Origin: Desulfopila aestuarii DSM 18488
GTDB taxonomy: Bacteria; Desulfobacterota; Desulfobulbia; Desulfobulbales; Desulfocapsaceae
NCBI GenBank assembly: GCA_945863875.1
Contig: CAMBBS010000001.1
Location: 186,001 to 250,000, forward strand
DNA length: 64,000 nt
Direction: 5' to 3'
In this document: piece after piece, positions 1 to 64,000 of the stretch
Position numbering within the stretch: the stretch's first letter is position 1
Layout of the letters: every line of letters starts with the position of its first letter
The notes under the pieces: generated by a model
Told to the model about the DNA's origin: nothing
Databases searched by the model: none
Seen by the model: only the letters and a program-made list of their open reading frames with translations
Position numbers and translations under genes: made by a program

Positions 1-1
1 C

Positions 2-454
2 GGCGGGTTTGTCAATGCCGCGGGACGGGTGGGAACCGGTTTTTATTCTGACAAGATCGGCCGCTTGAACGCCTATTGCTTAAATTGCGGGATTTCGGCC
101 CTGTGTCTGTTTGCTCTTCCATCCATCATCGATTCACAAAACATCCTCCTCCTCTTCCTGGCGGTTGGTGTTGCCTACTGGCAGTACGGTGGCGGTCTTT
201 CCCTCATGCCTTCTTTTGCCGCGGATTTCTACGGGCCGAAGAATCTCGGCATGAACTACGGACTGATCTTTATTGGCTGGGGTCTCGGCTTCTTCATGGC
301 GCGGCTCGGCGGGACCATTAAAGATCTTACCGGCAGCCTGAACAATGCATTCTATATCTCCGGCGCCCTGCTGATCCTTGCGGTAATTCTTGCCAAGATG
401 ACCAGACGGCCGATGTATGGTGATGAAGCGCATGTTGAAAAAGCGGTGGCATAA
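2..454 (+). CDS. MFS transporter, oxalate/formate antiporter (OFA)-like, 3' part only
   Basis: The reading frame is open from the first bases of the window, so the 5' part of the gene lies outside. The visible 150 residues begin with the major-facilitator loop signature (N-A-x-G-R followed by G-x-x-S-D-K-I-G-R), which sits between TM8 and TM9 or TM2 and TM3 in this superfamily. Four hydrophobic helices follow, ending in a short polar tail, as expected for the C-terminal part. The glycine-rich style resembles the OFA family, whose members carry small carboxylates. It ends 95 bp before acetyl-CoA synthetase on the same strand, so uptake of an acetate-like monocarboxylate is a reasonable inference. 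The exact substrate cannot be told from this part. Confidence 0.8.
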   Translation, partial: GGFVNAAGRVGTGFYSDKIGRLNAYCLNCGISALCLFALPSIIDSQNILLLFLAVGVAYWQYGGGLSLMPSFAADFYGPKNLGMNYGLIFIGWGLGFFMARLGGTIKDLTGSLNNAFYISGALLILAVILAKMTRRPMYGDEAHVEKAVA

Positions 455-483
455 TTGAAATCTTTTTCTTCTGGTAAGGTGAG

Positions 484-513
484 GTTGCATTCAGAATTGT
501 CGTTGAATGCAAC
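484..513. repeat. Perfect 10-bp inverted repeat in front of acs
   Basis: GTTGCATTCA at 484-493 is repeated in inverse orientation at 504-513, with a 10-base loop. No T-run follows on either strand, so it is not a standard intrinsic terminator. It lies 36 bp before the acs start codon in the only gap between the MFS gene and acs. It could be an operator or an mRNA processing/stability hairpin; the function is unknown. Confidence 0.5.
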
Positions 514-549
514 TGAAAACATTAAAGCCATGTACAAGGAGTGATTTAT

Positions 550-2592
550 ATGAGTGAAAAGAATGTTGTTGAAACCTCTGAAGCTGAAATCGCAGTTCAC
601 TGGCAGGAAGAAGCCTACTATCATGCGTCTCCGGATTTTATCGGACAGGCAAACCTTACCGATAGTTCAATTTTTGAGCGGTTTAAGCTGGAAAACTTTC
701 CTGACTACTACACTGAGTTTGCCGAGTTGCTGACCTGGTATAAATATTGGGACGAAGTCCTTGACACAAGTGATGCTCCCTGCTGGAAATGGTTCAAAGG
801 CGGCAAATTAAACGCCAGTTATAACTGTATCGACCGGCATCTGGCCAAGAACAAGAACAAAACCGCTATTCATTTTGTCCCGGAGTTGGAAGAGGAAAGA
901 GTCCAGCATATCACCTATCAGGAACTCTATGTCCGCGTCAATGAGTTTGCCGCTCTTCTGCGAGATACCGCAGGATTGAAACGCGGTGACCGGGTGACGG
1001 TGCATATGCCGATGTCGGCGGAACTGCCCATCACTATGCTGGCCTGTGCTCGACTGGGCGTCATTCACTCTGTGGTGTTTGGTGGTTTTTCCGCCAGTGC
1101 CTGTGCCGACCGGGTCGTTGATTCAAACAGCCGGGTTCTCATTACCATGGACTCCTATTACCGTGCGGGTAAGCTCTTGAATCATAAGGCTGTTGACGAT
1201 GAAGCCTGTGAACTGGCGGCCAAAGATGGGCAAAAAGTTGATAAGTTGCTTATCTGGCAGCGTTATCCCGGCAAGATGTCATCGGATTCGGCCCTTGTCG
1301 AAGGACGTGATATTGTTGTTAACAATGAGCTGAAAAAATATTACGGTGCGCGGGTAGAACCGGAAAAAATGCTGTCGGAGGAACCACTCTTCCTGATGTA
1401 CACCAGCGGTACGACCGGTAAACCGAAAGGCGCCCAGCATGGTACCGGCGGATATCTTGCCTATGTTACGGCAATGTCGAAATACATTCAGGATATTCAT
1501 CCCGAGGACGTCTACTGGTGTATGGCGGATATCGGCTGGATTACCGGACACTCGTTTATTGTCTATGGACCGCTGGCACTCTGTGCTTCTTCCGTTATTT
1601 TTGAGGGTGTCCCGACGTATCCGGATGCCGGACGTTCCTGGAGAATTGCCCAGGAGCTCAACGTCAACATTTTCCATACCGCACCAACCGCCATCCGGGC
1701 CTTGAGAAAAGTCGGACCGGATGAGCCGGCGAAGTATAATTTCCAATTTAAACACATGACCACCGTTGGCGAGCCCATTGAGCCGGAAGTGTGGAAATGG
1801 TATGAAAAAGAAGTGGGTAAAGGCAAGGCGGTTATTGTTGACACCTACTGGCAGACAGAGACCGGCGGCTTCCTCTGCTCGACCGTACCTGGCCTGCAGC
1901 CGATGAAGCCGGGCAGTGCCGGGCCGGGGGTACCTGGAATTCATCCAATCATTTTCGATGAAAACGGCAAGTCCATTCCGGCGGGTGCCGGCAAGGCCGG
2001 GAATATTTGTATCCAGAATCCGTGGCCGGGTTGCTTCCAGACCATCTGGGGTGACAGGCAGCGATTTGTCGATACCTATTTCAGCATGTATAACAAGGAT
2101 CCCAACAGCAAAGACTGGCGGGATTGGCCATACCTGACCGGTGACGCGGCGGTGCTGGCCGAGGATGGCTATATCCGTATCCTGGGGAGGATCGATGATG
2201 TTATCAACGTTTCCGGTCATCGTCTTGGCACCAAGGAAATTGAATCGGTATGTTTGACGGTTCCGGAGGTCGCGGAAGCGGCGGTTGTTCCGGTGAATCA
2301 TGAAATAAAAGGGAAAGAGCCGGAGGTCTATGTCTCTTTGAAACCGGGCTTTGAGGCCTCACCGGAAATTCAGCAGAAAATTGCCGATGCTATCACCTAC
2401 CAGATCGGCAAGATTGCTAAATGTAAAAATGTCTGGATAGTGCCCGATATGCCAAAGACCCGTTCAGGCAAGATCATGCGCCGGGTACTTGGTGCTATCT
2501 CGAACAAAGGCGATGTCGGTAATGTTATGACACTGGCCAACCCTGAGATTGTCGAGCAGATTCAGAAGATGGTTGAGAAAGCAGGTAGGTAA
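550..2592 (+). CDS. acs: Acetyl-CoA synthetase (AMP-forming)
   Basis: Activates acetate (possibly other short acids) to acyl-CoA through an acyl-adenylate in the cytoplasm. The 680-residue protein has the ANL-family signatures: P-loop Y-T-S-G-T-T-G-K-P-K-G at about 284-294, the YWQTETGG motif at 433, the hinge region G-R-I-D-D-V-I-N, and the C-terminal P-K-T-R-S-G-K with the catalytic, acetylatable lysine at 641. TETGG is typical of Acs, as opposed to TETGW in PrpE. I chose ATG 550 because AAGGAG at 536-541 is spaced 8 bases from it; the in-frame GTG at 541 overlaps that site. The protein is about 30 residues longer than E. coli Acs. Downstream is a strong terminator. Preference for acetate over propionate is an inference from the motif and from the second ligase in the window. 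Confidence 0.93.
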   Translation: MSEKNVVETSEAEIAVHWQEEAYYHASPDFIGQANLTDSSIFERFKLENFPDYYTEFAELLTWYKYWDEVLDTSDAPCWKWFKGGKLNASYNCIDRHLAKNKNKTAIHFVPELEEERVQHITYQELYVRVNEFAALLRDTAGLKRGDRVTVHMPMSAELPITMLACARLGVIHSVVFGGFSASACADRVVDSNSRVLITMDSYYRAGKLLNHKAVDDEACELAAKDGQKVDKLLIWQRYPGKMSSDSALVEGRDIVVNNELKKYYGARVEPEKMLSEEPLFLMYTSGTTGKPKGAQHGTGGYLAYVTAMSKYIQDIHPEDVYWCMADIGWITGHSFIVYGPLALCASSVIFEGVPTYPDAGRSWRIAQELNVNIFHTAPTAIRALRKVGPDEPAKYNFQFKHMTTVGEPIEPEVWKWYEKEVGKGKAVIVDTYWQTETGGFLCSTVPGLQPMKPGSAGPGVPGIHPIIFDENGKSIPAGAGKAGNICIQNPWPGCFQTIWGDRQRFVDTYFSMYNKDPNSKDWRDWPYLTGDAAVLAEDGYIRILGRIDDVINVSGHRLGTKEIESVCLTVPEVAEAAVVPVNHEIKGKEPEVYVSLKPGFEASPEIQQKIADAITYQIGKIAKCKNVWIVPDMPKTRSGKIMRRVLGAISNKGDVGNVMTLANPEIVEQIQKMVEKAGR

Positions 2593-2644
2593 GGAGTAAG
2601 GCAAGCAGCACAGGATCTCACACCCACCCACTTGTCGCTGCGAG

Positions 2645-2680
2645 ATGGTGGGAGTCATTGTGGCTCCCACCATTTTTTTT
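2645..2680 (+). terminator. Intrinsic terminator of acs
   Basis: A perfect 10-bp stem (ATGGTGGGAG at 2645-2654 with CTCCCACCAT at 2664-2673) is followed directly by a T-run to 2680. It lies 52 bp after the acs stop. Confidence 0.9.
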
Positions 2681-2764
2681 CCCGTTCTGGAAAATTTTAC
2701 GGTACAGTACAGGGACAGCTTTTTTGATTAACCAGCTTATACACACGCCGTAAAAAGGGAAATC

Positions 2765-3424
2765 ATGGCGCCGGATTTTTATCTCCCCTATCTTGTCAAT
2801 TATTCTCAGCCGGTAGTAGAAGATATTGTTATATTTTGTGTATCTATGCTGACGGCGATCATCGCCAGTGCCGAGGGTCAGGCCTTTGTTGCCGCCCTGC
2901 TCGGGGATACCCGGATTGGCGCCAAAGATCGTTTCCATTTCAATGTTTTTATGCACATGAGTCTTCTCGGCACGTTGAATTTTTTTATTGCCGGCTTTGG
3001 CTGGGCAAAAGAGATGGATATAGAGACGAAGCGTTTTAAAAACCATCCACGGCTTTTTCTGGTGCTGAGTAGAATAGCCGGTCCCTTGGCGAACCTTATG
3101 TTGGCTAACATTGCCGCAAGTCTGTCCTGGATTCTCGACACCTATGGTTTTGAGGATAAGGTCTTTACCACAATCGTTGTCGTTAACGTTACCATGGCCG
3201 TTTACGGCCTGATCTTTATCCCGCCGCTTCCCGGTTCCGCATTGATTTTTGCCCTTCTGCCGCAGGGCCAGTCTCTGGAAAAGATAGGCAAAGCGGCCCG
3301 CACCTTGAGTCCCTATCTTATCGTCGGCACCTTTTTCCTCGTCAGGTTGAGCGGGTGGGATGGGATCAGCTCTTTTTTTAACCCAATAGTCACCACTATT
3401 ACATCTTTTATTCTGAATGCTTAA
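2765..3424 (+). CDS. Degenerate site-2-protease (M50)-like membrane protein
   Basis: A 219-residue protein with several hydrophobic helices. Its order of elements matches the M50/SpoIVFB-type rhomboid-unrelated site-2 proteases: an N-terminal helix with the zinc-motif position, a G-F-G-W-A-K segment near 77, an A-G-P-L-A-N-L helix near 104, and a P-P-L-x-G segment near 152. Both metal-binding motifs are lost: the usual HExxH reads AEGQA (residues 36-40, Glu kept, both His gone) and the usual P-P-L-D-G reads P-P-L-P-G (Pro155 for Asp). It is therefore probably a pseudoprotease. It stands alone after the acs terminator, with its own ribosome site (AAAAGGGA) before ATG 2765. The partner or client is unknown. 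Confidence 0.65.
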   Translation: MAPDFYLPYLVNYSQPVVEDIVIFCVSMLTAIIASAEGQAFVAALLGDTRIGAKDRFHFNVFMHMSLLGTLNFFIAGFGWAKEMDIETKRFKNHPRLFLVLSRIAGPLANLMLANIAASLSWILDTYGFEDKVFTTIVVVNVTMAVYGLIFIPPLPGSALIFALLPQGQSLEKIGKAARTLSPYLIVGTFFLVRLSGWDGISSFFNPIVTTITSFILNA

Positions 3425-3430
3425 TCGTCG

Positions 3431-3463
3431 CCTCTTTCAGCCTTTGTGCATGGAAGAAAGAGG
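3431..3463. terminator. Hairpin between convergent genes
   Basis: CCTCTTTC at 3431-3438 pairs with GAAAGAGG at 3456-3463. It sits between the stops of the M50-like gene (+) and the CoA-transferase/GNAT gene (-). There is no clear T-run, so activity as a bidirectional terminator is tentative. Confidence 0.35.
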
Positions 3464-3494
3464 GCTAAGTTCGTTTTAGCTCTGGCTCTATAGC

Positions 3495-5378
3495 TCAGGC
3501 AAGTTCATTGAAACGACAGCTGAGAACCAGATCTCCGTCTTCATAAACCGTCTTCACCTTGTACGGCAAGGTTTTGAAAAGCTTTATCATCGCCTTGTTG
3601 GTCGGAAAGGTATAGGCGATCAGTCCACCGATGCCGTTTTCTCTCGCCACTGCGGCAAGCTTTTTAAGAAAAAAGGTGCCAAGTCTTTTTCCCTGATACT
3701 CTTCGCTTACGGAAAATGCCACCTCGGCTAAATTTTCATTTTCCAGTTTCATGCATTCGGCAACGGCCACCACCCGACCAAAACCGAAATCTCCGACAAC
3801 AGCCACCAGTGTCAGGTCGTTGACATAATCAGTTTGGGAACGGCTTTCCATTTCCGATCTGGCAAAGATGGTCTTTTGGCAGAAAAATCTTGTCAGTACA
3901 TCTTCTTTCGGCAGGCTGTAGTAATGTTCCTGGATACGCCTCTCGTCAACCGGTTTCGAGGGCCTGATGGTGATGGTTTCACCGTCAATGTTGAGGGTCT
4001 CTTCAAGCTGGATCGGGTAAACAGCTTTCGCCGCCTCGCCGAGACTTCTTTCCGCGCCGATCAGACCACGCTCTTTGGCTGCTTGAAAAAGTTCTTCTCT
4101 GAACTGTGGGTGAGCGAGGCTGATCATGGCAATGACCCGCTCCTGGATGCTCTTGCCGAACAGGTTGACGGATCCGTATTCGGACACCACATAATGCACG
4201 TCGCCCCGGGGGACGACGACCACATATTCGTTGAGGTGCGGAACAATGTTCGACTGCAGTCCGTTTTCTGTCTCAGTGGTGGAGAAAATCATCAGAATGG
4301 ATTTGCCGCCGGGCGAGCGCCTGGCGCCCCGGACAAAGTCGGGAATGCCGGAAACTCCGGCAAATCGTGTCGCGGCCGAGGCCTCGGCGGACACCTGTCC
4401 GGTCAGATCCATCAGCCGTGCCACATTCATGGAAACCATCCGGTTGTGCTGGGAAATGACGAAGGGGTCGTTGACATAATCCGACGGATGAAAGTCAATG
4501 GCCGGATTATCATTGAGAAATTCGTACAGATTGTGGCTGCCGATGGCCATTGATGCCACCATCTTTCCCTCGTTGATGCCTTTTTTCTTATTGTTGATGT
4601 TGCCGGTGGAGTAGAGATGCATGATATCATCGGTCAGAAACTGGGAGTGGACGCCGAGGTCGGTCTTGTTTGAAAGAGCCTGGACGGTCGCCTGGGAGGC
4701 CGCGTCAAGACCAATCTGCAGGGTAGAACCGTCTTCTATCAGGCGTGCAATATGGCTGCCGATCTGGGTGGCAGCCTCCGAGAATATTTTTGAAGGGGGT
4801 ATCGCCAGCAGTTCTTCTTCATACTCGACAATGAGATCGACATCGTTGACATGGATGAAACTCTGACCCATGACTCTTGGCATCCGCGGGTTTACCTGGG
4901 CAATAACGAAATCAGCCGAGCGGGCGGCGGCCATGGTGACATCGACGGAAATACCGAGGCTCATCCAACCAAAATCATCGGCGGGGGATACCTGGATCAA
5001 GGCTACGTTAAGCGGCATCTTTCGAGTGGTGAAAAGGCCCGGCACATCGGACATGTTCATCGGAGTGATGAAGCGTCGCTGCTTGGCAATGGATTCAGAT
5101 TTCGTCGAGCCGAGATAAATGGAACGAATATTGAGGTTGGTGTCCTTAGTTCTATCGGCAATGGCCGTAAGAGAGGCTGTTTCACGGCCAAGGAGGCGAA
5201 CTATTTCCAGGCCACTGAAATTGTAGGTTTTCTCGACGAGTTCTTTGACAAGGGCCTGGGGCTCTCCGCAACCGGAACCTATAAAGACCCGTTGACCCGA
5301 CCGAATGCGTGCAATTGCTTCGGACGGGGTTACTTTTTTTTCTAAATAGGTATCAGCCCAATATTGGGTATTCGGCAT
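3495..5378 (-). CDS. Acetyl-CoA hydrolase/CoA-transferase domain fused to GNAT acetyltransferase
   Basis: A 627-residue fusion. Residues about 1-440 are a class I CoA-transferase/acetyl-CoA hydrolase (Cat1/4-hydroxybutyrate CoA-transferase type): the P-D-F-x-R-G-A segment, the glycine-rich S-P-G-G-K-S element and the D-V-H-Y-V-V-S-E-Y-G stretch are visible. About 465-625 is a GNAT domain with the acetyl-CoA loop Q-G-K-R-L-G-T. In related transferases a catalytic glutamate lies in an H-[ST]-E motif; here the aligned residue appears to be Gln246 (G-V-H-S-Q), which would prevent the glutamyl-CoA intermediate. The start at 5378 has AAAAGGAG 7 bases upstream; an upstream in-frame start lacks one. 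It lies next to acs and satP. Either a real acetate CoA-transferase or, by inference, a CoA-ester-sensing protein acetyltransferase. Confidence 0.85.
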   Translation of the reverse strand: MPNTQYWADTYLEKKVTPSEAIARIRSGQRVFIGSGCGEPQALVKELVEKTYNFSGLEIVRLLGRETASLTAIADRTKDTNLNIRSIYLGSTKSESIAKQRRFITPMNMSDVPGLFTTRKMPLNVALIQVSPADDFGWMSLGISVDVTMAAARSADFVIAQVNPRMPRVMGQSFIHVNDVDLIVEYEEELLAIPPSKIFSEAATQIGSHIARLIEDGSTLQIGLDAASQATVQALSNKTDLGVHSQFLTDDIMHLYSTGNINNKKKGINEGKMVASMAIGSHNLYEFLNDNPAIDFHPSDYVNDPFVISQHNRMVSMNVARLMDLTGQVSAEASAATRFAGVSGIPDFVRGARRSPGGKSILMIFSTTETENGLQSNIVPHLNEYVVVVPRGDVHYVVSEYGSVNLFGKSIQERVIAMISLAHPQFREELFQAAKERGLIGAERSLGEAAKAVYPIQLEETLNIDGETITIRPSKPVDERRIQEHYYSLPKEDVLTRFFCQKTIFARSEMESRSQTDYVNDLTLVAVVGDFGFGRVVAVAECMKLENENLAEVAFSVSEEYQGKRLGTFFLKKLAAVARENGIGGLIAYTFPTNKAMIKLFKTLPYKVKTVYEDGDLVLSCRFNELA

Positions 5379-5850
5379 GTCGTGCTCCTTTTGATCTTTA
5401 TAAAGTATTGCTGTAAACCACCAAAAAGAGCACAAGAGTAACCATGAATGCTCAACACTCCAATAGTCTTTGGTAGAACAAGCTCAGGTGAATGGAGAAA
5501 ATTGTCACTTCAAGGTAATCTCAGCTGAGGCAAGATGCAAGTACAACCAATTTGAAAATTCTCAAACGGCTATGGTTTGGCGTAAGGTTTGGCGGGGGGT
5601 AAAAAAAAAGCGGTACCCGAAAGAATTTTTTCTTTCCGGTACCGCTTCTCACGTTCGAGAAATCACTTTTCAGTACGGTAAATCCCTTTCAACACATCGA
5701 TGGTGCGGCTTGATTTGTTGATCAGGCCCGTGGGGCGGATCTGATCAGGTGAAACTTGAGTCTGGTGTGTGGTTGTTTGCCGCTATTGCCGACGGTTAAG
5801 TCGTTTGCCTGTCTTTACTGAACAGTTTTCGATCCGTTATGGAATTCTTC
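5379..5850. other. Intergenic region, CoA-transferase/GNAT promoter side and satP 3' side
   Basis: This 472-bp stretch holds the 5' leader of the CoA-transferase/GNAT gene at its left end and the satP terminator hairpin near 5601-5647. I see no convincing gene: the short open frames lack ribosome sites and protein-like composition. Confidence 0.6.
5601..5647 (-). terminator. Intrinsic terminator of satP (minus strand)
   Basis: An 18-bp stem with one mismatch (5608-5625 against 5630-5647) and a 4-base loop is followed, read on the minus strand, by nine T residues (complement of 5601-5609). It lies about 200 bp beyond the satP stop. Confidence 0.85.
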
Positions 5851-6462
5851 TTAGCTGGCCGCTTCGGCTTTCTGCACCTGGGGGGCAGGCTTTGACTCGA
5901 TCCATGGTTTACCGACGGGGAGGACATCCCGTCCAAAAACCTGCAGGAAGATAACATGCGCCATCATGTACCAGGCGTTCAAGGCGCAGAGAATGAGCAC
6001 GTAGGCGGCAACCTTGGTCATCGCCGGATAGCCGAAGTGGGCTAAGTCGAGTAAAATAAATCCTGCGACAAGCAGGGTGAAGGTGGAGGCCATTGCGCCG
6101 TGGATTTTCATGGCGCCAACCCACAAAATCATCGTGTAGAGGGTCCAGACAACAAGGAACCAGCCAAGGTCGGTTCCACTGGACTTGTAAATGTCAAATT
6201 TGTTGAAGAGCAGGATGATACAAAGTGCGATCCAGAAGGCGCCGTATGAACAAAAGGCGCTGTAGCCAAAGTTGTTCCCCGCCTTGAATTCCTGTAATCC
6301 GGCCATGAGCTGGGCGAACCCGCCAAAAATGATGCCGCAGGCGATGACCGGGCCCAGGCCGCATAATCCCAGATTGTGAATCTGCAGAATAAAGGTGGTG
6401 AGACCGAATCCTGCCAATCCTACTACTGCCGGGTTTCCCATCGGGGGTGAAGTGCTTGCCAT
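5851..6462 (-). CDS. satP: Acetate uptake transporter, GPR1/FUN34/SatP (YaaH) family
   Basis: A 203-residue inner-membrane protein with six hydrophobic helices. It carries the family signature near the N terminus (N-P-A-x-x-G-L-x-G-F-G-x-T-T, residues 10-23). Family members carry acetate, and also succinate or propionate, with protons. GGAGT precedes the ATG. It has a sigma-54 promoter at 6532-6547 and three 14-bp repeats further upstream, and the gene for a sigma-54-dependent response regulator follows immediately upstream on the same strand. This predicts that uptake is switched on by the adjacent two-component system. Its transcript ends at the hairpin at 5601-5647. Confidence 0.92.
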   Translation of the reverse strand: MASTSPPMGNPAVVGLAGFGLTTFILQIHNLGLCGLGPVIACGIIFGGFAQLMAGLQEFKAGNNFGYSAFCSYGAFWIALCIILLFNKFDIYKSSGTDLGWFLVVWTLYTMILWVGAMKIHGAMASTFTLLVAGFILLDLAHFGYPAMTKVAAYVLILCALNAWYMMAHVIFLQVFGRDVLPVGKPWIESKPAPQVQKAEAAS

Positions 6463-6531
6463 GATTTTACTCCTCCATACAATTTTTAATGTTGGTAAAA
6501 CCTCTCGCCTCTTTTACAACATGCATAACAA

Positions 6532-6547
6532 AGCAAGCAGCATGCCA
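6532..6547 (-). promoter_or_regulatory. Sigma-54 (-24/-12) promoter of satP
   Basis: Read on the minus strand the bases are TGGCATGCTGCTTGCT, which fits the sigma-54 consensus TGGCAYRNNNNTTGCW at every defined position with the correct 12-base GG-to-GC spacing. It lies 70 bp upstream of the satP start codon. A regulator with the sigma-54-contact loop GAFTGA is encoded next door. Confidence 0.85.
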
Positions 6548-6614
6548 TTTGCTGAAAATGTATAATATAACGCAGTATTAGCCAGATATGGGAAATGTAA
6601 AAAAGAGAAGGGGT

Positions 6615-6628
6615 ACAAATAAAGTTGT
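6615..6628. promoter_or_regulatory. Enhancer-like repeat 1 (ACAA-N5-GTTGT)
   Basis: ACAAATAAAGTTGT, one of three copies of ACAA-N5-GTTGT upstream of the satP sigma-54 promoter. It lies about 70 bp upstream of the -24 element, a normal distance for an NtrC-type activator site. Confidence 0.6.
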
Positions 6629-6681
6629 AAGGATCAGGATGGTAGTCGGGCAATGCCGTTATTCGGCCCTTTTGGCGGGCA

Positions 6682-6695
6682 ACAACATTAGTTGT
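6682..6695. promoter_or_regulatory. Enhancer-like repeat 2 (ACAAC-N4-GTTGT)
   Basis: ACAACATTAGTTGT, the most symmetric copy, with perfect 5-bp arms around a 4-base centre. It is 18 bp start to start from repeat 3, close to two helical turns, which suggests cooperative binding of regulator dimers. Confidence 0.65.
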
Positions 6696-6699
6696 GGCA

Positions 6700-6713
6700 A
6701 CAAGAAAAGTTGT
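6700..6713. promoter_or_regulatory. Enhancer-like repeat 3 (ACAA-N5-GTTGT)
   Basis: ACAAGAAAAGTTGT, third copy. It ends 12 bp from the stop codon of the adjacent response-regulator gene, about 155 bp upstream of the satP -24 element. Confidence 0.6.
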
Positions 6714-6724
6714 AGGGCTGTTGC

Positions 6725-8140
6725 CTATTCCAAGTTTTTCAATCTTTTACTGAGGGCCTGTTGTGAAATACCAAGCAGAGATGCGGCGGTGGATTGATTG
6801 TTTCCCGCCCGGTGCATTGCCTCCTCAACCAGCAACCGGGTCGCTTGTTTTATGGTGGGCAATGGGTCGGCGAAGGTAATGGGAATGCCTGCGTTTCGGT
6901 CCCCTGTATGGTGTTTTATTCCCTCGAGTTGTGCCGCTCTGGAGATGTGGTTGCGGAAGACGGTGAGGGGGAGAATGCCATTGTTATTCTGGGCAATAGC
7001 GTCGAAAACCATTGCCTGCAGTTCACGTATGTTTCCTGGAAAGGTGTAGGCCTCGAGCAGAGGCAACAGTTCCTGCGGGATCCTCGGAGTCTTCTTTTTC
7101 AGGGTCAGGGAGGCGCATTCGACGAAGTGGTCGACGAGGACCCCGAGGTCTTCCTTTCGTTCCCTGAGTGGCGGCAGAATAATTCGGTGGGTTCGGAGCC
7201 GGTAGTGCAGGTCCTGGCGAAAGAGTTCCTTTTGCTGCAGGTTCCACAGGTCGACGTGGGTCGAGGCGATGATACGGGCCGTGCTGAGACGGTTGCTGTC
7301 CTGGCCGAGCGGCATGTATTCCTTCTCCTGGAGAAGGCGCAGCAGCTTGATCTGTGAGCTTGGGCTCAAGTCACCGATTTCATCGAGGAAGAGGGTGCCG
7401 TGGGCGGCCCGTTCGATAAGACCGCGTCGATCGGAATCTGCCCCGGTAAAGGCGCCTTTGACATGGCCGAAGAGGGTGTCGGAGAAGACGTTGTCATCAA
7501 GGCCGGCGACATTAATCGCGACAAACTGGCCGCTATTGCCGCTCAACTGGTGAATGGCCCTGGCAATCAATTCCTTGCCCGTTCCGGTTTCTCCGCGGAC
7601 AAGCACCGGTTCCGAGGTCTGGGCCGTGGACTCGACGTAAGTGAACAGGAGCAGCATCTTCGGCGAGTTGGTGATGATGCTTTTGAAGGCTTCGGGATGT
7701 TTCAGGCTGCTGGCCGGCAGCTGGTCTTTCAAGGGGAGATTTTCCTGCCGAAGTGCGCCGTATTGCAGGCTTTTCTTGACGGAGGCAATCAGGCGGTTTT
7801 CGTCAACGGGTTTGACAATGTAATCGAAGGCACCTGACTTCATGCATTCCACCGCCGTTTCGGCGTCAATGCGGCCGGTGATGATAATGATAGGAATATG
7901 TTGATTCTGGCTGGTTATCTGGTCGAGAATTGCCTCGCCGTCGACGTGGGGCATGTTCAAGTCCAACAGGACGACACTCGGGGATCGCTGCTTGATGATG
8001 GCCATCGCTTGCCTGCTGTCTGAACATGTCAGGAGATTGTTCATTCCGGCCAGCTGGAGGATGGTGTCCACGGAAAGAAGGATGGACTCTTCGTCGTCGA
8101 TTACCAGAATTGGATCTGCCGGGTACAGTCTTCTGCTCAT
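6725..8140 (-). CDS. Sigma-54-dependent response regulator (NtrC family)
   Basis: A 471-residue activator with three domains. The receiver domain (about 10-125) has acidic D15/D16, phospho-acceptor D60 (L-L-D-L-N-M-P) and K110. The AAA+ domain (about 150-390) has Walker A G-E-T-G-T-G-K-E at 183-190, the sigma-54-binding loop GAFTGA at 229-234 and Walker B F-L-D-E-I-G-D near 251. A Fis-type helix-turn-helix ends the protein (A-A-S-L-L-G-I-S-Q-Q-A-L). Its start codon overlaps the kinase stop by 4 bases (ATGA), so the pair is translationally coupled. Its probable target is satP, immediately downstream, with the promoter and repeats described there. Whether it also acts on acs or prpE cannot be told. 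Confidence 0.93.
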   Translation of the reverse strand: MSRRLYPADPILVIDDEESILLSVDTILQLAGMNNLLTCSDSRQAMAIIKQRSPSVVLLDLNMPHVDGEAILDQITSQNQHIPIIIITGRIDAETAVECMKSGAFDYIVKPVDENRLIASVKKSLQYGALRQENLPLKDQLPASSLKHPEAFKSIITNSPKMLLLFTYVESTAQTSEPVLVRGETGTGKELIARAIHQLSGNSGQFVAINVAGLDDNVFSDTLFGHVKGAFTGADSDRRGLIERAAHGTLFLDEIGDLSPSSQIKLLRLLQEKEYMPLGQDSNRLSTARIIASTHVDLWNLQQKELFRQDLHYRLRTHRIILPPLRERKEDLGVLVDHFVECASLTLKKKTPRIPQELLPLLEAYTFPGNIRELQAMVFDAIAQNNNGILPLTVFRNHISRAAQLEGIKHHTGDRNAGIPITFADPLPTIKQATRLLVEEAMHRAGNNQSTAASLLGISQQALSKRLKNLE

Positions 8141-10035
8141 ATCATTCTCCCGGTCACTTCGTCCGAACTGTATCGCGGCAAGAGAATTGTCGCTGTGGTT
8201 CCTCTGTGCAGCTCGGAGCTGAAATCCAGCCAGCCGCCGTGATTACGTACAATTGTATCCGAGATGGACAGACCGAGTCCGGTTCCGCTGCTGTCGCGTT
8301 TGGTGGTAAAAAACGGATCCTTTATGCGGGAGAGAACCTCTGCGCTCATGCCTGCGCCGGCATCACGGATTTCCAGGAAAACCTCCTCCGATTCTTCAAT
8401 ATAGGCGGTGGTAATACGGATGCTCTGGCTGTGGTCGGTGAGCGCCTGGCAACCATTAACCAGCAGATTGATGACCACCTGGCTCAGTCGCTGGCTGTTG
8501 CCTTGTATGGTCGGCAGATTTTCAGCATACACCACCTCAAAATTGCTGGTGGCCTTTTTGATCAGGCTGGAGATCAGGCCGACCGCTTTTTCGACCACCT
8601 GATTGAGGTTGACTGTTTCACGATGATCAGAAGGCCTCTGGCCGGAGAAATCTTTCAGGTCACCGACGATACGTTTTACCCGCTCGACCCCTTCCTGGGA
8701 ATAGAGCAGCAGGCGGGGCATCCTTTCCCGCAGTTGCGGGTATTCCATGGTGCCTACTGCCAGCTCGCCGTTCAATTCATAATGTTTGTCGAGAATCGGC
8801 TGCACCGCCCGCCATAATTTATCGAAAACCTGAATGTTGAGCATCACCGAGGAGATTGGATTGTTGATCTCGTGGGCCACGCCGGAAACCAGGGTCCCAA
8901 GGGATATCATTTTGTCGGTCTGCATAAGCTGTTCCTGCTGCATTTTTGTCTGGGCTTCAATTTTTTTCTTTTCGGTGATATCCCTGGCGGTCATTAAAAA
9001 GGTTGAAAATTGCTCTGCCGTTTCCAATTTGGCAAAAGTCACCTCAACAATAATTGTCCGGGTATTTTTTAAGAAAAAGGTGGTTTCCAGCAGATAGTCA
9101 TCCGGTTCATCGTTGTTTATCTGCAATATTTTCGCCTGAAAGGCTTCCTGCTGTTCGACGGGGATCATGTCGATGATGGACATGTGCATCATTTCCGCGA
9201 GAGCATAGCCGCTAATCCTTTTCCAGGCGGTGTTCGCATAGCTGATATTGAGATTGGAGTCGAAAAGCAGGATGATTTCCCTGGCGGTTTCGGCGAGCAG
9301 CCGATATTTGTTTTCACTTTTTCGTAAAGATTCTTCCATTTCCAGGCGGTGGCTTTCTCCGGAGGCCCCCTGCCAGACGATATACACGGAAAGTATGGCT
9401 ATGAGTGCCAGGATTCCCAGGAATATGTACGTCATACGCTCGGTTATCCTGGCTATCTGGGCCCGCACATCTTCGACATACACCCCCGTCCCCACTATCC
9501 AGTGCCAGGGCCGGTACTCCTCGACAAAAGAGATCTTGGAAAAAATTCTGGCCGGCTCATCCTGCCACTGCCAGTGATAGTCGACGTATCCGCCTCCCGT
9601 TTCTTTTACCGTTTCCAGAAAGGCCAGGAAAAGTTTTTTGCCGGCTGGGTCCTTGGTGTCGGTGACATCCCTGCCTTCAAGATCAGGGCGATAGGGGTGC
9701 ATGATCATTGTCGGGTGGGTGTCGTTGATCCAGAAATAGTCCTTGCCTTCGGGGCCGTAGCGGAGACTTCGTAAATGGGCGATTGCCTGTTTCTGCGCAT
9801 CCTCGACGGTGATGGATTTTTTTTCGGCTAGTGCGGCATAGTAGCGGATGGAACTCATCGCCGATTCACTCAGGGCGTGAATCATTTCCCTTTTTCGATC
9901 CATGAGGTGGGCTTCGACTTTCGGCAGGATGTAGCCGAAAAAGGTGCCGATAAATAAAAACATCGACAGCAGGACCGGCATGAAGATTTTTGCCGGAACG
10001 ACATTTGGCAGGAATGATTTTGTCGCGTTTTTCAT
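8137..10035 (-). CDS. Cache-PAS sensor histidine kinase
   Basis: Membrane kinase partner of the NtrC-type regulator. In order: an N-terminal membrane anchor (P-V-L-L-S-M-F-L-F-I-G), a periplasmic Cache domain with the D-Y-F-W-I-N-D and W-H-W-I-V-G-T-G-V-Y elements of the Cache_2 group, a second membrane helix, a PAS domain, the HisKA box with phospho-His (G-V-A-H-E-I-N-N-P) and a HATPase domain (N-L-L-V-N-G, D-A-G-A-G-M, G-T-G-L-G-L-S). Cache domains of this type often bind small carboxylates, which would fit acetate or propionate sensing; this is inference. I chose ATG 10035, which places the membrane anchor near the N terminus; the frame is open upstream and ATG 10131 (after GAAGGA) is a possible alternative. 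It overlaps the regulator gene by 4 bases. Confidence 0.88.
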   Translation of the reverse strand: MKNATKSFLPNVVPAKIFMPVLLSMFLFIGTFFGYILPKVEAHLMDRKREMIHALSESAMSSIRYYAALAEKKSITVEDAQKQAIAHLRSLRYGPEGKDYFWINDTHPTMIMHPYRPDLEGRDVTDTKDPAGKKLFLAFLETVKETGGGYVDYHWQWQDEPARIFSKISFVEEYRPWHWIVGTGVYVEDVRAQIARITERMTYIFLGILALIAILSVYIVWQGASGESHRLEMEESLRKSENKYRLLAETAREIILLFDSNLNISYANTAWKRISGYALAEMMHMSIIDMIPVEQQEAFQAKILQINNDEPDDYLLETTFFLKNTRTIIVEVTFAKLETAEQFSTFLMTARDITEKKKIEAQTKMQQEQLMQTDKMISLGTLVSGVAHEINNPISSVMLNIQVFDKLWRAVQPILDKHYELNGELAVGTMEYPQLRERMPRLLLYSQEGVERVKRIVGDLKDFSGQRPSDHRETVNLNQVVEKAVGLISSLIKKATSNFEVVYAENLPTIQGNSQRLSQVVINLLVNGCQALTDHSQSIRITTAYIEESEEVFLEIRDAGAGMSAEVLSRIKDPFFTTKRDSSGTGLGLSISDTIVRNHGGWLDFSSELHRGTTATILLPRYSSDEVTGRMI

Positions 10036-10309
10036 TTCGATCTCGGTTGATATGGGAAAGATAACCCGCCAAGAATAATAGCAGAACGATATTCCGCAAT
10101 GAAATAATCGAGATTGCACCAATTTATTCATTGGCATCCTTCGCTTCGTTGCGAATGTATCAACAAATTGTCGGTATATTCGCAAGAACCTCAAAAAAAC
10201 AATCCCTTAATATGGGCATATTCGCTCAGAAAAAATAATGGTGCCGACTGTTCATTGATAAAATTAATTGAAGATGTCGATAAAGTCAATTTGCAATGAA
10301 GATATACAG

Positions 10310-10322
10310 GTAACAATGTTCT
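10310..10322. promoter_or_regulatory. Candidate TetR operator upstream of prpE (distal)
   Basis: GTAACAATGTT, the same 11 bases as in the palindrome at the second TetR gene; the final AC of the palindrome is not conserved here. It lies about 310 bp before the prpE start. Confidence 0.45.
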
Positions 10323-10527
10323 GTTTGCTTGACACCGATGGTTGGTGTTTGTATTAAAAATACGTAATAACAATAACATAAAACTGATACGCGATGATAA
10401 CATCGTCCTTTTTACTTTCTAATACAGGAAAAAAAAATGCATTTGTTTATGTGCGTAATTAAGCAGTTAACATATTGTAAATGAAATGAAATATGTAAAA
10501 TGGACGTATATCTTGCTTGGGAGATGT

Positions 10528-10540
10528 GTAACAATGTTTG
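10528..10540. promoter_or_regulatory. Candidate TetR operator upstream of prpE (proximal)
   Basis: A second GTAACAATGTT, about 90 bp before the prpE start codon, where a repressor would interfere with transcription. The right arm is incomplete (TG instead of AC). Confidence 0.5.
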
Positions 10541-10629
10541 ATTTATCCCTTGAACAATAATGTCCTATGCAGTATAAAATTGAGGTGAGACTGGTGGGTG
10601 GATTAAAATTCAGACCAAAAGGAGCCATT

Positions 10630-12525
10630 ATGGGTAAGTTTGACGAGGTGTTTCAACGGAGTGTGGACAGTCCTGAGAAGTTCTGGGCAGAAGCTGCAAA
10701 AGCCATCACGTGGTACAAAGAACCCGAAAAGGTGTTAGACGACTCAAAACCCCCGTTCTACAAGTGGTTTGCCGGCGGGAAGATGAACACCTGCTATAAT
10801 GCGGTTGATCGTCATGTGGAAAATGGTCGAGCTGATCAAACTGCAATCATATATGACAGTCCTGTAACGAACACCATCAAGAAGATCACCTATAAAGAAC
10901 TGCAAACCAAAGTCGCTGCTTTTGCCGGCGGCCTGGCCAGTCTGGGGGTGACCAAAGGGGATACGGTGGTCATTTATATGCCGATGATCCCGGAAGCCGC
11001 CGTCGCTATGCTGGCATGTGCCAGGCTGGGCGCGGTCCATTCGGTGGTTTTTGGTGGTTTTGCTCCCCATGAGCTGGCCATCAGAATTGATCACGCGCAG
11101 CCAAAGGTGCTGATTACCGCCTCCGGTGCAATTGAAGGAAAGAAAACCCTTGAGTATAAGCCGCTGGTTGACAGCGCCATTAAACAATCCACCCACGAAG
11201 TTGAAAAAGTCATTCTGTTTCAACGCGATATCGTCAAATCGACGATGATTGAGGGGCGTGATGTGGATTGGCAGGAACTGGTGAGCAAGAGCACGCCGGT
11301 TGGGTGTACCGAGGTTGATGCAACCGATCCACTGTACATTCTCTATACATCCGGTACGACCGGTATGCCGAAAGGGGTGCTGAGGGACAACGGCGGCCAC
11401 GCGGTGGCCTTGTATTGGACCATGAAAAACCTCTACGATATCAATCCGGGCGAGGTCTGGTGGTCAGCGTCGGATGTCGGCTGGGTCGTTGGCCATTCGT
11501 ACATTGTCTACGCTCCCCTGCTGCAGGGATCGACCACTGTTTTCTATGAAGGAAAGCCAGTCGGAACTCCGGACGCCGGTGCTTTTTGGCGGGTTATCTC
11601 CGAGCACAAGGTGAAAACTCTCTTTACTGCCCCGACCGCCTTCCGGGCCATCAAAAAGGAAGATCCCAACGGAGATTTCATTAAAAAATATGATATCTCC
11701 TGTTTTAAGTGTCTCTACCTTGCCGGTGAGCGAACCGATCCCGACACCCTGCACTGGGCGGAGGATATGATTGGTGTGCCGGTTATTGACCACTGGTGGC
11801 AGACGGAAACCGGGTGGGCAATTGTTGGAAATTGCCGTGGCATCGAAGAACTTCCCGTGAAAGAAGGATCGCCCACCAAGGCACTGCCTGGCTATGACGT
11901 CCGGGTGGTCGACGACGAAGGGGTAGAGGTTCCTCGCGGGACAGAGGGTAATATCGTCTGTAAATTGCCGCTTCCTCCCGGAACCTTGACGACTCTGTGG
12001 CGTAATGACGAGCGTTTTGTCAAGTCCTACATGACGAAGTTCCCAGGCTATTACGAGACCAGTGATGGCGGATACATCGATGAAGACGGGTATGTCTATG
12101 TCATGGGACGCATGGATGATGTCATCAATATCGCCGGACATCGTCTGTCCACCGGAGCGATGGAAGAGATTATCTCCAACCATCCGGATGTTGCCGAATG
12201 CGCTGTCTTTGGTGCGGATGATCAGATGAAAGGTCAGCTGCCTGTCGGTTTCTTTGTCGTTAAGGCCGGGGTCACCCGCGATGGCAATGCCATCAAAGAC
12301 GAGCTGGTGAAGATGGTGCGTGAGACCATTGGTCCGATCGCCTGTTTCCGTGATGCCCATCAGGTGGCACGTTTGCCGAAGACCAGGTCGGGTAAGATTT
12401 TACGGGGAACCATGCGCGCTATCGCCAACAATAAGGATTATAAGGTGCCGTCTACCATTGACGATCCGACGATTCTTAATGAAATCACCGAAACTCTGAC
12501 CAAAATGGGGTATGTGAAAAAGTAG
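10630..12525 (+). CDS. prpE: Propionyl-CoA synthetase (PrpE/ACSS3 type)
   Basis: AMP-forming ligase, propionate + ATP + CoA to propionyl-CoA, the entry step of the propionate module. The 631-residue length equals that of E. coli PrpE. Seen are Y-T-S-G-T-T-G at 239-245, W-W-Q-T-E-T-G-W (the Trp after TETG is characteristic of PrpE, in contrast to the Acs encoded at 550), the hinge G-R-M-D-D-V-I-N and P-K-T-R-S-G-K with Lys589, the equivalent of the lysine that is acylated in Salmonella PrpE (Lys592). ATG 10630 has AAAAGGAG upstream; an in-frame ATG at 10567 has no ribosome site. It is followed by a terminator and then the succinyl-CoA synthetase genes. Two TetR-like operators lie upstream. Confidence 0.92.
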   Translation: MGKFDEVFQRSVDSPEKFWAEAAKAITWYKEPEKVLDDSKPPFYKWFAGGKMNTCYNAVDRHVENGRADQTAIIYDSPVTNTIKKITYKELQTKVAAFAGGLASLGVTKGDTVVIYMPMIPEAAVAMLACARLGAVHSVVFGGFAPHELAIRIDHAQPKVLITASGAIEGKKTLEYKPLVDSAIKQSTHEVEKVILFQRDIVKSTMIEGRDVDWQELVSKSTPVGCTEVDATDPLYILYTSGTTGMPKGVLRDNGGHAVALYWTMKNLYDINPGEVWWSASDVGWVVGHSYIVYAPLLQGSTTVFYEGKPVGTPDAGAFWRVISEHKVKTLFTAPTAFRAIKKEDPNGDFIKKYDISCFKCLYLAGERTDPDTLHWAEDMIGVPVIDHWWQTETGWAIVGNCRGIEELPVKEGSPTKALPGYDVRVVDDEGVEVPRGTEGNIVCKLPLPPGTLTTLWRNDERFVKSYMTKFPGYYETSDGGYIDEDGYVYVMGRMDDVINIAGHRLSTGAMEEIISNHPDVAECAVFGADDQMKGQLPVGFFVVKAGVTRDGNAIKDELVKMVRETIGPIACFRDAHQVARLPKTRSGKILRGTMRAIANNKDYKVPSTIDDPTILNEITETLTKMGYVKK

Positions 12526-12539
12526 CAAGAGTATGAGCC

Positions 12540-12576
12540 GGCAGCTGTCCATTTTTTGGGCAGCTGCCTTTTTTTT
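12540..12576 (+). terminator. Intrinsic terminator of prpE
   Basis: GGCAGCTGTCC (12540-12550) pairs with GGGCAGCTGCC (12558-12568, one G-T pair) and is followed by eight T residues. It separates prpE from sucC, so sucC probably has its own promoter or relies on read-through. Confidence 0.88.
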
Positions 12577-12628
12577 AACCTGACGGGGCTGGAAAAACCT
12601 CCTGCTCCAATTCTTAGGACAAGAGTTT

Positions 12629-13786
12629 ATGAAGATCCATGAATACCAGGCGAAAGAGCTTTTTCGCAAGTATAAGGTGCCGACTCCGGAAGGCGGCGTA
12701 AGCAACACCCTACCGGGTATTGAACAGGTGGCCGCAAATCTTGGTTTGCCTGTTGCCGTCAAGGCGCAGATTCACGCAGGTGGGCGGGGAAAAGGCGGTG
12801 GCGTAAAGATCGCTAAAACCAGCCAGGAGGTGGCGCAGGCCGCCAAGGCGATTCTTGGCATGACCCTGGTTACCAAACAGACCGGCCCTGAGGGACGTGT
12901 CGTGCAGACGGTTCTGGTGGAAAAAGGGCTGGCCATTAAGAAAGAACTCTATCTCTCGATCATTCCCGATCGCAGCACCGCTACCATCACCATCGTCGCA
13001 AGCCAGGATGGCGGAATGGACATCGAGGAGGTTGCAGAGAAAACTCCTGAGCGGATCATCAAGGTTCCGGTCAATCCAGTGACGGGCATCCAGGGCTATC
13101 ATTTGCGGCGGGTCATGTTCGGCCTGGAACTGGACAAGGTGCTGATGAAAGAATTTGGCGCCATTTTGAAAAATCTTTACAATCTGTTTGTCGACTACGA
13201 CTGTTCCATGGTGGAAATCAATCCTCTTATCGTCACCGAGGACAACGCAATTATTGCCCTTGATGCCAAGGTTGACATCGATTCCAATGCCTTATACCGG
13301 CATCCGGACGTGCTGGCCATGCATGATCCCAATGAGGACGACGCCGCCGAGGCGGAAGCAGCAAAATACAACCTCAACTATATCAATCTGGATGGGAATG
13401 TCGGCAATATGGTGAATGGTGCCGGTCTCGCCATGGCAACAATGGATATCATCAAGCAGGCTGGCGCGGAACCGGCAAATTTTCTTGATGTCGGTGGTGG
13501 CGCCAATGCCGAAATGGTCGAAAATGGCTTTCGTATTATTCTCAGCGATAAAAAGGTTAAAGGCATTTTGATCAATATCTTTGGTGGCATACTTCGCTGC
13601 GATGTCCTGGCGCAGGGGGTGGTGCAGGCGGCGAAAAAAATTAACCTGTCGGTGCCGGTTGTTGTCCGGATGGAAGGGACGAATGTTGAGGAAGGCCGGC
13701 GAATACTCGCCGAATCCGGTTTAAAGTTGATCAATGCCACGGATCTGGCTGATGCTGCCGGTAAAGTTGCCGAACTTGTTGCTTGA
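12629..13786 (+). CDS. sucC: Succinyl-CoA synthetase (ADP-forming), beta subunit
   Basis: Interconverts succinyl-CoA and succinate with substrate-level phosphorylation, the energy-conserving exit of the methylmalonyl-CoA pathway. The 385-residue protein has the standard start M-K-I-H-E-Y-Q-A-K, the ATP-grasp domain with K-A-Q-I-H-A-G-G-R-G-K-G, the M-V-E-I-N-P-L segment, and the C-terminal ligase domain with G-N-V-G-N-M-V-N-G-A-G-L-A-M and the N-I-F-G-G-I-L-R-C-D signature. Length matches E. coli SucC (388). The partner sucD follows after an unusually long 291-bp gap. Confidence 0.95.
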   Translation: MKIHEYQAKELFRKYKVPTPEGGVSNTLPGIEQVAANLGLPVAVKAQIHAGGRGKGGGVKIAKTSQEVAQAAKAILGMTLVTKQTGPEGRVVQTVLVEKGLAIKKELYLSIIPDRSTATITIVASQDGGMDIEEVAEKTPERIIKVPVNPVTGIQGYHLRRVMFGLELDKVLMKEFGAILKNLYNLFVDYDCSMVEINPLIVTEDNAIIALDAKVDIDSNALYRHPDVLAMHDPNEDDAAEAEAAKYNLNYINLDGNVGNMVNGAGLAMATMDIIKQAGAEPANFLDVGGGANAEMVENGFRIILSDKKVKGILINIFGGILRCDVLAQGVVQAAKKINLSVPVVVRMEGTNVEEGRRILAESGLKLINATDLADAAGKVAELVA

Positions 13787-13952
13787 TTGAGAGGCGGGCA
13801 CGCCACTCAGACCATCCGCCGCTACCCCAGTAAAAAAACACATTAATCAGCACGAAGAAGAAAATAAGGGAACAAGGACGAGCTTCTTTTTCCTCCGTCG
13901 GGAGTTATCTTTTCTTTTTGTGTTAACGGCGGGTCTGAAGGCGGGATAGATA

Positions 13953-13997
13953 GCACATCAAATACTGTGTTATTTCAATAAAATAATTTTGATGTGC
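13953..13997. repeat. Large stem-loop between sucC and sucD
   Basis: GCACATCAAA at 13953-13962 pairs with TTTGATGTGC at 13988-13997, and inside the loop TTATTT pairs with AAATAA. The 291-bp gap in which it lies contains no gene. It ends about 80 bp before sucD. No T-run follows. It could be an operator or an RNA structure that sets the sucC/sucD ratio. Confidence 0.5.
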
Positions 13998-14077
13998 CGG
14001 TGATGGGGCGGGGGACGGCAGGTTTGTCGCCTGACTCTGAAAAGGTGTATGTTTAAATATACTTGCAAAGGAAAAAA

Positions 14078-14950
14078 ATGAGCATTCTAGTTAATTCCCA
14101 AACACGAGTCCTTGTTCAGGGTATTACCGGCAAGGAAGGGCAGTTCCATACCCAGCAGTGTATTGCGTATGGCACAAATGTGGTGGCAGGAGTGACCCCG
14201 GGAAAAGGTGGTCAGAAAATGGATTCGGTGCCGGTTTTCAATACGGTCCAGGACGCCAGGGACAAGACCGGAGCCAATGCTTCGATGATTCTGGTTCCCC
14301 CCCCGTTTGCCGCTGATGCAATTCTTGAAGCCATTGATGCCGGAATCGAGCTGATTGTCTGCATCACGGAAGGTGTGCCGGTGATGGATATGCTGAAGGT
14401 GAAGAATTACCTGGCCATGAAAAAATCCACCCTGATCGGGCCCAACTGTCCAGGTATCATCACTCCCGGAGAGTGCAAGATAGGCATCATGCCTGGTGCT
14501 ATTCATAAGCCGGGGGGGCCGGTTGGTGTCGTCTCCCGTTCAGGAACGCTTACCTACGAAGTGGTGCACCAGCTGACGCAGGTCGGACTTGGTCAGACCA
14601 CCTGTGTGGGTATCGGTGGCGATCCGGTAAACGGTACCGGCTTTCTTGATTGCCTCGAGGCCTTCAATGCAGATCCTGACACCAGGGCGGTCGTCATGGT
14701 CGGCGAGATCGGCGGCAATGCGGAAGAAGTCGCCTCGGCCTGGATTAAGGCCAATATGAAAAAGCCGGTTGTTGGATTTATTGCCGGTTTGACTGCTCCT
14801 CCGGGCAGGCGTATGGGTCACGCAGGGGCGATAGTCAGCGGCGGACAGGGTACTGCCGAGGCCAAGATCAAGGCCATGCGCGAGTCCGGTATCCATGTTT
14901 GCGAAAATCTCGGATCTTTAGGCAAACTCTGTAAGGAAGTTTTTTCCTGA
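14078..14950 (+). CDS. sucD: Succinyl-CoA synthetase (ADP-forming), alpha subunit
   Basis: A 290-residue partner of SucC with the CoA-binding Rossmann domain (V-Q-G-I-T-G-K-E-G near the N terminus), [10 protein letters not shown] and the phospho-histidine at 248 ([10 protein letters not shown]), equivalent to His246 of E. coli SucD. ATG 14078 follows AAAGGA and gives the usual N terminus M-S-I-L-V; an in-frame TTG 15 bases upstream is unlikely. The gene is followed after 63 bp by the transcarboxylase 12S gene, so the two are probably cotranscribed. Confidence 0.95.
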
Positions 14951-15013
14951 TTATATGGCGAAAATGATGGTGACCTGCAAAGTGCACTGTGAATTCAGTT
15001 TCAAGGAGACACT

Positions 15014-16564
15014 ATGAAGTTAAACGACCAACTCGACCATCTCAGGAAACTCAGGGCTGAGGCCCGACTGGGTGGTGGTCAGCAAAGAATAGATAAGCAG
15101 CATGAAAAAGGGGTTATGACCGCCAGGGAACGCATCGATCTTCTCCTGGACAAAGGATCGTTTGAAGAGTTCGACATGTTCAAGGCCCACCGATGCAGGG
15201 AATTCGGTATGGAAAAACAGGTCTTTCCCGGAGACGGCGTGGTAACGGGGCATGGTACGATAGATGGCCGTATCGTCTATGTCTTTGCACAGGATTTTAC
15301 CGTGCTGGGCGGTTCGCTCTCCGAGACATTTTCCGAAAAAATCTGCAAGGTCATGGATATGGCCATGAAAAATGGCGCGCCGGTTATTGGTCTGAACGAT
15401 TCCGGTGGCGCGCGCATCCAGGAAGGCATTGAGAGCCTGGCGGGATATACGGAAATCTTTCAGCGAAATGTCATGGCTTCCGGGGTGGTACCGCAACTTT
15501 CTGCGATATTCGGCCCTTGTGCCGGGGGAGCGGTCTATTCTCCAGCCTTGACCGACTTTATCGTCATGGTGCAAAACCAGTCCTACATGTTTCTCACCGG
15601 GCCAAAGGTTGTGAAGGCGGTGACCCATGAAGATGTCACCACCGAGGCCCTTGGTGGAGCGGCAATGCACGCCAGCAGAAGCGGCGTCTCCGATTATGCG
15701 GCAACGTCCGGTGCCGATGCCATTGACTATGTCAAAAAACTGCTGTCTTTTCTGCCGCAAAACAATATGGAAAGCCCGCCGGCCGTACCGTCGGAAGATC
15801 CGGGCAATCGTCCGTCGATTGAGCTCAACTCGATTCTGCCGGAAAACACCAATGCCGCGTATGACATGAAGGAAGTCATTCTACAGACTGTTGATAATCG
15901 CGATTTCCTAGAGGTCAAGGCCAGTTTTGCCCCGAACCTGATCGTCGGATTTGCCAGGTACAACGGCATGAGCGTCGGCATTGTCGCCAATCAACCGGCC
16001 CATCTGTCCGGGGTTCTGGATATCGATTCATCGGTAAAAGGCGCGCGGTTTGTCCGGTTTTGCGATTGTTTCAATATTCCTGTCGTCACCTTCGTCGATG
16101 TACCGGGGTTTATGCCGGGAACCGCCCAGGAATATGGCGGGGTGATCAGGAACGGGGCGAAGATTCTCTATGCCTATGCCGAAGCAACGATCCCCAAAGT
16201 AACGGTTATAACGAGAAAAGCATATGGCGGCGCCTATTGCGTCATGTCTTCCAAGCACCTGCGTGGCGATTTGAACTATGCCTGGCCGAGTGCGGAAATC
16301 GCGGTCATGGGCGCAAAGGGCGCGGTTGGCGTATTATACGGCAGAGAGGCAAAGAAAGCCGATAATCCTGCCGCTTACCTGGTGGAAAAGGAAAAAGAAT
16401 ATCAAGATTACGTCGCCAATCCCTATGTCGCCGCCCAGCGGGGGTATATTGATGATATTATAGAACCTTCTCTGACGAGAGGCAGAATTGTCAAGGCGCT
16501 TGAGCTGCTGCGGAATAAACGGGACACCAATCCTATGAAAAAACACGGCAACATACCCCTTTAA
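15014..16564 (+). CDS. mmdA: Methylmalonyl-CoA carboxyltransferase 12S subunit (MmdA/PccB family), copy 1
   Basis: Transfers the carboxyl group between methylmalonyl-CoA and biotin. The 516-residue protein has the two crotonase-like halves of the family: G-A-R-I-Q-E-G near 134, [11 protein letters not shown] near 167, and in the second half [10 protein letters not shown] with [10 protein letters not shown]. The C terminus K-K-H-G-N-I-P-L is typical. A good ribosome site (AAGGAGA) precedes ATG 15014. Downstream are two small genes and the 5S subunit with its own biotin domain, and no membrane beta subunit, so this copy most likely works in a soluble transcarboxylase (methylmalonyl-CoA + pyruvate to propionyl-CoA + oxaloacetate, or reverse). 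A second copy at 26783 belongs to the Na+ pump. Confidence 0.92.
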
Positions 16565-16604
16565 CGGACCGCTATCCTTTTTTATCACAGACGAGGAGAT
16601 TCAC

Positions 16605-16889
16605 ATGACAGTAAAAATATTTATAAAACGAAAGGTGCAGGATACAAACGTTATGAAACTGACGCTCCTGCTGAAACAATTGCGCGCACTCACTCTGGAG
16701 CAACCGGGCTATATCTCAGGAGAGACGCTGAGCAGAATTGATAAAAAAGATGAGTGCATGGTGATCAGCACCTGGCGTTCCGTGGAGGACTGGAATGCCT
16801 GGGTCAACAACCCCAAGCGTAACGAAATTCAGACGGAAATAGACAAACTGCTTGGTCAGGAAACCGACTATGCAATGTATAGCGCATAG
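16605..16889 (+). CDS. Antibiotic biosynthesis monooxygenase (ABM)-fold small protein
   Basis: A 94-residue protein of the dimeric alpha/beta-barrel (ABM) type: alternating strand at the N terminus (V-K-I-F-I-K-R-K-V), a helix, Q-P-G-Y-I-S-G-E-T-L, then I-S-T-W-R-S-V-E-D-W-N-A-W, a very typical ABM segment. GAGGAG precedes the ATG. Such proteins range from heme-degrading enzymes to small ligand-binding proteins of unknown role; no catalytic assignment is possible here. It sits inside the transcarboxylase operon between the 12S and 5S genes. Confidence 0.75.
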   Translation: MTVKIFIKRKVQDTNVMKLTLLLKQLRALTLEQPGYISGETLSRIDKKDECMVISTWRSVEDWNAWVNNPKRNEIQTEIDKLLGQETDYAMYSA

Positions 16890-17010
16890 GGAAGTGTTGC
16901 GTTTGCGTGGTTGTAAGGCGAAATGCTTTAATATTTTATGCCACCCCAAGGTACAGGCTCTTGAGCTGAAAAAAAATAACCTTAAGACAAAACAATCAGT
17001 GGGTGAATGA

Positions 17011-17217
17011 ATGGCAGATAAAAAAAAGAAATTGGCCGCTGCCCTGGCTGCCGTAAGTCTCTATCTGCAACAGGAGGAGGCAACGGCATATGAACAGCAG
17101 CAGGCATCTTTAAGCGAGAGAAAAGATGCCGGGTTCAGTCCGTGGGGGCAGAGTGGCTCTCAGGAAATGATGGCCATGCGGAGATTAATCCAACTAAGGG
17201 CGTTTACCCGCTTTTAG
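17011..17217 (+). CDS. Small MmdE/OadG-C-terminus-like accessory subunit
   Basis: A 68-residue soluble protein just before the 5S gene. It has an alanine-rich helix (L-A-A-A-L-A-A-V-S-L-Y), a polar linker, and a C-terminal W-x3-G-x2-E-M-M-x2-R-R-L motif. The OadG-type delta subunit encoded at 26351 has the same arrangement at its C terminus (V-I-A-A-V-I-A, then W-N-R-A-G-I-I-E-Q-M-N-N-R). I therefore infer a membrane-free version of the assembly domain that in Na+-pumping decarboxylases binds the catalytic subunit, like MmdE of Veillonella. A comparison of the short sequences by eye is the only evidence. Its position in the transcarboxylase operon fits. Confidence 0.5.
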   Translation: MADKKKKLAAALAAVSLYLQQEEATAYEQQQASLSERKDAGFSPWGQSGSQEMMAMRRLIQLRAFTRF

Positions 17218-17258
17218 TAGAATCTATAGTTTAAAGATCAGGTGAGAGGAGATTTAGG

Positions 17259-19214
17259 ATGAGTGATCAAGTAAAGATGACCCCATTGAATTATTCCGAG
17301 GATCGGCCAAAGGCTAAGAATCCTGTGAAAATAATGGATCTGTCCCTGCGTGATGGACATCAGTCTCTCTTTGCGACGCGTGGTCGTACGGAGGATATGA
17401 TACCGGTGGCGGAGCTGATGGATGAGGTCGGCTTCTGGGCAATTGAAACCTGGGGTGGTGCAACGTTTGATACCATGCACCGGTTCCTCAATGAAGACCC
17501 ATGGGAGCGGCTGCGCACCCTGAAAAGGTACATCAAAAAGACGCCTTTTTCTATGCTGCTGCGGGCACAGAACCTGGTCGGTTACCGCAACTACGCCGAT
17601 GATCTGGCCTATGCTTTTGTCGATCGTGCGGCGGCCAACGGCATGGATGTTTTCCGAACCTTTGATGCGCTGAATGACTATCGCAACTTTGAGACCGTTG
17701 TGAAAGGGATCAAAAAGGCCGGGAAGCATTTCCAGGGGTGTATCTGTTATACCCTGACCGAACCCCGTCTCGGCGGAGAAGTTTATAACCTCGACTACTA
17801 TACCGACAGGGCGAAAACCCTGGAGGATATGGGCGCGGATTCCGTCTGTGTAAAGGATATGGCCGGGTTGATGGCACCGTATGATGCCTATCCGCTGATC
17901 AAGGCCTTGAAAAAAGCGGTGCGGGTCCCCATTCACTTGCACAGCCACTTTACGTCCGGCATGTCGCCGATGACCCATCTGAAGGCGATTGAGGCGGGCG
18001 TGGATATTATCGACACCTGTATGACCCCGTATGCCTACAGAACGTCCCATGCCGCGGTCGAGCCGCTGGTAATGGCCCTGCTCGGCACCAACCGCGATAC
18101 CGGTTTTGATATTAAAAAGCTCGCGGTTATAAACGAGATTTTTGAAAGAGAGGTGATGCCGAAATATAAGCATCTGCTCGATGATTCAAAGGTCTCCATC
18201 ATTGATATCAATGTCCTGCTGCATCAGACCCCCGGCGGTATGCTGTCGAATCTGGTCAATCAGCTGCGGGAAATGGACGCCCTGGATAAAATCGGCGAGG
18301 TCTACAAGGAATTGCCGCGGGTGCGAAAAGACCTCGGACAGATTCCCCTCGTTACCCCAACCAGTCAGATTGTTGGCGTGCAGACGGTCAATAACGTGCT
18401 GCATGATACCCCGGACGAACGGTACAAGATGATTACCGGACAGGTGAAGGATCTCTGTTATGGCCTGTACGGCAAAACTGCGGTACCGATCAACGCCGAA
18501 CTGCAGAAAAAGGCCCTGAAGGGTTACCCCCGTGGCGAAGAACCGATCACCTGTCGGCCGGCGGAAGTGCTTGAACCGGAGCTGGAAAAGGCCAAAAGCG
18601 AAATCGGGGACCTGGCGGTTGACCTCGATGATCTCATCCTCTACGCGCAATTTCCTGTTACCGGGAAGAAGTTTCTCGAATGGAAATACGGCAAAGCCGA
18701 GCCACCGGCGAGCGTCAAACCGATCAGTCTTGAAGAGGTAAAGAAAAAAGACGAAATTATCAAGAAGGCCAAAGCCGGTAAACTTATTGAACCAAAACCG
18801 GATACTCCAGCGAAAACGGCGGCAGTGAGGACCTTCAACGTTTTTGTTGATAATGAATACTTCAATGTGGAGGTCGATGCTACCGGCGATGTGCAAGCCG
18901 TTCCGGCATCACGCCCCGCTGCCGCTGGCCCGGCTCCGGCGCAAACCGCAGTCGCTGCCCCTGCACAGGCAGCCGCGCCTCAACCGGTCGCCCCGGTCGA
19001 TGGCACGCTGCTTCTGGCACCGATGCCTGGTATGATCATTAAATACGAGAAAAAGGCCGGCGATGTCGTCAAGAAGGGGGATCCCCTTGTCGTTCTGGAA
19101 GCGATGAAAATGGAGAACGCCCTGGTCGCTCCCTGCGACGGAACTGTGCAAGGTATTAAATTTGCCAGTGGCGACAGTGTTGCCAAAGGCGCGGTACTCT
19201 GTATCATAAGCTGA
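17259..19214 (+). CDS. oadA: Transcarboxylase 5S / oxaloacetate decarboxylase alpha / pyruvate carboxylase subunit B with fused biotin domain
   Basis: Carries out the pyruvate/oxaloacetate half-reaction. The 651-residue protein has an HMGL-like TIM barrel (D-L-S-L-R-D-G-H-Q-S near 28; H-L-H-S-H-F-T-S-G-M with metal-binding histidines near 228; K-D-M-A-G carrying the carbamylated-lysine region), a conserved carboxylase domain, an Ala/Pro linker (about 548-580) and a C-terminal biotin-carrier domain with E-A-M-K-M, biotin on Lys617. GAGGAG precedes ATG 17259. With the 12S subunit upstream and no beta subunit in this operon, a Wood-Werkman transcarboxylase is the best reading; it could also pair with OadB encoded at 24748 as an oxaloacetate decarboxylase. 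Confidence 0.88.
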   Translation: MSDQVKMTPLNYSEDRPKAKNPVKIMDLSLRDGHQSLFATRGRTEDMIPVAELMDEVGFWAIETWGGATFDTMHRFLNEDPWERLRTLKRYIKKTPFSMLLRAQNLVGYRNYADDLAYAFVDRAAANGMDVFRTFDALNDYRNFETVVKGIKKAGKHFQGCICYTLTEPRLGGEVYNLDYYTDRAKTLEDMGADSVCVKDMAGLMAPYDAYPLIKALKKAVRVPIHLHSHFTSGMSPMTHLKAIEAGVDIIDTCMTPYAYRTSHAAVEPLVMALLGTNRDTGFDIKKLAVINEIFEREVMPKYKHLLDDSKVSIIDINVLLHQTPGGMLSNLVNQLREMDALDKIGEVYKELPRVRKDLGQIPLVTPTSQIVGVQTVNNVLHDTPDERYKMITGQVKDLCYGLYGKTAVPINAELQKKALKGYPRGEEPITCRPAEVLEPELEKAKSEIGDLAVDLDDLILYAQFPVTGKKFLEWKYGKAEPPASVKPISLEEVKKKDEIIKKAKAGKLIEPKPDTPAKTAAVRTFNVFVDNEYFNVEVDATGDVQAVPASRPAAAGPAPAQTAVAAPAQAAAPQPVAPVDGTLLLAPMPGMIIKYEKKAGDVVKKGDPLVVLEAMKMENALVAPCDGTVQGIKFASGDSVAKGAVLCIIS

Positions 19215-19223
19215 TTTTTTCCC

Positions 19224-19273
19224 CTGAGGTGCGGGACGTCGCTTGTCCCTCCTTGCGAAGTCGCGCACCTCAG
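19224..19273. terminator. Stem-loop after the 5S gene
   Basis: CTGAGGTGCG at 19224-19233 pairs perfectly with CGCACCTCAG at 19264-19273 across a 30-base loop that contains further pairing. Only a weak T-rich tail follows, so it may be an attenuator or processing site rather than a full terminator. Confidence 0.45.
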
Positions 19274-19363
19274 CTTATTTGTTTGCCTGTAAACGGATGG
19301 ATACGAGACAGAGCAGGCAGAGATCTTTTCTGTCAGAGACTTTTTTGAGCTGCGAGGTTTTAG

Positions 19364-19873
19364 ATGATTATCAAGGAGCTGAATGGGCATACCCCGAAAT
19401 TTGGCGAGGATTGTTTCCTTGCGGAAAACTCGGTGATCGTCGGTGATGTGGTCATGGGGGATCATTGCTCTATCTGGTTTAACGCGGTTCTTCGTGGCGA
19501 TGTGCATTACATCAGAATGGGCAATAAGGTGAACATTCAGGACGGAGCCGTGGTGCATTGCACCTACAAAAAATTCCCAACAAATATCGGCAACAATGTT
19601 TCTGTTGGCCATAACGCGATTGTTCACGGCTGCACCATTCACGATAATGTGCTGGTCGGCATGGGCGCTATTGTCATGGATAACTGTGTTGTGGAGAGCA
19701 ATACGATTATCGCCGCCGGTGCGGTTGTGACCCAGGGCACCCGTGTTGAATCAGGGACGATTTACGCCGGAGTACCGGCCAGAAAAGTAAAAGATATCAG
19801 CCAGGAACTCATTTCCGGCGAGATTGAGAGGATAGCGGAGAACTATGTCAAATATTCCGGCTGGTATAAATAG
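19364..19873 (+). CDS. Gamma-class carbonic anhydrase family protein
   Basis: A 169-residue left-handed beta-helix protein with hexapeptide repeats. Typical gamma-CA/YrdA segments are visible: R-G-D-V-H-Y-I-R (Arg/Asp pair), N-I-Q-D-G-A-V-V-H-C (first zinc His), S-V-G-H-N-A-I-V-H-G-C (two more His) and V-G-M-G-A-I-V-M-D. The zinc ligands are present, so CO2/bicarbonate interconversion is possible; many members are inactive, so activity is not certain. It is the last gene of the plus-strand propionate operon and could supply or remove bicarbonate/CO2 for the carboxylation steps. It ends convergent with meaB. Confidence 0.85.
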   Translation: MIIKELNGHTPKFGEDCFLAENSVIVGDVVMGDHCSIWFNAVLRGDVHYIRMGNKVNIQDGAVVHCTYKKFPTNIGNNVSVGHNAIVHGCTIHDNVLVGMGAIVMDNCVVESNTIIAAGAVVTQGTRVESGTIYAGVPARKVKDISQELISGEIERIAENYVKYSGWYK

Positions 19874-19913
19874 CGCAGGCCTGCACGCCAAAGACATCGA
19901 GTTTTCCCGCTGA

Positions 19914-20900
19914 TTACAATCGTTTTTCCTGCAAAAAGGCCAGGAGCGCATCGGCCGCGGCGGTAGGGGAGGTGCGCTTCATTTCGACGTCCTTTCGCAA
20001 GGTGGGCATAGTGGCCTTTACCTGCGGGTCGTTGTAAAACCATTGGCGCAGCCCCTCCTCAAGGAGAAAAGACATCCAGTCGAGCGCCTGGTGCCTTCTC
20101 TTCTCATCCATCTCGCCACTCTCGGTCAGTTTCTGCCGGTGGTCCAGAATAGTTTCCCAGATTTTGTCGATACCGGTATGTTCGAGGGCGCTGCAGGTGA
20201 GAACCTGCGGACTCCAGTTGGGGCTGTTCGGCATAAGCATGTGCAGGGCGGTCTGGTACTCCTTGCAGGCAATCTGCGCCCGCAGCACATTGTCACCGTC
20301 CGCCTTGTTGATGACAATGGTATCGGCCACCTCGAGAACGCCTTTTTTGATGCCCTGCAGTTCATCACCTGCCCCGGCAATCATCAGCACCAGAAAAAAA
20401 TCCACCATCGAGGCCACGGTGGTCTCCGATTGACCGACGCCGACGGTTTCAATGATGACAACATCATAACCAGCAGCCTCGCAGGCGAGCATGGTTTCCC
20501 TGGTTTTTCTGCCGACACCGCCGAGTGTCCCGCTTGAGGGAGAAGGGCGGATAAAGGCATTCGCGTTCACGGCCAGTTTCTCCATACGCGTTTTGTCACC
20601 GAGGATGGAGCCGCCGCTGCGGGTACTGCTCGGATCGATGGCCAGCACTGCCACCCGGTGACCTTTTTCGGTGAGCATGTTGCCAAAACTCTCGATGTAG
20701 GTGCTTTTGCCGGCACCCGGCACACCGGTTATGCCGATCCGATATCCCTTGCCGGTGTAGGGAAGGAGTTTGTCGATAATTGTTCTGGCCAGCTCCTGGT
20801 GGGCGGGCAAGGTGCTTTCGATGAGGGTGATGGTTCTCGCGAGCATCAAACGATCCCGGCTGAGAACACCATCGATATATTCCTGGGGGGTTTTAAGCAT
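19914..20900 (-). CDS. meaB: Methylmalonyl-CoA mutase-associated GTPase MeaB (ArgK)
   Basis: G-protein chaperone that protects the B12-dependent mutase and gates cofactor loading. The 328-residue protein has P-loop G-V-P-G-A-G-K-S-T at 59-67, D-P-S-S-T-R-S-G-G-S-I-L-G-D-K-T-R-M, E-T-V-G-V-G-Q-S-E and the base motif N-K-A-D. I chose the ATG at 20900 because it gives the family's usual N terminus; the frame is open 56 codons further, almost to the mutase stop, but that stretch includes a perfect 9-bp hairpin (21022-21044) and does not look like protein. It follows the mutase gene on the same strand, the standard arrangement. Confidence 0.93.
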   Translation of the reverse strand: MLKTPQEYIDGVLSRDRLMLARTITLIESTLPAHQELARTIIDKLLPYTGKGYRIGITGVPGAGKSTYIESFGNMLTEKGHRVAVLAIDPSSTRSGGSILGDKTRMEKLAVNANAFIRPSPSSGTLGGVGRKTRETMLACEAAGYDVVIIETVGVGQSETTVASMVDFFLVLMIAGAGDELQGIKKGVLEVADTIVINKADGDNVLRAQIACKEYQTALHMLMPNSPNWSPQVLTCSALEHTGIDKIWETILDHRQKLTESGEMDEKRRHQALDWMSFLLEEGLRQWFYNDPQVKATMPTLRKDVEMKRTSPTAAADALLAFLQEKRL

Positions 20901-21021
20901 GGAAGAAGGCTTGAGTTGAAAATTTATCGGGAAATCGCCGTTGGAAAGTAAAACACAGGGGATCCAGCGATCAAGCGAGGGAGAATCGCCGGACCCCTTG
21001 TGGTGCTGCCGGATGGTACTG

Positions 21022-21044
21022 ACCATCCCGACAAGCGGGATGGT
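21022..21044. repeat. Hairpin between mutase and meaB
   Basis: ACCATCCCG at 21022-21030 pairs with CGGGATGGT at 21036-21044 around a 5-base loop. There is no T-run. It lies in the leader between the mutase stop and the chosen meaB start and may reduce expression of meaB relative to the mutase. Confidence 0.5.
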
Positions 21045-21070
21045 GGCGCACCTTGTCTGAATATGCATCT

Positions 21071-23212
21071 CTACTTGAGATATTTTTCCTCGAGAAGAGA
21101 AAGGGTTTTGTCGGCGGAGACGGGAATCGGTGTACCCGGTCCGAAGATGGCCTTGACGCCGGCTTTATAGAGAAAATCGTAGTCAGCAGGCGGGATGACT
21201 CCCCCGGCGACAACGATAATGTCCTGGCCGCCGATTTTCTTCAGTTCCTCGATCAGTGACGGAATAAGTGATTTATGTCCGGCGGCAAGGCTCGATGCCC
21301 CGACGACATGGACATCGTTTTCGATGGCCATTTTCGCGGCCTCTTCCGGGGTCTGGAACATCGGGCTGATATCGACATCAAAACCGAGATCGGCGTAGGC
21401 GCTGGCGATGACCTTGAAGCCGCGGTCATGGCCGTCCTGGCCCATTTTCGTCACGAGCAGACGAGGGCGTCGGCCTTGTTTTTCAAGGAAAACGTTGGTT
21501 CGTTCCTTGATGGCGTTGAAAACTGAATTGTCACTGTGAAATTCCGAGGAGTAGGCACCGGAGATGCAGCGGGTGGTGGCGACGAAACGGCCGAAAACCG
21601 CCTCCATGGCATCGGAAATTTCACCAACTGTCGCCCGGGCCCGAACGGCAGGCAGGGCCGCCTCGAGCAGATTGCCGTCGTTTTGCGCTGCTGCAGTGAG
21701 ATCGGCAAGTGCTTTGTCGACGGCAGCCTGATTACGGCTGGCCTTGATCTCTTTTAGGCGGGCTACCTGTTCGTCACGCACAGTGGCCGGTACTTCCCGT
21801 ACCTCAAAGTCGATTTTTTCATCGGTCAGCTTGTATTTGTTGACGCCGACAATGACGTCAAGACCCTGATCGATTCTCGCCTGCTTGCGGGCAGCGGATT
21901 CCTCGATGCGCATTTTCGGCATTCCGCTTTCGATGGCCTTGGCCATGCCGCCCAGTCCGGCAATCTCGTCGATGATTTTCTGTGCCTCATCAATAATACT
22001 GTTGGTAAGCGACTCGATGTAGTAAGAGCCGCCTAAGGGATCGACAACATGACAGACTTGCGATTCTTCCTGAATGATGATCTGGGTATTTCTGGCAATA
22101 CGCGCGGAAAAATCAGTGGGCAGGCCGATGGCCTCATCAAAGGAATTGGTGTGCAGGGACTGGGTGCCGCCAAGAACCGCGGACATCGCCTCCAGCGTCG
22201 TGCGGATGATGTTATTGTAGGGATCCTGTTCCGTGAGACTCCAGCCGGAAGTCTGGCAATGGGTCCGCAGCATGGAAGATTTCGCATTCTTTGGATTAAA
22301 CTCGCTCATCAGTCGATGCCAGAGGAATCTGGCCGCGCGCAGCATGGCGATGTCCATGAAGAAGTTCATGCCGATGCCGAAAAAGAAAGACAGCCTGGGC
22401 GCAAAGGTATCGACATCCATGCCGCTTTTCAGGGCTGCCCGCACATACTCAACGCCGTCGGCCAGGGTAAAGGCGGTCTGCAGGACGCTGTTGGCGCCGG
22501 CTTCCATCATATGATAGCCGCTGATGCTGATGGTGTTGTACTTCGGCATGGTCTTCGAGCAGAAGGCCATGATGTCGGAGATGATCCGCATGGATGGCCC
22601 CGGAGGATAGATATAGGTGTTTCGCGTCAGATATTCCTTGAGGATATCATTTTGGATGGTGCCGGACAGCTGGTCGTGGCTGACACCCTGTTCTTCTGCG
22701 GCAACGATATAGCCGGCGAGAATGGGAATAACCGCACCGTTCATCGTCATGGAGACAGACATCTGGTCGAGCGGGATGCCGTCAAAGAGGATTTTCATGT
22801 CTTCGACGGAATCAATGGCCACGCCGGCTTTGCCGATATCTCCGGCTACCCGGGGATGGTCCGAATCATAGCCCCGATGGGTGGCGAGGTCAAAGGCGAC
22901 GGATAATCCTTTCTGGCCGGCGGCAAGCGCCTTATGGTAAAAAGCGTTCGATTCCTTGGCGGTAGAAAAGCCGGCATACTGCCGGATCGTCCAGGGGCGC
23001 CCGGCGTACATGGTTGTCATGGGGCCGCGGGTGTAGGGGGCCATTCCCGGCATGGTGTTGAGCGCGTCCAGACCATCGAGGTCTTCTGCCGTATAGAGCG
23101 CCTTCACTTTTATACCTTCCGGGGTCATCCAGTCGAGGGTGTCCACGGACTTTCCCTTCATCTGTTTGGAGGCGAGTTCTGCCCATTTCGCTAATTTTGC
23201 ATTCTCTGCCAT
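21071..23212 (-). CDS. scpA: Methylmalonyl-CoA mutase, single-chain (adenosylcobalamin-dependent)
   Basis: Converts (R)-methylmalonyl-CoA to succinyl-CoA. At 713 residues it is the full-length catalytic chain: N-terminal TIM barrel with the substrate segment T-R-G-P-M-T-T-M-Y and [11 protein letters not shown], the [17 protein letters not shown] segment, and a C-terminal B12 domain with D-G-H-D-R-G (cobalt-ligand His595) and G-A-S-S-L-A-A-G-H. Sequence [11 protein letters not shown] near the middle is typical. AAAGGAGC precedes the ATG. It lies in a minus-strand operon TetR - epimerase - mutase - meaB. Confidence 0.96.
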
Positions 23213-23279
23213 CGGTTGCTCCTTTCGTGCGTATGGTTATATCCCCGGCCGGGGATTATGATGCTGTAGGGGACAGGGA

Positions 23280-23684
23280 CTAGGAACGTTCGCAAAGCTC
23301 AACCAGCACGCCACCTGTCGCTTTTGGGTGAAGGAATGCAATTTTGGCCCCCCCGGCACCGATTCGAGGTTGCTGATCTATCAATTGGATGCCCTTATCC
23401 TTCAACTCCTGCAGGGCTTCCTCAATATTGGCTACCCTGAAGGCCACGTGCTGGAAGCCGGTGCCTTTTTTTTCAATGAATTTGGCGACCGGGCCATCTG
23501 GCGCGGTGGATTCAAGCAGCTCGACCTCGCTTTCTCCAACGGGGAAAAAAGCGGTAGTCACTTTTTGTGTCTCCACCGTTTCCGCCCCTTCAAATTTGAG
23601 GCCAAGTACATCTGACCAGAAATTTTTTCCATCATCAATGCTGTTTACGGCTATTCCTAAGTGGTCAATTTTCAGTATTTTCAT
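23280..23684 (-). CDS. mce: Methylmalonyl-CoA epimerase
   Basis: Interconverts (S)- and (R)-methylmalonyl-CoA, linking the carboxyltransferases to the mutase. A 134-residue glyoxalase/VOC-fold protein with metal ligands at D-H-L-G-I-A-V (His near 8), G-F-Q-H-V-A-F-R-V (His near 83) and the C-terminal V-L-V-E-L-C-E (Glu). ATG 23684 has GGGAGG upstream; the frame extends further, but without a ribosome site and into non-protein-like sequence. It lies 67 bp upstream of the mutase gene and 73 bp after the TetR gene, in the same operon. Confidence 0.93.
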   Translation of the reverse strand: MKILKIDHLGIAVNSIDDGKNFWSDVLGLKFEGAETVETQKVTTAFFPVGESEVELLESTAPDGPVAKFIEKKGTGFQHVAFRVANIEEALQELKDKGIQLIDQQPRIGAGGAKIAFLHPKATGGVLVELCERS

Positions 23685-23757
23685 TGCATGCCTCCCAAAA
23701 AAGGTGAGAAAAGTACGATGTGTTGCCGAGACGGCTTGGTCGTATGCCGGCCTGGCG

Positions 23758-24381
23758 CTATTCTTTTTCAGGGTGAGACCCCTGAATCGATTGTTGAGGC
23801 CTCGCCAACATTCCCTGCCAGACCATCTCAAACATTATGTTCGCCTGTTCCGCGAGAGATTCATTTTTCCCGCGGAGTATCCACATAAAAAAACTGCGCT
23901 GCACAAAACCCATGAAGAAATCGAGCAGGGTGCCGGCCCGAACATGGGGATTGAGGATGCCTTCCTTTTGTCCCTGTCTGAGGACATCGATCATCAGGGT
24001 CATCATTCTGGGTTGGTCAAATGTTTCGTCCGCCATCCACGTCTTCATCGGCAGGGTCATGAAAACTATCCTGCCAAGCCCCTCGTGACGCTCGTAGTAG
24101 TCGAGCTGCAACCAGAAAACCTTGCGCAATTTTTCTTTGAGATTCTCTATTCCCTGCAGATGATCGACGATACGGTCCGTCAATTTTCCCATCCATATGT
24201 CGACGAAAGCAAATACCAGCCGTTCTTTGCTGCCGTAATGCTTGTAGATGGTCGTAAAGCTGACTCCGGCTTTGTTGGCAATGTCACGAATGGAGGCCCG
24301 ATGGAAGTCAGAGCTGGAAAAGACCTCCAGAACGGCCTTTTCGAGTCGCCGGTGTATGTCGCTGTTTAATTCATCTGACAT
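23758..24381 (-). CDS. TetR/AcrR-family regulator 1 (propionate operon)
   Basis: A 207-residue regulator with an N-terminal TetR helix-turn-helix (A-S-I-R-D-I-A-N-K-A-G-V-S-F-T-T-I-Y-K-H-Y-G-S-K-E). It is a clear paralogue of the TetR protein at 28410: the recognition helix is identical and most of the ligand-binding domain matches (for example L-K-E-K-L-R-K-V-F-W-L and D-Y-Y-E-R-H-E). It is the first gene of the operon with epimerase, mutase and MeaB, and a GTAACAATGTTAC-like palindrome lies about 185 bp upstream, so autoregulation is likely. The ligand may be a CoA ester such as propionyl-CoA; that is inference. Confidence 0.88.
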   Translation of the reverse strand: MSDELNSDIHRRLEKAVLEVFSSSDFHRASIRDIANKAGVSFTTIYKHYGSKERLVFAFVDIWMGKLTDRIVDHLQGIENLKEKLRKVFWLQLDYYERHEGLGRIVFMTLPMKTWMADETFDQPRMMTLMIDVLRQGQKEGILNPHVRAGTLLDFFMGFVQRSFFMWILRGKNESLAEQANIMFEMVWQGMLARPQQSIQGSHPEKE

Positions 24382-24747
24382 ATTGGTTGTTTAGTGGTAG
24401 TTGAAAAACCTTGTTCTTGCTGTGGGAAAAAGTCCCGGGATTGTTGCCAACCAGAAGCGGTCTTTTCGTGCGCTGAAGTAGCATCGTTATTGTTGCTGTA
24501 AAAAGTTAATTTACTGAATTGCCGCAAAAAAATGGAGCGTGTTTTTTTCAAATACTTTTTGTGGATAACAATGTTACACTTACTTGTAATGTATTGCTGA
24601 AAACTTTACAAGTAAAAAGCTGTGCCTTGAGGATGCAAATTTTTATATACTGGAAGAGGGGAAAAACCCCCAGGCCAGTGACCCCGGCCATTCCCGCAAT
24701 GGGACAAGGCGTCCGGCGGTCATTGCCGGACGTTCCTCCCCCAGGCC
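24382..24747. other. Intergenic region between oadB 3' end and TetR1 promoter side
   Basis: 366 bp without a recognisable gene. From the right it holds the oadB 3' end with a GTCCGGC/GCCGGAC hairpin at 24711-24731 (no T-run), and near 24565 the candidate TetR operator. The AT-rich part next to TetR1 is the likely promoter. Confidence 0.5.
24565..24577. promoter_or_regulatory. Candidate TetR operator upstream of TetR1
   Basis: ATAACAATGTTAC differs by one base from the perfect palindrome GTAAC-AAT-GTTAC at the second TetR gene. It lies about 185 bp upstream of the TetR1 start, within the AT-rich promoter region. Confidence 0.55.
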
Positions 24748-25911
24748 CTAATTGCCGAAAAGAGACAGGAGCACCCCCGCGGAAACCGCCGAGCCGATGA
24801 CCCCGGCAACGTTTGGTCCCATGGCGTGCATGAGCAGAAAATTGCCCGGATCTTCTTTCTGGCCAACCACCTGAGATACCCTGGCCGCCATCGGTACCGC
24901 CGAAACACCGGCCGAACCGATCAGCGGGTTAATGCTGACGTTCATCACCTTGTTCATCAGCTTGGCAAGAAGTACCCCGGAAGCGGTGCCTATGGCAAAG
25001 GCGGTGACGCCCAGGGTGAGGATGGCCAGGGTTTCAATCTTCAGAAACTGTTCGGCAGTGGCCGTTGCCCCGACGGTCACCCCGAGAAAGATGGTGATGC
25101 TATTGATAAGGGCATTTTTCGAGGTATCTTCAAGTCTGCCGGTAACACCGCATTCTCTGAACAGGTTGCCGAGCATGAGCATGCCGATGAGGGTCGCCGC
25201 CGGTGGCACCATCAAGGAGACGATAATGGTGACAACTATGGGAAAAAGTATTTTTTCTCTTTTCGTCACGTCCCGCAACTGGGTCATTCGAATCATTCTC
25301 TCTTTTTTGCTGGTGAGCAGGCGCATAATCGGCGGTTGGATTATCGGTACCAGGGCCATGTACGAGTAGGCGGCAATGGCAATCGGGCCAAGGAGATGCG
25401 GCGCCAGTTTAGAAGAAAGAAAGATAGCGGTTGGGCCATCCGCGCCGCCGATAATGCCGATGGAGGCGGCTTCCTGGGCAGTAAACAGCCCGGAGGCTAT
25501 CGCTCCTATAAAGGTAATAAAGATGCCGAATTGGGCGGCGGCCCCGAGCAGCAGCGATTTTGGGTTGGCGATGAGTGGTCCGAAGTCGGTCATCGCGCCG
25601 ACGCCCATAAAAATAAGGGGAGGGAATATTCCCAGATGATCCCCCTGAAAGAGATAGTACAGCAGGCCACCCGGTTGAATGGTATGGATAACGTTTTCCT
25701 TTATCTCCATTATCGGCTCGGCCATTAAATCGGCAAAGGGGAGGTTGGTCAGCAGAACGCCGAAGGCGATCGGCACCAGCAGCAGTGGTTCGAATTTTTT
25801 GACAATGGCCAGATAAAGTAAAAGGCAGGCGATGCCGAGCATGGCCATTGCCCCTGCGGTCAGGCCGTAGAATCCTGTACTTCTGGCGAATTCAAGAAGT
25901 GCTTGCAGCAT
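24748..25911 (-). CDS. oadB: Na+-translocating decarboxylase beta subunit (OadB/MmdB)
   Basis: Integral membrane subunit that decarboxylates carboxybiotin and exports Na+. The 387-residue protein is hydrophobic throughout and has the conserved functional regions: [10 protein letters not shown] (essential Asp in the first re-entrant segment), [12 protein letters not shown], and [16 protein letters not shown] near the C terminus. It is the last gene of the minus-strand operon mmdA-mmdD-mmdC-oadB, so methylmalonyl-CoA is the likely substrate; the 5S protein encoded at 17259 could give it an additional oxaloacetate decarboxylase role. Confidence 0.94.
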
Positions 25912-25929
25912 GATAGATGTCCCCCTTTG

Positions 25930-26331
25930 TTATGACAGGATAACCAGGATATCGCCGGCGTTGACCGCTACGCCCTTGGTCACGTTCAGTTCCTGGACGA
26001 CGCCGTCGGCCGGGGCCAAGAGATCATTTTCCATCTTCATTGCTTCAAGGACCAAAAGCACCTGGCCCTTCTTGACACTCTCGCCGAGGTTGACCAGCAC
26101 CTGCAGGACGGTTCCCGGCATGGGCGCAATGACATTGCCTGGAGCGGCAGCCCCGTCTGTGCTGGCTGCGGCGGGTTTTGGCTGCGGCTGTGCTGCCGGT
26201 TTTGGCAAAACGTGTGCCGGCGCCGCCGGGGCAGCTTGGGCCACTTCCGGCCGAGAGATTGCCTCTTCGGCCAGTTCTTCGATTCCTACCCTGTATTCGC
26301 TCCCGTTGACAACAACTCTGAACATTTTCAT
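25930..26331 (-). CDS. mmdC: Biotin carboxyl carrier subunit of methylmalonyl-CoA decarboxylase (MmdC)
   Basis: A 133-residue biotin protein that shuttles the carboxyl group from MmdA to the beta subunit. It begins with a short conserved domain (M-K-M-F-R-V-V-V-N-G), has an Ala/Pro-rich flexible linker (about 30-65), and ends in a biotinyl domain with E-A-M-K-M-E-N-D, biotin on Lys99. Length and linker match MmdC of Veillonella and Propionigenium. It lies 18 bp upstream of oadB in the same operon. Confidence 0.93.
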   Translation of the reverse strand: MKMFRVVVNGSEYRVGIEELAEEAISRPEVAQAAPAAPAHVLPKPAAQPQPKPAAASTDGAAAPGNVIAPMPGTVLQVLVNLGESVKKGQVLLVLEAMKMENDLLAPADGVVQELNVTKGVAVNAGDILVILS

Positions 26332-26350
26332 CTATGCGACCTCCGTTAGT

Positions 26351-26767
26351 TTATAATCTGTTGTTCATCTGCTCAATAATTCCTGCCCGATTCCAGGCGG
26401 GGGAGCGATCGTCAAGTTTTTCGATATTTTTGATAACTATACTATCCACCGACGTTTTCAGTTTCATGGCAATGACAGCGGCGATGACCGCCACAAGTTC
26501 GTTGTCATCCCGGTGGCTTTCCTCTGTGCCGGCCGTTGGCTGTTGTGCTCTCGGGCCGATTGGCATGGGCTCATCTGGCGCCGTCTTTTTCCTGTTGAGA
26601 ATCTTGTCCATCCAGGAAATGATGAACTGCAGGATGATAAGCGCAGCGAAAGTAATGCCCATCCCCAGTATGGTGGTGATAAGCCCGGCGGCAAGTTTGT
26701 CCGAAATCGATAAGGACTGCATGACCTCTGGATCCGCAAAACGAGCCAGCAGTTCGGTTACAATCAT
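26351..26767 (-). CDS. mmdD: OadG-type delta/gamma subunit (MmdD)
   Basis: Small assembly subunit that holds the decarboxylase complex together. The 138-residue protein has one N-terminal membrane helix (L-I-T-T-I-L-G-M-G-I-T-F-A-A-L-I-I-L), a charged linker, and a C-terminal domain with V-A-V-I-A-A-V-I-A-M and W-N-R-A-G-I-I-E-Q-M-N-N-R, the part that contacts the carboxyltransferase in this family. The 68-residue protein encoded at 17011 resembles this C-terminal part. It lies between mmdA and mmdC. Confidence 0.85.
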   Translation of the reverse strand: MIVTELLARFADPEVMQSLSISDKLAAGLITTILGMGITFAALIILQFIISWMDKILNRKKTAPDEPMPIGPRAQQPTAGTEESHRDDNELVAVIAAVIAMKLKTSVDSIVIKNIEKLDDRSPAWNRAGIIEQMNNRL

Positions 26768-26782
26768 GTTTTTCTCCTCCTG

Positions 26783-28330
26783 TTAGAGTGGGATGTTGCC
26801 GTGCTTTTTGGCCGGACGTTTTTCCCGTTTACCTTCAAGCATATTGAAGGTGTCGATAATTCTCTGGCGGGAAGTACTTGGTTCGATAACATCATCAACA
26901 AAACCCCGTTCCGCCGCTTTGTAGGGGGTGGCGAATTCGGCCGCATACTCCTCGAGTATTTTCTGTTTGGTCGCCACCTTGTCTTCAGCGTTGGCAATGT
27001 CGTTTTTAAAAATGATGTTTACCGCCCCCTCTGAGCCCATAACCGCAACTTCGGCGGACGGCCAGGCGAAGACCATGTCCGCGCCAAGGGATTTGGAGCA
27101 CATGGCGACATAGGCGCCGCCATAGGCCTTGCGGGTAATAAGGGTCACCTTGGGCACCGTTGCCTCGCTGTAGGCGTAGAGAATTTTTGCCCCGTGCCGG
27201 ATGATTCCCCCGTATTCCTGGTTTGTACCGGGGAGGAATCCCGGGACGTCGACGAAGGTCAGCAAGGGAATGTTGAACGCGTCGCAGGTTCTGATGAATC
27301 TGGAGGCCTTGTCACCCGCGTTCATATCCAGGCAGCCGGCCATGACCTTTGGCTGGTTAGCGACTATGCCGACCGATTTGCCGTTGATCCTGGCAAAGCC
27401 GGTTATCAGGTTGGTGGCAAAATAGGTCTGGTATTGCATGAAATCCCCATCGTCGACAATAAGATGAATGATATCGAGAATATCGTATGGTTTGTTCGGG
27501 TTGTCCGGAACCAGGTCATTGAGTTCGCTGATGTGTCTGTTGATATCGCTGCGCAGGGGGCGGGTGGGGCTTTTCTCCATACTGTTTGATGGGAGATATT
27601 GGATCAATCTTCTGATATCCGCGAGGCATTGTTGCTCGGAATCGGCGATGAAATGAACATTGCCGCTGACACTGTTGTGCGTCATCGCCCCCCCGAGTTC
27701 CTCCGCGGATACTATTTCCCCGGTAACTGTTTTTATGACCTGGGGGCCGGTGATGAACATCTGGGAAGTTTTGTCGACCATGAAAATGAAATCGGTAAGG
27801 GCCGGCGAATAGACCGCCCCGCCGGCACACGGTCCCATAACCGCGGATATCTGCGGAATGACGCCGGAGTAAATGGAATTTCTGTAAAAAATATCGCCGT
27901 AGCCGGACAGGGCATCGACCGCTTCCTGGATTCTGGCCCCTCCGGAATCGTTCAGGCCGACAATAGGCGCGCCGACCTTGGCGGCACTGTCCATGGCCTT
28001 GACTATTTTTCTCGCGTGCATTTCCCCCAGGGCGCCGCCTGTTATGGTGAAATCCTGGGAAAAGGCAAAGACCACCCGGCCCTCGACTTGACCGTATCCG
28101 GTGACGACCGATTCGCCCTCAAAATCGAGCTTATCCATGCCGAATCGGGTGCATCTGTTTTTAACGAAGGCATCTATCTCGATGAAGGTGCCTTCATCAA
28201 AAAGGTGGAGGAGCCGCTCTCTTGCGGTCATTTTGCCGCTGGCATGCTGTTTTTTTATCCGCGCCTCCCCTCCCCCCAAGGCTATTTTTTCTTTTTTGGT
28301 GTGCAGGAGTGTTCTTTTTTCCAAGGACAT
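26783..28330 (-). CDS. mmdA: Methylmalonyl-CoA decarboxylase alpha subunit (carboxyltransferase), copy 2
   Basis: A 515-residue carboxyltransferase of the MmdA/PccB family, clearly homologous along its full length to the copy at 15014. Shared signatures: G-G-A-R-I-Q-E near the middle of the first half, [28 protein letters not shown], and the C-terminal [13 protein letters not shown] precedes ATG 28330. Its operon partners (delta, biotin carrier, beta) make it the catalytic subunit of the Na+-pumping methylmalonyl-CoA decarboxylase, which would save the energy of decarboxylation as a sodium gradient. Confidence 0.93.
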   Translation of the reverse strand: MSLEKRTLLHTKKEKIALGGGEARIKKQHASGKMTARERLLHLFDEGTFIEIDAFVKNRCTRFGMDKLDFEGESVVTGYGQVEGRVVFAFSQDFTITGGALGEMHARKIVKAMDSAAKVGAPIVGLNDSGGARIQEAVDALSGYGDIFYRNSIYSGVIPQISAVMGPCAGGAVYSPALTDFIFMVDKTSQMFITGPQVIKTVTGEIVSAEELGGAMTHNSVSGNVHFIADSEQQCLADIRRLIQYLPSNSMEKSPTRPLRSDINRHISELNDLVPDNPNKPYDILDIIHLIVDDGDFMQYQTYFATNLITGFARINGKSVGIVANQPKVMAGCLDMNAGDKASRFIRTCDAFNIPLLTFVDVPGFLPGTNQEYGGIIRHGAKILYAYSEATVPKVTLITRKAYGGAYVAMCSKSLGADMVFAWPSAEVAVMGSEGAVNIIFKNDIANAEDKVATKQKILEEYAAEFATPYKAAERGFVDDVIEPSTSRQRIIDTFNMLEGKREKRPAKKHGNIPL

Positions 28331-28409
28331 ATTCAGTGCTCCTTTTTCTAGGGTTGTCTGTTTTTCTTGTCGGTCGGTTTGTCGTTATCGGGGCAGGGCA
28401 ATACGCGTT

Positions 28410-29045
28410 TTATGCTTGTTCCTGTTGCTGTGGATCCTTTGCGCTGATGTAGCGGATGATATCCGGGTTAACCATACCCTGCCAGACCATTTCGAAGAGG
28501 GTGTTTGCTTCTTCGACAAGGCTGCCCTGTTTGCCCCGTATTATCCACATGAAAAATGATCGTTGAATGAATCCGAGCATAAAATCGAGAAGAGATCCGG
28601 CCCTGACGTTCGGGTTGATAACACCCTGCTGCTGGCCCTTCTTCAGTACATCAATAATCAGGCTTACTCTCCTTTTCTGATCAAAGGATTTATCTGTCAT
28701 CCACGTCTGCATGGGGAGGGTCATGAAGAGAATGCGGCCAAGTTCTTCATGCCGTTCATAGTAATCAAGGTGCAGCCAGAACACTTTTCTGAGCTTTTCC
28801 TTGAGGTCTTCAATACCTTTGAGATGATCCGCTATACGATCGGTCAGCTGGCTCATCCAGATATTGACAAAAGCAAAAAGCAGGTGCTCCTTGCTTCCGT
28901 AATGTTTGTAAATAGTGGTGAAGCTTACGCCGGCCTTTTCGGCAATGACGCGTATACTGGCCTTATGGAAATCGGCGGTGGAAAAAATTTCCAGCACCGC
29001 TTTTTCCAGTCTTTCCTGTACCTCTGGGTTGAGTTCATCTAACAT
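28410..29045 (-). CDS. TetR/AcrR-family regulator 2 (decarboxylase operon)
   Basis: A 211-residue paralogue of the TetR protein at 23758, with the same helix-turn-helix (recognition helix V-S-F-T-T-I-Y-K-H-Y-G-S-K-E) and closely similar ligand domain. It is first in the operon with mmdA, mmdD, mmdC and oadB. Its start codon lies inside a copy of the GTAACAATGTTA element, and a perfect palindrome lies about 210 bp upstream, between it and the divergent acuI. Autoregulation and cross-regulation with the first TetR protein are therefore likely. The duplication probably preceded the split of the propionate genes into two operons. Confidence 0.88.
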   Translation of the reverse strand: MLDELNPEVQERLEKAVLEIFSTADFHKASIRVIAEKAGVSFTTIYKHYGSKEHLLFAFVNIWMSQLTDRIADHLKGIEDLKEKLRKVFWLHLDYYERHEELGRILFMTLPMQTWMTDKSFDQKRRVSLIIDVLKKGQQQGVINPNVRAGSLLDFMLGFIQRSFFMWIIRGKQGSLVEEANTLFEMVWQGMVNPDIIRYISAKDPQQQEQA

Positions 29046-29051
29046 TGTTAC
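29039..29051 (-). promoter_or_regulatory. Candidate TetR operator overlapping the TetR2 start codon
   Basis: On the minus strand the bases read GTAACAATGTTAG, with the ATG of the TetR2 gene in the centre. The arm match to the perfect palindrome at 29254 is 12 of 13. Confidence 0.5.
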
Positions 29052-29253
29052 TTTTTGTTGTTTCCCTAAGAATAACGGTTATTGAATTATATATGATAAG
29101 TTATTTAAAAAAGTGAAAAAACAAAGAAAAATTCATGGAGAGGTCTTTCTTTTTGATCAAGGTGATATGGTTTTCTCAGAAAATGTTTTTTTTTATAACC
29201 GTTTAAAAATATTGCTTATAAAAATAAATTACTCCTTTTGTGCTCCTTCTCGA

Positions 29254-29266
29254 GTAACAATGTTAC
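29254..29266. promoter_or_regulatory. Perfect TetR-like palindrome GTAAC-AAT-GTTAC
   Basis: A 13-bp palindrome with 5-bp arms, midway between the divergent TetR2 and acuI genes. The same core occurs at four further places, all in front of propionate genes. Confidence 0.65.
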
Positions 29267-29331
29267 GCTTCCATTTAATGTAAATGCAATTTGTTTGTCA
29301 AGATAAAATAAGAGACGAAGCATCACTGCTT

Positions 29332-29359
29332 TTGTCAAAATTGCTTAACATGATAAAAT
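29332..29359 (+). promoter_or_regulatory. Sigma-70-like promoter toward acuI
   Basis: TTGTCA (29332-29337), 16-base spacer, TAAAAT (29354-29359). It lies 66 bp to the right of the perfect palindrome. The spacing and hexamers are good but the region is AT-rich, so chance is possible. Confidence 0.45.
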
Positions 29360-29556
29360 CACATAAGAAATATTGAAGATTCCTTAACAGGTATCGTCTT
29401 GTTTCTTTTTTTGGAAAAAAATTACTATTCTCAAACGGTCCGCTGCGCTATAGTTCAGCAACTGGCACCTTGAGAGACGCGCAGCATCTTCGACGCTCTG
29501 GGCTGGCTTCTTGACTGGAGTGGGGTGCGGGAAAAAATTATCGGAGGGGAAAGGGT

Positions 29557-30555
29557 ATGGTCCACAACACATATCGGGCTATGGTGGTTGAAGAAATTGG
29601 CGACAAGCGGTTCTCCCGTTCAATCACCGAAAAATCGATAGATCAGTTGCCGGACGGCGAGGTTCTCATCAAGGTCAGCTGGTCCTCCCTCAATTATAAA
29701 GACGCCTTGTCGGCGAGTGGCAACCACGGCGTGACCAGGAAATATCCGCATACCCCCGGCATCGATGCCTCTGGAGTGGTCGCAGAGAGCCGCAGTGACG
29801 CCTTTCACCAGGGCGATGCGGTTATTGTCACCAGCTATGATCTGGGGATGAATACTTCCGGCGGGTTTGGCCAGTATATCAGGGTCCCGGCCGCCTGGGT
29901 GGTTCCTTTGCCCGCCGGTCTTGATCTCCGGGAGGCCATGGTTTTCGGTACCGCGGGTTTTACCGCCGGTCTGTCGGTCATGGCTCTTTCTCACGCTGTT
30001 CCCCCCGACAGGGGCGATATCCTGGTGACCGGGGCAACCGGCGGTGTCGGCAGCCTGTCTGTCGCTCTTTTGGCGAAGCTTGGCTATGCGGTGACCGCGG
30101 TCAGCGGTAAACCAGCAGCGGAGCAGTTTCTCAAGGGCCTTGGCGCCCGGAGGATCCTCCCGCGGGCTGAGGCGATGACCGGCCACGAAAGGCCCCTCTT
30201 GAAAACCGTTTGGGCGGGGGTGATCGATACCGTCGGGGGAGAAATTTTAGCATCGGCCATTAAATCCACGGACCTGCGAGGGGTTGTTACCTGTTGTGGC
30301 AATGTTGCCTCACCGGATCTGCCGTTGACGGTTTTTCCCTTTATTCTTCGTGGCGTTTGCCTGGTGGGCATCGACTCCCAGAATTGTCCTATGGCCAAGA
30401 GACGGAAGGTGTGGCAGCACCTGGCCACCGACTGGAAACCCGCCCAGTTAAACGATATTTGCCGTGAGGTCACGCTGGATCAGCTGGATGAACACATTGA
30501 CCTGATACTCCACGGCGGCCAGACCGGCAGGGTTATTGTAAAAATGGACTCCTAG
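29557..30555 (+). CDS. acuI: Acrylyl-CoA reductase AcuI/YhdH-type oxidoreductase
   Basis: Medium-chain dehydrogenase/reductase of the YhdH/AcuI group, which reduces acrylyl-CoA to propionyl-CoA with NADPH. The 332-residue protein has the N-terminal catalytic domain typical of the group (N-Y-K-D-A-L-S-A-S-G, P-G-I-D-A-S-G-V-V) and a Rossmann domain with V-T-G-A-T-G-G-V-G-S. The zinc-ligand pattern of alcohol dehydrogenases is absent. The strong site GGAGGGG precedes the ATG. In this place it would feed acrylate or 3-hydroxypropionate-derived acrylyl-CoA into propionyl-CoA, or detoxify acrylyl-CoA. It is the first gene of a probable operon with the deacetylase and CBS protein. Confidence 0.85.
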   Translation: MVHNTYRAMVVEEIGDKRFSRSITEKSIDQLPDGEVLIKVSWSSLNYKDALSASGNHGVTRKYPHTPGIDASGVVAESRSDAFHQGDAVIVTSYDLGMNTSGGFGQYIRVPAAWVVPLPAGLDLREAMVFGTAGFTAGLSVMALSHAVPPDRGDILVTGATGGVGSLSVALLAKLGYAVTAVSGKPAAEQFLKGLGARRILPRAEAMTGHERPLLKTVWAGVIDTVGGEILASAIKSTDLRGVVTCCGNVASPDLPLTVFPFILRGVCLVGIDSQNCPMAKRRKVWQHLATDWKPAQLNDICREVTLDQLDEHIDLILHGGQTGRVIVKMDS

Positions 30556-30618
30556 CAGTTGGGTGAGACGACACGCTCACAGGTGTCAAAAGGAAAAACT
30601 GAAAAAACAGGAAACGTT

Positions 30619-31572
30619 ATGAAAAGAACTGGTTTTGTGTATGATGATAGATATCTCCTGCACGATACAGGGGGCTATCATCCTGAATCGCCTGAACGTT
30701 TAAAAGCTATTCACCAGAGACTCTCCGCGTCGGGTGTGCTTGAAAAACTCACCCTGATAGAGGCCGACAGAGCCAATCAGCGATGGATAGAGACAGTCCA
30801 TAATATTCACTATATCATGCGTTTTGATGAGGCCTGTATCTCCGGTTTGAGTGAATTCGAACATCCTGATAACGCCATTTGCCGGGAAACCTGCGACATC
30901 GCCTTTCTGGCTGTCGGGGGGGTGCTGAAAGCCATTGACCTGATCATGAAAGGCGAGATCGATAATGCCTTTTGCGCAGTCCGTCCTCCCGGTCACCATG
31001 CGGAGGTTGATAAGCCCATGGGGTTCTGTTATTTCAACAACGTGGCGATTGCGGCGAGGTATGTACAGAAGCAATACGGTATAGAGCGAGTGGCTATTAT
31101 CGATTTCGATGTCCACCATGGCAACGGTACGCAGCATATATTCGATCGGGATGCCAGCGTCTTCTATTATTCCATCCACGAACATCCCTCTTTTGCCTAT
31201 CCGGGAACCGGCAGAGAGTTCGAGGTAGGCATCGGTGAGGGCAATGGCTATACCGTTAATTCTCCGGTACTGCCGGGCAGGGGTGATGACGAGTACCGAC
31301 GGCTGATTATGCAGGACCTTGTTCCGGCAGTTAAAAAATTCAAACCCGAATTTATTATCCTGTCCGCCGGCTTCGACGCCCACGAAAGTGATCTGATGTC
31401 CGGCACCAGCCTGTCCACCGATGGATACGATTTTGTTTCTGAAGTAATCATGAATCTGGTGAATCGATTTACCGGCGGCCGGGTTGTGTCCGTTCTCGAA
31501 GGCGGTTATAATCTCGATGTCTTGCCCATTTTGGTTGAAAATCATATCAAGATGCTGGCGGCAATCAAGTAA
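30619..31572 (+). CDS. acuC: AcuC-like class II histone-deacetylase-family protein
   Basis: Zinc-dependent deacetylase of 317 residues. The catalytic set is complete: H126-H127 (P-G-H-H-A-E), zinc ligands D164, H166 (D-F-D-V-H-H-G-N-G) and D253 (G-F-D-A-H), and the G-G-Y tyrosine at 297. In Bacillus the related AcuC removes acetyl groups from acetyl-CoA synthetase. Here the next gene encodes an AcuB-like protein, and the window contains two acyl-CoA ligases with the acylatable lysine, so they are the probable substrates. ATG 30619 follows AGGAAA; the frame is open further upstream, but without a site. Confidence 0.85.
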   Translation: MKRTGFVYDDRYLLHDTGGYHPESPERLKAIHQRLSASGVLEKLTLIEADRANQRWIETVHNIHYIMRFDEACISGLSEFEHPDNAICRETCDIAFLAVGGVLKAIDLIMKGEIDNAFCAVRPPGHHAEVDKPMGFCYFNNVAIAARYVQKQYGIERVAIIDFDVHHGNGTQHIFDRDASVFYYSIHEHPSFAYPGTGREFEVGIGEGNGYTVNSPVLPGRGDDEYRRLIMQDLVPAVKKFKPEFIILSAGFDAHESDLMSGTSLSTDGYDFVSEVIMNLVNRFTGGRVVSVLEGGYNLDVLPILVENHIKMLAAIK

Positions 31573-31630
31573 GGGATGCAGCCGGCTTCAGTTCAGTTCC
31601 TGAGATAAAGAAGAATTTTTTGGAGGTATT

Positions 31631-32311
31631 ATGTTTGTAGGCGATAGAATGTCCAAAGACCTTATCACTGCTGGTCCGGAAATGACGATCTTTGACGCGC
31701 AAAAATTAATGGTGGAGAAAGGTATCCGCCATTTGCCGGTTATTGACGGGGCCGGAAAGCTTATCGGTATTGTCAGCGACCGCGACATGCGCGATTGCAT
31801 GCCGTCGACCCTGCTGAAAAAACCGGACTATGACATTACTCTGGGAAAAATAGGTAATCATCCCATCGGCGATATCATGACCAAAAACCCGATGGCGATA
31901 TATGCCTATTACACCCTCCAGGACACCCTGCTGGTGATGCAGCAACGAAAGGTCGGCGCCCTGCCGGTGATCGATGAAGAAGGTTATCTGAAAGGGATTT
32001 TGTCCACGCGGGACCTTTTGAGGGCGTTTGTCAACATCATGAATATCGATGAACCCGGCAGTCTGTTATGCATTCAAGTAAAGGAACAGCGCGGGCAGAT
32101 GAAGAAAATTGTCGATATCATAACAGAAGAAAATATTTCCCTCGGCAGCGTCCTGGTGGCCAGGTTCTGGGATAAGGACAAAAGGGCGATCTTCCCTTAT
32201 CTCCTGACCAACAATGTTATCAACGTGAAAAAGAAACTGCTGCAGGCCGGTTTTGAGCTGATCGATCCTATGGAATGGTATCTCGATCAGTTGCCCAAGA
32301 AAACCGCGTGA
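31631..32311 (+). CDS. acuB: AcuB-like CBS-ACT domain protein
   Basis: A 226-residue regulator with two CBS domains (about 1-60 and 75-135; M-S-K-D-L-I-T ... H-L-P-V-I-D and M-T-K-N-P-M-A ... A-L-P-V-I-D) followed by an ACT-like region (about 145-215). CBS pairs bind adenine nucleotides (AMP, ATP) and report energy status. The same order is found in AcuB, which is encoded with AcuC in Bacillus. TGGAGGT precedes the ATG. It lies 59 bp after the deacetylase gene. It may tune deacetylase or ligase activity to the AMP level; the partner is not shown by the sequence. Confidence 0.82.
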   Translation: MFVGDRMSKDLITAGPEMTIFDAQKLMVEKGIRHLPVIDGAGKLIGIVSDRDMRDCMPSTLLKKPDYDITLGKIGNHPIGDIMTKNPMAIYAYYTLQDTLLVMQQRKVGALPVIDEEGYLKGILSTRDLLRAFVNIMNIDEPGSLLCIQVKEQRGQMKKIVDIITEENISLGSVLVARFWDKDKRAIFPYLLTNNVINVKKKLLQAGFELIDPMEWYLDQLPKKTA

Positions 32312-32337
32312 ACATGACCGGTCCGATGGCGTAGGGC

Positions 32338-32379
32338 AGGCGGGATAGGGAGCTGCGCATTGTCTGCCGCATCCCGCCT
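32338..32379. terminator. Stem-loop at the convergent end of acuB
   Basis: AGGCGGGAT (32338-32346) pairs with ATCCCGCCT (32371-32379), inside a larger imperfect hairpin from about 32320 to 32396. It lies between convergent genes and may stop transcription in both directions; a T-run is lacking. Confidence 0.45.
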
Positions 32380-32437
32380 CTGAGCGGACTGGACCAATCT
32401 TTGTTTGTGCAACGGCAAAGAGAATGGCCAGGCACCC

Positions 32438-32929
32438 TCAATCGGAGGCCAATTCCTTTGCCAGTTCTTCGGGACTCATGTTCCAAAAAGGGTAGCCGTC
32501 TTTTGTCAGACGGACCTTGAACACAAAACTGTCACCTTGTTTAACCTTGGCCGCCATAAAGACATCCTGGCCGTCTATCACCGCCCAGCTGCCGCTGACC
32601 TTGGTTTTCGTCCCCTTGCGAATGCCGGTTTGATCGGCGCTGCTAAAGGCTACAGGACAGAGATGCACGAGAGTCTTTTCGCCGCCCTCTTCGAGGATGA
32701 ATGCTGTTCCCGGGTCCATCCCGGGCAGCGGTGTGACCTCCTTGAATTGCACAATCTGGCCTTTAAGAGAATCTCTTTCTTTTGAATTGTAATAGCCATT
32801 ATAGGTGGAATCGACTTCCCAACCACCATAGCCGGCTTTTTCGGCCGCTTGTGCCGCCGTGCAAAAAACGAAGAAGAGAGCTAGAGATAGACAGCGATTC
32901 AGCAGGTTTTTCCGCAGTAAGGTATGCAT
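32438..32929 (-). CDS. Secreted hypothetical protein
   Basis: A 163-residue protein of unknown family. ATG 32929 has GGAGAA upstream; it gives a typical signal peptide (positively charged start, L-S-L-A-L-F-F-V-F, cleavage after A-Q-A near 28), so it is probably periplasmic. The mature part has alternating strands with sequences such as L-K-G-Q-I-V-Q-F-K-E-V and K-V-S-G-S-W-A-V-I-D-G-Q-D-V-F-M-A, which looks like an OB-fold of the bacterial BOF type, but this is only a visual impression. It stands alone between the acu operon and RNase D. Confidence 0.65.
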   Translation of the reverse strand: MHTLLRKNLLNRCLSLALFFVFCTAAQAAEKAGYGGWEVDSTYNGYYNSKERDSLKGQIVQFKEVTPLPGMDPGTAFILEEGGEKTLVHLCPVAFSSADQTGIRKGTKTKVSGSWAVIDGQDVFMAAKVKQGDSFVFKVRLTKDGYPFWNMSPEELAKELASD

Positions 32930-32998
32930 GGTTATTCTCCGTAAAAAATAGTCAACGACACTCATAAAACCTTGTGGAATGTTAGTGAGACGAAATAA

Positions 32999-34132
32999 TC
33001 ACCATTCTCTGTTTTGTCTGAAAAAATCCTCCAGAAAAAGCTTCCGCCATCCGTCTGTCTGCCGCAGCTGCTTCAAGTCGTCTGTTTTCGTGGTATTGAG
33101 TGTTTTTACAAGGAGTTTTAGTTCTGAACTGTTGCCGAGCAGGCCCGGGGCAATACCCAACAATTCGCATTTTAACGCGATCAATTTGTGGAGTTTTTCC
33201 AACCCGGCTTTCTCTTTGCTGCCGAGGCGGATGGAACAGGAGGGCTCGGGGTAGGTCGACTGCTTTTGTGCCAGGGTGGTCTGGGTGATTGCCACAATAT
33301 TTTCCCCGTATTTTGCTGCCGCTCTTTCCGAGAGCCCTGCTGTTTTCAGATCGATGGCACTGACCGGCTTTTGTCTGGCGATCTCAAGGAGTAGAGTGTC
33401 TTTAATGACATGGCCCCGGGGCCGGTCTATTTTCCTGGCCACACCTTCACGCCAGGTCGTCAGATTCCTGAGAAGAGCCAAGCCTTGCCTGTCGAGATGA
33501 CTGTTGCCTCTGATTTTGAGGAATCGTTCATTGTCGGGCGGACCGGAATAGCATGCCGGATTGTTGAGCAGGTTGAGTTCTTCCTGCAGCCAGGACTTGA
33601 TTTTCGGGCCGATTATACGAGTCAGCAGGACGACTCTCACCGCCCGCAGGTATCGGACATCGTTCTGGGCGTATTCTGTCTGTTTATCGCTCAGGGGCCG
33701 TTGGAGCCAGTCTGTCCGGGTCTCTTCCTTGGAAAGATGTATGTCGAGTAATTCCTTCACCAGGTTTCCGAGAGAAAGTGTATAGGGCAGATTGGAAAAC
33801 CCTGCTGCCAACCGGGTGTCGAAAATATTTTGTGGTGTCGCTCCCGTCGCCCGCTGCAGGATAGCCAGATCCTGCGGCGCGTCATGGAGAATTTTGATGA
33901 CCCCCCTGTCGGAAAGCAGTTTTCCCAGGGATTGCAGATTTTTTATGGCGATGGGGTCGACGAGATAGCAATCTTCGTCGGATAATGCTATCTGGATGAG
34001 GCCAAGCTGCGGGTAGTAGGTCCGTTCCCAAACGAATTCTGTATCCAGTGCGACAGCGTCGGTGTTTCGAGCTTGTTGTACCAGTCTGTCCAGGTCCGCT
34101 TCATTTTGAATGAGGGTTTGTAGTTTTTCCAT
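32999..34132 (-). CDS. rnd: Ribonuclease D (3'-5' exoribonuclease)
   Basis: Trims the 3' ends of tRNA precursors and other small RNAs. The 377-residue protein has the DEDDy exonuclease residues: V-A-L-D-T-E-F near 28, H-D-A-P-Q-D-L near 89, and Y-A-Q-N-D-V-R-Y-L near 154 with the tyrosine of the DEDDy type. One or two HRDC-type helical domains follow (W-R-E-G-V-A-R-K-I-D-R-P-R-G-H-V-I-K-D near 228). Length matches E. coli RNase D (375). Confidence 0.93.
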   Translation of the reverse strand: MEKLQTLIQNEADLDRLVQQARNTDAVALDTEFVWERTYYPQLGLIQIALSDEDCYLVDPIAIKNLQSLGKLLSDRGVIKILHDAPQDLAILQRATGATPQNIFDTRLAAGFSNLPYTLSLGNLVKELLDIHLSKEETRTDWLQRPLSDKQTEYAQNDVRYLRAVRVVLLTRIIGPKIKSWLQEELNLLNNPACYSGPPDNERFLKIRGNSHLDRQGLALLRNLTTWREGVARKIDRPRGHVIKDTLLLEIARQKPVSAIDLKTAGLSERAAAKYGENIVAITQTTLAQKQSTYPEPSCSIRLGSKEKAGLEKLHKLIALKCELLGIAPGLLGNSSELKLLVKTLNTTKTDDLKQLRQTDGWRKLFLEDFFRQNREW

Positions 34133-34340
34133 ATCTATCCCGTGCCTTGCAGCGGGGTTGGTTGAAATGTTGGAGTGTTCAGCTCGGCTGTGTCGTTTGT
34201 TTTTTGATATATTCTCTGCCTAAAAAGACATAAAGGTTGATAAAAGACAAGAAATATTCTTCTTTTACGCTGTCTATTTGTGAAATTTCTCTTATTGTTG
34301 AACGGAATGAACCGCAGGTTGTAAACTTCCCGGAGAGTAA

Positions 34341-35396
34341 ATGCTGCTCTATATCCTGAAAAGAATCCTTCTAATGGTACCGACTTTACTCGGAGTGATG
34401 GTGGTCACTTTTGTCATCACCCAGTTTGTACCCGGTGGTCCGGTTGAGAAGATGATCGGGGAAATTGAGGGACTTGGCGCAGGCGGCGGGGAGGTGAGAG
34501 CCGGGGCATCGACACTGTACCGCGGAGATTCCGGGCTAGATGAAGAAAAAATCGATCGGTTGAAAAAACTCTACGGTTTCGATCAGCCGCCCCTGGCCCG
34601 TTTTGTTACAATGATGAAGAAGTATTTCGTCTTTGATTTTGGCACCTCCTATTACTACCATCAAAGTGTTGCCGAGCTGGTCATCTCCCGGCTGCCGGTC
34701 TCCATGTCGCTCGGTTTGTGGGGCTTTGTGATTGTCTATGGCGTCTGTATTCCTCTGGGCATTAAAAAGGCCGTGGCGGATGGTTCGCGATTTGATGTCG
34801 TCAGCTCCTCTGTTATCCTTGTCGGCTATGCCATTCCCGGATTTGTTCTGGGCATCCTGTTGATTGTTCTCTTTGGCGGGGGCAGCTTCTGGTCTATTTT
34901 TCCGTTGCGCGGTCTGGTCTCCGATAACTGGAACGAGCTCAGTCTCGGCATGAAAATAGTTGACTACCTCTGGCACATGGTTTTGCCGATCACCGCCACC
35001 GCCGTGGGCAGTCTCGCGGTTATGACCATGCTGACGAAAAACTCATTTCTTGAGGAGATTCGCAAACAATATGTTCTTACCGCCAGGGCCAAAGGTCTCT
35101 CGGAGACCCAGGTGCTGTATAAGCATGTATTTAGAAATGGTATTATTCCTATCATAACCGGTTTCCCAGGCTATTTCGTCGCCTCGTTTTTCACCGGCAG
35201 CCTGCTCATCGAAACTATTTTTTCCTTGAACGGCATGGGGCTGCTCGCCTACGAATCCGTGCTCAACCGTGACTACCCGGTGGTTCTTGGAACCCTCTAT
35301 TTTTTCACCCTGATTGGCCTGATCTCGCGTTTGCTCTCCGATTTGAGCTACGTGCTGGTCGACCCGCGCATCAGTTTCGAGGGCCTCGATGAATAG
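34341..35396 (+). CDS. yejB: ABC transporter permease, YejB type
   Basis: A 351-residue peptide/antimicrobial-peptide-type permease. The N terminus has M-L-L-Y-I-L-K-R-I-L-L-M-V-P and F-V-P-G-G-P-V-E-K-M, the latter being the hallmark of YejB. The EAA loop that contacts the ATPase is visible in the second half (Y-V-L-T-A-R-A-K-G-L-S). It overlaps the next permease gene by 8 bases. No substrate-binding protein (YejA) or ATPase (YejF) gene is present in the surrounding sequence, so these must be encoded elsewhere. Confidence 0.9.
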   Translation: MLLYILKRILLMVPTLLGVMVVTFVITQFVPGGPVEKMIGEIEGLGAGGGEVRAGASTLYRGDSGLDEEKIDRLKKLYGFDQPPLARFVTMMKKYFVFDFGTSYYYHQSVAELVISRLPVSMSLGLWGFVIVYGVCIPLGIKKAVADGSRFDVVSSSVILVGYAIPGFVLGILLIVLFGGGSFWSIFPLRGLVSDNWNELSLGMKIVDYLWHMVLPITATAVGSLAVMTMLTKNSFLEEIRKQYVLTARAKGLSETQVLYKHVFRNGIIPIITGFPGYFVASFFTGSLLIETIFSLNGMGLLAYESVLNRDYPVVLGTLYFFTLIGLISRLLSDLSYVLVDPRISFEGLDE

Positions 35397-36444
35397 CGCA
35401 CATCCAGGAGCCAAACTGAAACTGGCGACAGCAAGGCGCAGAACCAAGGTCTGGCAGCGCTTTAAGCGCAACAGGCGAGGCTATTACAGCCTCCTGCTCT
35501 TTGCCATCCTGTTCGGCTTGAGTTTGTCGGCGGAACTGATCAGCAACGATTCGCCCCTTCTGGTAAAATACAACGGCACATTTTACTATCCGGTTTTTGT
35601 CTCGTATCCAGAGGTTACTTTCGGCGGCGACTTTGCGACGGAAACCGACTATCGGGATCCTTATATCCTTCAGAAAATCAGTGAATCCGGCAACTTCGTT
35701 GTTTTTCCCCCCAACAGGAACAGTTATAATACCATCAACCAGCAAATCGTCGGACCGGTTCCTTCGCCGCCAACCAGGCAGAATTTTTTCGGTACCGACG
35801 ACAGGGGCAGGGACGTTCTGGCAAGAATTATCTACGGTTTCAGGCTGAGCATTCTCTTTGGTCTGGCGCTCACCTTTACCGGGACTCTGGTCGGCATCGT
35901 CGCCGGGGCGGTCCAGGGCTATCTCGGCGGCCGCACGGATCTCATCTTTCAGCGGTTCATTGAAATCTGGGGGGCGATGCCGGAACTCTATCTGCTGATA
36001 ATTTTTGCCTCGATATTTCAACCAAGTATACTGCTCCTGCTGGTACTCCTCTCCCTGTTCAGCTGGATGGGCTTGTCGGACTATGTGCGGGCGGAATTTC
36101 TCCGGGGCAGAAATCTCGAATATGTCAAGGCCGCCCGCGCCCTTGGCGTTGGCAATATGACGATCATGTGGCGGCATCTGTTGCCAAATGGCCTCACTCC
36201 GGTTATTACCTTTCTTCCTTTCCGCATTTCCGCGGCGATACTCGCCCTCACCAGTCTTGATTTTTTAGGACTTGGTGTGCCGCCGTCGACGCCGAGTCTT
36301 GGTGAACTGCTTGCGCAGGGCAAGGGAAATATTGAGGCGTGGTGGCTTTCATTATCCGCTTTTATGGTTCTCGTCGGAATGTTAATACTTTTGATCTTTA
36401 TCGGCGAAGCGTTGCGAGAAACCTATGATCCGAGGAAAAATTGA
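35389..36444 (+). CDS. yejE: ABC transporter permease, YejE type
   Basis: A 351-residue partner of YejB. It has the long N-terminal periplasmic segment typical of YejE (including Y-P-E-V-T-F-G-G-D-F) and the F-F-G-T-D-D-R-G-R-D-V-L-A-R motif, then the permease core with EAA loop (Y-V-K-A-A-R-A-L-G-V). Its ATG lies inside the end of yejB, so the two are translationally coupled. It is followed by the Mla operon, which has its own promoter. Confidence 0.9.
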   Translation: MNSAHPGAKLKLATARRRTKVWQRFKRNRRGYYSLLLFAILFGLSLSAELISNDSPLLVKYNGTFYYPVFVSYPEVTFGGDFATETDYRDPYILQKISESGNFVVFPPNRNSYNTINQQIVGPVPSPPTRQNFFGTDDRGRDVLARIIYGFRLSILFGLALTFTGTLVGIVAGAVQGYLGGRTDLIFQRFIEIWGAMPELYLLIIFASIFQPSILLLLVLLSLFSWMGLSDYVRAEFLRGRNLEYVKAARALGVGNMTIMWRHLLPNGLTPVITFLPFRISAAILALTSLDFLGLGVPPSTPSLGELLAQGKGNIEAWWLSLSAFMVLVGMLILLIFIGEALRETYDPRKN

Positions 36445-36537
36445 ATGCGGCGTTGGTAGAGATATATCGTCCCAAAGCCGCTGTTTTTGTGGTGCAAATT
36501 TTATTATTTCGAATTAAAGAGGAAGAATGTCTTGGCA

Positions 36538-36566
36538 TTGACATCTTGCCTGGCACAATATATCCT
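36538..36566 (+). promoter_or_regulatory. Sigma-70 promoter of the Mla operon
   Basis: TTGACA (36538-36543), 17-base spacer, TATCCT (36561-36566), about 62 bp before the mlaE start. The -35 box is perfect. Confidence 0.65.
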
Positions 36567-36628
36567 AGTGCCGTAATGTGTCGTTGACAAAACTTCCTCT
36601 TCTCCTCTTTATTTATGGCTGGTCACCG

Positions 36629-37420
36629 ATGAAAAGTAACCCGATAGCTCGGCTCGGTGATACCGGACTGTATGTGCTGACTGATCTTGGACGCATGGCG
36701 TTTTTTCTGCTGCATGCTTTTCGCGGATTATTCAGGCGCCCGTTCCGGGTGAGAGAACTTGTGCGCCAGGTGCACTTTATCGGTGCCGGTTCCCTGGTGG
36801 TGATATTTTTTACCGCATTGTCCACGGGGATGGTACTGGGACTGCAGGGCTATTATTCCCTGAATAAGTTTGGCGCCGAGGGGATGCTTGGCTCTGCGGT
36901 TTCCCTCACCCTGATCATGGAACTCGGCCCCGTGCTGACGGCTTTAATGGTTGCCGGGCGGGCCGGTTCGGCCATCTGCGCCGAAATCGGTATCATGCGG
37001 ATTTCCGAGCAGATTGATGCCCTGGACTGTATGGCTATCGATCCCTTTCGATATTTCATTACCCCGAAGTTTCTCGCCATGCTTATCGCCATGCCCCTGC
37101 TGACGGCTGTTTTCGATGTGGTCGGCATTTTCGGCGGCTATATAGCCGGTGTGGGATTGATGGATGTCAGTCCCGGCAGCTATATTCAGGGCATGCAGAG
37201 CAGCGTCACCAACCATGACATCCGGCTTGGCATAATCAAATCCTTTGTCTTTGCCCTTTTGGTCGTCTGGATCTGTTCCGCACGGGGATATTTTGTCGGG
37301 GTGATTCGAGGCGCCGGATTCGGTGCGGAAAGTGTCAGTCGAGTAACCACCCAGGCAGTCGTCTTCTCCTCTATCTCGGTACTTGTTTTTGATTATCTTT
37401 TGACGGCGGTCCTGCTATAA
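36629..37420 (+). CDS. mlaE: Phospholipid transport permease MlaE
   Basis: Inner-membrane permease of the Mla system, which moves phospholipids between the inner and outer membranes. The 263-residue protein has the usual N terminus (I-A-R-L-G near the start), the interface helix, and five to six hydrophobic helices with the conserved M-E-L-G-P-V-L-T-A-L-M-V-A-G-R-A-G-S-A-I segment (about 92-111) and E-I-G-I-M-R-I-S-E-Q-I-D-A-L. The start at 36629 gives the family N terminus; a GTG 51 bases upstream is less likely. Its stop overlaps the mlaF start by one base. Confidence 0.93.
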   Translation: MKSNPIARLGDTGLYVLTDLGRMAFFLLHAFRGLFRRPFRVRELVRQVHFIGAGSLVVIFFTALSTGMVLGLQGYYSLNKFGAEGMLGSAVSLTLIMELGPVLTALMVAGRAGSAICAEIGIMRISEQIDALDCMAIDPFRYFITPKFLAMLIAMPLLTAVFDVVGIFGGYIAGVGLMDVSPGSYIQGMQSSVTNHDIRLGIIKSFVFALLVVWICSARGYFVGVIRGAGFGAESVSRVTTQAVVFSSISVLVFDYLLTAVLL

Positions 37421-38199
37421 TGACTTCTGCTATTGCATTTAAAAATGTCGTCAAGTCCTTTGCCAAAAGAGATGGCGGCATCCAGTACGTCCTTGACGGC
37501 GTCGATTTTTCTATTCCGGCCGGCAAAACGACGGTGATTGCCGGCGGGAGCGGGACGGGAAAGAGTGTCACGCTGAAACTTGTCCTCGGCCTTATGCAGG
37601 TTGATTCCGGGCAGATTTTCATCAAGGGCAGGGATGTTACCGCACTGAGAGGACGAGAGCTTGAACAGCTCCGCGCCGAGTTTGGCGTCTTGTTTCAGGG
37701 AGGGGCGCTTTTTGATTCGCTGACTGTTTTTGAAAATGTTGCTCTGCCGCTGCGAGAACGCACGAAAAAAAGTGCAGAAGAGATTCAGGATCGGGTGGCA
37801 ACGACGCTTGCGCAATTTGAACTCACCGGTCATGAGGAAAAATATCCAGCCCAGCTGAGTGGCGGTATGCAAAAGCGGGTGGGACTGGCCCGTGCCATGC
37901 AGCTTCAACCTTCAATTATGCTTTTCGATGAACCGACCACAGGTCTTGATCCGGTTATGAGCCAGGAGATTTATCATCTTTTTGCCAGAACCAAGGCCGA
38001 GTTTGGTTTTACCTCAATTATCGTCAGCCACGACATACCGAAAATATTTAATCTGGCAGATCAGGTCATACTCTTGCACAATGGGAAGATGGATGTATTT
38101 GGCAGCCCTGAGGAAATTCAGTGGTCCGAAAAACCGTATATCCAGGAATTTGTCCAAAAAACGATGGGAGACATTTATCAAAGTCACCTGGTGGAATAA
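37420..38199 (+). CDS. mlaF: Phospholipid transport ATPase MlaF
   Basis: A 259-residue ABC ATPase with Walker A G-G-S-G-T-G-K-S near 44, Q-loop F-Q-G-G-A-L-F-D-S, signature L-S-G-G-M-Q-K-R near 149, Walker B I-M-L-F-D-E-P-T-T and switch histidine (V-S-H-D). The sequence F-Q-G-G-A-L-F is typical of MlaF. The stop-start overlaps with mlaE (before) and mlaD (after) are TAATG, so the three are translationally coupled. Confidence 0.95.
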   Translation: MTSAIAFKNVVKSFAKRDGGIQYVLDGVDFSIPAGKTTVIAGGSGTGKSVTLKLVLGLMQVDSGQIFIKGRDVTALRGRELEQLRAEFGVLFQGGALFDSLTVFENVALPLRERTKKSAEEIQDRVATTLAQFELTGHEEKYPAQLSGGMQKRVGLARAMQLQPSIMLFDEPTTGLDPVMSQEIYHLFARTKAEFGFTSIIVSHDIPKIFNLADQVILLHNGKMDVFGSPEEIQWSEKPYIQEFVQKTMGDIYQSHLVE

Positions 38200-38651
38200 T
38201 GAAAAAAAATACTTTGGAAATGGGCGTTGGCCTGTTTATGATTATCGGCTTTGCCGCTTTTGTCTATCTTGCTTTACAGTTAGGCGAGGTGTCGTTTTTG
38301 ACGAGGGGTAAAACCTATGTCCTCAAGGCCGAATTTGACAATGTTGCCGGCGTGAAAAAAGGTGCTGCCGTGCAGGTTGCGGGTGTCGATGTGGGGGAGG
38401 TGAGCGTCATAGAGCTCGGCCCATTGGATGTGGCGATCCTGTCGCTGCAAATCGCAAACAAAGTCAAGGTCCCCAAGGATTCAATGGCTTCGGTAAAGTC
38501 ACAGGGAATAATTGGCGATAAATATATCCAGTTGAGCCTTGGCGGTGACGAAGAGCTGTTTCAACCCGGAGAGGTGATAGTCGAGACCGAGTCATCGCTC
38601 GACATTGAGTCGCTTATCAGCAAATTTGCATTCGGCAGTGTCGAGCAGTAA
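38199..38651 (+). CDS. mlaD: MCE-domain protein MlaD
   Basis: Membrane-anchored substrate-binding protein of the Mla system that forms a hexameric ring. The 150-residue protein has an N-terminal membrane helix (M-G-V-G-L-F-M-I-I-G-F-A-A-F-V-Y-L-A) and one MCE domain (about 37-118; F-D-N-V-A-G-V-K-K-G-A-A-V-Q-V-A-G-V and G-D-K-Y-I). The ATG at 38199 overlaps the mlaF stop. It is about 30 residues shorter than E. coli MlaD, mainly at the C terminus. Confidence 0.93.
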   Translation: MKKNTLEMGVGLFMIIGFAAFVYLALQLGEVSFLTRGKTYVLKAEFDNVAGVKKGAAVQVAGVDVGEVSVIELGPLDVAILSLQIANKVKVPKDSMASVKSQGIIGDKYIQLSLGGDEELFQPGEVIVETESSLDIESLISKFAFGSVEQ

Positions 38652-38716
38652 GGGTTTCTGGACTCTTGCCGGTGATTAATTTTCAGCGTCAATTTTTTAT
38701 ACTATTGAGATCTAAC

Positions 38717-39325
38717 ATGGGAAAATTACTTTTATTGTTTGTCGTTTTTGGGAGTCTGTCACTTGCAACGGCAGATGCCGAAGAGCTCACTCCAACTGCT
38801 TTTCTTAAACCTGTCCTCCATGATATTCAGGCTGTTTTGGAAGATGAAAGCTTGCAGGGCAATGCGCATCTGGTCGAGCGGCGGAACAAGATCATGTCGC
38901 TTATTAAACGAGGGTTCGATTTCAGGGAAATGTCAAAACGTGTCCTCGGCAAAACCTGGCGGCAGATTAACGACCAGGAACGGGATAATTTTACTGTGCT
39001 CATGACAAAGTTTCTCGAAAATGTCTATCTCGGCAAACTTGAGGGGTATTCTGGCAAGGATGTGGAGTTTGTCGCGGAAACAGTAAAAGGCGACCGGGCC
39101 CAGGTTACGACCCTTATCGAAAACGATAACGTGAAAATCCCATTACATTATATTATGAATAAAACTGCTTCAGGATGGATGGTCTACGATATCAACATAG
39201 AGGGTGTCAGCCTGATAAAGAACTATCAGGAACAATTTAAATCCATACTGCGCAAAGATGATTACCAGGGGCTGGTGAAAGTCTTGGAAGAAAAGAACCG
39301 TTCTTTTGTCCTGGAGGCGCAATAG
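38717..39325 (+). CDS. mlaC: Periplasmic phospholipid carrier MlaC
   Basis: Periplasmic shuttle that carries phospholipids between the MlaD ring and the outer membrane. The 202-residue protein starts with a signal peptide (L-L-L-L-F-V-V-F-G-S-L-S-L-A-T-A-D-A) and has the family segments F-R-E-M-S-K-R-V-L-G-K-T-W and the C-terminal D-I-N-I-E-G-V-S-L-I-K-N-Y-Q-E-Q-F. ATG 38717 was chosen because it begins the signal peptide; the frame is open 51 bases earlier. It is the fourth gene of the operon; MlaB is not present. Confidence 0.92.
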   Translation: MGKLLLLFVVFGSLSLATADAEELTPTAFLKPVLHDIQAVLEDESLQGNAHLVERRNKIMSLIKRGFDFREMSKRVLGKTWRQINDQERDNFTVLMTKFLENVYLGKLEGYSGKDVEFVAETVKGDRAQVTTLIENDNVKIPLHYIMNKTASGWMVYDINIEGVSLIKNYQEQFKSILRKDDYQGLVKVLEEKNRSFVLEAQ

Positions 39326-39332
39326 ACCTGTC

Positions 39333-39782
39333 ATGGTTGTCTATAGTGAGGAGTTACAGCAGCGTTGTTTTGCTTTTCTTGACAAAGAGGAGGCGGAAAC
39401 CCTTCTGACGACCATGCAGCGCGTTTGCTATGCAGCCGGTACAGTTGTCTTTGAAAAAGGAGCTGCCGCTGACTGTATGTACTTTCTGCACACCGGCAAG
39501 GTGGCCGTGCAAATGAAAACAGGATTTGGCGAGAAGATGCAGGTAGTCGCTCTGCTTGATCCGGGTGCGCCTGTTGGCGAGAAAGGACTGCTTGGGCGGC
39601 GGACCCGCGGTGCTACCGTGGTGGCGGTGAAGGATTCCGAGCTTCTCGTCTTTCCGAGGGAGGCGTTTGATATCTTGGTTGAGGAAGCGCCGGCCTTGAT
39701 AATCAAAACACTCAAATGGCTGTTACAGAGGGTGTCATTGCGCCTCGAGAAGAGCTCCGAGCGGCTTACCCACGTTCTCTGA
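39333..39782 (+). CDS. Stand-alone cyclic-nucleotide-binding domain protein
   Basis: A 149-residue protein that consists of a single cNMP-binding beta-roll followed by a short helix. The core is typical (F-E-K-G-A-A-A-D-C-M-Y-F-L-H-T-G-K-V-A-V, then P-V-G-E-K-G-L-L), and the phosphate-binding cassette has G-E-x-G-L-L and R-R-T-R-G-A-T-V. No helix-turn-helix follows, unlike Crp. It lies 7 bp after mlaC and appears to be the last gene of the Mla operon, which suggests control of lipid transport by a nucleotide; ligand and target are not known. Confidence 0.8.
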   Translation: MVVYSEELQQRCFAFLDKEEAETLLTTMQRVCYAAGTVVFEKGAAADCMYFLHTGKVAVQMKTGFGEKMQVVALLDPGAPVGEKGLLGRRTRGATVVAVKDSELLVFPREAFDILVEEAPALIIKTLKWLLQRVSLRLEKSSERLTHVL

Positions 39783-39970
39783 TTCAGGGCGGCTTGATTT
39801 TTTTGGTTATATCTGTGTCGTCAACTGCATGAGAATACTTCCTTTTATAAGACCTGCCGAATTGATTTTACCCGCTATGTTGTTTTTTTCTAGCCAATCT
39901 GAGATAAATTGATTATTTTTCCTTTCTTTTATTTTTTTGATTCGCCGCCGATTTTGATTTTTGTTGCTTT

Positions 39971-40486
39971 ATGAAACTGTTTTTTGAGGCAATCACCGGG
40001 AGAGCTGGTCGATTCACACTACAGGACAGCTCATGGTTCTCCGATGGAGAGGATGATCTTCACCTCATAGCCACGGCACATATTTGTGTTGTCAGGCGTG
40101 ACAGCGAGACTGTGCATCTCCAGGGTAATATAGCAGGCCACCGTTCAGCCGCCTGCGACCGGTGCGGGGAACCGGTCACAGAAAATGTCGATTGGGATTT
40201 TGTGTACCTGGTGACAACCAGAAAAGAACAGAGCTATGAACAGCAGGAGATGGAGTGTGGTGATGAAGACGCCATGACACTGTATCTCAAGGAAGCGGAA
40301 ATAGATGTTGATGAGATCCTGCGTGAGCAGTCCTATCTGGCTCTCCCGTTAAGGACCCTCTGTAGTGAAGATTGTAAAGGTATCTGTGCCGGATGTGGGA
40401 TTGCATTGAACAGTGGCGGCTGTGCTTGCTCTTTGGAGAAGAGTGATTCACCTTTTGCTGTTCTGAAAAAACTCACCAACCGTTGA
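39971..40486 (+). CDS. yceD: YceD/DUF177-family protein
   Basis: A 171-residue member of the DUF177 (YceD) family, almost always encoded just before rpmF. It has a CxxC pair near 59 (C-D-R-C-G-E) and a second cysteine cluster at the C terminus (C-S-E-D-C-K-G-I-C-A-G-C-G), which suggests metal binding. The family is linked to large-subunit ribosome/rRNA biogenesis in bacteria and plants. Its stop lies 47 bp before rpmF. Confidence 0.9.
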   Translation: MKLFFEAITGRAGRFTLQDSSWFSDGEDDLHLIATAHICVVRRDSETVHLQGNIAGHRSAACDRCGEPVTENVDWDFVYLVTTRKEQSYEQQEMECGDEDAMTLYLKEAEIDVDEILREQSYLALPLRTLCSEDCKGICAGCGIALNSGGCACSLEKSDSPFAVLKKLTNR

Positions 40487-40532
40487 TAAAATTAATAGCA
40501 AGGTATGATACATACCTAAGTTGGAGGATAAA

Positions 40533-40721
40533 ATGGCTTTACCAAAAAGAAGACACTCCCATTCCCGTACCCGAAAAAGACGGTCCCATGACGGCCTGAC
40601 CGCGCCCGGACTTTCACTGTGCGCTGATTGCGGGGAACCGAAAGAGCCCCATCGTTTATGCGGGAGCTGCGGCAAGTACAAAGGAAGAACTGTATACTCT
40701 CTTGATGCCGAAGTAAAATAG
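40533..40721 (+). CDS. rpmF: Ribosomal protein L32
   Basis: A 62-residue basic protein beginning M-A-L-P-K-R-R-H-S-H with a Zn ribbon of two CxxC pairs (C-A-D-C and C-G-S-C), as in bacterial L32 of the four-cysteine type. ATG 40533 follows TTGGAGG. The position yceD-rpmF-plsX is conserved in many bacteria. Confidence 0.96.
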   Translation: MALPKRRHSHSRTRKRRSHDGLTAPGLSLCADCGEPKEPHRLCGSCGKYKGRTVYSLDAEVK

Positions 40722-40730
40722 GAGAATGGT

Positions 40731-41750
40731 GTGCAAATAGCCCTGGATGCCATGGGTGGGGACTATGGCTCAGAGGAATTGATTGCCGGGGCACTGCTTG
40801 CCGTCAAACAGACTGGTCTGAGCGTAAGCCTGGTTGGAGACGAAAGTCTTCTCCGCAAGCACCTTGACGTCTTAAATCCCGATTCCAAGTCAGAAAAGCT
40901 GATCAAGATCGTTCATTCATCCCAAGTAATTGAGATGAATGAACACCCGGTTGATGCAATTCGCAAGAAGAAAGATGCCTCCATCATGGTCGCCTTCGAC
41001 CTTGTTCGCCGTGGGGAGGCCGATGCCGCGGTCAGTGCCGGCAATTCCGGGGCAACGCTCGCTGCGGCAACGCGCAAGCTCGGCCGCCTGGAGGGAATCT
41101 CCCGTCCGGGTATTGCGTCGATTTTTCCGACCCTTAAAAAACCCGTGGTGCTCATGGATATAGGCGCCAACGTTGATTGCCGTCCCCAGCATCTTTTTCA
41201 GTTCGGCGTGATGGCCGCGGCGTTTTCCCGTATTAATGATGTGAAAAATCCTCGTGTCGGTTTGCTGTCCATCGGTGAAGAGACCGGCAAGGGCAACAGT
41301 CTGATAAAAGAGACCTATCCGCTTTTGGAAAAAAGTACCTTGAACTTCATCGGCAATGTCGAAGGGCGCGATGTGTTCCAGGGCGAAGTGGATGTTATTG
41401 TCTGCGACGGCTTTGTCGGTAATGTCTGTCTCAAGGTAAGCGAGGGACTGGCCGAGGCCGCCATGCAGATGCTCAGGGATGAAATCGTCAAATCCTTTCG
41501 CGCGAAAATTGGCTATTTGCTTGCAAGGCATGCTTTTAAGGCGTTTAAAAAGCGGGTGGATTACGCTGAATATGGCGGGGCGCCACTGCTGGGAATTGAT
41601 GGAATAGGAATAATATGCCATGGCAAGTCCAGTGCTCAGGCGATAAAAAACGCCCTTCTCGAAGCCGCTAAAATGGCCAGGGGTAATATCAATAAGGATA
41701 TTCTTGATAGTCTTGCCGCCAGCAATAATGTCCAACATTTGGAGATGTAA
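40731..41750 (+). CDS. plsX: Phosphate acyltransferase PlsX
   Basis: Makes acyl-phosphate from acyl-ACP for phospholipid synthesis. The 339-residue protein has the typical N terminus (I-A-L-D-A-M-G-G-D), S-A-G-N-S-G-A, G-A-N-V-D-C-R-P and D-G-F-V-G-N-V. The start is GTG at 40731, with AGGAG upstream; no in-frame ATG is available. The stop overlaps the fabH start (TAATG). Confidence 0.96.
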   Translation: MQIALDAMGGDYGSEELIAGALLAVKQTGLSVSLVGDESLLRKHLDVLNPDSKSEKLIKIVHSSQVIEMNEHPVDAIRKKKDASIMVAFDLVRRGEADAAVSAGNSGATLAAATRKLGRLEGISRPGIASIFPTLKKPVVLMDIGANVDCRPQHLFQFGVMAAAFSRINDVKNPRVGLLSIGEETGKGNSLIKETYPLLEKSTLNFIGNVEGRDVFQGEVDVIVCDGFVGNVCLKVSEGLAEAAMQMLRDEIVKSFRAKIGYLLARHAFKAFKKRVDYAEYGGAPLLGIDGIGIICHGKSSAQAIKNALLEAAKMARGNINKDILDSLAASNNVQHLEM

Positions 41751-42724
41751 TGGGAACTGTTGTACTCGGGACCGGTTCATGTTTGCCTGAAAAGGTTCTC
41801 ACCAATCTAGAACTCGAATCGATTGTTGATACGAGTGCCGAATGGATAAAAAGCCGAACAGGCATTGAAAGCAGGCATATCGGCGGTAAGGGAGAAAAAA
41901 CATATCAGCTGGCTACCCAGGCGGCACAAAAAGCCCTCGACTCTGCCGGCGTAGCAGCTGAGGAAATTGGCCTGATAGTTCTCGGCACGATAAGTTCTCA
42001 TATGCTGATGCCCTCGAGTGCCTGCTTCGTGCAGAAAGAACTCGGGGCGAAAAATGCGTTTGCCTACGATATAAATGCGGCCTGTTCCGGGTTTTTATAC
42101 GGCATGGACCTCGCCGATAAATATATCAAGGCCGATCACGCCATGAAGGTGCTGGTGATTGGTGCGGAGACGCTGTCGAGCCGTCTCAACTGGCAGGACA
42201 GAAACACCTGTATTCTTTTTGGCGATGGTGCCGGGGCAGCGGTTCTCGGCTACTCGCCCACCGACCGCGGCATAATCGGCTCGAACATGCATTCGGACGG
42301 CAGCCTGTGGCAACTTCTCTGCATGCATGCTCCGGAAAGCCTGAATCCTGATCTTGTCGTTGACGGCAACGCCGGCGCGTATATTCAGATGGAAGGGCGG
42401 GAGGTGTTCAAGCATGCGGTGCGCGCCATGGCAGATGCCGTAAGTGGGTTACTCGAAAGGGAAAAGATCAGCAGAGAATCTTTGAGTCTCGTTATTCCGC
42501 ATCAGGCGAATATGCGCATTCTCAACAATTTGATTGATCGGCTGCATATCCCACAGAGTAAAGTATTTATAAACGTATCCAAGTATGGTAATACATCCGC
42601 TGCATCAATCCCTATTGCGCTTGATGAAGCACATGGCAGTGGTTTGATTGCACAAGGCGATACAATTTTGTTCTGTTCCTTCGGCGGCGGTTTCACCTGG
42701 GGAGCAACCCTGATCAAGTGGTAA
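41750..42724 (+). CDS. fabH: 3-oxoacyl-ACP synthase III (KASIII)
   Basis: Condenses an acyl-CoA primer with malonyl-ACP to begin fatty acid synthesis. The 324-residue protein has the catalytic triad Cys112 (N-A-A-C-S-G-F), His (I-P-H-Q-A-N-M-R-I, near 247) and Asn (Y-G-N-T-S-A-A-S-I). It starts at ATG 41750 inside the plsX stop. In an organism rich in propionyl-CoA it could use that primer and give odd-chain fatty acids; this is inference. Confidence 0.96.
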   Translation: MGTVVLGTGSCLPEKVLTNLELESIVDTSAEWIKSRTGIESRHIGGKGEKTYQLATQAAQKALDSAGVAAEEIGLIVLGTISSHMLMPSSACFVQKELGAKNAFAYDINAACSGFLYGMDLADKYIKADHAMKVLVIGAETLSSRLNWQDRNTCILFGDGAGAAVLGYSPTDRGIIGSNMHSDGSLWQLLCMHAPESLNPDLVVDGNAGAYIQMEGREVFKHAVRAMADAVSGLLEREKISRESLSLVIPHQANMRILNNLIDRLHIPQSKVFINVSKYGNTSAASIPIALDEAHGSGLIAQGDTILFCSFGGGFTWGATLIKW

Positions 42725-42739
42725 ACAGGAGATATGAGG

Positions 42740-43888
42740 ATGGATTATTTCTTATCTGAAGAACAACAGATGATCGTCGATATTGCAAGGCAGATCACTG
42801 ATGAACGAATAGTGCCTCGGCGCGCTGAGTTGGATGAAAAACATGAATTTCCGCGGCAGATCCTCAACGAGATGGCCCAGGCGGATCTTTTTGGGGTGCC
42901 GATTCCCGAGGAATATGGCGGCTTCGGTGGGGGCTGTCTTGATATAGCCCTGACCGTTGAGCAGCTGGGACGCGGCTGTATCGGCGTGGGAACGGCATTT
43001 GCGGCTAACTTTCTTGGTGTCTACCCGATCATTATCAGCGGCTCCGAGGAGATGAAGCAAAAATACCTGCCTGATGTCGCTAGTGGAAAAAAATTCGGCG
43101 CCTTCGGTCTGACCGAGGCCAATGCTGGCTCCGATGCTTCCGGTATTCAGACCACGGCTGTGCTGGACAAGGACGAGTGGGTTTTAAACGGCACAAAACA
43201 ATGGATTACCAACGGTGGTGAGGCGCAGATATATACTATCGTGGCGATTACCGACAGGAGCCGCGGCCCACGGGGTGCGTCACTGTTTGTCGTGGAAGAA
43301 GGTGATCCCGGATTCAGCTGCGGGCCTAAAGAAAAGAAAATGGGCATCAGGGCCTCCTCGACCACCGAGCTGATTTTCAAGGATTGCCGCATTCCGAAAG
43401 ACCGTTTGATTGGCAGGGCGGGCACCGGATTTATTACCGTCATGAAAACCCTCGATCTGTCCAGGCCGGGCATTGCCGCCCTCGGAGTCGGTCTTGCCCA
43501 GGCCGCGCTGGACGAGGCGGCCAGGTATGCTAAACAGCGTCAACAGTTTGGCAAACCGATTATCGCTTTCCAGGCGGTGCAGCATATGCTGGCCGATATG
43601 GCTATTGGCATTGAATCTGCCCGGGCCCTGGTCTACGCCGCGGCAAAACATATCCAGCAGCATCCAAAAGATATGTCGAAAGCATCGGCGATGTGCAAGA
43701 CCTATGCAACCGATGTGGCCATGAAGGTGACAACCGATGCGGTGCAGGTCATGGGCGGTTATGGCTACATGTGTGAGTATCCTGTTGAGAAAATGATGCG
43801 CGATGCCAAAATATTACAGATTTACGAGGGCACCAACCAGATTCAGCGTAATGTTATAGGTCAGGAGCTCAATAAAGAATATTCCTGA
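42740..43888 (+). CDS. Acyl-CoA dehydrogenase (short-chain/Bcd type)
   Basis: An FAD-dependent dehydrogenase of 382 residues with the family signatures F-G-L-T-E-A-N-A-G-S-D, W-I-T-N-G-G and the catalytic glutamate at 363 (I-Y-E-G-T-N-Q-I-Q-R). ATG 42740 is spaced 8 bases from AGGAG; the ATG two codons earlier is too close. etfB and a ferredoxin-fused etfA follow directly, so the three likely form a Bcd-Etf complex. It sits between fabH and fabG, which is unusual. It could act as a dehydrogenase for butyryl/propionyl-CoA or as an enoyl reductase; the sequence does not decide. Confidence 0.92.
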   Translation: MDYFLSEEQQMIVDIARQITDERIVPRRAELDEKHEFPRQILNEMAQADLFGVPIPEEYGGFGGGCLDIALTVEQLGRGCIGVGTAFAANFLGVYPIIISGSEEMKQKYLPDVASGKKFGAFGLTEANAGSDASGIQTTAVLDKDEWVLNGTKQWITNGGEAQIYTIVAITDRSRGPRGASLFVVEEGDPGFSCGPKEKKMGIRASSTTELIFKDCRIPKDRLIGRAGTGFITVMKTLDLSRPGIAALGVGLAQAALDEAARYAKQRQQFGKPIIAFQAVQHMLADMAIGIESARALVYAAAKHIQQHPKDMSKASAMCKTYATDVAMKVTTDAVQVMGGYGYMCEYPVEKMMRDAKILQIYEGTNQIQRNVIGQELNKEYS

Positions 43889-43967
43889 TGCTGGGTGTCG
43901 GCTTGTGGCGCCGCTACTGGGCCATGTTTTTCGTGCGAGCAGAGATTTTATATACACAGGTTGTTGA

Positions 43968-44747
43968 ATGAAAATTATCGTATGCATTAAACAGGTTCCG
44001 GACGCAACGGATGTCCGGTTGGATCCTGTTACCAATACCCTGGCCCGAGAAGGAGTGCAGTCGATCATGAATCCTTATGATCAGCACGCCCTTGAAGAGG
44101 CGGTCCGTTTGAGAGAGCGTCTTGGTGGCGAGGTTGTCGTTGTGACGATGGGACCGCCACAGGCGGAAGAAATGCTGCGCCAGGCTATCAGCTGCGGGGC
44201 CGACCGTGCGGTGCTGGTTTCCGACAGAGCATTTGCCGGTGCCGATACCTGGGCGACAGCCTATACCCTGGAGAACGCGCTGAAAAAAATTGGCAGCTTT
44301 GATCTGATCCTGTGCGGTAAGCAGGCAATTGACGGTGATACCGCGCAGGTGGGGCCGGGACTGGCCACCCGGATGGGCGTGCCCTATTTGACCTGTGTGC
44401 AAAAGGTCCGTGAAGCAACCGGGACCGGACTGATTGTCGAACGGATGATGGACGATGGCTATGACGTGGTTGCCGTGGACTATCCGGTGCTGCTCACGGT
44501 GGTCAAAAACATCAACGAACCCCGCGTGCCTTCACTGAAAGGCAAAATGAAGGCGAAAAAGGCGGAAATCGTCAAATTGACCGCGGCGGATATCGGCGCT
44601 GATCCCGCCTGTATCGGTCTGCCCGGTTCTCCAACCAAGGTGGTCAAGGTATTTCCCCCGGAAGGCCGGAGCAAGCGGGCCACACTGACCGGTACACTTG
44701 ACGAACAGCTCGATCAGCTTGTTGAAAAATTGATTCCATATCTGTAA
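43968..44747 (+). CDS. etfB: Electron transfer flavoprotein beta subunit
   Basis: A 259-residue EtfB beginning M-K-I-I-V-C-I-K-Q-V-P-D. Typical are the N-P-Y-D-Q-H-A-L-E-E-A segment, G-K-Q-A-I-D-G-D-T-A-Q-V-G-P (near 118) and the A-D-I-G C-terminal region. The GKQA-D-G-D-T-x-Q-V-G-P element binds AMP or FAD in this family. It is between the acyl-CoA dehydrogenase and etfA. Confidence 0.95.
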   Translation: MKIIVCIKQVPDATDVRLDPVTNTLAREGVQSIMNPYDQHALEEAVRLRERLGGEVVVVTMGPPQAEEMLRQAISCGADRAVLVSDRAFAGADTWATAYTLENALKKIGSFDLILCGKQAIDGDTAQVGPGLATRMGVPYLTCVQKVREATGTGLIVERMMDDGYDVVAVDYPVLLTVVKNINEPRVPSLKGKMKAKKAEIVKLTAADIGADPACIGLPGSPTKVVKVFPPEGRSKRATLTGTLDEQLDQLVEKLIPYL

Positions 44748-44767
44748 CCGGGCGGGGTTTAGAAAAT

Positions 44768-45955
44768 ATGTTGAAAGTAGATAAAGAGCTTTGTATCGGC
44801 TGCGGCCTATGCGCAGACAGCTGTCCCTTTGGCGCAATAACCGTCGAGGATGGTTTGGCCATGGTCGGCGATAGCTGCACGCTCTGTGGCGCCTGCGTGG
44901 AAAGTTGTGAGGTCGGGGCGCTCAGTCTCGAGAGGCAAACCAAGGCGGTGCAGGACGATTTAGCCGGCTGGAGCGGGGTACTGGTCTTTTGCGAGTACCG
45001 GGGTAATGAACTGGCTCCGGTATCCCTTGAGCTGTTAGGTATCGGCCGGCAGCTGGCCGACAGGCGCGGGGTGCAGCTCAGTGGTCTGCTGCTCGGTCAC
45101 AACACGGGAGAGACCGCCAAATTGCTCATCGGCCATGGTGCTGATGTCGTGTACCTTGTCGATGACCCGGCCCTCGGGGCATTTAGGGATGATTGCTATA
45201 GTCAGGTAACGGCGGCGGTGATCCGGGAATATAAACCGGAAATCGTCCTCGCCGGGGCCACCGCCATTGGTCGCTCCTTTATCCCCGGAGTCGCCACCAT
45301 GTTAGACGCCGGCCTCACCGCTGATTGCACGAAGTTGCAGATTCGGGAAGAAGACGGTGCGCTGCTGCAGACGCGCCCCGCGTTCGGCGGCAATATCATG
45401 GCGACCATAGTCACGGAATCGACGAGGCCGCAGATGGCGACGGTCCGGCCGAAAGTGATGAAGCAGCTGGAATATTCCGAAGCGCGCAAAGGCAAGGTTA
45501 TTTCGATAACCCCGACGCCACAGCAGCTGCACAGTCGGGTACAGGTCCTCGAGTCGGTAGTGGCGGAAGGAGGTCAGGTCAATATCCAGGAGGCAGATAT
45601 CCTCGTATCCGGTGGCCGGGGGCTTGAAAGCGCTAAGGGTTTTGAATTGATAAGTGAACTGGCCGAGACGATGGGGGCAAAGGTGTCCGCCTCAAGAGCG
45701 GTCGTCGATGCCGGCTGGATTGCCTATCCGCATCAAGTCGGCCAGACCGGGAAGACCGTGGCGCCGAAACTGTACATCGCCTGTGGTATCTCCGGGGCCG
45801 TGCAACATGTTGCCGGCATGCAGTCGGCGGACACTATTGTCGCCATCAACAGAGATGAACATGCCTCGATATTTAATGTGGCCGATTATGGGATTGTCGG
45901 TGACCTGTTCGACATCCTCCCCAAACTGATCAGAAAAATTGAGGAGCGTCGGTAA
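44768..45955 (+). CDS. etfA: Electron transfer flavoprotein alpha subunit with N-terminal 2[4Fe-4S] ferredoxin domain
   Basis: A 395-residue EtfA with an extra N-terminal ferredoxin domain. Eight cysteines in two CxxCxxCxxxC groups (9, 12, 15, 19 and 37, 40, 43, 47) would hold two [4Fe-4S] clusters. The core has the FAD-binding C-terminal half with G-Q-T-G-K-T-V-A-P, Y-I-A-C-G-I-S-G-A-V-Q-H and I-N-R-D. Ferredoxin-fused EtfA is found in anaerobes and suggests electron transfer with a ferredoxin pool or a membrane partner. The fabG start lies 3 bp after its stop. Confidence 0.94.
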   Translation: MLKVDKELCIGCGLCADSCPFGAITVEDGLAMVGDSCTLCGACVESCEVGALSLERQTKAVQDDLAGWSGVLVFCEYRGNELAPVSLELLGIGRQLADRRGVQLSGLLLGHNTGETAKLLIGHGADVVYLVDDPALGAFRDDCYSQVTAAVIREYKPEIVLAGATAIGRSFIPGVATMLDAGLTADCTKLQIREEDGALLQTRPAFGGNIMATIVTESTRPQMATVRPKVMKQLEYSEARKGKVISITPTPQQLHSRVQVLESVVAEGGQVNIQEADILVSGGRGLESAKGFELISELAETMGAKVSASRAVVDAGWIAYPHQVGQTGKTVAPKLYIACGISGAVQHVAGMQSADTIVAINRDEHASIFNVADYGIVGDLFDILPKLIRKIEERR

Positions 45956-45957
45956 CT

Positions 45958-46704
45958 ATGCGGAGCCTGGAAGGAAAAGTCGCCGTGGTAACAGGTGGCA
46001 GCCGGGGTATCGGCCGAGCCATCTGTGTTCGCCTGGCATCCATGGGGGCATTGGTATATATCAACTATGTCAGTCGATCCTCCGCCGCGGAAGAGACCCA
46101 GAAAATTATTCAAGACGCGGGCAACAGGGCTGAGATTATCTGTTTTGATGTCGCCCAGGGTGACGCCGTCCAGGAAGCCTTTAAAAAAATGGTCGCCGAT
46201 GCCGGATCAACCGATATTCTCGTCAATAATGCCGGAATAACCCGAGACGGTCTTATGGCCAGAATGAAGGAATCTGATTGGGATGAGGTGATGAATACCA
46301 ATCTCAAGGGGGCTTTTTTCTGTGCCAAGGCCGCCTCAAAGGCGATGATGAAGAAGAGATGGGGGCGGGTTATTAATATCTCTTCCGTCTCGGGGGTCGC
46401 CGGTAATCCCGGCCAGGCGAATTACTCGGCGGCGAAAGCCGGCTTGATCGGACTGACCAAGTCTATGGCCCGGGAGTATGCGTCGCGTAATATTACCGTG
46501 AACAGTGTCGCCCCTGGTTATATTAAAACCGAAATGACCGATCTGCTCGATGAGAAAACCCAGGAACAGCTGAAGCGGGACATACCGCTGGCTGTATTGG
46601 GGTCACCGGAGGATGTGGCCGGTGCGGTGGCCTATCTCGCATCTGAGGATGGCCGCTATATTACCGGGCAGACGCTCCATATAAACGGCGGCATGTATAT
46701 GTAG
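45958..46704 (+). CDS. fabG: 3-oxoacyl-ACP reductase
   Basis: NADPH-dependent reductase of 248 residues. It has the Rossmann motif T-G-G-S-R-G-I-G-R near 13, N-N-A-G, and the catalytic S-Y-K set (S-S-V-S-G then Y-S-A-A-K). The C terminus G-Q-T-L-H-I-N-G-G-M is typical of FabG. It follows etfA directly and precedes acpP. Confidence 0.95.
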   Translation: MRSLEGKVAVVTGGSRGIGRAICVRLASMGALVYINYVSRSSAAEETQKIIQDAGNRAEIICFDVAQGDAVQEAFKKMVADAGSTDILVNNAGITRDGLMARMKESDWDEVMNTNLKGAFFCAKAASKAMMKKRWGRVINISSVSGVAGNPGQANYSAAKAGLIGLTKSMAREYASRNITVNSVAPGYIKTEMTDLLDEKTQEQLKRDIPLAVLGSPEDVAGAVAYLASEDGRYITGQTLHINGGMYM

Positions 46705-46805
46705 TTGTAATCCGATGTAACGGACAATTGTGGTGTTGTTGTAACGTAAAATCATTGCACATGGTGTAAAAGACCGTGTCGAATTTCAAGTAAGGGAGAA
46801 GGACA

Positions 46806-47036
46806 ATGGCAATCGAACAAAAAATGATTGATATAATCGTTGAACAGTTAAGTGTTGAAAAGGAAAAAGTCGTCGCCAATGCATCATTTGTTGATGATCT
46901 CGGGGCGGACTCCCTGGATCTTGTTGAACTGATAATGGCCATGGAAGAGGGTTTTGATATTGAAATTCCTGACGAAGACGCCGAGGGTATTACAACTGTT
47001 CAAGATGCTATCGACTACGTTAAAAAGCTCAAATAG
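46806..47036 (+). CDS. acpP: Acyl carrier protein
   Basis: A 76-residue acidic four-helix protein. The phosphopantetheine serine is Ser36 in G-A-D-S-L-D-L. GGGAGAAGG precedes the ATG. Its place between fabG and fabF is the classical order. Confidence 0.97.
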
Positions 47037-47123
47037 CTTTTGAAAGTAACCGTGAGCAGCAATTTTTATATACCCCCCGTTTGCACGGTGCGACAGTAAC
47101 AATATATAAAAGGAGTAATTATT

Positions 47124-48365
47124 GTGAAGCGAAGGGTAGTGATTACAGGTGTCGGTCTGGTGACACCTCTTGGTACCGGTGTTGAGAAGAGTTGGCGAAA
47201 TATTTGTTCAGGGGTAAGTGGCATTGATCTGATAACTCGCTTTGATACCAGTGATTACGCCGTAAAAATTGCTGCGCAGGTAAAAGATTTTCAGCCCGAC
47301 GATTTCTTTGAGAAAAAGGAGGCGAAACATCTTGACCTTTTCGTTCAATATGGCCTTGCAGCTGCCCGGATGGCGGTTGAAGACAGCGGTTTTCAGGTAA
47401 CGGAGCAAAACTGCGGCAGAGTCGGCGTCATTACCGGCTGCGGTATGGGCGGGCTGCCCACCATCGAAAAGTACCATAGTGTAAGTCTTGAAAAAGGGGC
47501 GAAGAGAATTACCCCCTTTTTCATACCAATGGTCATCCCCAATATGCCCTCCGGTCACATCTCCATGGCCATTAAATCCAAAGGACCGAATCTAACCCTA
47601 ACCACCGCCTGTGCCGCCGGGACCCATTCTGTCGGCGAGGCCTATCGGCACATCAAATATGGCTTGTGCGATATGGTAGTGAGCGGAGGAACGGAAGCGG
47701 TCATCTGCGGCCTTGGGGTTGCAGGTTTTTCTGCCATGAAGGCCCTGTCCGGTCGTAATGATGACCCGGCAAAGGCCTCCAGACCTTTTGACAGAGATCG
47801 TGATGGTTTCGTCATGTCCGAAGGGGCAGGGATGCTTGTCTTGGAAGAGTACGCCCATGCTGTTGCCCGGGGGGCTAAAATCTACGCCGAAGTCAGTGGC
47901 TATGGCTTGAGCAGCGACGCCTATCATATAGCGGCTCCCCCCGAGGACGGGGAGGGTGGGGCACGGGCGATGAAAATGGCCCTGGCCGATGCACTACTGG
48001 CCCCTGAGGATGTTGATTATATTAATGCCCATGGCACCTCTACGCCACTCAATGACAAGTGCGAAACCCATGCCATTAAAACCGTGTTTGAAGGTCATGC
48101 CAGAAAACTGGCGATCAGTTCTACCAAATCGATGACCGGACATATGCTGGGGGCTGCCGGAGGCATTGAGGCGGTTTTTACGGCTCTGTCGCTTTATAAT
48201 CAGATCGCTCCGCCCACCATTAATCTTGAAAATCCCAGTCCGGAATGTGATCTGGATTACGTTCCCAATGTCGCCAGAAAGATGAATATTCGTGCTGCAC
48301 TGTCCAATTCCTTTGGCTTTGGTGGAACGAATGCCGTTGTTGTAATGAAAAGGTGCGATGCGTGA
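47124..48365 (+). CDS. fabF: 3-oxoacyl-ACP synthase II
   Basis: Chain-elongating condensing enzyme of 413 residues, with Cys163 (T-T-A-C-A-A-G-T), His (N-A-H-G-T-S-T-P-L-N-D near 303) and His (K-S-M-T-G-H-M-L-G-A-A-G). The start is GTG 47124 with AAAAGGAG upstream. It closes the fatty-acid part of the operon; rpiB begins 19 bp after its stop. Confidence 0.97.
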   Translation: MKRRVVITGVGLVTPLGTGVEKSWRNICSGVSGIDLITRFDTSDYAVKIAAQVKDFQPDDFFEKKEAKHLDLFVQYGLAAARMAVEDSGFQVTEQNCGRVGVITGCGMGGLPTIEKYHSVSLEKGAKRITPFFIPMVIPNMPSGHISMAIKSKGPNLTLTTACAAGTHSVGEAYRHIKYGLCDMVVSGGTEAVICGLGVAGFSAMKALSGRNDDPAKASRPFDRDRDGFVMSEGAGMLVLEEYAHAVARGAKIYAEVSGYGLSSDAYHIAAPPEDGEGGARAMKMALADALLAPEDVDYINAHGTSTPLNDKCETHAIKTVFEGHARKLAISSTKSMTGHMLGAAGGIEAVFTALSLYNQIAPPTINLENPSPECDLDYVPNVARKMNIRAALSNSFGFGGTNAVVVMKRCDA

Positions 48366-48384
48366 GCCCCTTTTGGAGGGAATA

Positions 48385-48813
48385 ATGAAGATTGTCCTCG
48401 GTTCCGACCATGGCGGCTTTGCATTGAAGGAGATAATCAAAAAGAGTCTTCTGCAGGCCGGCCGGGAAATCCTTGACGTTGGTTGTCATTCTGGTGACGC
48501 GGTAGATTATCCCGATTTTGCCGATAAAGCGGTATCGAGCATGCTGCGAGGTGATTGCCAGCGAGGCATCTTGGTGTGCGGTACCGGGATTGGCATGTCT
48601 ATCGCGGCAAACAGGCACAGAAATATCAGAGCGGCCAACTGTTTTGATATACAGACGGCGAAATTAAGCAGAGAACATAATAACGCCAATATCCTCTGCC
48701 TTGGCGCACGGGTTCTTGATACGGATAATGCCCTGCGCATGGTCACTACCTGGCTTGAAGCTGAATTTTCAGGAGGCCGTCACCAGCAAAGGATTGCTAA
48801 ATTGAGTGAGTAG
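48385..48813 (+). CDS. rpiB: Ribose-5-phosphate isomerase B
   Basis: Interconverts ribose 5-phosphate and ribulose 5-phosphate. The 142-residue protein has the typical G-S-D-H-G-G-F near the N terminus and the C-G-T-G-I-G-M-S-I-A-A-N active-site loop. ATG 48385 follows TTTGGAGGG. A terminator follows. Confidence 0.95.
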   Translation: MKIVLGSDHGGFALKEIIKKSLLQAGREILDVGCHSGDAVDYPDFADKAVSSMLRGDCQRGILVCGTGIGMSIAANRHRNIRAANCFDIQTAKLSREHNNANILCLGARVLDTDNALRMVTTWLEAEFSGGRHQQRIAKLSE

Positions 48814-48841
48814 TTCTGCGCTGGTTTTTTTATCGATCGTG

Positions 48842-48887
48842 AACAACAAAGCCGATTTTGCACCTGCGAAATCGGCTTTGTTGTTTT
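48842..48887 (+). terminator. Strong intrinsic terminator after rpiB
   Basis: A perfect 17-bp stem (48842-48858 with 48869-48885) with a 10-base loop and a T-rich end. It closes the yceD...rpiB operon before nrdR. Confidence 0.93.
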
Positions 48888-48986
48888 CTGATGTTATCTC
48901 ATCGCCATACTGGTACCTTATTCATTACCCTGAGTCGGAGTCGGTTGAATGTTCGGCAAAATATTTGTTTTCCTGGGAGGTGTTCA

Positions 48987-49466
48987 ATGAAATGCCCGTA
49001 TTGTGAGCATCTGGATAATCGAGTGATCGACTCGCGTCTGAATAAGGATGCGACGATCACCAGACGAAGAAGAGAGTGCCTGGCCTGTGATCAGAGATTT
49101 ACAACCTATGAACGGCTTGAAGTTATGTTGCCGATGTTGGTGAAAAAAGATGGTCGGCGCGAGGGATGGGATCGACACAAGCTTATCGTCGGCCTTGAAA
49201 AAGCGTGTGAGAAACGAAGCGTCAGTCGTGATAAAATCGATGAATTTGCCGACGAAATTGAACATAAGCTGCAGGATTATGGCGCCAAAGAGATTCGTTC
49301 CGAGGTGGTGGGCGAATGGGTCATGGAAGGTTTGCCCCGTCTTGATGAAGTGGCCTATGTGAGGTTTGCATCGGTTTACCGGCAGTTTAAGGATGTCAAT
49401 GAGTTTATGGATGAACTGAAAACGCTCCTTGATTCAAGAGGGAAAGATGAAGGCAAAACAGGATAA
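48987..49466 (+). CDS. nrdR: Transcriptional repressor NrdR
   Basis: Represses ribonucleotide reductase genes by sensing ATP/dATP. The 159-residue protein has the zinc ribbon (C3, C6, C31, C34; M-K-C-P-Y-C) and an ATP-cone domain (about 49-139). ATG 48987 follows GGGAGG. The end overlaps the ribD start by 20 bases. Confidence 0.96.
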   Translation: MKCPYCEHLDNRVIDSRLNKDATITRRRRECLACDQRFTTYERLEVMLPMLVKKDGRREGWDRHKLIVGLEKACEKRSVSRDKIDEFADEIEHKLQDYGAKEIRSEVVGEWVMEGLPRLDEVAYVRFASVYRQFKDVNEFMDELKTLLDSRGKDEGKTG

Positions 49467-50553
49467 TCATTTCATGCGCCTGGCCCTTAAGGAGGCGCGC
49501 AAGGGATTGGGACGGACCTCCCCCAATCCCTGCGTCGGTGCGGTCATTGTTAAAAACGATGAGGTGATTGCCAAGGGGTACCATGAAAAAGCCGGAACTG
49601 CCCATGCCGAAATACAGGCTATCCGGAATGCGTCCCAATCAACAGTCGGGACAACTATCTATGTAACGCTTGAACCGTGCAACCATACCGGCAAAACACC
49701 ACCGTGCAGCCAGGCGCTTCTGCAGGCCGGCTTTGCACGGGTGGTGGTCGGCATGACTGATCCAAATCCGCTGGTCAACGGCGGTGGCATTGCTTTTTTG
49801 CAAAGTAACGGCATCGAGGTGACCAGTGGTGTGCTCGAACCGGAGTGCAGGGCCCTGAACTTCCCCTTTATCAAGCACATCACCCAGGGGATGCCCTGGA
49901 CTATTATGAAGGCCGGGGTGAGTCTTGATGGACGGTTGAACTATCTCCATGGCCATAGTGGCTGGATTACCGGTGAAAAATCAACACGTGCGGCACACAA
50001 ACTGCGAAATACCGTTGACGCCATCCTTGTCGGCAGAAATACCGTCGAGATTGATAATCCCTCCCTGACCACCAGACTTTCTCGCGGCCGGTCCCATGAT
50101 CCCATCCGCATCATTCTCGACAGTGATCTGTCGACGTCACTTGACTCTAAGGTGTATCACCTGGATTCGCCGGCGCCCACCTGGGTTGTTTGTGCAACAG
50201 ATGCCCCAGAATTGAAAAAAAACGAGTTTGCCGGGCTTGGCATCAGGTTGATTGGTATTGATCGTAACGAAAAAGGTCTGGATCTCCCTTTACTGCTGAA
50301 AATGCTTGGCAGGGAAAATATCTGTTCCGTCCTTGTTGAAGGGGGTGCCAGGCTGCATGGTGCTTTTCTTCGTGAGAAACTGTTTGATTACGCTCACCTT
50401 TTTTATGCACCGCTCTTTGCCGGCGACCGGGGTGTTCCTTTGATCGAGGGGTATCAGGTCGAGAATCGCCTCGCTGCTCCGCGCCTGGTCCATCTTAGCC
50501 GTAAACCCCTCGGCGACGATATCTTGCTCTCGGGGCAGCTGAGTTATCCGTAA
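49447..50553 (+). CDS. ribD: Riboflavin biosynthesis bifunctional deaminase/reductase
   Basis: Carries out the second and third steps of riboflavin synthesis. The 368-residue protein has the deaminase zinc site H53-A-E55 with C78 and C87 (P-C-N-H-T-G-K-T-P-P-C) and the C-terminal reductase domain (K-A-G-V-S-L-D-G-R and V-E-G-G-A-R-L-H-G). ATG 49447 follows GAGGGAAAG and overlaps nrdR. Further rib genes are not present downstream; the next gene is convergent. Hence other rib genes are elsewhere. Confidence 0.95.
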   Translation: MKAKQDNHFMRLALKEARKGLGRTSPNPCVGAVIVKNDEVIAKGYHEKAGTAHAEIQAIRNASQSTVGTTIYVTLEPCNHTGKTPPCSQALLQAGFARVVVGMTDPNPLVNGGGIAFLQSNGIEVTSGVLEPECRALNFPFIKHITQGMPWTIMKAGVSLDGRLNYLHGHSGWITGEKSTRAAHKLRNTVDAILVGRNTVEIDNPSLTTRLSRGRSHDPIRIILDSDLSTSLDSKVYHLDSPAPTWVVCATDAPELKKNEFAGLGIRLIGIDRNEKGLDLPLLLKMLGRENICSVLVEGGARLHGAFLREKLFDYAHLFYAPLFAGDRGVPLIEGYQVENRLAAPRLVHLSRKPLGDDILLSGQLSYP

Positions 50554-50562
50554 GGTTGTTTC

Positions 50563-51504
50563 TTAAGGAATCGGCTGCGGGCTTTGCCCGAGGTAGTGCT
50601 GACACTCAGCAAAATTCTTGAAGGTAATCGCCAGTGTCACCTCGTCCCTTTCAAAGGAGGGCGAATGGGAAACCGCATAGTTTTTCGGCAGCTGCAGTGT
50701 CTTGACCTGTTTGGTAAAGACCCCTTCGGCGAGCGAAGAGGAGGGATTTATCTCCTGCTGCAGCAGGTTGCCAAGATGGTGTATCTGCTGTGGGATGTTC
50801 AGTTCCGCATGGTCGAGTATTGCTCTGATGTCCTCTTTTTGTAACAAGGAGGTGATCGATGAGCCCTTGCGGAAGGCGATATCCCGGATAAGGGTGAAAA
50901 ACTTCTTCTGTTTGCCATCGCCCATGCCCAGATCTTTGAATAATTGTACCAGTGTCAGTCTGTCACTCTCCTCCGGGAGGGAGAGAAGCTCCGTAACCAT
51001 TCTCTCCTGCAACCGCCCCGCATGGATCTCTCTGATGATTTCCACATCTTGCTGGAGAATTTTGAGCAAATCCGCTGGGGCGGACCGGCCATTCTTTAAC
51101 TGCAGTCTTGTCCGGTAAAGGGTGGCGATATCGTCCATCTTTAAAAATTGACCGGCTATTTCGATGAACCGGGCCTTTTCCGCAAGAGAAAGCGGAGAAA
51201 CACAACTTTGATCAGCCAGAACGAGATTTAAAACAGCACGGTGCGGTGTCTCTTTAGCCACCACCAGGCAGTCAATGTGTGCTGGTCCATGAGATTTTCT
51301 GACAAATTCTATCCGCCTTGCTCCGGAGACTACTGCGAAAGTTTCTGCCACATCAGCAATGACAAAAGGAGGGTGAAGGACGCCGTTGAGCGCCAGGCTT
51401 TCCTGTAACTCCGGTGGAATAACCCGGCCTTCCCAAGGATGTAGATTCCAGGCAGCAGTGCCGTTGATAGCATCCAGAGGTATGGACTGGTAGGAGAGAG
51501 ACAT
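50563..51504 (-). CDS. ParB/Srx-fold N-terminal domain protein of unknown function
   Basis: A protein of about 313 residues. The N-terminal part looks like a ParB/sulfiredoxin-type nuclease fold: I-P-P-E-L-Q-E-S-L-A-L-N-G-V-L-H-P-P-F-V-I and V-V-S-G-A-R-R-I-E-F-V (the G-x-R-R element). The rest is helical with L-S-L-A-E-K-A-R-F, comparable to the DNA-binding part of ParB-like proteins. It is not the chromosomal ParB: the GERRxRA box is only partly kept and no parA is adjacent. The start is uncertain; 51504 gives M-S-L-S-Y-Q-S-I-P-L, but no clear ribosome site. The role is unknown. Confidence 0.65.
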   Translation of the reverse strand: MSLSYQSIPLDAINGTAAWNLHPWEGRVIPPELQESLALNGVLHPPFVIADVAETFAVVSGARRIEFVRKSHGPAHIDCLVVAKETPHRAVLNLVLADQSCVSPLSLAEKARFIEIAGQFLKMDDIATLYRTRLQLKNGRSAPADLLKILQQDVEIIREIHAGRLQERMVTELLSLPEESDRLTLVQLFKDLGMGDGKQKKFFTLIRDIAFRKGSSITSLLQKEDIRAILDHAELNIPQQIHHLGNLLQQEINPSSSLAEGVFTKQVKTLQLPKNYAVSHSPSFERDEVTLAITFKNFAECQHYLGQSPQPIP

Positions 51505-51653
51505 GTTTTGCGTGCAGAGGAGAATTTTAGATAAAAGCCGAACCATTGATGGCATGACGCGCTACGCGGCGTAAGCCACCGTGACCGGCAAGCTGTGCAA
51601 ATGTATACAAAAATAACAGGAGTGAGAGGGGAGCTGCCACCTCTCACCTCGCC

Positions 51654-51941
51654 TCAGCCTGCGTTGATTTTTTCGCGAAGTATCCCTGAAGGTTTAAAGG
51701 TGACCACCCGACGCGCATCGAGGGTCAGTTCATCACCTGTCTGCGGATTGCGGCCTCTTCTGGGACTCTTGTGTTTGACATTAAATTTACCGAATCCGCT
51801 CAAAAGAAGTTCAGAACCATTTATCAGCGAATTTTTTGAAATACGAAGAAATGCCTCCACAGAATCACTTGCCTGGGCCTTCGTCAGGCCTTCATGATTT
51901 TTGTATACCTGCTGCACTAAGTCCGCTTTGGTAAGAGTCAT
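51654..51941 (-). CDS. ihfA: Integration host factor alpha subunit / HU-family protein
   Basis: A 95-residue DNA-bending protein of the HU/IHF family, with M-T-L-T-K-A-D-L-V and the DNA-intercalating arm (G-F-G-K-F then R-N-P-Q-T-G). The arm form R-R-G-R-N-P-Q-T-G is typical of IHF. IHF also helps sigma-54 promoters such as the satP one. It lies between the ParB-like gene and pilC on the same strand. Confidence 0.9.
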   Translation of the reverse strand: MTLTKADLVQQVYKNHEGLTKAQASDSVEAFLRISKNSLINGSELLLSGFGKFNVKHKSPRRGRNPQTGDELTLDARRVVTFKPSGILREKINAG

Positions 51942-52052
51942 ATGTCCTCCATCGTTGTCGGTTTCAACAAGACATCTTTCTCTAACATTAAACTTCAGAT
52001 GGCGAAAGTCAAATATTCTTGTAAAGAAAGGCGTTTGTCCCTGAACCGTGGG

Positions 52053-53258
52053 CTAGACAACCGAGGCAATCTTGAAAATCGGCAGATACATGGCGACGAC
52101 AAGACCGCCGATCATCCCGCCTAGAAATACCATCATGAAAGGTTCGATCATGGCCGTCAGATTTTCGACCGCCTGGTCAACCTCCTCATCATAGAAATCG
52201 GCAATTTTTTCCAGCATGGCGTCGAGTGCCCCAACGGTTTCCCCGACGTTGATCATTTGTACGACCATATTGGGGAACACCCCGCATTCCTCGAGGGGTT
52301 CGGCGATCGGCCGTCCTTCGGCTATGGAATCACCAACCCTGAAGACCGCCTTTTCAATAACCTTATTGCCGGCGGTTTTGGCGACAACCTGCAGCGCCTC
52401 GAGAATAGGCACACCACTTTGGAGCATGGTGCTGAGTGTTCTGGTAAATTTGGCCACGGCTACTTTTCGCAGCAGAATGCCGATAACCGGGGTATTAAGC
52501 AATCCTTTGTCTATCGAGAATCTGCCCTTTTCCGTGCCGTAAATTTTTTTAATTATCATAACCACAAAAAAGAGTGCCATGACGATGTACATAATATTAT
52601 TCTTAAAAAATTCACTGAGATTAACCACAATTTGCGTCGGCACCGGCAGCGTGGAGCCAAAATCTTCAAACATTTTTGAGAAAACCGGAACAACAAAGAC
52701 CAGGATGATGACCAGGATGAGCAAGGAAATTGCCAGACAGATGGTCGGGTAGGTCATGGCGCCTTTGATCTTCTTTTTCAGGGCCATGGATTTTTCCATG
52801 AACGTGGCCAACCGGCCAAGGATGGTGTCGAGGATACCACCGGTTTCACCCGCCTCGATCATGTTGGTGAACAGGTTGTCGAAGACCTTCGGCTTTTTGC
52901 GCATTGAGTCAGCTAGGGTTGACCCGGCCTCGACATCTTGCCTGATTTCCCCCAGGGCCGTTTTAAAGGTCGGGTTGCTTTGCTGTTTCTCCAGAATTTC
53001 GATGCCCTGGACCAGAGGAAGACCGGCATTGATCATCGTTGAGAGCTGTCTGGTGAAAATAACGATGTCTTTCCCTGAAACCTTGGGTTTGAAGATGGAG
53101 ATATTGGCAAAGAGATCCTTGGGCTTTTCCTTTACAACCGGGTTGGAAATTCTTAACCGTTTGACCTGGGCCAGTGCCGCTGCCGGGTCGGGAGCGTCCA
53201 GTTCTCCCTTTCTGTTTTCACCGTAAGAGTTTTTTCCCTTCCATATATACACAGGCAT
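52053..53258 (-). CDS. pilC: Type IV pilus assembly inner-membrane protein PilC (GspF family)
   Basis: Platform protein for type IV pilus assembly. The 401-residue protein has two homologous GspF domains (about 65-190 and 270-395), each starting F-T-R-x-L-S-T-M and including G-E-x-x-G, with three hydrophobic helices; the N terminus M-P-V-Y-I-W-K-G is typical. Other pilus genes are not in the window, although the MglAB genes nearby could regulate pilus polarity. Confidence 0.93.
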   Translation of the reverse strand: MPVYIWKGKNSYGENRKGELDAPDPAAALAQVKRLRISNPVVKEKPKDLFANISIFKPKVSGKDIVIFTRQLSTMINAGLPLVQGIEILEKQQSNPTFKTALGEIRQDVEAGSTLADSMRKKPKVFDNLFTNMIEAGETGGILDTILGRLATFMEKSMALKKKIKGAMTYPTICLAISLLILVIILVFVVPVFSKMFEDFGSTLPVPTQIVVNLSEFFKNNIMYIVMALFFVVMIIKKIYGTEKGRFSIDKGLLNTPVIGILLRKVAVAKFTRTLSTMLQSGVPILEALQVVAKTAGNKVIEKAVFRVGDSIAEGRPIAEPLEECGVFPNMVVQMINVGETVGALDAMLEKIADFYDEEVDQAVENLTAMIEPFMMVFLGGMIGGLVVAMYLPIFKIASVV

Positions 53259-53606
53259 TGTCGTCTCCGATTTAGCGGATATCTTCGTTGAAAAACATCA
53301 GTTCTTTGTGGAAATACACATACCAAATAATTTCGATTGTATATCAGGATTTTCCAGAATACAAGCCCGGACACGTTTTCGTGATATTCATTTTGCAGCA
53401 AAGAAAGATAGAGGGACGATGCGATGGTGGCGATTCAATTATGACCGGCCGGGCAACAAAAAAAGCTTGTCTACATTAATCTGCCTTGGTATACTAAAAA
53501 ATTGCTAAATATTTGTCTATGTCAGTCGTCGGCTTGCCGCGACTGTTGTTTCTGGCGCGAGTGGTTGGTGCGCCGGTAAGTGATTGACCGATTGGAGAAT
53601 AAATAC
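53259..53606. other. Divergent intergenic region pilC / PxxKW gene
   Basis: 348 bp without a gene. It contains the pilC leader on the left and a good sigma-70 promoter for the PxxKW gene at 53467-53495. Confidence 0.6.
53467..53495 (+). promoter_or_regulatory. Sigma-70 promoter of the PxxKW gene
   Basis: TTGTCT (53467-53472), 17-base spacer, TATACT (53490-53495). It is about 110 bp before the start codon. Confidence 0.6.
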
Positions 53607-53852
53607 ATGAAGAATCAGGCCACAGTAAATTACAGTGATGGTCGTTTCCAGCCTGTTATAGATAAGTGCGAAGGGTGTGGACGTATCGTTGAACAGGAAG
53701 AGGTGCACTACTGCAAAAGCTATCTCTATCCGGCAGCGAAATGGAAGTTGGGTTTTTGTAATTTCGCTACCCACGCAAAGCCGGAAATTAATGTAATCAA
53801 GGTCCGCATCAACCCGTTGAAGGCGGCCAAACGAGCTTCCAAAAGAAAATAG
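53607..53852 (+). CDS. PxxKW-family cysteine-rich small protein
   Basis: An 81-residue protein with a CxxC pair (K-C-E-G-C-G) and two more cysteines (Y-C-K-S-Y and G-F-C-N-F), and the P-A-A-K-W motif. This set defines a small family known from deltaproteobacteria, of unknown function; the four cysteines suggest metal binding. The C terminus is very basic (K-R-A-S-K-R-K), so nucleic acid or ribosome contact is possible. ATG 53607 follows GGAGA, 8 bases apart. It has its own promoter and terminator. Confidence 0.75.
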   Translation: MKNQATVNYSDGRFQPVIDKCEGCGRIVEQEEVHYCKSYLYPAAKWKLGFCNFATHAKPEINVIKVRINPLKAAKRASKRK

Positions 53853-53870
53853 TTCTCTGGTTTGCAGGGT

Positions 53871-53906
53871 AAAAGGGATCTCTACGCAGGCAGATCCCTT
53901 TTTTTT
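53871..53906 (+). terminator. Intrinsic terminator after the PxxKW gene
   Basis: AAAAGGGATCT (53871-53881) pairs with AGATCCCTTTT (53892-53902), followed by more T residues. It lies between convergent genes and may also serve the yggS strand. Confidence 0.9.
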
Positions 53907-53930
53907 GTACCTAGCGTATCGTTTCGCTGG

Positions 53931-54614
53931 TCAACGCTGGCCGAAAATTGCTGTACCGACTCGGACGATAGTTGCCCCCTCTTCAATGGCGATGTGAAAA
54001 TCGCTTGACATGCCCATCGACAGTTCCGGTTTTTCAATCGCTGGAAAGAGTCCCTTGTGCATAAGTTTTTCTGCCAGCAGCCGTAGATTTCGAAAAAACG
54101 GCCGCGACAGTTCCGGATTTTCCACCAGCGGTGGCATAGTCATCAGGCCGCACACCCGTATATTCGATAAAGTATTCAACTGCATGAGCAGCTCTTCTGT
54201 TTCACTGCTTTTCACGCCGGCCTTCTGGGTATCGTCGCCGATATTTACCTGAATAAGCACGTCCATGGTCTTGTCGAGGGCCTGGAGATGGCTGTTCAAG
54301 GCCTTGCCGAGTTTCAGGCTATCGACGGTTTCGATCATGTCGCAGGTTGCTGCGGCTATCTTGGCTTTATTGCTTTGTAGATGGCCGATAAAATGAAAGA
54401 TGACCGCAGGCGGGGTCTGGTCTCTTTTGGCCTGTACTTCCTGAATGTAATTCTCGCCAAAAATTATCTGACCGGCGGCATATGCCTCGCTTATTGCAGC
54501 GGCAGGGAAACGTTTGGAGACCGCTACCAGTCGAATATCATCCGGAGACCTGCCGGCCTTGATGGCCATGTCGGCTATTTTTTCCTTAATTCTCTGAATA
54601 TTTTCTGCAATCAT
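53931..54614 (-). CDS. yggS: YggS/PROSC family pyridoxal-phosphate homeostasis protein
   Basis: A 227-residue PLP-binding protein with alanine-racemase-like barrel. The cofactor lysine is in V-A-V-S-K-R-F-P near 34; G-E-N-Y-I-Q-E, H-F-I-G-H-L-Q-S-N-K and S-M-G-M-S-S-D-F are all typical. It lies 8 bp after tatD on the same strand. Confidence 0.94.
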   Translation of the reverse strand: MIAENIQRIKEKIADMAIKAGRSPDDIRLVAVSKRFPAAAISEAYAAGQIIFGENYIQEVQAKRDQTPPAVIFHFIGHLQSNKAKIAAATCDMIETVDSLKLGKALNSHLQALDKTMDVLIQVNIGDDTQKAGVKSSETEELLMQLNTLSNIRVCGLMTMPPLVENPELSRPFFRNLRLLAEKLMHKGLFPAIEKPELSMGMSSDFHIAIEEGATIVRVGTAIFGQR

Positions 54615-54622
54615 GGCAAGAA

Positions 54623-55459
54623 TCAGCTCCTGTTGAATTTGAAAAGGTTTTCAGCATTGGCCGTGGTCTGGCTGGCGAGTAGCTCGATATCTATTCCTCG
54701 AAGTTCGGCAATTTTTTTTGCGGTATACAATAAATAAGCGGGCTCATTGCGTTTGCCTCGGTATGGATGGGGGGCGAGGAAGGGTCCATCCGTTTCCAGG
54801 ACCATCGACTCAAGGGGGATTTCACGGACCACTTCATGCAAAACAGCGGCGTTCTTGAAGGTCACGACACCTGGAATCGAGATCAACATCCCAAGGTCTA
54901 AAACTTTGTGTGCAAAAGCGGTATCCCCGGAGAAACAATGCATAATTCCCCCGTAATCGAGAGGCCTTGCCTCCCTGAGGATGTTGATGGTATCGTCGTT
55001 GGCCTCTCTGTTGTGGACAATTACCGGGAGTTTAAGCGCGTGGGCCACATCCAGCTGTCTTTTGAAATGGGTTCGCTGATGGGCTGGGTCGGAATATTGC
55101 TTTACGTAATCCAGACCGATCTCGCCAAAACCAACAATGTACTTTGCATGATCGAGGTAGAGCTGTTCCAGTTCGGTATAGTCGCGGGCGTGGAGATTGT
55201 CGACGTCATGCGGATGAATGCCGATGGTGGCTGATACCTGCGGATACCGGCGGGCAATAACGACAGCTTCCCTGGAGCTGGGCAGATCAATGCCAATGGT
55301 AATGATTCTATGGATATGGCTGGCCAATGCCACATGCAGCACCTTTTCCAGATCGTCACCATAGGCGGTCATGTCCAGATGACAGTGTGTATCAATGAAT
55401 TGACAAGACGCAGCGAGCTGTGGCAGGTCGTTGTCTCGAGGTTGCAGATTAGGGTTCAA
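54623..55459 (-). CDS. tatD: TatD-family metal-dependent hydrolase (DNase)
   Basis: A 278-residue amidohydrolase-fold protein with metal ligands D-T-H-C-H-L-D near 24, G-E-I-G-L-D-Y, V-H-N-R-E-A, H-C-F-S-G and E-T-D-G-P-F-L-A-P. The start is TTG at 55459: GGAGG is spaced 8 bases from it and no ATG gives the complete N terminus with TTHCH region. TatD proteins are 3'-5' DNases involved in DNA repair and quality control. Confidence 0.92.
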   Translation of the reverse strand: MNPNLQPRDNDLPQLAASCQFIDTHCHLDMTAYGDDLEKVLHVALASHIHRIITIGIDLPSSREAVVIARRYPQVSATIGIHPHDVDNLHARDYTELEQLYLDHAKYIVGFGEIGLDYVKQYSDPAHQRTHFKRQLDVAHALKLPVIVHNREANDDTINILREARPLDYGGIMHCFSGDTAFAHKVLDLGMLISIPGVVTFKNAAVLHEVVREIPLESMVLETDGPFLAPHPYRGKRNEPAYLLYTAKKIAELRGIDIELLASQTTANAENLFKFNRS

Positions 55460-55805
55460 AAGAAATTCCTCCGCCTTTATTGAGCAAAATCACAGGAAGC
55501 TGTGGTTTACGATTTTCCATCAACGTGCAGTGGTAGCAGTTGAAAATACCATAGTAACAACATTTACCGGTGATTTTCCGGTGCAATGAAATTAGACCAG
55601 AAAAATAAAATATATCTTCATATCGCTAAAAATCTATCATATAGTGGTAAGAGAAATATCATGACACATTGACTTTTGTGTTTCGATAGCATGTACTATA
55701 AAAATACGATTACAGATACCTTGCAAAGATTAAAATATTTATTTTTTCATTGTCCTTCGAAAAAAGCTGATACCAGCGACCAACATTTACGATGAGGTTT
55801 GTGGC
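55460..55805. other. Divergent intergenic region tatD / mglB
   Basis: 346 bp, AT-rich toward mglB, without a gene. A weak promoter-like pair for mglB is present (TTGACT at 55669 and TACTAT at 55694, spacer 19). An ACCGG/CCGGT hairpin lies near 55570. None is strong. Confidence 0.5.
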
Positions 55806-56204
55806 ATGAATTACGGGATCGTCAGTCAAGAGCAACTCGAGCAGATAGATGTGATTTTGTCAGATAAACTGATAAAACTCGGTGTTGATTGTGTCATTAT
55901 CATAGACATGGCTGGAAATATTATTACGGCAAAAGACAACGGCGAAAGCAAGTATGACGTCTATTCCTTTGCTGCATTGGCGGCTGGTAATTTTGCCACG
56001 GTTGATGCCATGGCCAAACTCGTTGGGGAGCAGGAGTTCTCACTGCTGTTTCATAAGGGGCAGGATTCCAACATACACTTCAGCAAAATCGACGACGAGC
56101 TTCTGCTGATTTCTATGTTCGGCAAAGACATCTCCCTGGGCTTTCTTCGCTTGAACGTCGTGGATGTCATTGAAAAAATAAGGAATATATGGGACAGGAA
56201 ATAG
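55806..56204 (+). CDS. mglB: Roadblock/LC7 protein, MglB-like GTPase-activating partner
   Basis: A 132-residue roadblock/LC7-fold protein: a helix, then C-V-I-I-I-D-M-A-G-N-I-I-T, A-A-L-A-A-G-N-F-A-T-V-D-A-M-A-K and L-L-I-S-M-F-G. In Myxococcus MglB homodimers activate GTP hydrolysis by MglA and mark the lagging cell pole. The gene is 87 bp upstream of the GTPase on the same strand. Its C terminus is short, without the extension of Myxococcus MglB. Confidence 0.88.
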   Translation: MNYGIVSQEQLEQIDVILSDKLIKLGVDCVIIIDMAGNIITAKDNGESKYDVYSFAALAAGNFATVDAMAKLVGEQEFSLLFHKGQDSNIHFSKIDDELLLISMFGKDISLGFLRLNVVDVIEKIRNIWDRK

Positions 56205-56291
56205 ATCCAGGCCGCTTGTTGCCCGGATGCCTCGGGCTGGGTACGCATTGGCCTGATTTTTCTGAATGGAAAAACGAGAGGGAGTGAAACG

Positions 56292-56897
56292 TTGAGTTTT
56301 ATCAACTTAAAGGACAAAGTTGTTCAGGTGAAGGTAGTGTACTACGGACCCGGGCGGTGCGGGAAAACAACCAATCTTGAATATATTAACCGCACGTACC
56401 GTAAACAGATCGCCTCCGAGATGGTGAGCCTGAAGACACACGGGGACAGGACGTTATTTTTTGATTTTCTGCCGTTTGATATGGGAAAAATTAAAGGCTA
56501 TGATATAAAAATTCAGCTCTACACCGTGCCGGGACAGGTCAAATATAATGCAACTCGAAAACTGGTGCTGAGAGGCGTGGACGGCATCGTCTTTGTCGCC
56601 GATGCGATGGAGAAGCAGCGCGAAAAAAATATTCGCTCTTTAAATCAGCTGCATGAAAATCTTCAATCGTACAAGGAGAGTATTTTCAGGATACCTCTCG
56701 TCATGCAGTACAACAAAGTCGACCTAAAAGAACACGGAATCCCCATTCTTCCGACCTCCGTGCTGGAAAAAGATCTCAACAGCCGACTGAAGGTACCTTA
56801 CTTTGAGGCAAGTGCGATTACCGGATATAATGTTGCCGCGACCCTGAAGAAAATTATCTCTTCCTCGGTGATTTCCATACAGAAAAAATTACTCTAG
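56292..56897 (+). CDS. mglA: MglA-like small Ras-family GTPase
   Basis: Polarity-switch GTPase of 201 residues. P-loop G-P-G-R-C-G-K-T-T near 18, switch II with P-G-Q-V-K-Y-N-A-T-R, and the base-specific Q-Y-N-K-V-D are visible. The MglA hallmark T-V-P-G-Q and the F-F-D-F-L-P segment before it are present. The start is TTG 56292 with GGGAG upstream; no ATG in frame gives the strand before the P-loop. In other bacteria MglA-GTP localises to the leading pole and directs type IV pili or gliding motors. It is followed 8 bp later by the long repeat protein. Confidence 0.92.
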   Translation: MSFINLKDKVVQVKVVYYGPGRCGKTTNLEYINRTYRKQIASEMVSLKTHGDRTLFFDFLPFDMGKIKGYDIKIQLYTVPGQVKYNATRKLVLRGVDGIVFVADAMEKQREKNIRSLNQLHENLQSYKESIFRIPLVMQYNKVDLKEHGIPILPTSVLEKDLNSRLKVPYFEASAITGYNVAATLKKIISSSVISIQKKLL

Positions 56898-56905
56898 AGA
56901 GAGCT

Positions 56906-59665
56906 GTGGTGAAACAGTATACCGAAAACCAATATGACGACGATTTAACTGTTGGAACAGATGACTACGATGATTCATATTACACAGGTTCGGTTGATCT
57001 TTTCGAATTTTCAAACGACGAAGAGTCGCCGATCAGTCGGTTAAAAAGCCTCATCCTGTCGATAGATTGGGAGATAACGGATGACATCCTCATGCAATTT
57101 AATGAGGAACTGTTAGATCTTCGGGATATCTGGGCCAATGAGAAAATAAATCTGGTTTATGTCCAGGCGCTGGAAAAAATAAGCAAATATATTTATCAAA
57201 AGAAGGCCGATTCTCATCCCAGTGCCATCAAGCTGCTCCTCACGCTCTATCATAATCTTGAGAAAATCGTTTCCTCGTTTGATCTCACCGAAGAGCAGAA
57301 AAAGGAAATCCTGCTGGAAGACGTCAAAAGATTTGAAAGTCTTAAACGTCATATTAGTCAACACACCGAGAGTGTGGATAAAACGCGGCTCGCAGAACGG
57401 TTTCCAGGGATAAAGATCGAGGGAAATGATCAAAAAAAAGATCTCCTGAATCTCAAGGCCATCGTCCTCGGCATTGATTGGGAGATCACTGATGAAGATC
57501 TCAATCAGCTGCGGCAGGAAGTTGTCCGCCTTGAGGAGAAGTTTGTCGACAGCAGACCGAAACTTATACTTTTACAGGGCATCGGCACCCTTGGGGCTTA
57601 CATAAAACTGAAAAAGGGCGATGCCCATGCCGACGCCTTCACAATATTACATCTCTTTTACGAGAGTCTCGAAAAAATAGCTGCCACCGCCATGAACCTG
57701 GCAGAGGAAAAGGCTATTCTTTTTCCGGCGGTGGAAAAATTTAACTCCTTTAAAAAGCTGTTAGGCTCAACCATTGCCCCCGAGGCGATCAGCCGGGCTG
57801 ACGAAGAAACAGAAGAGGATGAAAGCCCATCCGATGGAGTGATAGCACCGGCTTTTGCCGATCTCCCCGAAGAAATCATTGGTTTCCAGGCGGAAGAAGA
57901 GGCAAAAACTCTCGGTTTGACGACTTCCGATACTATCGATGATCATGTTGAAAGTTTTTTCATGGGGCAGGACTGGCCAGGCCCTGATGCCCCCGTGGCT
58001 CGTGACCGTGCCGCTGCGGCTCGGAGAATAAATACCGAAGCTGCTCTCCAGGGCGTCGATGTCGAGACAGATGATGAGGATGATTTCGATGGCGGCGGGC
58101 CGCTGGCAGGCGGGACGATTGCTGCTGCGTTAAGCTCGGCGATTGATGACAGGCCATCATTTTCTCGCCAGGAGGAAGTGGCGCGGGACGAAGGGCTGCA
58201 GGAGGGGGGGCTGTGCACTCTTGAGGAAAGTGCAGAGCTGTTGCCTGCAGAAGAGCAAGGACGGGAAAGCGCTCTGGATTTCGATTTTGTCGATGAGGGG
58301 CAAGAGAGCGTAGGGCCCGATTTCCGTACATTGGATAGAGATATTCTTCTGCAGGGGGTGGATGTTGAAACCGAAGCGGATGATGATTCCGATGAAGAAG
58401 CCCTGCCGTTGATGGGCGGAGAACTGGCTCCGGCCCTTGCTGAAAATGATGAGGTGAGTATCTATGATGCCGCAACATTAGAGATTTCTCCCGAAAACAA
58501 CATTGTTGACGATGAATTTGCCGGGACGTTGGGTGGCTTCTTCGACGAAGAAATCGAATCACACCTCATGGCCGCACCCAAGATGGAAGATATCATTTCC
58601 GAGGCCGAGGTCGAGCCGGAAGACCGGGAAGAGGCGTTGGCCTTTGTCGCGGAAGTGCAACGGGAACAAAGCCCGAGTGGGTCGGTCGATGCCAGCGGTC
58701 TTGACAGGGTTACGCAGGAGAGTTCGGCCGACGATATTCCTTTTAAAGAATCGCCGCCCGCCCGTTTAGCGGAAGGGGATTCAGACGAAGATTTCACCGG
58801 CAGCATCGACGAGCAGCTCAATTCCTTTTTCGATCTTGGTGCAGATGGTGAAGAAACGCTGGCGGTTACTTCACTTGAGGATGCAGCCGGGGAGGGTGTC
58901 GCCGCTCTATCAGCAAACGATGTTGAGGAAGAAGAGGTCATTTTTGAACTGGTCGAAGAAATCGACCAGTCGGTTGCTCCTGAACAGGACCGTGGCACAA
59001 GGGAACAAAGGCCCTCCGGCGACTTGTTCGAGGCTGAGGCTTCCCGTTTACCCTCGGCATGGTACGCCGAAGTGGAAGGGGAGGAGGCCGAGAAGTTTCT
59101 GCAGACATCCCCGCTGCATCCGGTGCCGGACGTCGCCGATGATGTGTATGGACCATTGCGCACCTGCGTCGATTCGCTTGGTATTGAACTCGATGCTAAA
59201 GTTATTCAGGGCCTTTGGCGGGAGATCGAATCTCTGCAGCAGAACCTTATCGACAAGCCGCTGGAAAAAACCTTCTTGCAGCTGCTGGCAACCATTACAC
59301 GGCATATTGATCGGAATCGTTATGATTCTGAAAGCGATGCATATGTTCTGCTGCGATCTGTTTGTGCCGGATTGACCGCCTTGCAGGAGGACGATGTCCA
59401 GCATAACCAGGAAATGCTGCTCGCGGAAACAGAAAAAGTCTTGAAATGGCAGGAGGAACTCCTGCTCGAGCAGATCGGAAAAAATGAAGCGGACTTGACG
59501 CTTGGTGGCCCGATCCTCACCGGTCAGCAGGATGAGTATACCGATTTTGATGAACTGGCGGAGGGTACAAAAACACACAGTGATGATCTCAAACAGGAAA
59601 TTTCATCGCTACGCCGGAATCTGCAGCATGAAATTGCCGAGCTGCAGAAGGAATTGAAAAGGTGA
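56906..59665 (+). CDS. 919-residue acidic repeat protein linked to MglBA
   Basis: I do not recognise the family. Three copies of a helical domain of about 105 residues are visible: residues about 43-145 and 180-285, both with I-D-W-E-I-T-D, and a more divergent one at about 747-855. Between copies two and three is a long acidic, probably disordered linker (about 290-740) with two copies of L-Q-G-V-D-V-E-T followed by acidic residues and a P-L-x-G-G element (about 382 and 482), and a short motif repeated three times, D-[DE]-x2-x-x-S-x-[FL] (343-352, 546-554, 633-642). The C terminus is a coiled coil (about 890-919). No signal peptide or membrane helix. Start GTG 56906 (or GTG 56909), 8 bp after mglA. 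Likely a scaffold or effector of the MglAB switch; that is inference from the gene order. Confidence 0.75.
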   Translation: MVKQYTENQYDDDLTVGTDDYDDSYYTGSVDLFEFSNDEESPISRLKSLILSIDWEITDDILMQFNEELLDLRDIWANEKINLVYVQALEKISKYIYQKKADSHPSAIKLLLTLYHNLEKIVSSFDLTEEQKKEILLEDVKRFESLKRHISQHTESVDKTRLAERFPGIKIEGNDQKKDLLNLKAIVLGIDWEITDEDLNQLRQEVVRLEEKFVDSRPKLILLQGIGTLGAYIKLKKGDAHADAFTILHLFYESLEKIAATAMNLAEEKAILFPAVEKFNSFKKLLGSTIAPEAISRADEETEEDESPSDGVIAPAFADLPEEIIGFQAEEEAKTLGLTTSDTIDDHVESFFMGQDWPGPDAPVARDRAAAARRINTEAALQGVDVETDDEDDFDGGGPLAGGTIAAALSSAIDDRPSFSRQEEVARDEGLQEGGLCTLEESAELLPAEEQGRESALDFDFVDEGQESVGPDFRTLDRDILLQGVDVETEADDDSDEEALPLMGGELAPALAENDEVSIYDAATLEISPENNIVDDEFAGTLGGFFDEEIESHLMAAPKMEDIISEAEVEPEDREEALAFVAEVQREQSPSGSVDASGLDRVTQESSADDIPFKESPPARLAEGDSDEDFTGSIDEQLNSFFDLGADGEETLAVTSLEDAAGEGVAALSANDVEEEEVIFELVEEIDQSVAPEQDRGTREQRPSGDLFEAEASRLPSAWYAEVEGEEAEKFLQTSPLHPVPDVADDVYGPLRTCVDSLGIELDAKVIQGLWREIESLQQNLIDKPLEKTFLQLLATITRHIDRNRYDSESDAYVLLRSVCAGLTALQEDDVQHNQEMLLAETEKVLKWQEELLLEQIGKNEADLTLGGPILTGQQDEYTDFDELAEGTKTHSDDLKQEISSLRRNLQHEIAELQKELKR

Positions 59666-59709
59666 TTATCCATGATTCTCCGGTAAGAACAAATACCATC
59701 GAGTAGTGC

Positions 59710-59742
59710 AAAGGGTTATCTCTTTTTGGGGTAGCCCTTTTT
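59710..59742. terminator. Hairpin between convergent genes (repeat protein / cytochrome b)
   Basis: AAAGGGTTA (59710-59718) pairs with TAGCCCTTT (59732-59740), followed by T residues. It lies between the stops of the 919-residue protein (+) and cytochrome b (-). Confidence 0.6.
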
Positions 59743-59754
59743 CCTGTGAGGCGC

Positions 59755-60633
59755 TTATCGATGCCAGGCGATATAGGACAACACAGCGTAGCCGCAAAGG
59801 GACAGGCCCATCGCTATGACGATAATGCGAAAATGCCGATTGGCCGGGTGAGCTGAAAACAAAACAATAAGAAAGAGCAGCGGTGTGATGACTCCAGCGA
59901 TGAGCGTAGGAAAATAGCGCAGCAGCTCCTGAAGACCGAGAAAAAACCACGGCCCTGATATATAGCTGGTGCCGAGGCGGTCCGGTTCAAATGGGGCGGA
60001 AATGAAAACGGAAAAGACCAGTATTGCCGCGACAAGAGGCAGATAGTCACGAATGTTGATGCGGTAGGTGCGTAAATGATTCCAGGCAAAGATCAGCAGG
60101 AGAAGATCGAGGGCGATGACATGGTGGATATACACTTTTCTCAAGCCGTTGTCAGACAAGGAAAGAAAAAGGTCATTGAGGGAAGATCCAAAAACAGGTA
60201 TGGCCAGCATAATATTTTCAGCGATTAACCCTGCTGAAGAGCCGGTATTGTCTCCTCTCAGGACATAGCCGGTAAAGAGCAGCAAGAGGATGAGGGGAAG
60301 GCTGCCGATCAGCCGGGCCCATTCCAGCTTGCTGTAGGTTGACGTTTTTTCGTAAATAGCCAGCAAATGAAAACAACAAAAGAAAAAGAAAAACTGGCTG
60401 GAAAAGAAATGTAATGCCCGAAAAAACCGGCCGTAGGGTGCGAGCAGGTCAATCGCCGTTGTTGAGTAGAACGGATTGAGATAATCATACTGCAAACCGA
60501 CGATGATGCCCGAAAGAAGAGAAATGTAGAAAGCTATCAGTGTCCAGGCACCCCATTTGCGTTCTTTGAAGGCAACAAGATATTGGACCAAGACGGTGAG
60601 GGGTCGACCAAGAGCCTTAGGTAGTGACAACAT
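59755..60633 (-). CDS. Cytochrome b (b6-like) of a Rieske complex
   Basis: A 292-residue membrane protein with about seven to eight helices. Both heme-b histidine pairs are visible: H-x13-H in helix B (L-H-F-F ... C-F-H) and H-x14-H in helix D (H-V-I-A-L-D ... W-N-H). The quinol-site motif usually written P-E-W-Y reads G-P-W-F here, without the Glu. The C-terminal part is short and comparable to a reduced subunit IV. ATG 60633 gives M-L-S-L-P-K-A-L-G-R and overlaps the Rieske gene by 17 bases; the frame is open further but in the wrong context. With the Rieske protein it should form a menaquinol-oxidising complex; a cytochrome c partner is not in the window. Confidence 0.87.
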   Translation of the reverse strand: MLSLPKALGRPLTVLVQYLVAFKERKWGAWTLIAFYISLLSGIIVGLQYDYLNPFYSTTAIDLLAPYGRFFRALHFFSSQFFFFFCCFHLLAIYEKTSTYSKLEWARLIGSLPLILLLLFTGYVLRGDNTGSSAGLIAENIMLAIPVFGSSLNDLFLSLSDNGLRKVYIHHVIALDLLLLIFAWNHLRTYRINIRDYLPLVAAILVFSVFISAPFEPDRLGTSYISGPWFFLGLQELLRYFPTLIAGVITPLLFLIVLFSAHPANRHFRIIVIAMGLSLCGYAVLSYIAWHR

Positions 60634-61030
60634 AGAGTGGTTCGTCTTGTCTTTTTTCGACTGGAAAGAAGGTGAGCGGTTTTTGGGCCGGGCCCTTGAC
60701 GACTTCTCCTGTTTCGACATGAAAACGGCTCTGATGGCAGGGGCATTCGAGAATGTCCTCTTCTTCAAGATAGTTCAGTTTGCAGCCTAAATGGGTACAT
60801 TTTCGCGACAGTGCCCAGCATTTATCCTCGCGGTCGAAGAGTATAAAACCGGTATTGACCAAAAAACCGGCCGCCGGTACCGGTTTGTCGATGTTTATAT
60901 ACGTTGGCTTTTTGGGAATCTTAAAGCCGACAAATTGCAAAACAGGATACAAAAAAGCTAACGCCCCCAAAAGAGTTAAAAACTTTCTTCTCGAAGGGTT
61001 CTTTTGTTGTGCCCAGCCTGTTTTTTTCAT
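60617..61030 (-). CDS. Rieske iron-sulfur protein
   Basis: A 137-residue [2Fe-2S] protein. It starts with a Tat-like signal anchor (S-R-R-K-F-L then a hydrophobic helix near 17-34), and has the two cluster loops C-T-H-L-G-C (near 78) and C-P-C-H-Q-S-R-F (near 96). It is longer at neither end than needed, comparable to QcrA/PetC. It overlaps coaD by 4 bases and cytochrome b by 17, so the genes are coupled. Confidence 0.93.
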   Translation of the reverse strand: MKKTGWAQQKNPSRRKFLTLLGALAFLYPVLQFVGFKIPKKPTYINIDKPVPAAGFLVNTGFILFDREDKCWALSRKCTHLGCKLNYLEEEDILECPCHQSRFHVETGEVVKGPAQKPLTFFPVEKRQDEPLYVVTT

Positions 61031-61539
61031 GGCCTCGAGGGTGAAAACTTCTCTATCAGCATTTTGTTGACGTGGGGGGGCACCAGGTCGCTGACGTCGC
61101 CGCCATTTCTCGCCGCGTCTTTAATGATCGAGGAACTGATATAAATCCAGCGGAAACCGGGCATCAGAAAGACTGATTCGACCTCTCTTTTCAGTTTCCG
61201 GTTCATCAGTGCCAGTTGAAATTCATAATCAAAATCCGATACAGCCCGAATGCCGCGAACTATCGCTTTGGCATTATGCCGATAGGCGTAGTCGACCAGC
61301 AATCCCGAAACAGATCGTACCTGAATGCGTTTTCTGCCGTTAAAGGACTCTTCGATCATCCAGATGCGCTCTTTCAGGGTGAAAACCGGATCTTTGGCCG
61401 AGTTGACGGCCACCGCAACAATAACCTCGTCAAAGAGGTTGAGTGCCCTGTCGATAATATCAACATGACCCATGGTGATCGGGTCAAAGGTTCCCGGATA
61501 GATGGCGATGGATGGTTTACGGGGTTCCTCGATGGTCAT
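61027..61539 (-). CDS. coaD: Phosphopantetheine adenylyltransferase
   Basis: Penultimate step of CoA synthesis. The 170-residue protein has the nucleotidyltransferase motif Y-P-G-T-F-D-P-I-T-M-G-H (14-25) and the I-S-S-S element. The N terminus is about seven residues longer than usual. It is followed by the Rieske gene with a 4-base overlap. Confidence 0.95.
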   Translation of the reverse strand: MTIEEPRKPSIAIYPGTFDPITMGHVDIIDRALNLFDEVIVAVAVNSAKDPVFTLKERIWMIEESFNGRKRIQVRSVSGLLVDYAYRHNAKAIVRGIRAVSDFDYEFQLALMNRKLKREVESVFLMPGFRWIYISSSIIKDAARNGGDVSDLVPPHVNKMLIEKFSPSRP

Positions 61540-61592
61540 TGTACTCTCTTTCTGAAAATAATGAGGCTGGCTCTGTCTTGCATCAGGCTATC

Positions 61593-62180
61593 TTATGCGG
61601 CAGCCGACGATCTGTAAAAACAAAAGGCCGTCTCGCCATAGACTCGTCTGTCGGTCAGTTCGAGTGTTGAAAGGGAGGACGGCAGTTTCACGGTATGTTT
61701 CTCTTCGACTATTAGTAGGCCATTTTGAGTTAAAAGGCTACTATTGTTTATAAATTCAAGCACGGAAAACGATATGTTCTGCGCATAGGGCGGATCGGCA
61801 AAAATGACATCAAAGCCTCGATGTGTTTCCTGCGGCAGTTTGTTCGCTGGGATACCTTTCGTTAAATCATGCTGCACCACGCGTATGCCGCAATCTCCTT
61901 TATAGCCGGTGAGGCAGAGAAGAATGTTCTTTTTGATGAGCTGCAGGGCAAGGCGGTTGTTGTCGATAAAGACAATAAACCGGGCATGGCGGCTAAAGGC
62001 TTCAAGTCCTAATGCACCCGTGCCGGCAAAAAGATCAAGCACCGCTGCATCGACGATTCGATTGCCGAGTATATTGAACAGGGCCTCTCTTGCCCGGTCA
62101 GAGGTAGGGCGAATGCTTTTCTCGTGCAGGGGAGGAGTGAATAATTTGCGGCCTCGTGCCGTCCCACCAATAATTCTCAA
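61593..62180 (-). CDS. rsmD: 16S rRNA (guanine(966)-N2)-methyltransferase
   Basis: Methylates G966 of 16S rRNA. The 195-residue protein has the N terminus M-R-I-I-G-G-T-A-R-G-R-K-L, the S-adenosylmethionine loop L-D-L-F-A-G-T-G-A-L-G, and the catalytic motif A-D-P-P-Y-A. The order rsmD-coaD is common in bacteria. Confidence 0.95.
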   Translation of the reverse strand: MRIIGGTARGRKLFTPPLHEKSIRPTSDRAREALFNILGNRIVDAAVLDLFAGTGALGLEAFSRHARFIVFIDNNRLALQLIKKNILLCLTGYKGDCGIRVVQHDLTKGIPANKLPQETHRGFDVIFADPPYAQNISFSVLEFINNSSLLTQNGLLIVEEKHTVKLPSSLSTLELTDRRVYGETAFCFYRSSAAA

Positions 62181-62304
62181 AAGTAATCGATATGGTATGG
62201 ATTTTTAGAAAAAACGCATTGAGTTGCCAAGGGATCAGAGCAATACGTCAAATGTGTCAAAGATGAAGGGATTTCCACTCACAATGGGTTGTGATGGGCA
62301 GCGG

Positions 62305-62952
62305 TCATGGGCGGAGACGTCCGAGGAGCGTTTCTCCCCCACGGACCTTGTCACCCACTTTGATGAGCAGTTCGGTTTCGAGGGGCAGGTAGAGATCCAC
62401 TCTGGAGCCAAAGCGAATAAGGCCGAACCGGCGGCCTCGCGTTACTTCGTCGCCCGGTTCCAGCCAGCAGACGATTCTTCTGGCAATAAGTCCGGCAATC
62501 TGCACAAAGGCGACTTTCTTGCCTGCTGCGGTGGCGATGACCGCCGCGCAATATTCATTCTCCAGGCCACCTTTCGCGCTGTCCGCTGAATAGAACTTGC
62601 CGGGTTTGTAGACTATTTTCTCGACTTTCCCCGGAAAGGGAATTCTGTTGACATGAACATTGAACACATTCATGAATATGGAAATTTTGACGGCCGCCAT
62701 TTCGGTAAATGGATTTGTCTGAACCCTTTCCACCTGTATGACTTTTCCGTCAGCCGGGGAGACGAGAGCCTGGTCGCCTGTCGGCACAAAGCGTTCCGGA
62801 TCTCGAAAGAAATAGAGGACAAAAGTGGTGGCCACCAGTGACACTGTTGTCGCGGCCGGCAGATCAAGAAGAGCAAGAACAAAGGTGCAGAAAGCGGCAA
62901 AGGCGATAAAGGGATACCCTTCCTTGGCGACCGGTACTTGAGGTGTGAGCAT
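62305..62952 (-). CDS. psd: Phosphatidylserine decarboxylase (proenzyme)
   Basis: Makes phosphatidylethanolamine. The 215-residue protein is of the short, archaeal/Bacteroides-like type, with an N-terminal hydrophobic segment, V-S-P-A-D-G-K-V near 65, F-M-N-V-F-N-V-H-V-N-R near 93 and the self-cleavage site F-G-S-R (Gly182-Ser183) that yields the pyruvoyl group. The canonical L-G-S-T is replaced by F-G-S-R, as in this subfamily. Confidence 0.93.
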   Translation of the reverse strand: MLTPQVPVAKEGYPFIAFAAFCTFVLALLDLPAATTVSLVATTFVLYFFRDPERFVPTGDQALVSPADGKVIQVERVQTNPFTEMAAVKISIFMNVFNVHVNRIPFPGKVEKIVYKPGKFYSADSAKGGLENEYCAAVIATAAGKKVAFVQIAGLIARRIVCWLEPGDEVTRGRRFGLIRFGSRVDLYLPLETELLIKVGDKVRGGETLLGRLRP

Positions 62953-62981
62953 GAAAATGTATACCCTTTTTTTGAGATGAA

Positions 62982-63467
62982 TTATTTCGTTTTGTTTGCC
63001 CGGGACATGGCGATGATGCCGGTGCGAACAATTTCCTTGATGCCGATGGGACGCAGGATATCAATGACCGCCTGGATTTTTGAAGCGGAACCGGTGAGTT
63101 CTACAGCATAACTCTTCGCACTTACATCGACAACCTTACCCCGGAAGATATCAATGACCCGGAGGACCTCGGCGCGGGTATGTGCCTCGGCCTTCATCCG
63201 GATCAGTACCATTTCTCTTTCGACATATTCTTTGTCCGTTATGTCAGTCACTTTGATGACATCTATCAATTTATGGAGCTGCTTGGTTATTTGCTCAATA
63301 ATCGCATTATCACCTTTGGAGACGACAGTCAGACAGGAAACACCGGGATCGAGAGTTTCTGCGACACAGAGACTTTCGATATTGAATCCGCGCCCACTGA
63401 AAAGACCGGTTACCCGGGAAAGAACTCCCGGTTTATTTTGTAGTAATACAGAAATCGTGTGTTTCAT
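62982..63467 (-). CDS. ilvN: Acetolactate synthase small (regulatory) subunit
   Basis: Valine-feedback subunit of acetohydroxyacid synthase. The 161-residue protein has an N-terminal ACT domain (L-L-Q-N-K-P-G-V-L-S-R-V-T-G-L-F-S-G-R-G-F-N-I) and the C-terminal domain R-T-G-I-I-A-M-S-R. It is located directly after ilvB on the same strand. Confidence 0.95.
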   Translation of the reverse strand: MKHTISVLLQNKPGVLSRVTGLFSGRGFNIESLCVAETLDPGVSCLTVVSKGDNAIIEQITKQLHKLIDVIKVTDITDKEYVEREMVLIRMKAEAHTRAEVLRVIDIFRGKVVDVSAKSYAVELTGSASKIQAVIDILRPIGIKEIVRTGIIAMSRANKTK

Positions 63468-63546
63468 CGAGGGGATCCTGGGTAAGGTAAGTTCAGTTTT
63501 GTACTAATTTTCCATTGACGCGGTCTACGGCTTTGTCTGTGCCGCC

Positions 63547-64000
63547 TTAAACAAGCAGCATTTCCGTATTTCCTTTGCCGGCCGGCACCATCGGGTAGAC
63601 GCCTTCTTCCTTTTCAATCTTAAAGTCCATAATGACGAGATTATCAGTCGCTAAGGCTTCTTTGACGACGGGTACCACCTCACTTTTCGTCGTGGCCCTG
63701 AGACCGACGGCACCGTAGGCCCTGGCGAGTTCGACAAAGTCAGGAGTTACATTCATGGTTGTCGAGGCGTAGCGTTTCTCATAGAACAGTTCCTGCCACT
63801 GTCGGACCATGCCAAGGTAACTGTTGTTAAGGATGGCCACTTTGACCGGACATTTATATTGCTTTGCCGTGGCCAGCTCCTGGATGTTCATCTGGATCGA
63901 ACCGTCGCCGGCAATATCAATGACTGTCTTGTCCGGAAACGCCATCTGTGCGCCGATGGCGGCAGGGAGGCCAAAGCCCATGGTCCCCAGTCCACCGGAG
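63547..64000 (-). CDS. ilvB: Acetolactate synthase large subunit, 3' part only
   Basis: Thiamine diphosphate-dependent catalytic subunit; the gene continues beyond the right edge. The visible 150 residues are the C-terminal ThDP domain, beginning G-G-L-G-T-M-G-F-G-L-P-A-A-I-G-A, with G-D-G-S-I-Q-M-N and N-N-S-Y-L-G-M-V-R-Q-W-Q. The frame is open to the window end; the internal ATG at 63981 is not the start. Confidence 0.95.
   Translation of the reverse strand, partial: SGGLGTMGFGLPAAIGAQMAFPDKTVIDIAGDGSIQMNIQELATAKQYKCPVKVAILNNSYLGMVRQWQELFYEKRYASTTMNVTPDFVELARAYGAVGLRATTKSEVVPVVKEALATDNLVIMDFKIEKEEGVYPMVPAGKGNTEMLLV

Follow-up and report, generated by a model that had tools for sequence, protein, structure and literature searches.

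A duplicated TetR-type regulator and evenly paired operators suggest a propionate regulon in Desulfopila aestuarii and related sulfate reducers

The window analyzed here is a stretch of 64,000 nt of Desulfopila aestuarii DSM 18488 (GCA_945863875.1, contig CAMBBS010000001.1, positions 186,001–250,000, forward strand), and the whole genome of this strain (4,685,841 bases; 4.69 Mb) was also scanned. The plus strand carries prpE (10630–12525) of the propionate/acetate-CoA ligase family (NCBIfam PRK10524, 777 bits, and TIGR02316, 715 bits, both below their cut-offs of 955 and 827), two genes that we take to be sucC (12629–13786; a neighbor retained in relatives) and sucD (14081–14950), encoding the succinyl-CoA synthetase beta and alpha subunits, mmdA1 (15014–16564) encoding a methylmalonyl-CoA decarboxylase alpha type carboxyltransferase (TIGR01117, 800 bits, below the cut-off of 999), and a gene for an oadA/pyruvate carboxylase subunit B-like protein with a biotin domain (17259–19214; PRK09282, 703 bits, cut-off 402). 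The initial annotation described two TetR genes, each heading a minus-strand operon, and the gene order agrees with this. TetR2 (28410–29045) is followed by mmdA2 (26783–28330; methylmalonyl-CoA decarboxylase alpha type; TIGR01117, 921 bits, below the cut-off of 999), genes presumed to encode an oadG-like small membrane subunit (26351–26767) and a biotin carrier protein (25930–26331), and oadB (24748–25911; sodium-pump decarboxylase beta subunit; TIGR01109, 507 bits, cut-off 191). TetR1 (23758–24381) is followed by mce (23280–23681; methylmalonyl-CoA epimerase; TIGR03081, 158 bits, cut-off 115), mcm (21071–23212; methylmalonyl-CoA mutase; PRK09426, 1231 bits, cut-off 876), and, ending the run, a gene that we assume to encode a meaB-type G protein (19914–20906).

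Both TetR proteins belong to the TetR family, their TetR_N helix-turn-helix domains exceeding the Pfam threshold of 24 bits (TetR1, 41.8 bits, placed also by the tree; TetR2, 39.3 bits). TetR_C_4, a YsiA-type ligand domain, was found in TetR2 (26.4 bits, cut-off 21) and was not listed for TetR1 at E ≤ 0.001. The two proteins are 73% identical and, as had been proposed, have the same recognition helix, the helix-turn-helix segment AGVSFTTIYKHYGSKE being identical. They are the only close TetR pair in the genome (next own-genome TetR match, E = 1e-8). The predicted model of TetR2 (mean pLDDT 87.7) is all-helical; judged by title, the PDB entries that it matches best are TetR-type regulators, with the top fold matches being FadR (YsiA) of Bacillus subtilis and Bacillus halodurans (PDB 3whb, 3whc, and 5gp9; TM 0.78 and 0.86 for 3whb). 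Bacillus FadR (18–22% identity) was also among the best PDB sequence matches, while the NCBIfam FadR profile of Bacillus (NF053878) gave 54 and 65 bits for the two TetRs, below its cut-off of 200.

All five operator copies reported in the initial annotation were recovered. The perfect 13-mer lies at 29254–29266 (GTAACAATGTTAC; minus strand, GTAACATTGTTAC in gene direction) and forms TetR2 operator 1; 215 bp from it, TetR2 operator 2 (GTAACAATGTTAG; 29039–29051, minus strand; motif match) covers the start codon and supplies its ATG. The one-change copy at 24565–24577 (ATAACAATGTTAC; minus strand, GTAACATTGTTAT in gene direction) is TetR1 operator 1; the start-codon operator (operator 2) present in other TetR1 copies is absent from TetR1 of the window. 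Before prpE, the exact 11-mer GTAACAATGTT occurs at both 10310 and 10528, within distal operator A (GTAACAATGTTCT; 10310–10322, plus strand), which has one GTAAC half and one AGAAC half, and proximal operator B (GTAACAATGTTTG; 10528–10540, plus strand), 218 bp from operator A. Operator halves are GTAAC or AGAAC, giving the general form (GT/AG)AAC-AWT-GTT(AC/CT), and comparison with relatives shows that the mixed halves at 10310 are a normal variant of the operator rather than the result of decay. In 15 of 15 prpE loci (>83% identity, window included; ≤3 changes), operators A and B were present at −308 to −322 and −101 to −104 from the prpE start, respectively.

A search of the window with ≤2 mismatches gave nine strand-rows at six places, whereas shuffled sequence gave 0.74 on average and never as many as nine in 100 trials. 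Of the six places, the one beyond the five operator copies (19590) falls within a reading frame that presumably encodes a gamma-carbonic anhydrase, and a 10-mer form also matched 32210 inside another reading frame; both were rejected as operators for this location. It had been suggested that frequent random occurrence of the 13-mer in the genome would speak against a regulon. In the whole genome, the 13-mer with ≤1 mismatch occurred at five places, three of them in the window (six strand-rows vs two in the reversed control), and the exact 11-mer at six places, four of them in the window (reversed control, 0). The sites are thus rare in this genome, contrary to that objection. The three off-site places of these scans were within other reading frames (two) or just 5′ of a gene (one). 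The gene just 3′ of one off-site place reads like a substrate-binding protein. A relaxed palindrome gave 12 strand-rows in this genome vs five in the control. Raw genome-wide counts of the degenerate form (≤1 mismatch) in 19 genomes were no higher than those of the reversed control; enrichment of the motif by raw counts was therefore rejected, and only the exact and paired forms stand out.

The predicted TetR2 promoter (TTGACA-17-TTAAAT; 29273–29301, minus strand; −10 by eye) ends 6 bp before operator 1, and all 10 TetR2 upstream regions in the alignment contain TTGACA. The predicted TetR1 promoter (TTGTAA-17-TACAAG; 24583–24611, minus strand; by eye) has no TTGA and ends 5 bp before operator 1; in an alignment of 18 TetR1 upstream regions, it coincides with their −35-like box. 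A −35-like TTGA box preceded operator 1 by 27–37 bp in 39 of the 43 TetR genes having this operator (37 at 27–32 bp). Under the ≤2-mismatch rule, operator 1 was not found in 24 of 67 TetR genes, at least two of which carry the mixed-half form, and a site with ≤2 changes lay at the ATG in 25 of 67. The main operator is directly after the predicted −10, at about +1, the placement that a blocking repressor would need. Both prpE operators of the window lie upstream of a conserved promoter without overlap. This predicted promoter (TTGAAC-17-TATAAA, a consensus match; 10550–10578, plus strand) is directly 3′ of operator B, which ends nine bases before the −35 and has its center near −51. Since the operators are upstream of the promoter and not on it, control at prpE may be by repression or by activation. 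Three other readings of this region found no support: a sigma-54 site (the window has one near-match, read by eye, whose spacing differs by a single base) and a promoter directly after operator A (TTGACA-17-TATTAA by eye in the window) were not kept in the alignment, and service of the prpE operators to the divergent sensor-kinase gene is countered by the presence of that neighbor in 5 of 15 loci. The sigma-54-type regulator pair adjoining prpE (6725–10194) was likewise beside prpE in 5 of 15 loci, window included, these loci holding ≤1.5 kb of upstream sequence.

Relatives carry the operator at the same three promoters, and the regulator gene co-occurs with it, as expected of a single regulon. 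With TetR+ defined as a match at E ≤ 1e-50, the core AACAWTGTT was found before prpE in 37 of 39 TetR+ and 5 of 41 TetR− genomes, and the stricter GTAAC form in 30 of 39 and 4 of 41, respectively (Fisher p = 5e-10), whereas 119 permuted palindromes occurred before prpE in a mean of 0.9 of 39 genomes (maximum 9). These 80 upstream regions, four of them shorter than 450 bp (240–428), come from 115 genomes with a prpE match; outside this test were 12 TetR+ genomes (nine of genus g4 and G181, with TetR itself before prpE; G140 and G150, partial matches) and 23 TetR− genomes, including L221 and L255 (regions too short). The exact 13-mer was found in 23 of 53 TetR+ vs 15 of 204 TetR− genomes (p = 3e-9; reversed control, 3 of 53 vs 12 of 204). 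The five TetR− genomes having the core (G111, G139, G155, G166, and G172) all fall in genera with TetR+ members except G172, the sole member of its genus in the set. Their assemblies consist of 230–810 contigs, and three are 63–81% complete; missed TetR genes are therefore likely. Loss of the regulon in the clade with TetR behind oadA was considered and rejected: the prpE site there is AGAACAWTGTTCT in seven genomes, a form outside the ≤2-mismatch limit to GTAAC...GTTAC. Paired operators also precede mmdA1, within the TetR-bearing gene run, in G137, G175, and G176 of this clade.

The operator varies with the recognition helix. The helix SFATIYK was paired with the operator GTAAT in seven of eight genes, and GTAAT occurred in 0 of 35 SF(T/S)TIYK genes having a site. 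In the tree of TetR homologs (one truncated TetR of 67 omitted), the TetR2 copies grouped in a single clade, the branch to which is long (1.04 changes per column). Of 17 mmdA2 genes without a TetR gene before them, 15 still had a site with ≤2 changes. The operator therefore probably predates the duplication, in which a copy of the regulator seems to have been placed at a promoter where its operator was probably present beforehand.

The core also occurs in pairs. At 202–222 bp, 61 pairs were found in 40 of 93 genomes, 58 of them at pathway genes; the remaining three (G135:C86, G145:C34, and G172:C553) had no assigned pathway gene, and the genes at the latter two are, by our assignment, unrelated to the pathway. 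Core and spacing together thus select pathway genes almost alone across whole genomes. The pathway pairs were 202–219 bp apart (mean 213.8, sd 4.4), a mean and sd bounded by the search range of 202–222 bp. The control distance of 232–252 bp gave one strand-row vs 98 at 202–222 bp in the 93 genomes. When wide zones were used (about 155–355 bp allowed), 33 prpE pairs lay 193–228 bp apart (sd 6.2). The sequence between paired prpE operators was near the shuffled level (0.39 vs 0.36) and hence not conserved, while the distance was. The second operator is upstream of the promoter-side operator at sdhC, mmdA1, and prpE and downstream at TetR genes and most mmdA2 genes. Unconserved sequence between the operators and a second operator on either side are as DNA looping predicts, and the pairs about 214 bp apart suggest looping of the DNA by the repressor. 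With regard to steps of the helical repeat, nine of 12 spacing outliers lay 9–13 bp from their class median, but several periods fit, 11 and 12 better than 10.5, and the genomes are related. To our knowledge, fixed pair spacing is unusual for a TetR-family system, and a non-exhaustive literature search by title and abstract found no natural TetR-family loop of such kind.

Core and spacing rule point to candidate new members, namely sdhCAB in this genome and, among relatives, mmdA1 and a single PFOR gene. The main operator before sdhCAB, which lies elsewhere in the genome, is 5–6 bp after the predicted −10; among sdhC genes (84 places found), the core was absent from 25 of 30 upstream regions examined. 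The proposal of one propionate regulon with two duplicated repressors is supported by conservation, co-occurrence, and helix covariation and modified as follows: the regulon is probably wider than first read, its sites are often paired, and the prpE operators lie off the promoter.

On the basis of the sites, their conservation and spacing, the co-occurrence, the tree, and the predicted fold, we infer a small methylmalonyl-CoA (propionate) regulon under a TetR/FadR(YsiA)-like repressor with two paralogs in this strain, at a probability of about 80%; a shared switch read by a duplicated repressor is most likely. TetR1 and TetR2 dimers would bind the general operator form. At TetR2–mmdA2, TetR1–mce–mcm–meaB, and sdhCAB, where the main operator is 5–6 bp after the predicted −10 and near a presumed +1, a bound dimer would block RNA polymerase, each TetR also limiting its own gene. 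The dimers would probably be released by one of the pathway's coenzyme-A thioesters, with propionyl-CoA and methylmalonyl-CoA as the likeliest candidates. At doubled operators, two dimers most likely hold each other, a DNA loop being the simplest form; at prpE, co-repression via the loop would be the first guess and activation the second. We see about even odds for the fuller proposal that a TetR-family repressor runs the whole catabolic pathway by looping, with dimers bridging operators some 20 helical turns apart and the two paralogs, perhaps as mixed dimers or bridges, reading the same pairs.

The paralogs may instead share the operator and differ in ligand or strength, one serving propionyl-CoA and the other another acyl-CoA or the fermentative direction, a division of work that we place somewhat short of an even chance. 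The long branch of the TetR2 clade, the TetR_C_4 cut-off passed by TetR2 only, and ligand domains that differ beside the same helix-turn-helix segment are consistent with it, whereas conservation of the ligand half is good, many of its columns showing no variation among 22 homologs that represent TetR1 and TetR2 alike. For prpE, a less likely alternative is that bound TetR activates, operator B just upstream of the −35 helping RNA polymerase, and represses at the other promoters. TTGAA(C/G)-17-TATA follows operator B in 15 of 15 loci, the operator found in the AGAAC clade precedes a similar promoter at a still greater distance (by our count on the alignment, near −119), and the TetR-type activator FasR is a distant NCBIfam match, below cut-off. 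Against activation, the A–B spacing equals that at repressor-type promoters, the near-consensus promoter boxes have no obvious need for help, and where TetR itself precedes prpE (Desulfocapsa-type loci, L119, L144, and L152), the TTGA box is at repressor-type distance from the operator in 12 of 12 cases.

Co-occurrence of sites and TetR across the order, their company at three loci (before mce, mmdA2, and prpE), and the variation of the operator with the recognition helix make it improbable that the sites serve a different DNA-binding protein, with the TetR genes as mere passengers of the cluster. An action of operators 1 and 2 in RNA, the 5′ leader copy pairing with the start-codon copy and hiding the ATG, is very improbable. 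At TetR2, 12 of 13 bases could pair between the two copies, and the ATG lies in the second, but at sdhC, mmdA1, and prpE the second copy is upstream of the promoter-side copy and would not be transcribed from that promoter. Operator 1 also stands alone in some TetR genes, the two operators have the same orientation in several relatives so that the center would mismatch, and an Rfam scan of 8000–32000 gave 0 families at cut-off. Chance or leftover sequence without function is hardly tenable: core copies in two reading frames of the window and the degenerate form, genome-wide no commoner than its control, would fit it, but it is contradicted by the shuffles, permuted motifs, reversed patterns, the other distance, and the TetR-lacking genomes.

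The preferred reading, a shared switch under duplicated repressors, resembles known systems in part. Bacillus FadR, likewise of the TetR type, regulates fatty acid metabolism, and one of its PDB entries holds stearoyl-CoA; it governs fatty acid breakdown, whereas the genes here handle propionate, and the operator here is unlike its site. PrpR, the enteric sigma-54 activator that controls prp genes of the methylcitrate route in response to the propionate pathway, is of a different protein family from the TetR pair. The looping repressors LacI, GalR, and AraC, which use operator pairs that flank the promoter at a fixed spacing (araO2–araI, 210 bp), are also of other families than TetR. PccD of the actinomycete Saccharopolyspora erythraea is a TetR repressor of the propionyl-CoA carboxylase locus with methylmalonic acid as a possible ligand (PMC10933834); its reported site, t/aTGACGg/cTGt/cTGt/a, is unlike the operator here, and the parts of that report consulted mention no paralog pair or paired operators. 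Comparative genomics of Proteobacteria described the TetR regulons PsrA, FadP, and LiuQ, which govern the use of fatty acids or branched-chain amino acids (PMC5343134); neither "propionate" nor "methylmalonyl" appears in that text, whose table of 33 factors was consulted in part. We found no description of propionate switching in sulfate reducers of this family in the open-licence literature, and no relevant literature on the operator motif letters by title or abstract.

Taken together, the sequence comparisons suggest a duplicated TetR propionate regulon with evenly paired operators in this sulfate-reducer family. The candidate members sdhCAB, for the step from succinate to fumarate, and PFOR (pyruvate:ferredoxin oxidoreductase), found in one relative, would extend the regulon farther down the path that leads from propionate to acetyl-CoA. 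With the operator, the regulator, and the targets defined, the system can be tested directly, and the fixed spacing would offer a clean test of looping.

TetR1, which precedes mce-mcm-meaB, and TetR2, which precedes mmdA2-oadG-carrier-oadB, are 73% identical over 192 residues. Their helix-turn-helix segments are identical, in agreement with the shared recognition helix described in the initial annotation. No other TetRs of this genome are so close to each other, the next match being at E = 1e-8. The five operator-like sites of that annotation (10310, 10528, 24565, 29039, and 29254) were all found exactly at these positions. With up to two changes, the 13-mer gave nine strand-rows at six places in the window, compared with a shuffled mean of 0.74. 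The genome-wide scan that had been proposed as a check (4,685,841 bases) gave five places with up to one change, three of them in the window. The exact 11-mer occurred at six places genome-wide, four in the window, and its reversed control at none. Off-window copies of the 13-mer or 11-mer lie within other reading frames or, once, just 5′ of a gene that presumably encodes a substrate-binding protein. A relaxed palindrome gave 12 strand-rows in this genome versus 5 in the control; outside the window it marked a pair of sites on contig C32, spaced 217 bp, an intragenic site on C8, and one on C76 that lies between reading frames.

NCBIfam assigned a prpE-type ligase, two mmdA-type carboxyltransferases, oadA/pyruvate carboxylase B, the sodium pump subunit oadB, methylmalonyl-CoA mutase, an epimerase, and an acrylyl-CoA reductase family protein to the cluster, with prpE and both mmdA scoring below their curated cut-offs. 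We take the remaining genes to be sucCD, meaB, a biotin carrier gene, and oadG; together, all these genes form the methylmalonyl-CoA pathway that links propionate with succinate. The acrylyl-CoA reductase family gene and what we take to be an acuC-like gene (29557-31572) are divergent from TetR2. Divergent to prpE (6725-10194) are genes for a sensor kinase with AtoS-like scores and a sigma-54-type response regulator with AtoC-like scores, both below the cut-offs; the kinase was found beside prpE in 5 of 15 loci.

Scanning named genomes for TetR2 yielded 19 loci. Most carry the label Desulfobulbaceae or Desulforhopalus/Desulfopila/Desulfocapsa, and Desulfopila sp. IMCC35006 and Desulforhopalus singaporensis are among them. 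In these loci the motif lies mostly 171-223 bp 5′ of TetR starts, over the start codon, and before mmdA2. Acrylyl-CoA reductase family and acuC-like genes are near the cluster in many of them. A TetR relative at E ≤ 1e-50 was present in 53 of the 257 genomes of the order (TetR+), all except one in the family Desulfocapsaceae. The exact 13-mer GTAACAWTGTTAC occurred in 23/53 TetR+ and 15/204 other genomes (Fisher p = 3e-9, related genomes not being independent), and its reversed control in 3/53 and 12/204. The single TetR+ genome outside the family, the Desulfobulbus propionicus MAG DOLJORAL78, carries a TetR2-type gene (L025:10001-10609; also L096) with changed helix residues (KNFNSKE), and neither an operator nor pathway genes were found within the stretch seen; this gene is probably a transferred or relic copy. 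In another genome (G169, locus L097), TetR2 is followed 404 bp on by TetR1, and the decarboxylase genes that separate them elsewhere are absent.

The distal (A, 10310) and proximal (B, 10528) predicted operators of prpE were present in all 15 prpE loci that were more than 83% identical, the window included, at −308 to −322 and −101 to −104. Three changes from GTAACAWTGTTAC were seen in the second copy of locus L062 and the first copies of L064 and L066, and fewer elsewhere. The promoter TTGAA(C/G)-17-TATA was likewise conserved in 15/15 and lies on the other side of the operators than at the TetR genes; in the window, operator B ends nine bases before the −35 element and operator A lies 218 bp further up. 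Control of prpE may therefore be either negative or positive. We compared 80 upstream regions of prpE of up to 450 bp (39 TetR+, 41 from genomes without a TetR relative, TetR−). Allowing two changes at most, the GTAAC form was found in 30/39 TetR+ versus 4/41 TetR− regions, while each of 119 permuted palindromes occurred in at most 9/39 (mean 0.9). Because seven of the nine TetR+ genomes lacking this form carry AGAACAWTGTTCT at −217 to −224 of prpE, and the 9-base core AACAWTGTT occurs in 37/39 TetR+ versus 5/41 TetR− regions, an operator half can be written as GTAAC or AGAAC. Site 10310 combines one half of each kind. In the window, the operators before prpE might be remnants of an arrangement in which a TetR gene, since lost, stood directly before prpE.

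At the TetR genes, TTGACA was common to all ten aligned TetR2 upstream regions and CTTGAAA or a near form to 18 aligned TetR1 upstream regions, with the operator directly 3′ of the −10 position in both. Of the 43 TetR genes having the promoter-side operator, 39 show a TTGA box at a distance of 27-37 bp 5′ of it (27-32 bp in 37); TetR1 of the window, with TTGTAA, is among the other four. Judged by this position, the promoter-side operator lies where a repressor would block.

In 33 genomes, the spacing of the two prpE sites ranged from 193 to 228 bp (mean 214.6, SD 6.2). For two reference intervals, the SD was 64 (oadB stop codon to promoter-side operator, 19 cases) and 39 (TetR stop codon to following gene, 48 cases). 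The sequence between the two prpE sites had a median identity of 0.39 versus 0.36 when shuffled. Operator pairs were 202-217 bp apart at TetR2 (n = 7) and 180-201 bp at TetR1 (n = 12), with two further TetR1 pairs at 81-82 bp and two, spaced 214 and 217 bp, in which an operator has mixed halves. The C32 pair (217 bp) precedes sdhC-sdhA-sdhB, with a TTGATA box 28 bp before its promoter-side operator. The pair is retained, with spacings of 218 and 219 bp, in the two sdhC orthologs of 95% identity, and the core was absent from 25 of the 30 sdhC upstream regions examined.

A family-wide search for core pairs at 202-222 bp gave 98 strand-rows versus 8 for the reversed control; at 232-252 bp there was one (control, 6). 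The 202-222 bp search thus yielded 61 pairs. They come from 40 of the 93 genomes searched (35/52 TetR+, 5/41 TetR−) and belong to prpE (31), TetR2 (8), mmdA2 (7), mmdA1 (4), sdhC (3), TetR1 (2), a TetR gene before prpE (2), and a pyruvate:ferredoxin oxidoreductase (PFOR) gene (1), with no gene assigned for 3. The PFOR operators are 217 bp apart (L346:4434-4651, genome G112). Relative to the operator behind the TTGA box, the second one is downstream at the TetR genes and in six of seven mmdA2 pairs (the seventh has no box), and upstream at sdhC and mmdA1; the PFOR pair has a box at both operators. A fixed distance with free side and free sequence is the trace that a protein bridge between the operators would be expected to leave, other causes being possible. 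A DNA loop formed in this way is the strongest of the proposals made here.

In a midpoint-rooted tree, the TetR2 copies grouped into a single clade (11 rows, 100/100) next to those of TetR1, and the TetRs adjoining prpE fell on other branches. Of 17 mmdA2 genes not preceded by a TetR, 15 retained a site that differs at no more than two positions. Because of the TetR2 clade and these TetR-less sites, the operator most likely predates the TetR duplication, and one TetR could serve several promoters. An extra TetR copy with like operators stands directly 5′ of prpE at L119:1650-2279, L144:3918-4547, and L152:7415-8014. The Desulfocapsa-type loci (L036, L037, L121, L122, and L154-L158) have a single TetR directly 5′ of prpE and the operator GTAATATTGTTAC or near forms, mostly immediately 3′ of a TTGAC-type box. 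The operator reads GTAAT in 7/8 genes with an SFATIYK helix compared with 0/35 SF(T/S)TIYK genes having a site; these eight genes are related and therefore represent a small number of events. Within their clade, L154 has T in the helix and the standard operator. Recognition helix and operator thus covary, and the Desulfocapsa-type operator would represent a specificity change along with the helix.

An AlphaFold2 model of TetR2 (22 homologs, mean pLDDT 87.7) matched Bacillus FadR structures best, one entry with stearoyl-CoA, and these were also among the top matches by sequence; the TetR proteins did not reach the NCBIfam FadR cut-off. The regulator is of a known kind, the TetR family with a FadR-like fold. 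Its ligand is likely an acyl-CoA, gene context alone indicating which one.

By title and abstract in mostly open literature, searches for this system and for the motif letters gave no description of the regulon, which may exist elsewhere, and searches for TetR with looping gave no natural TetR loop of the paired-operator kind. The propionate regulon of duplicated TetR repressors proposed in the initial annotation is supported, with binding predicted, and is widened by the sdhC, mmdA1, and PFOR pairs. The propionate regulon with its evenly paired operators is a new form built around a known kind of regulator.
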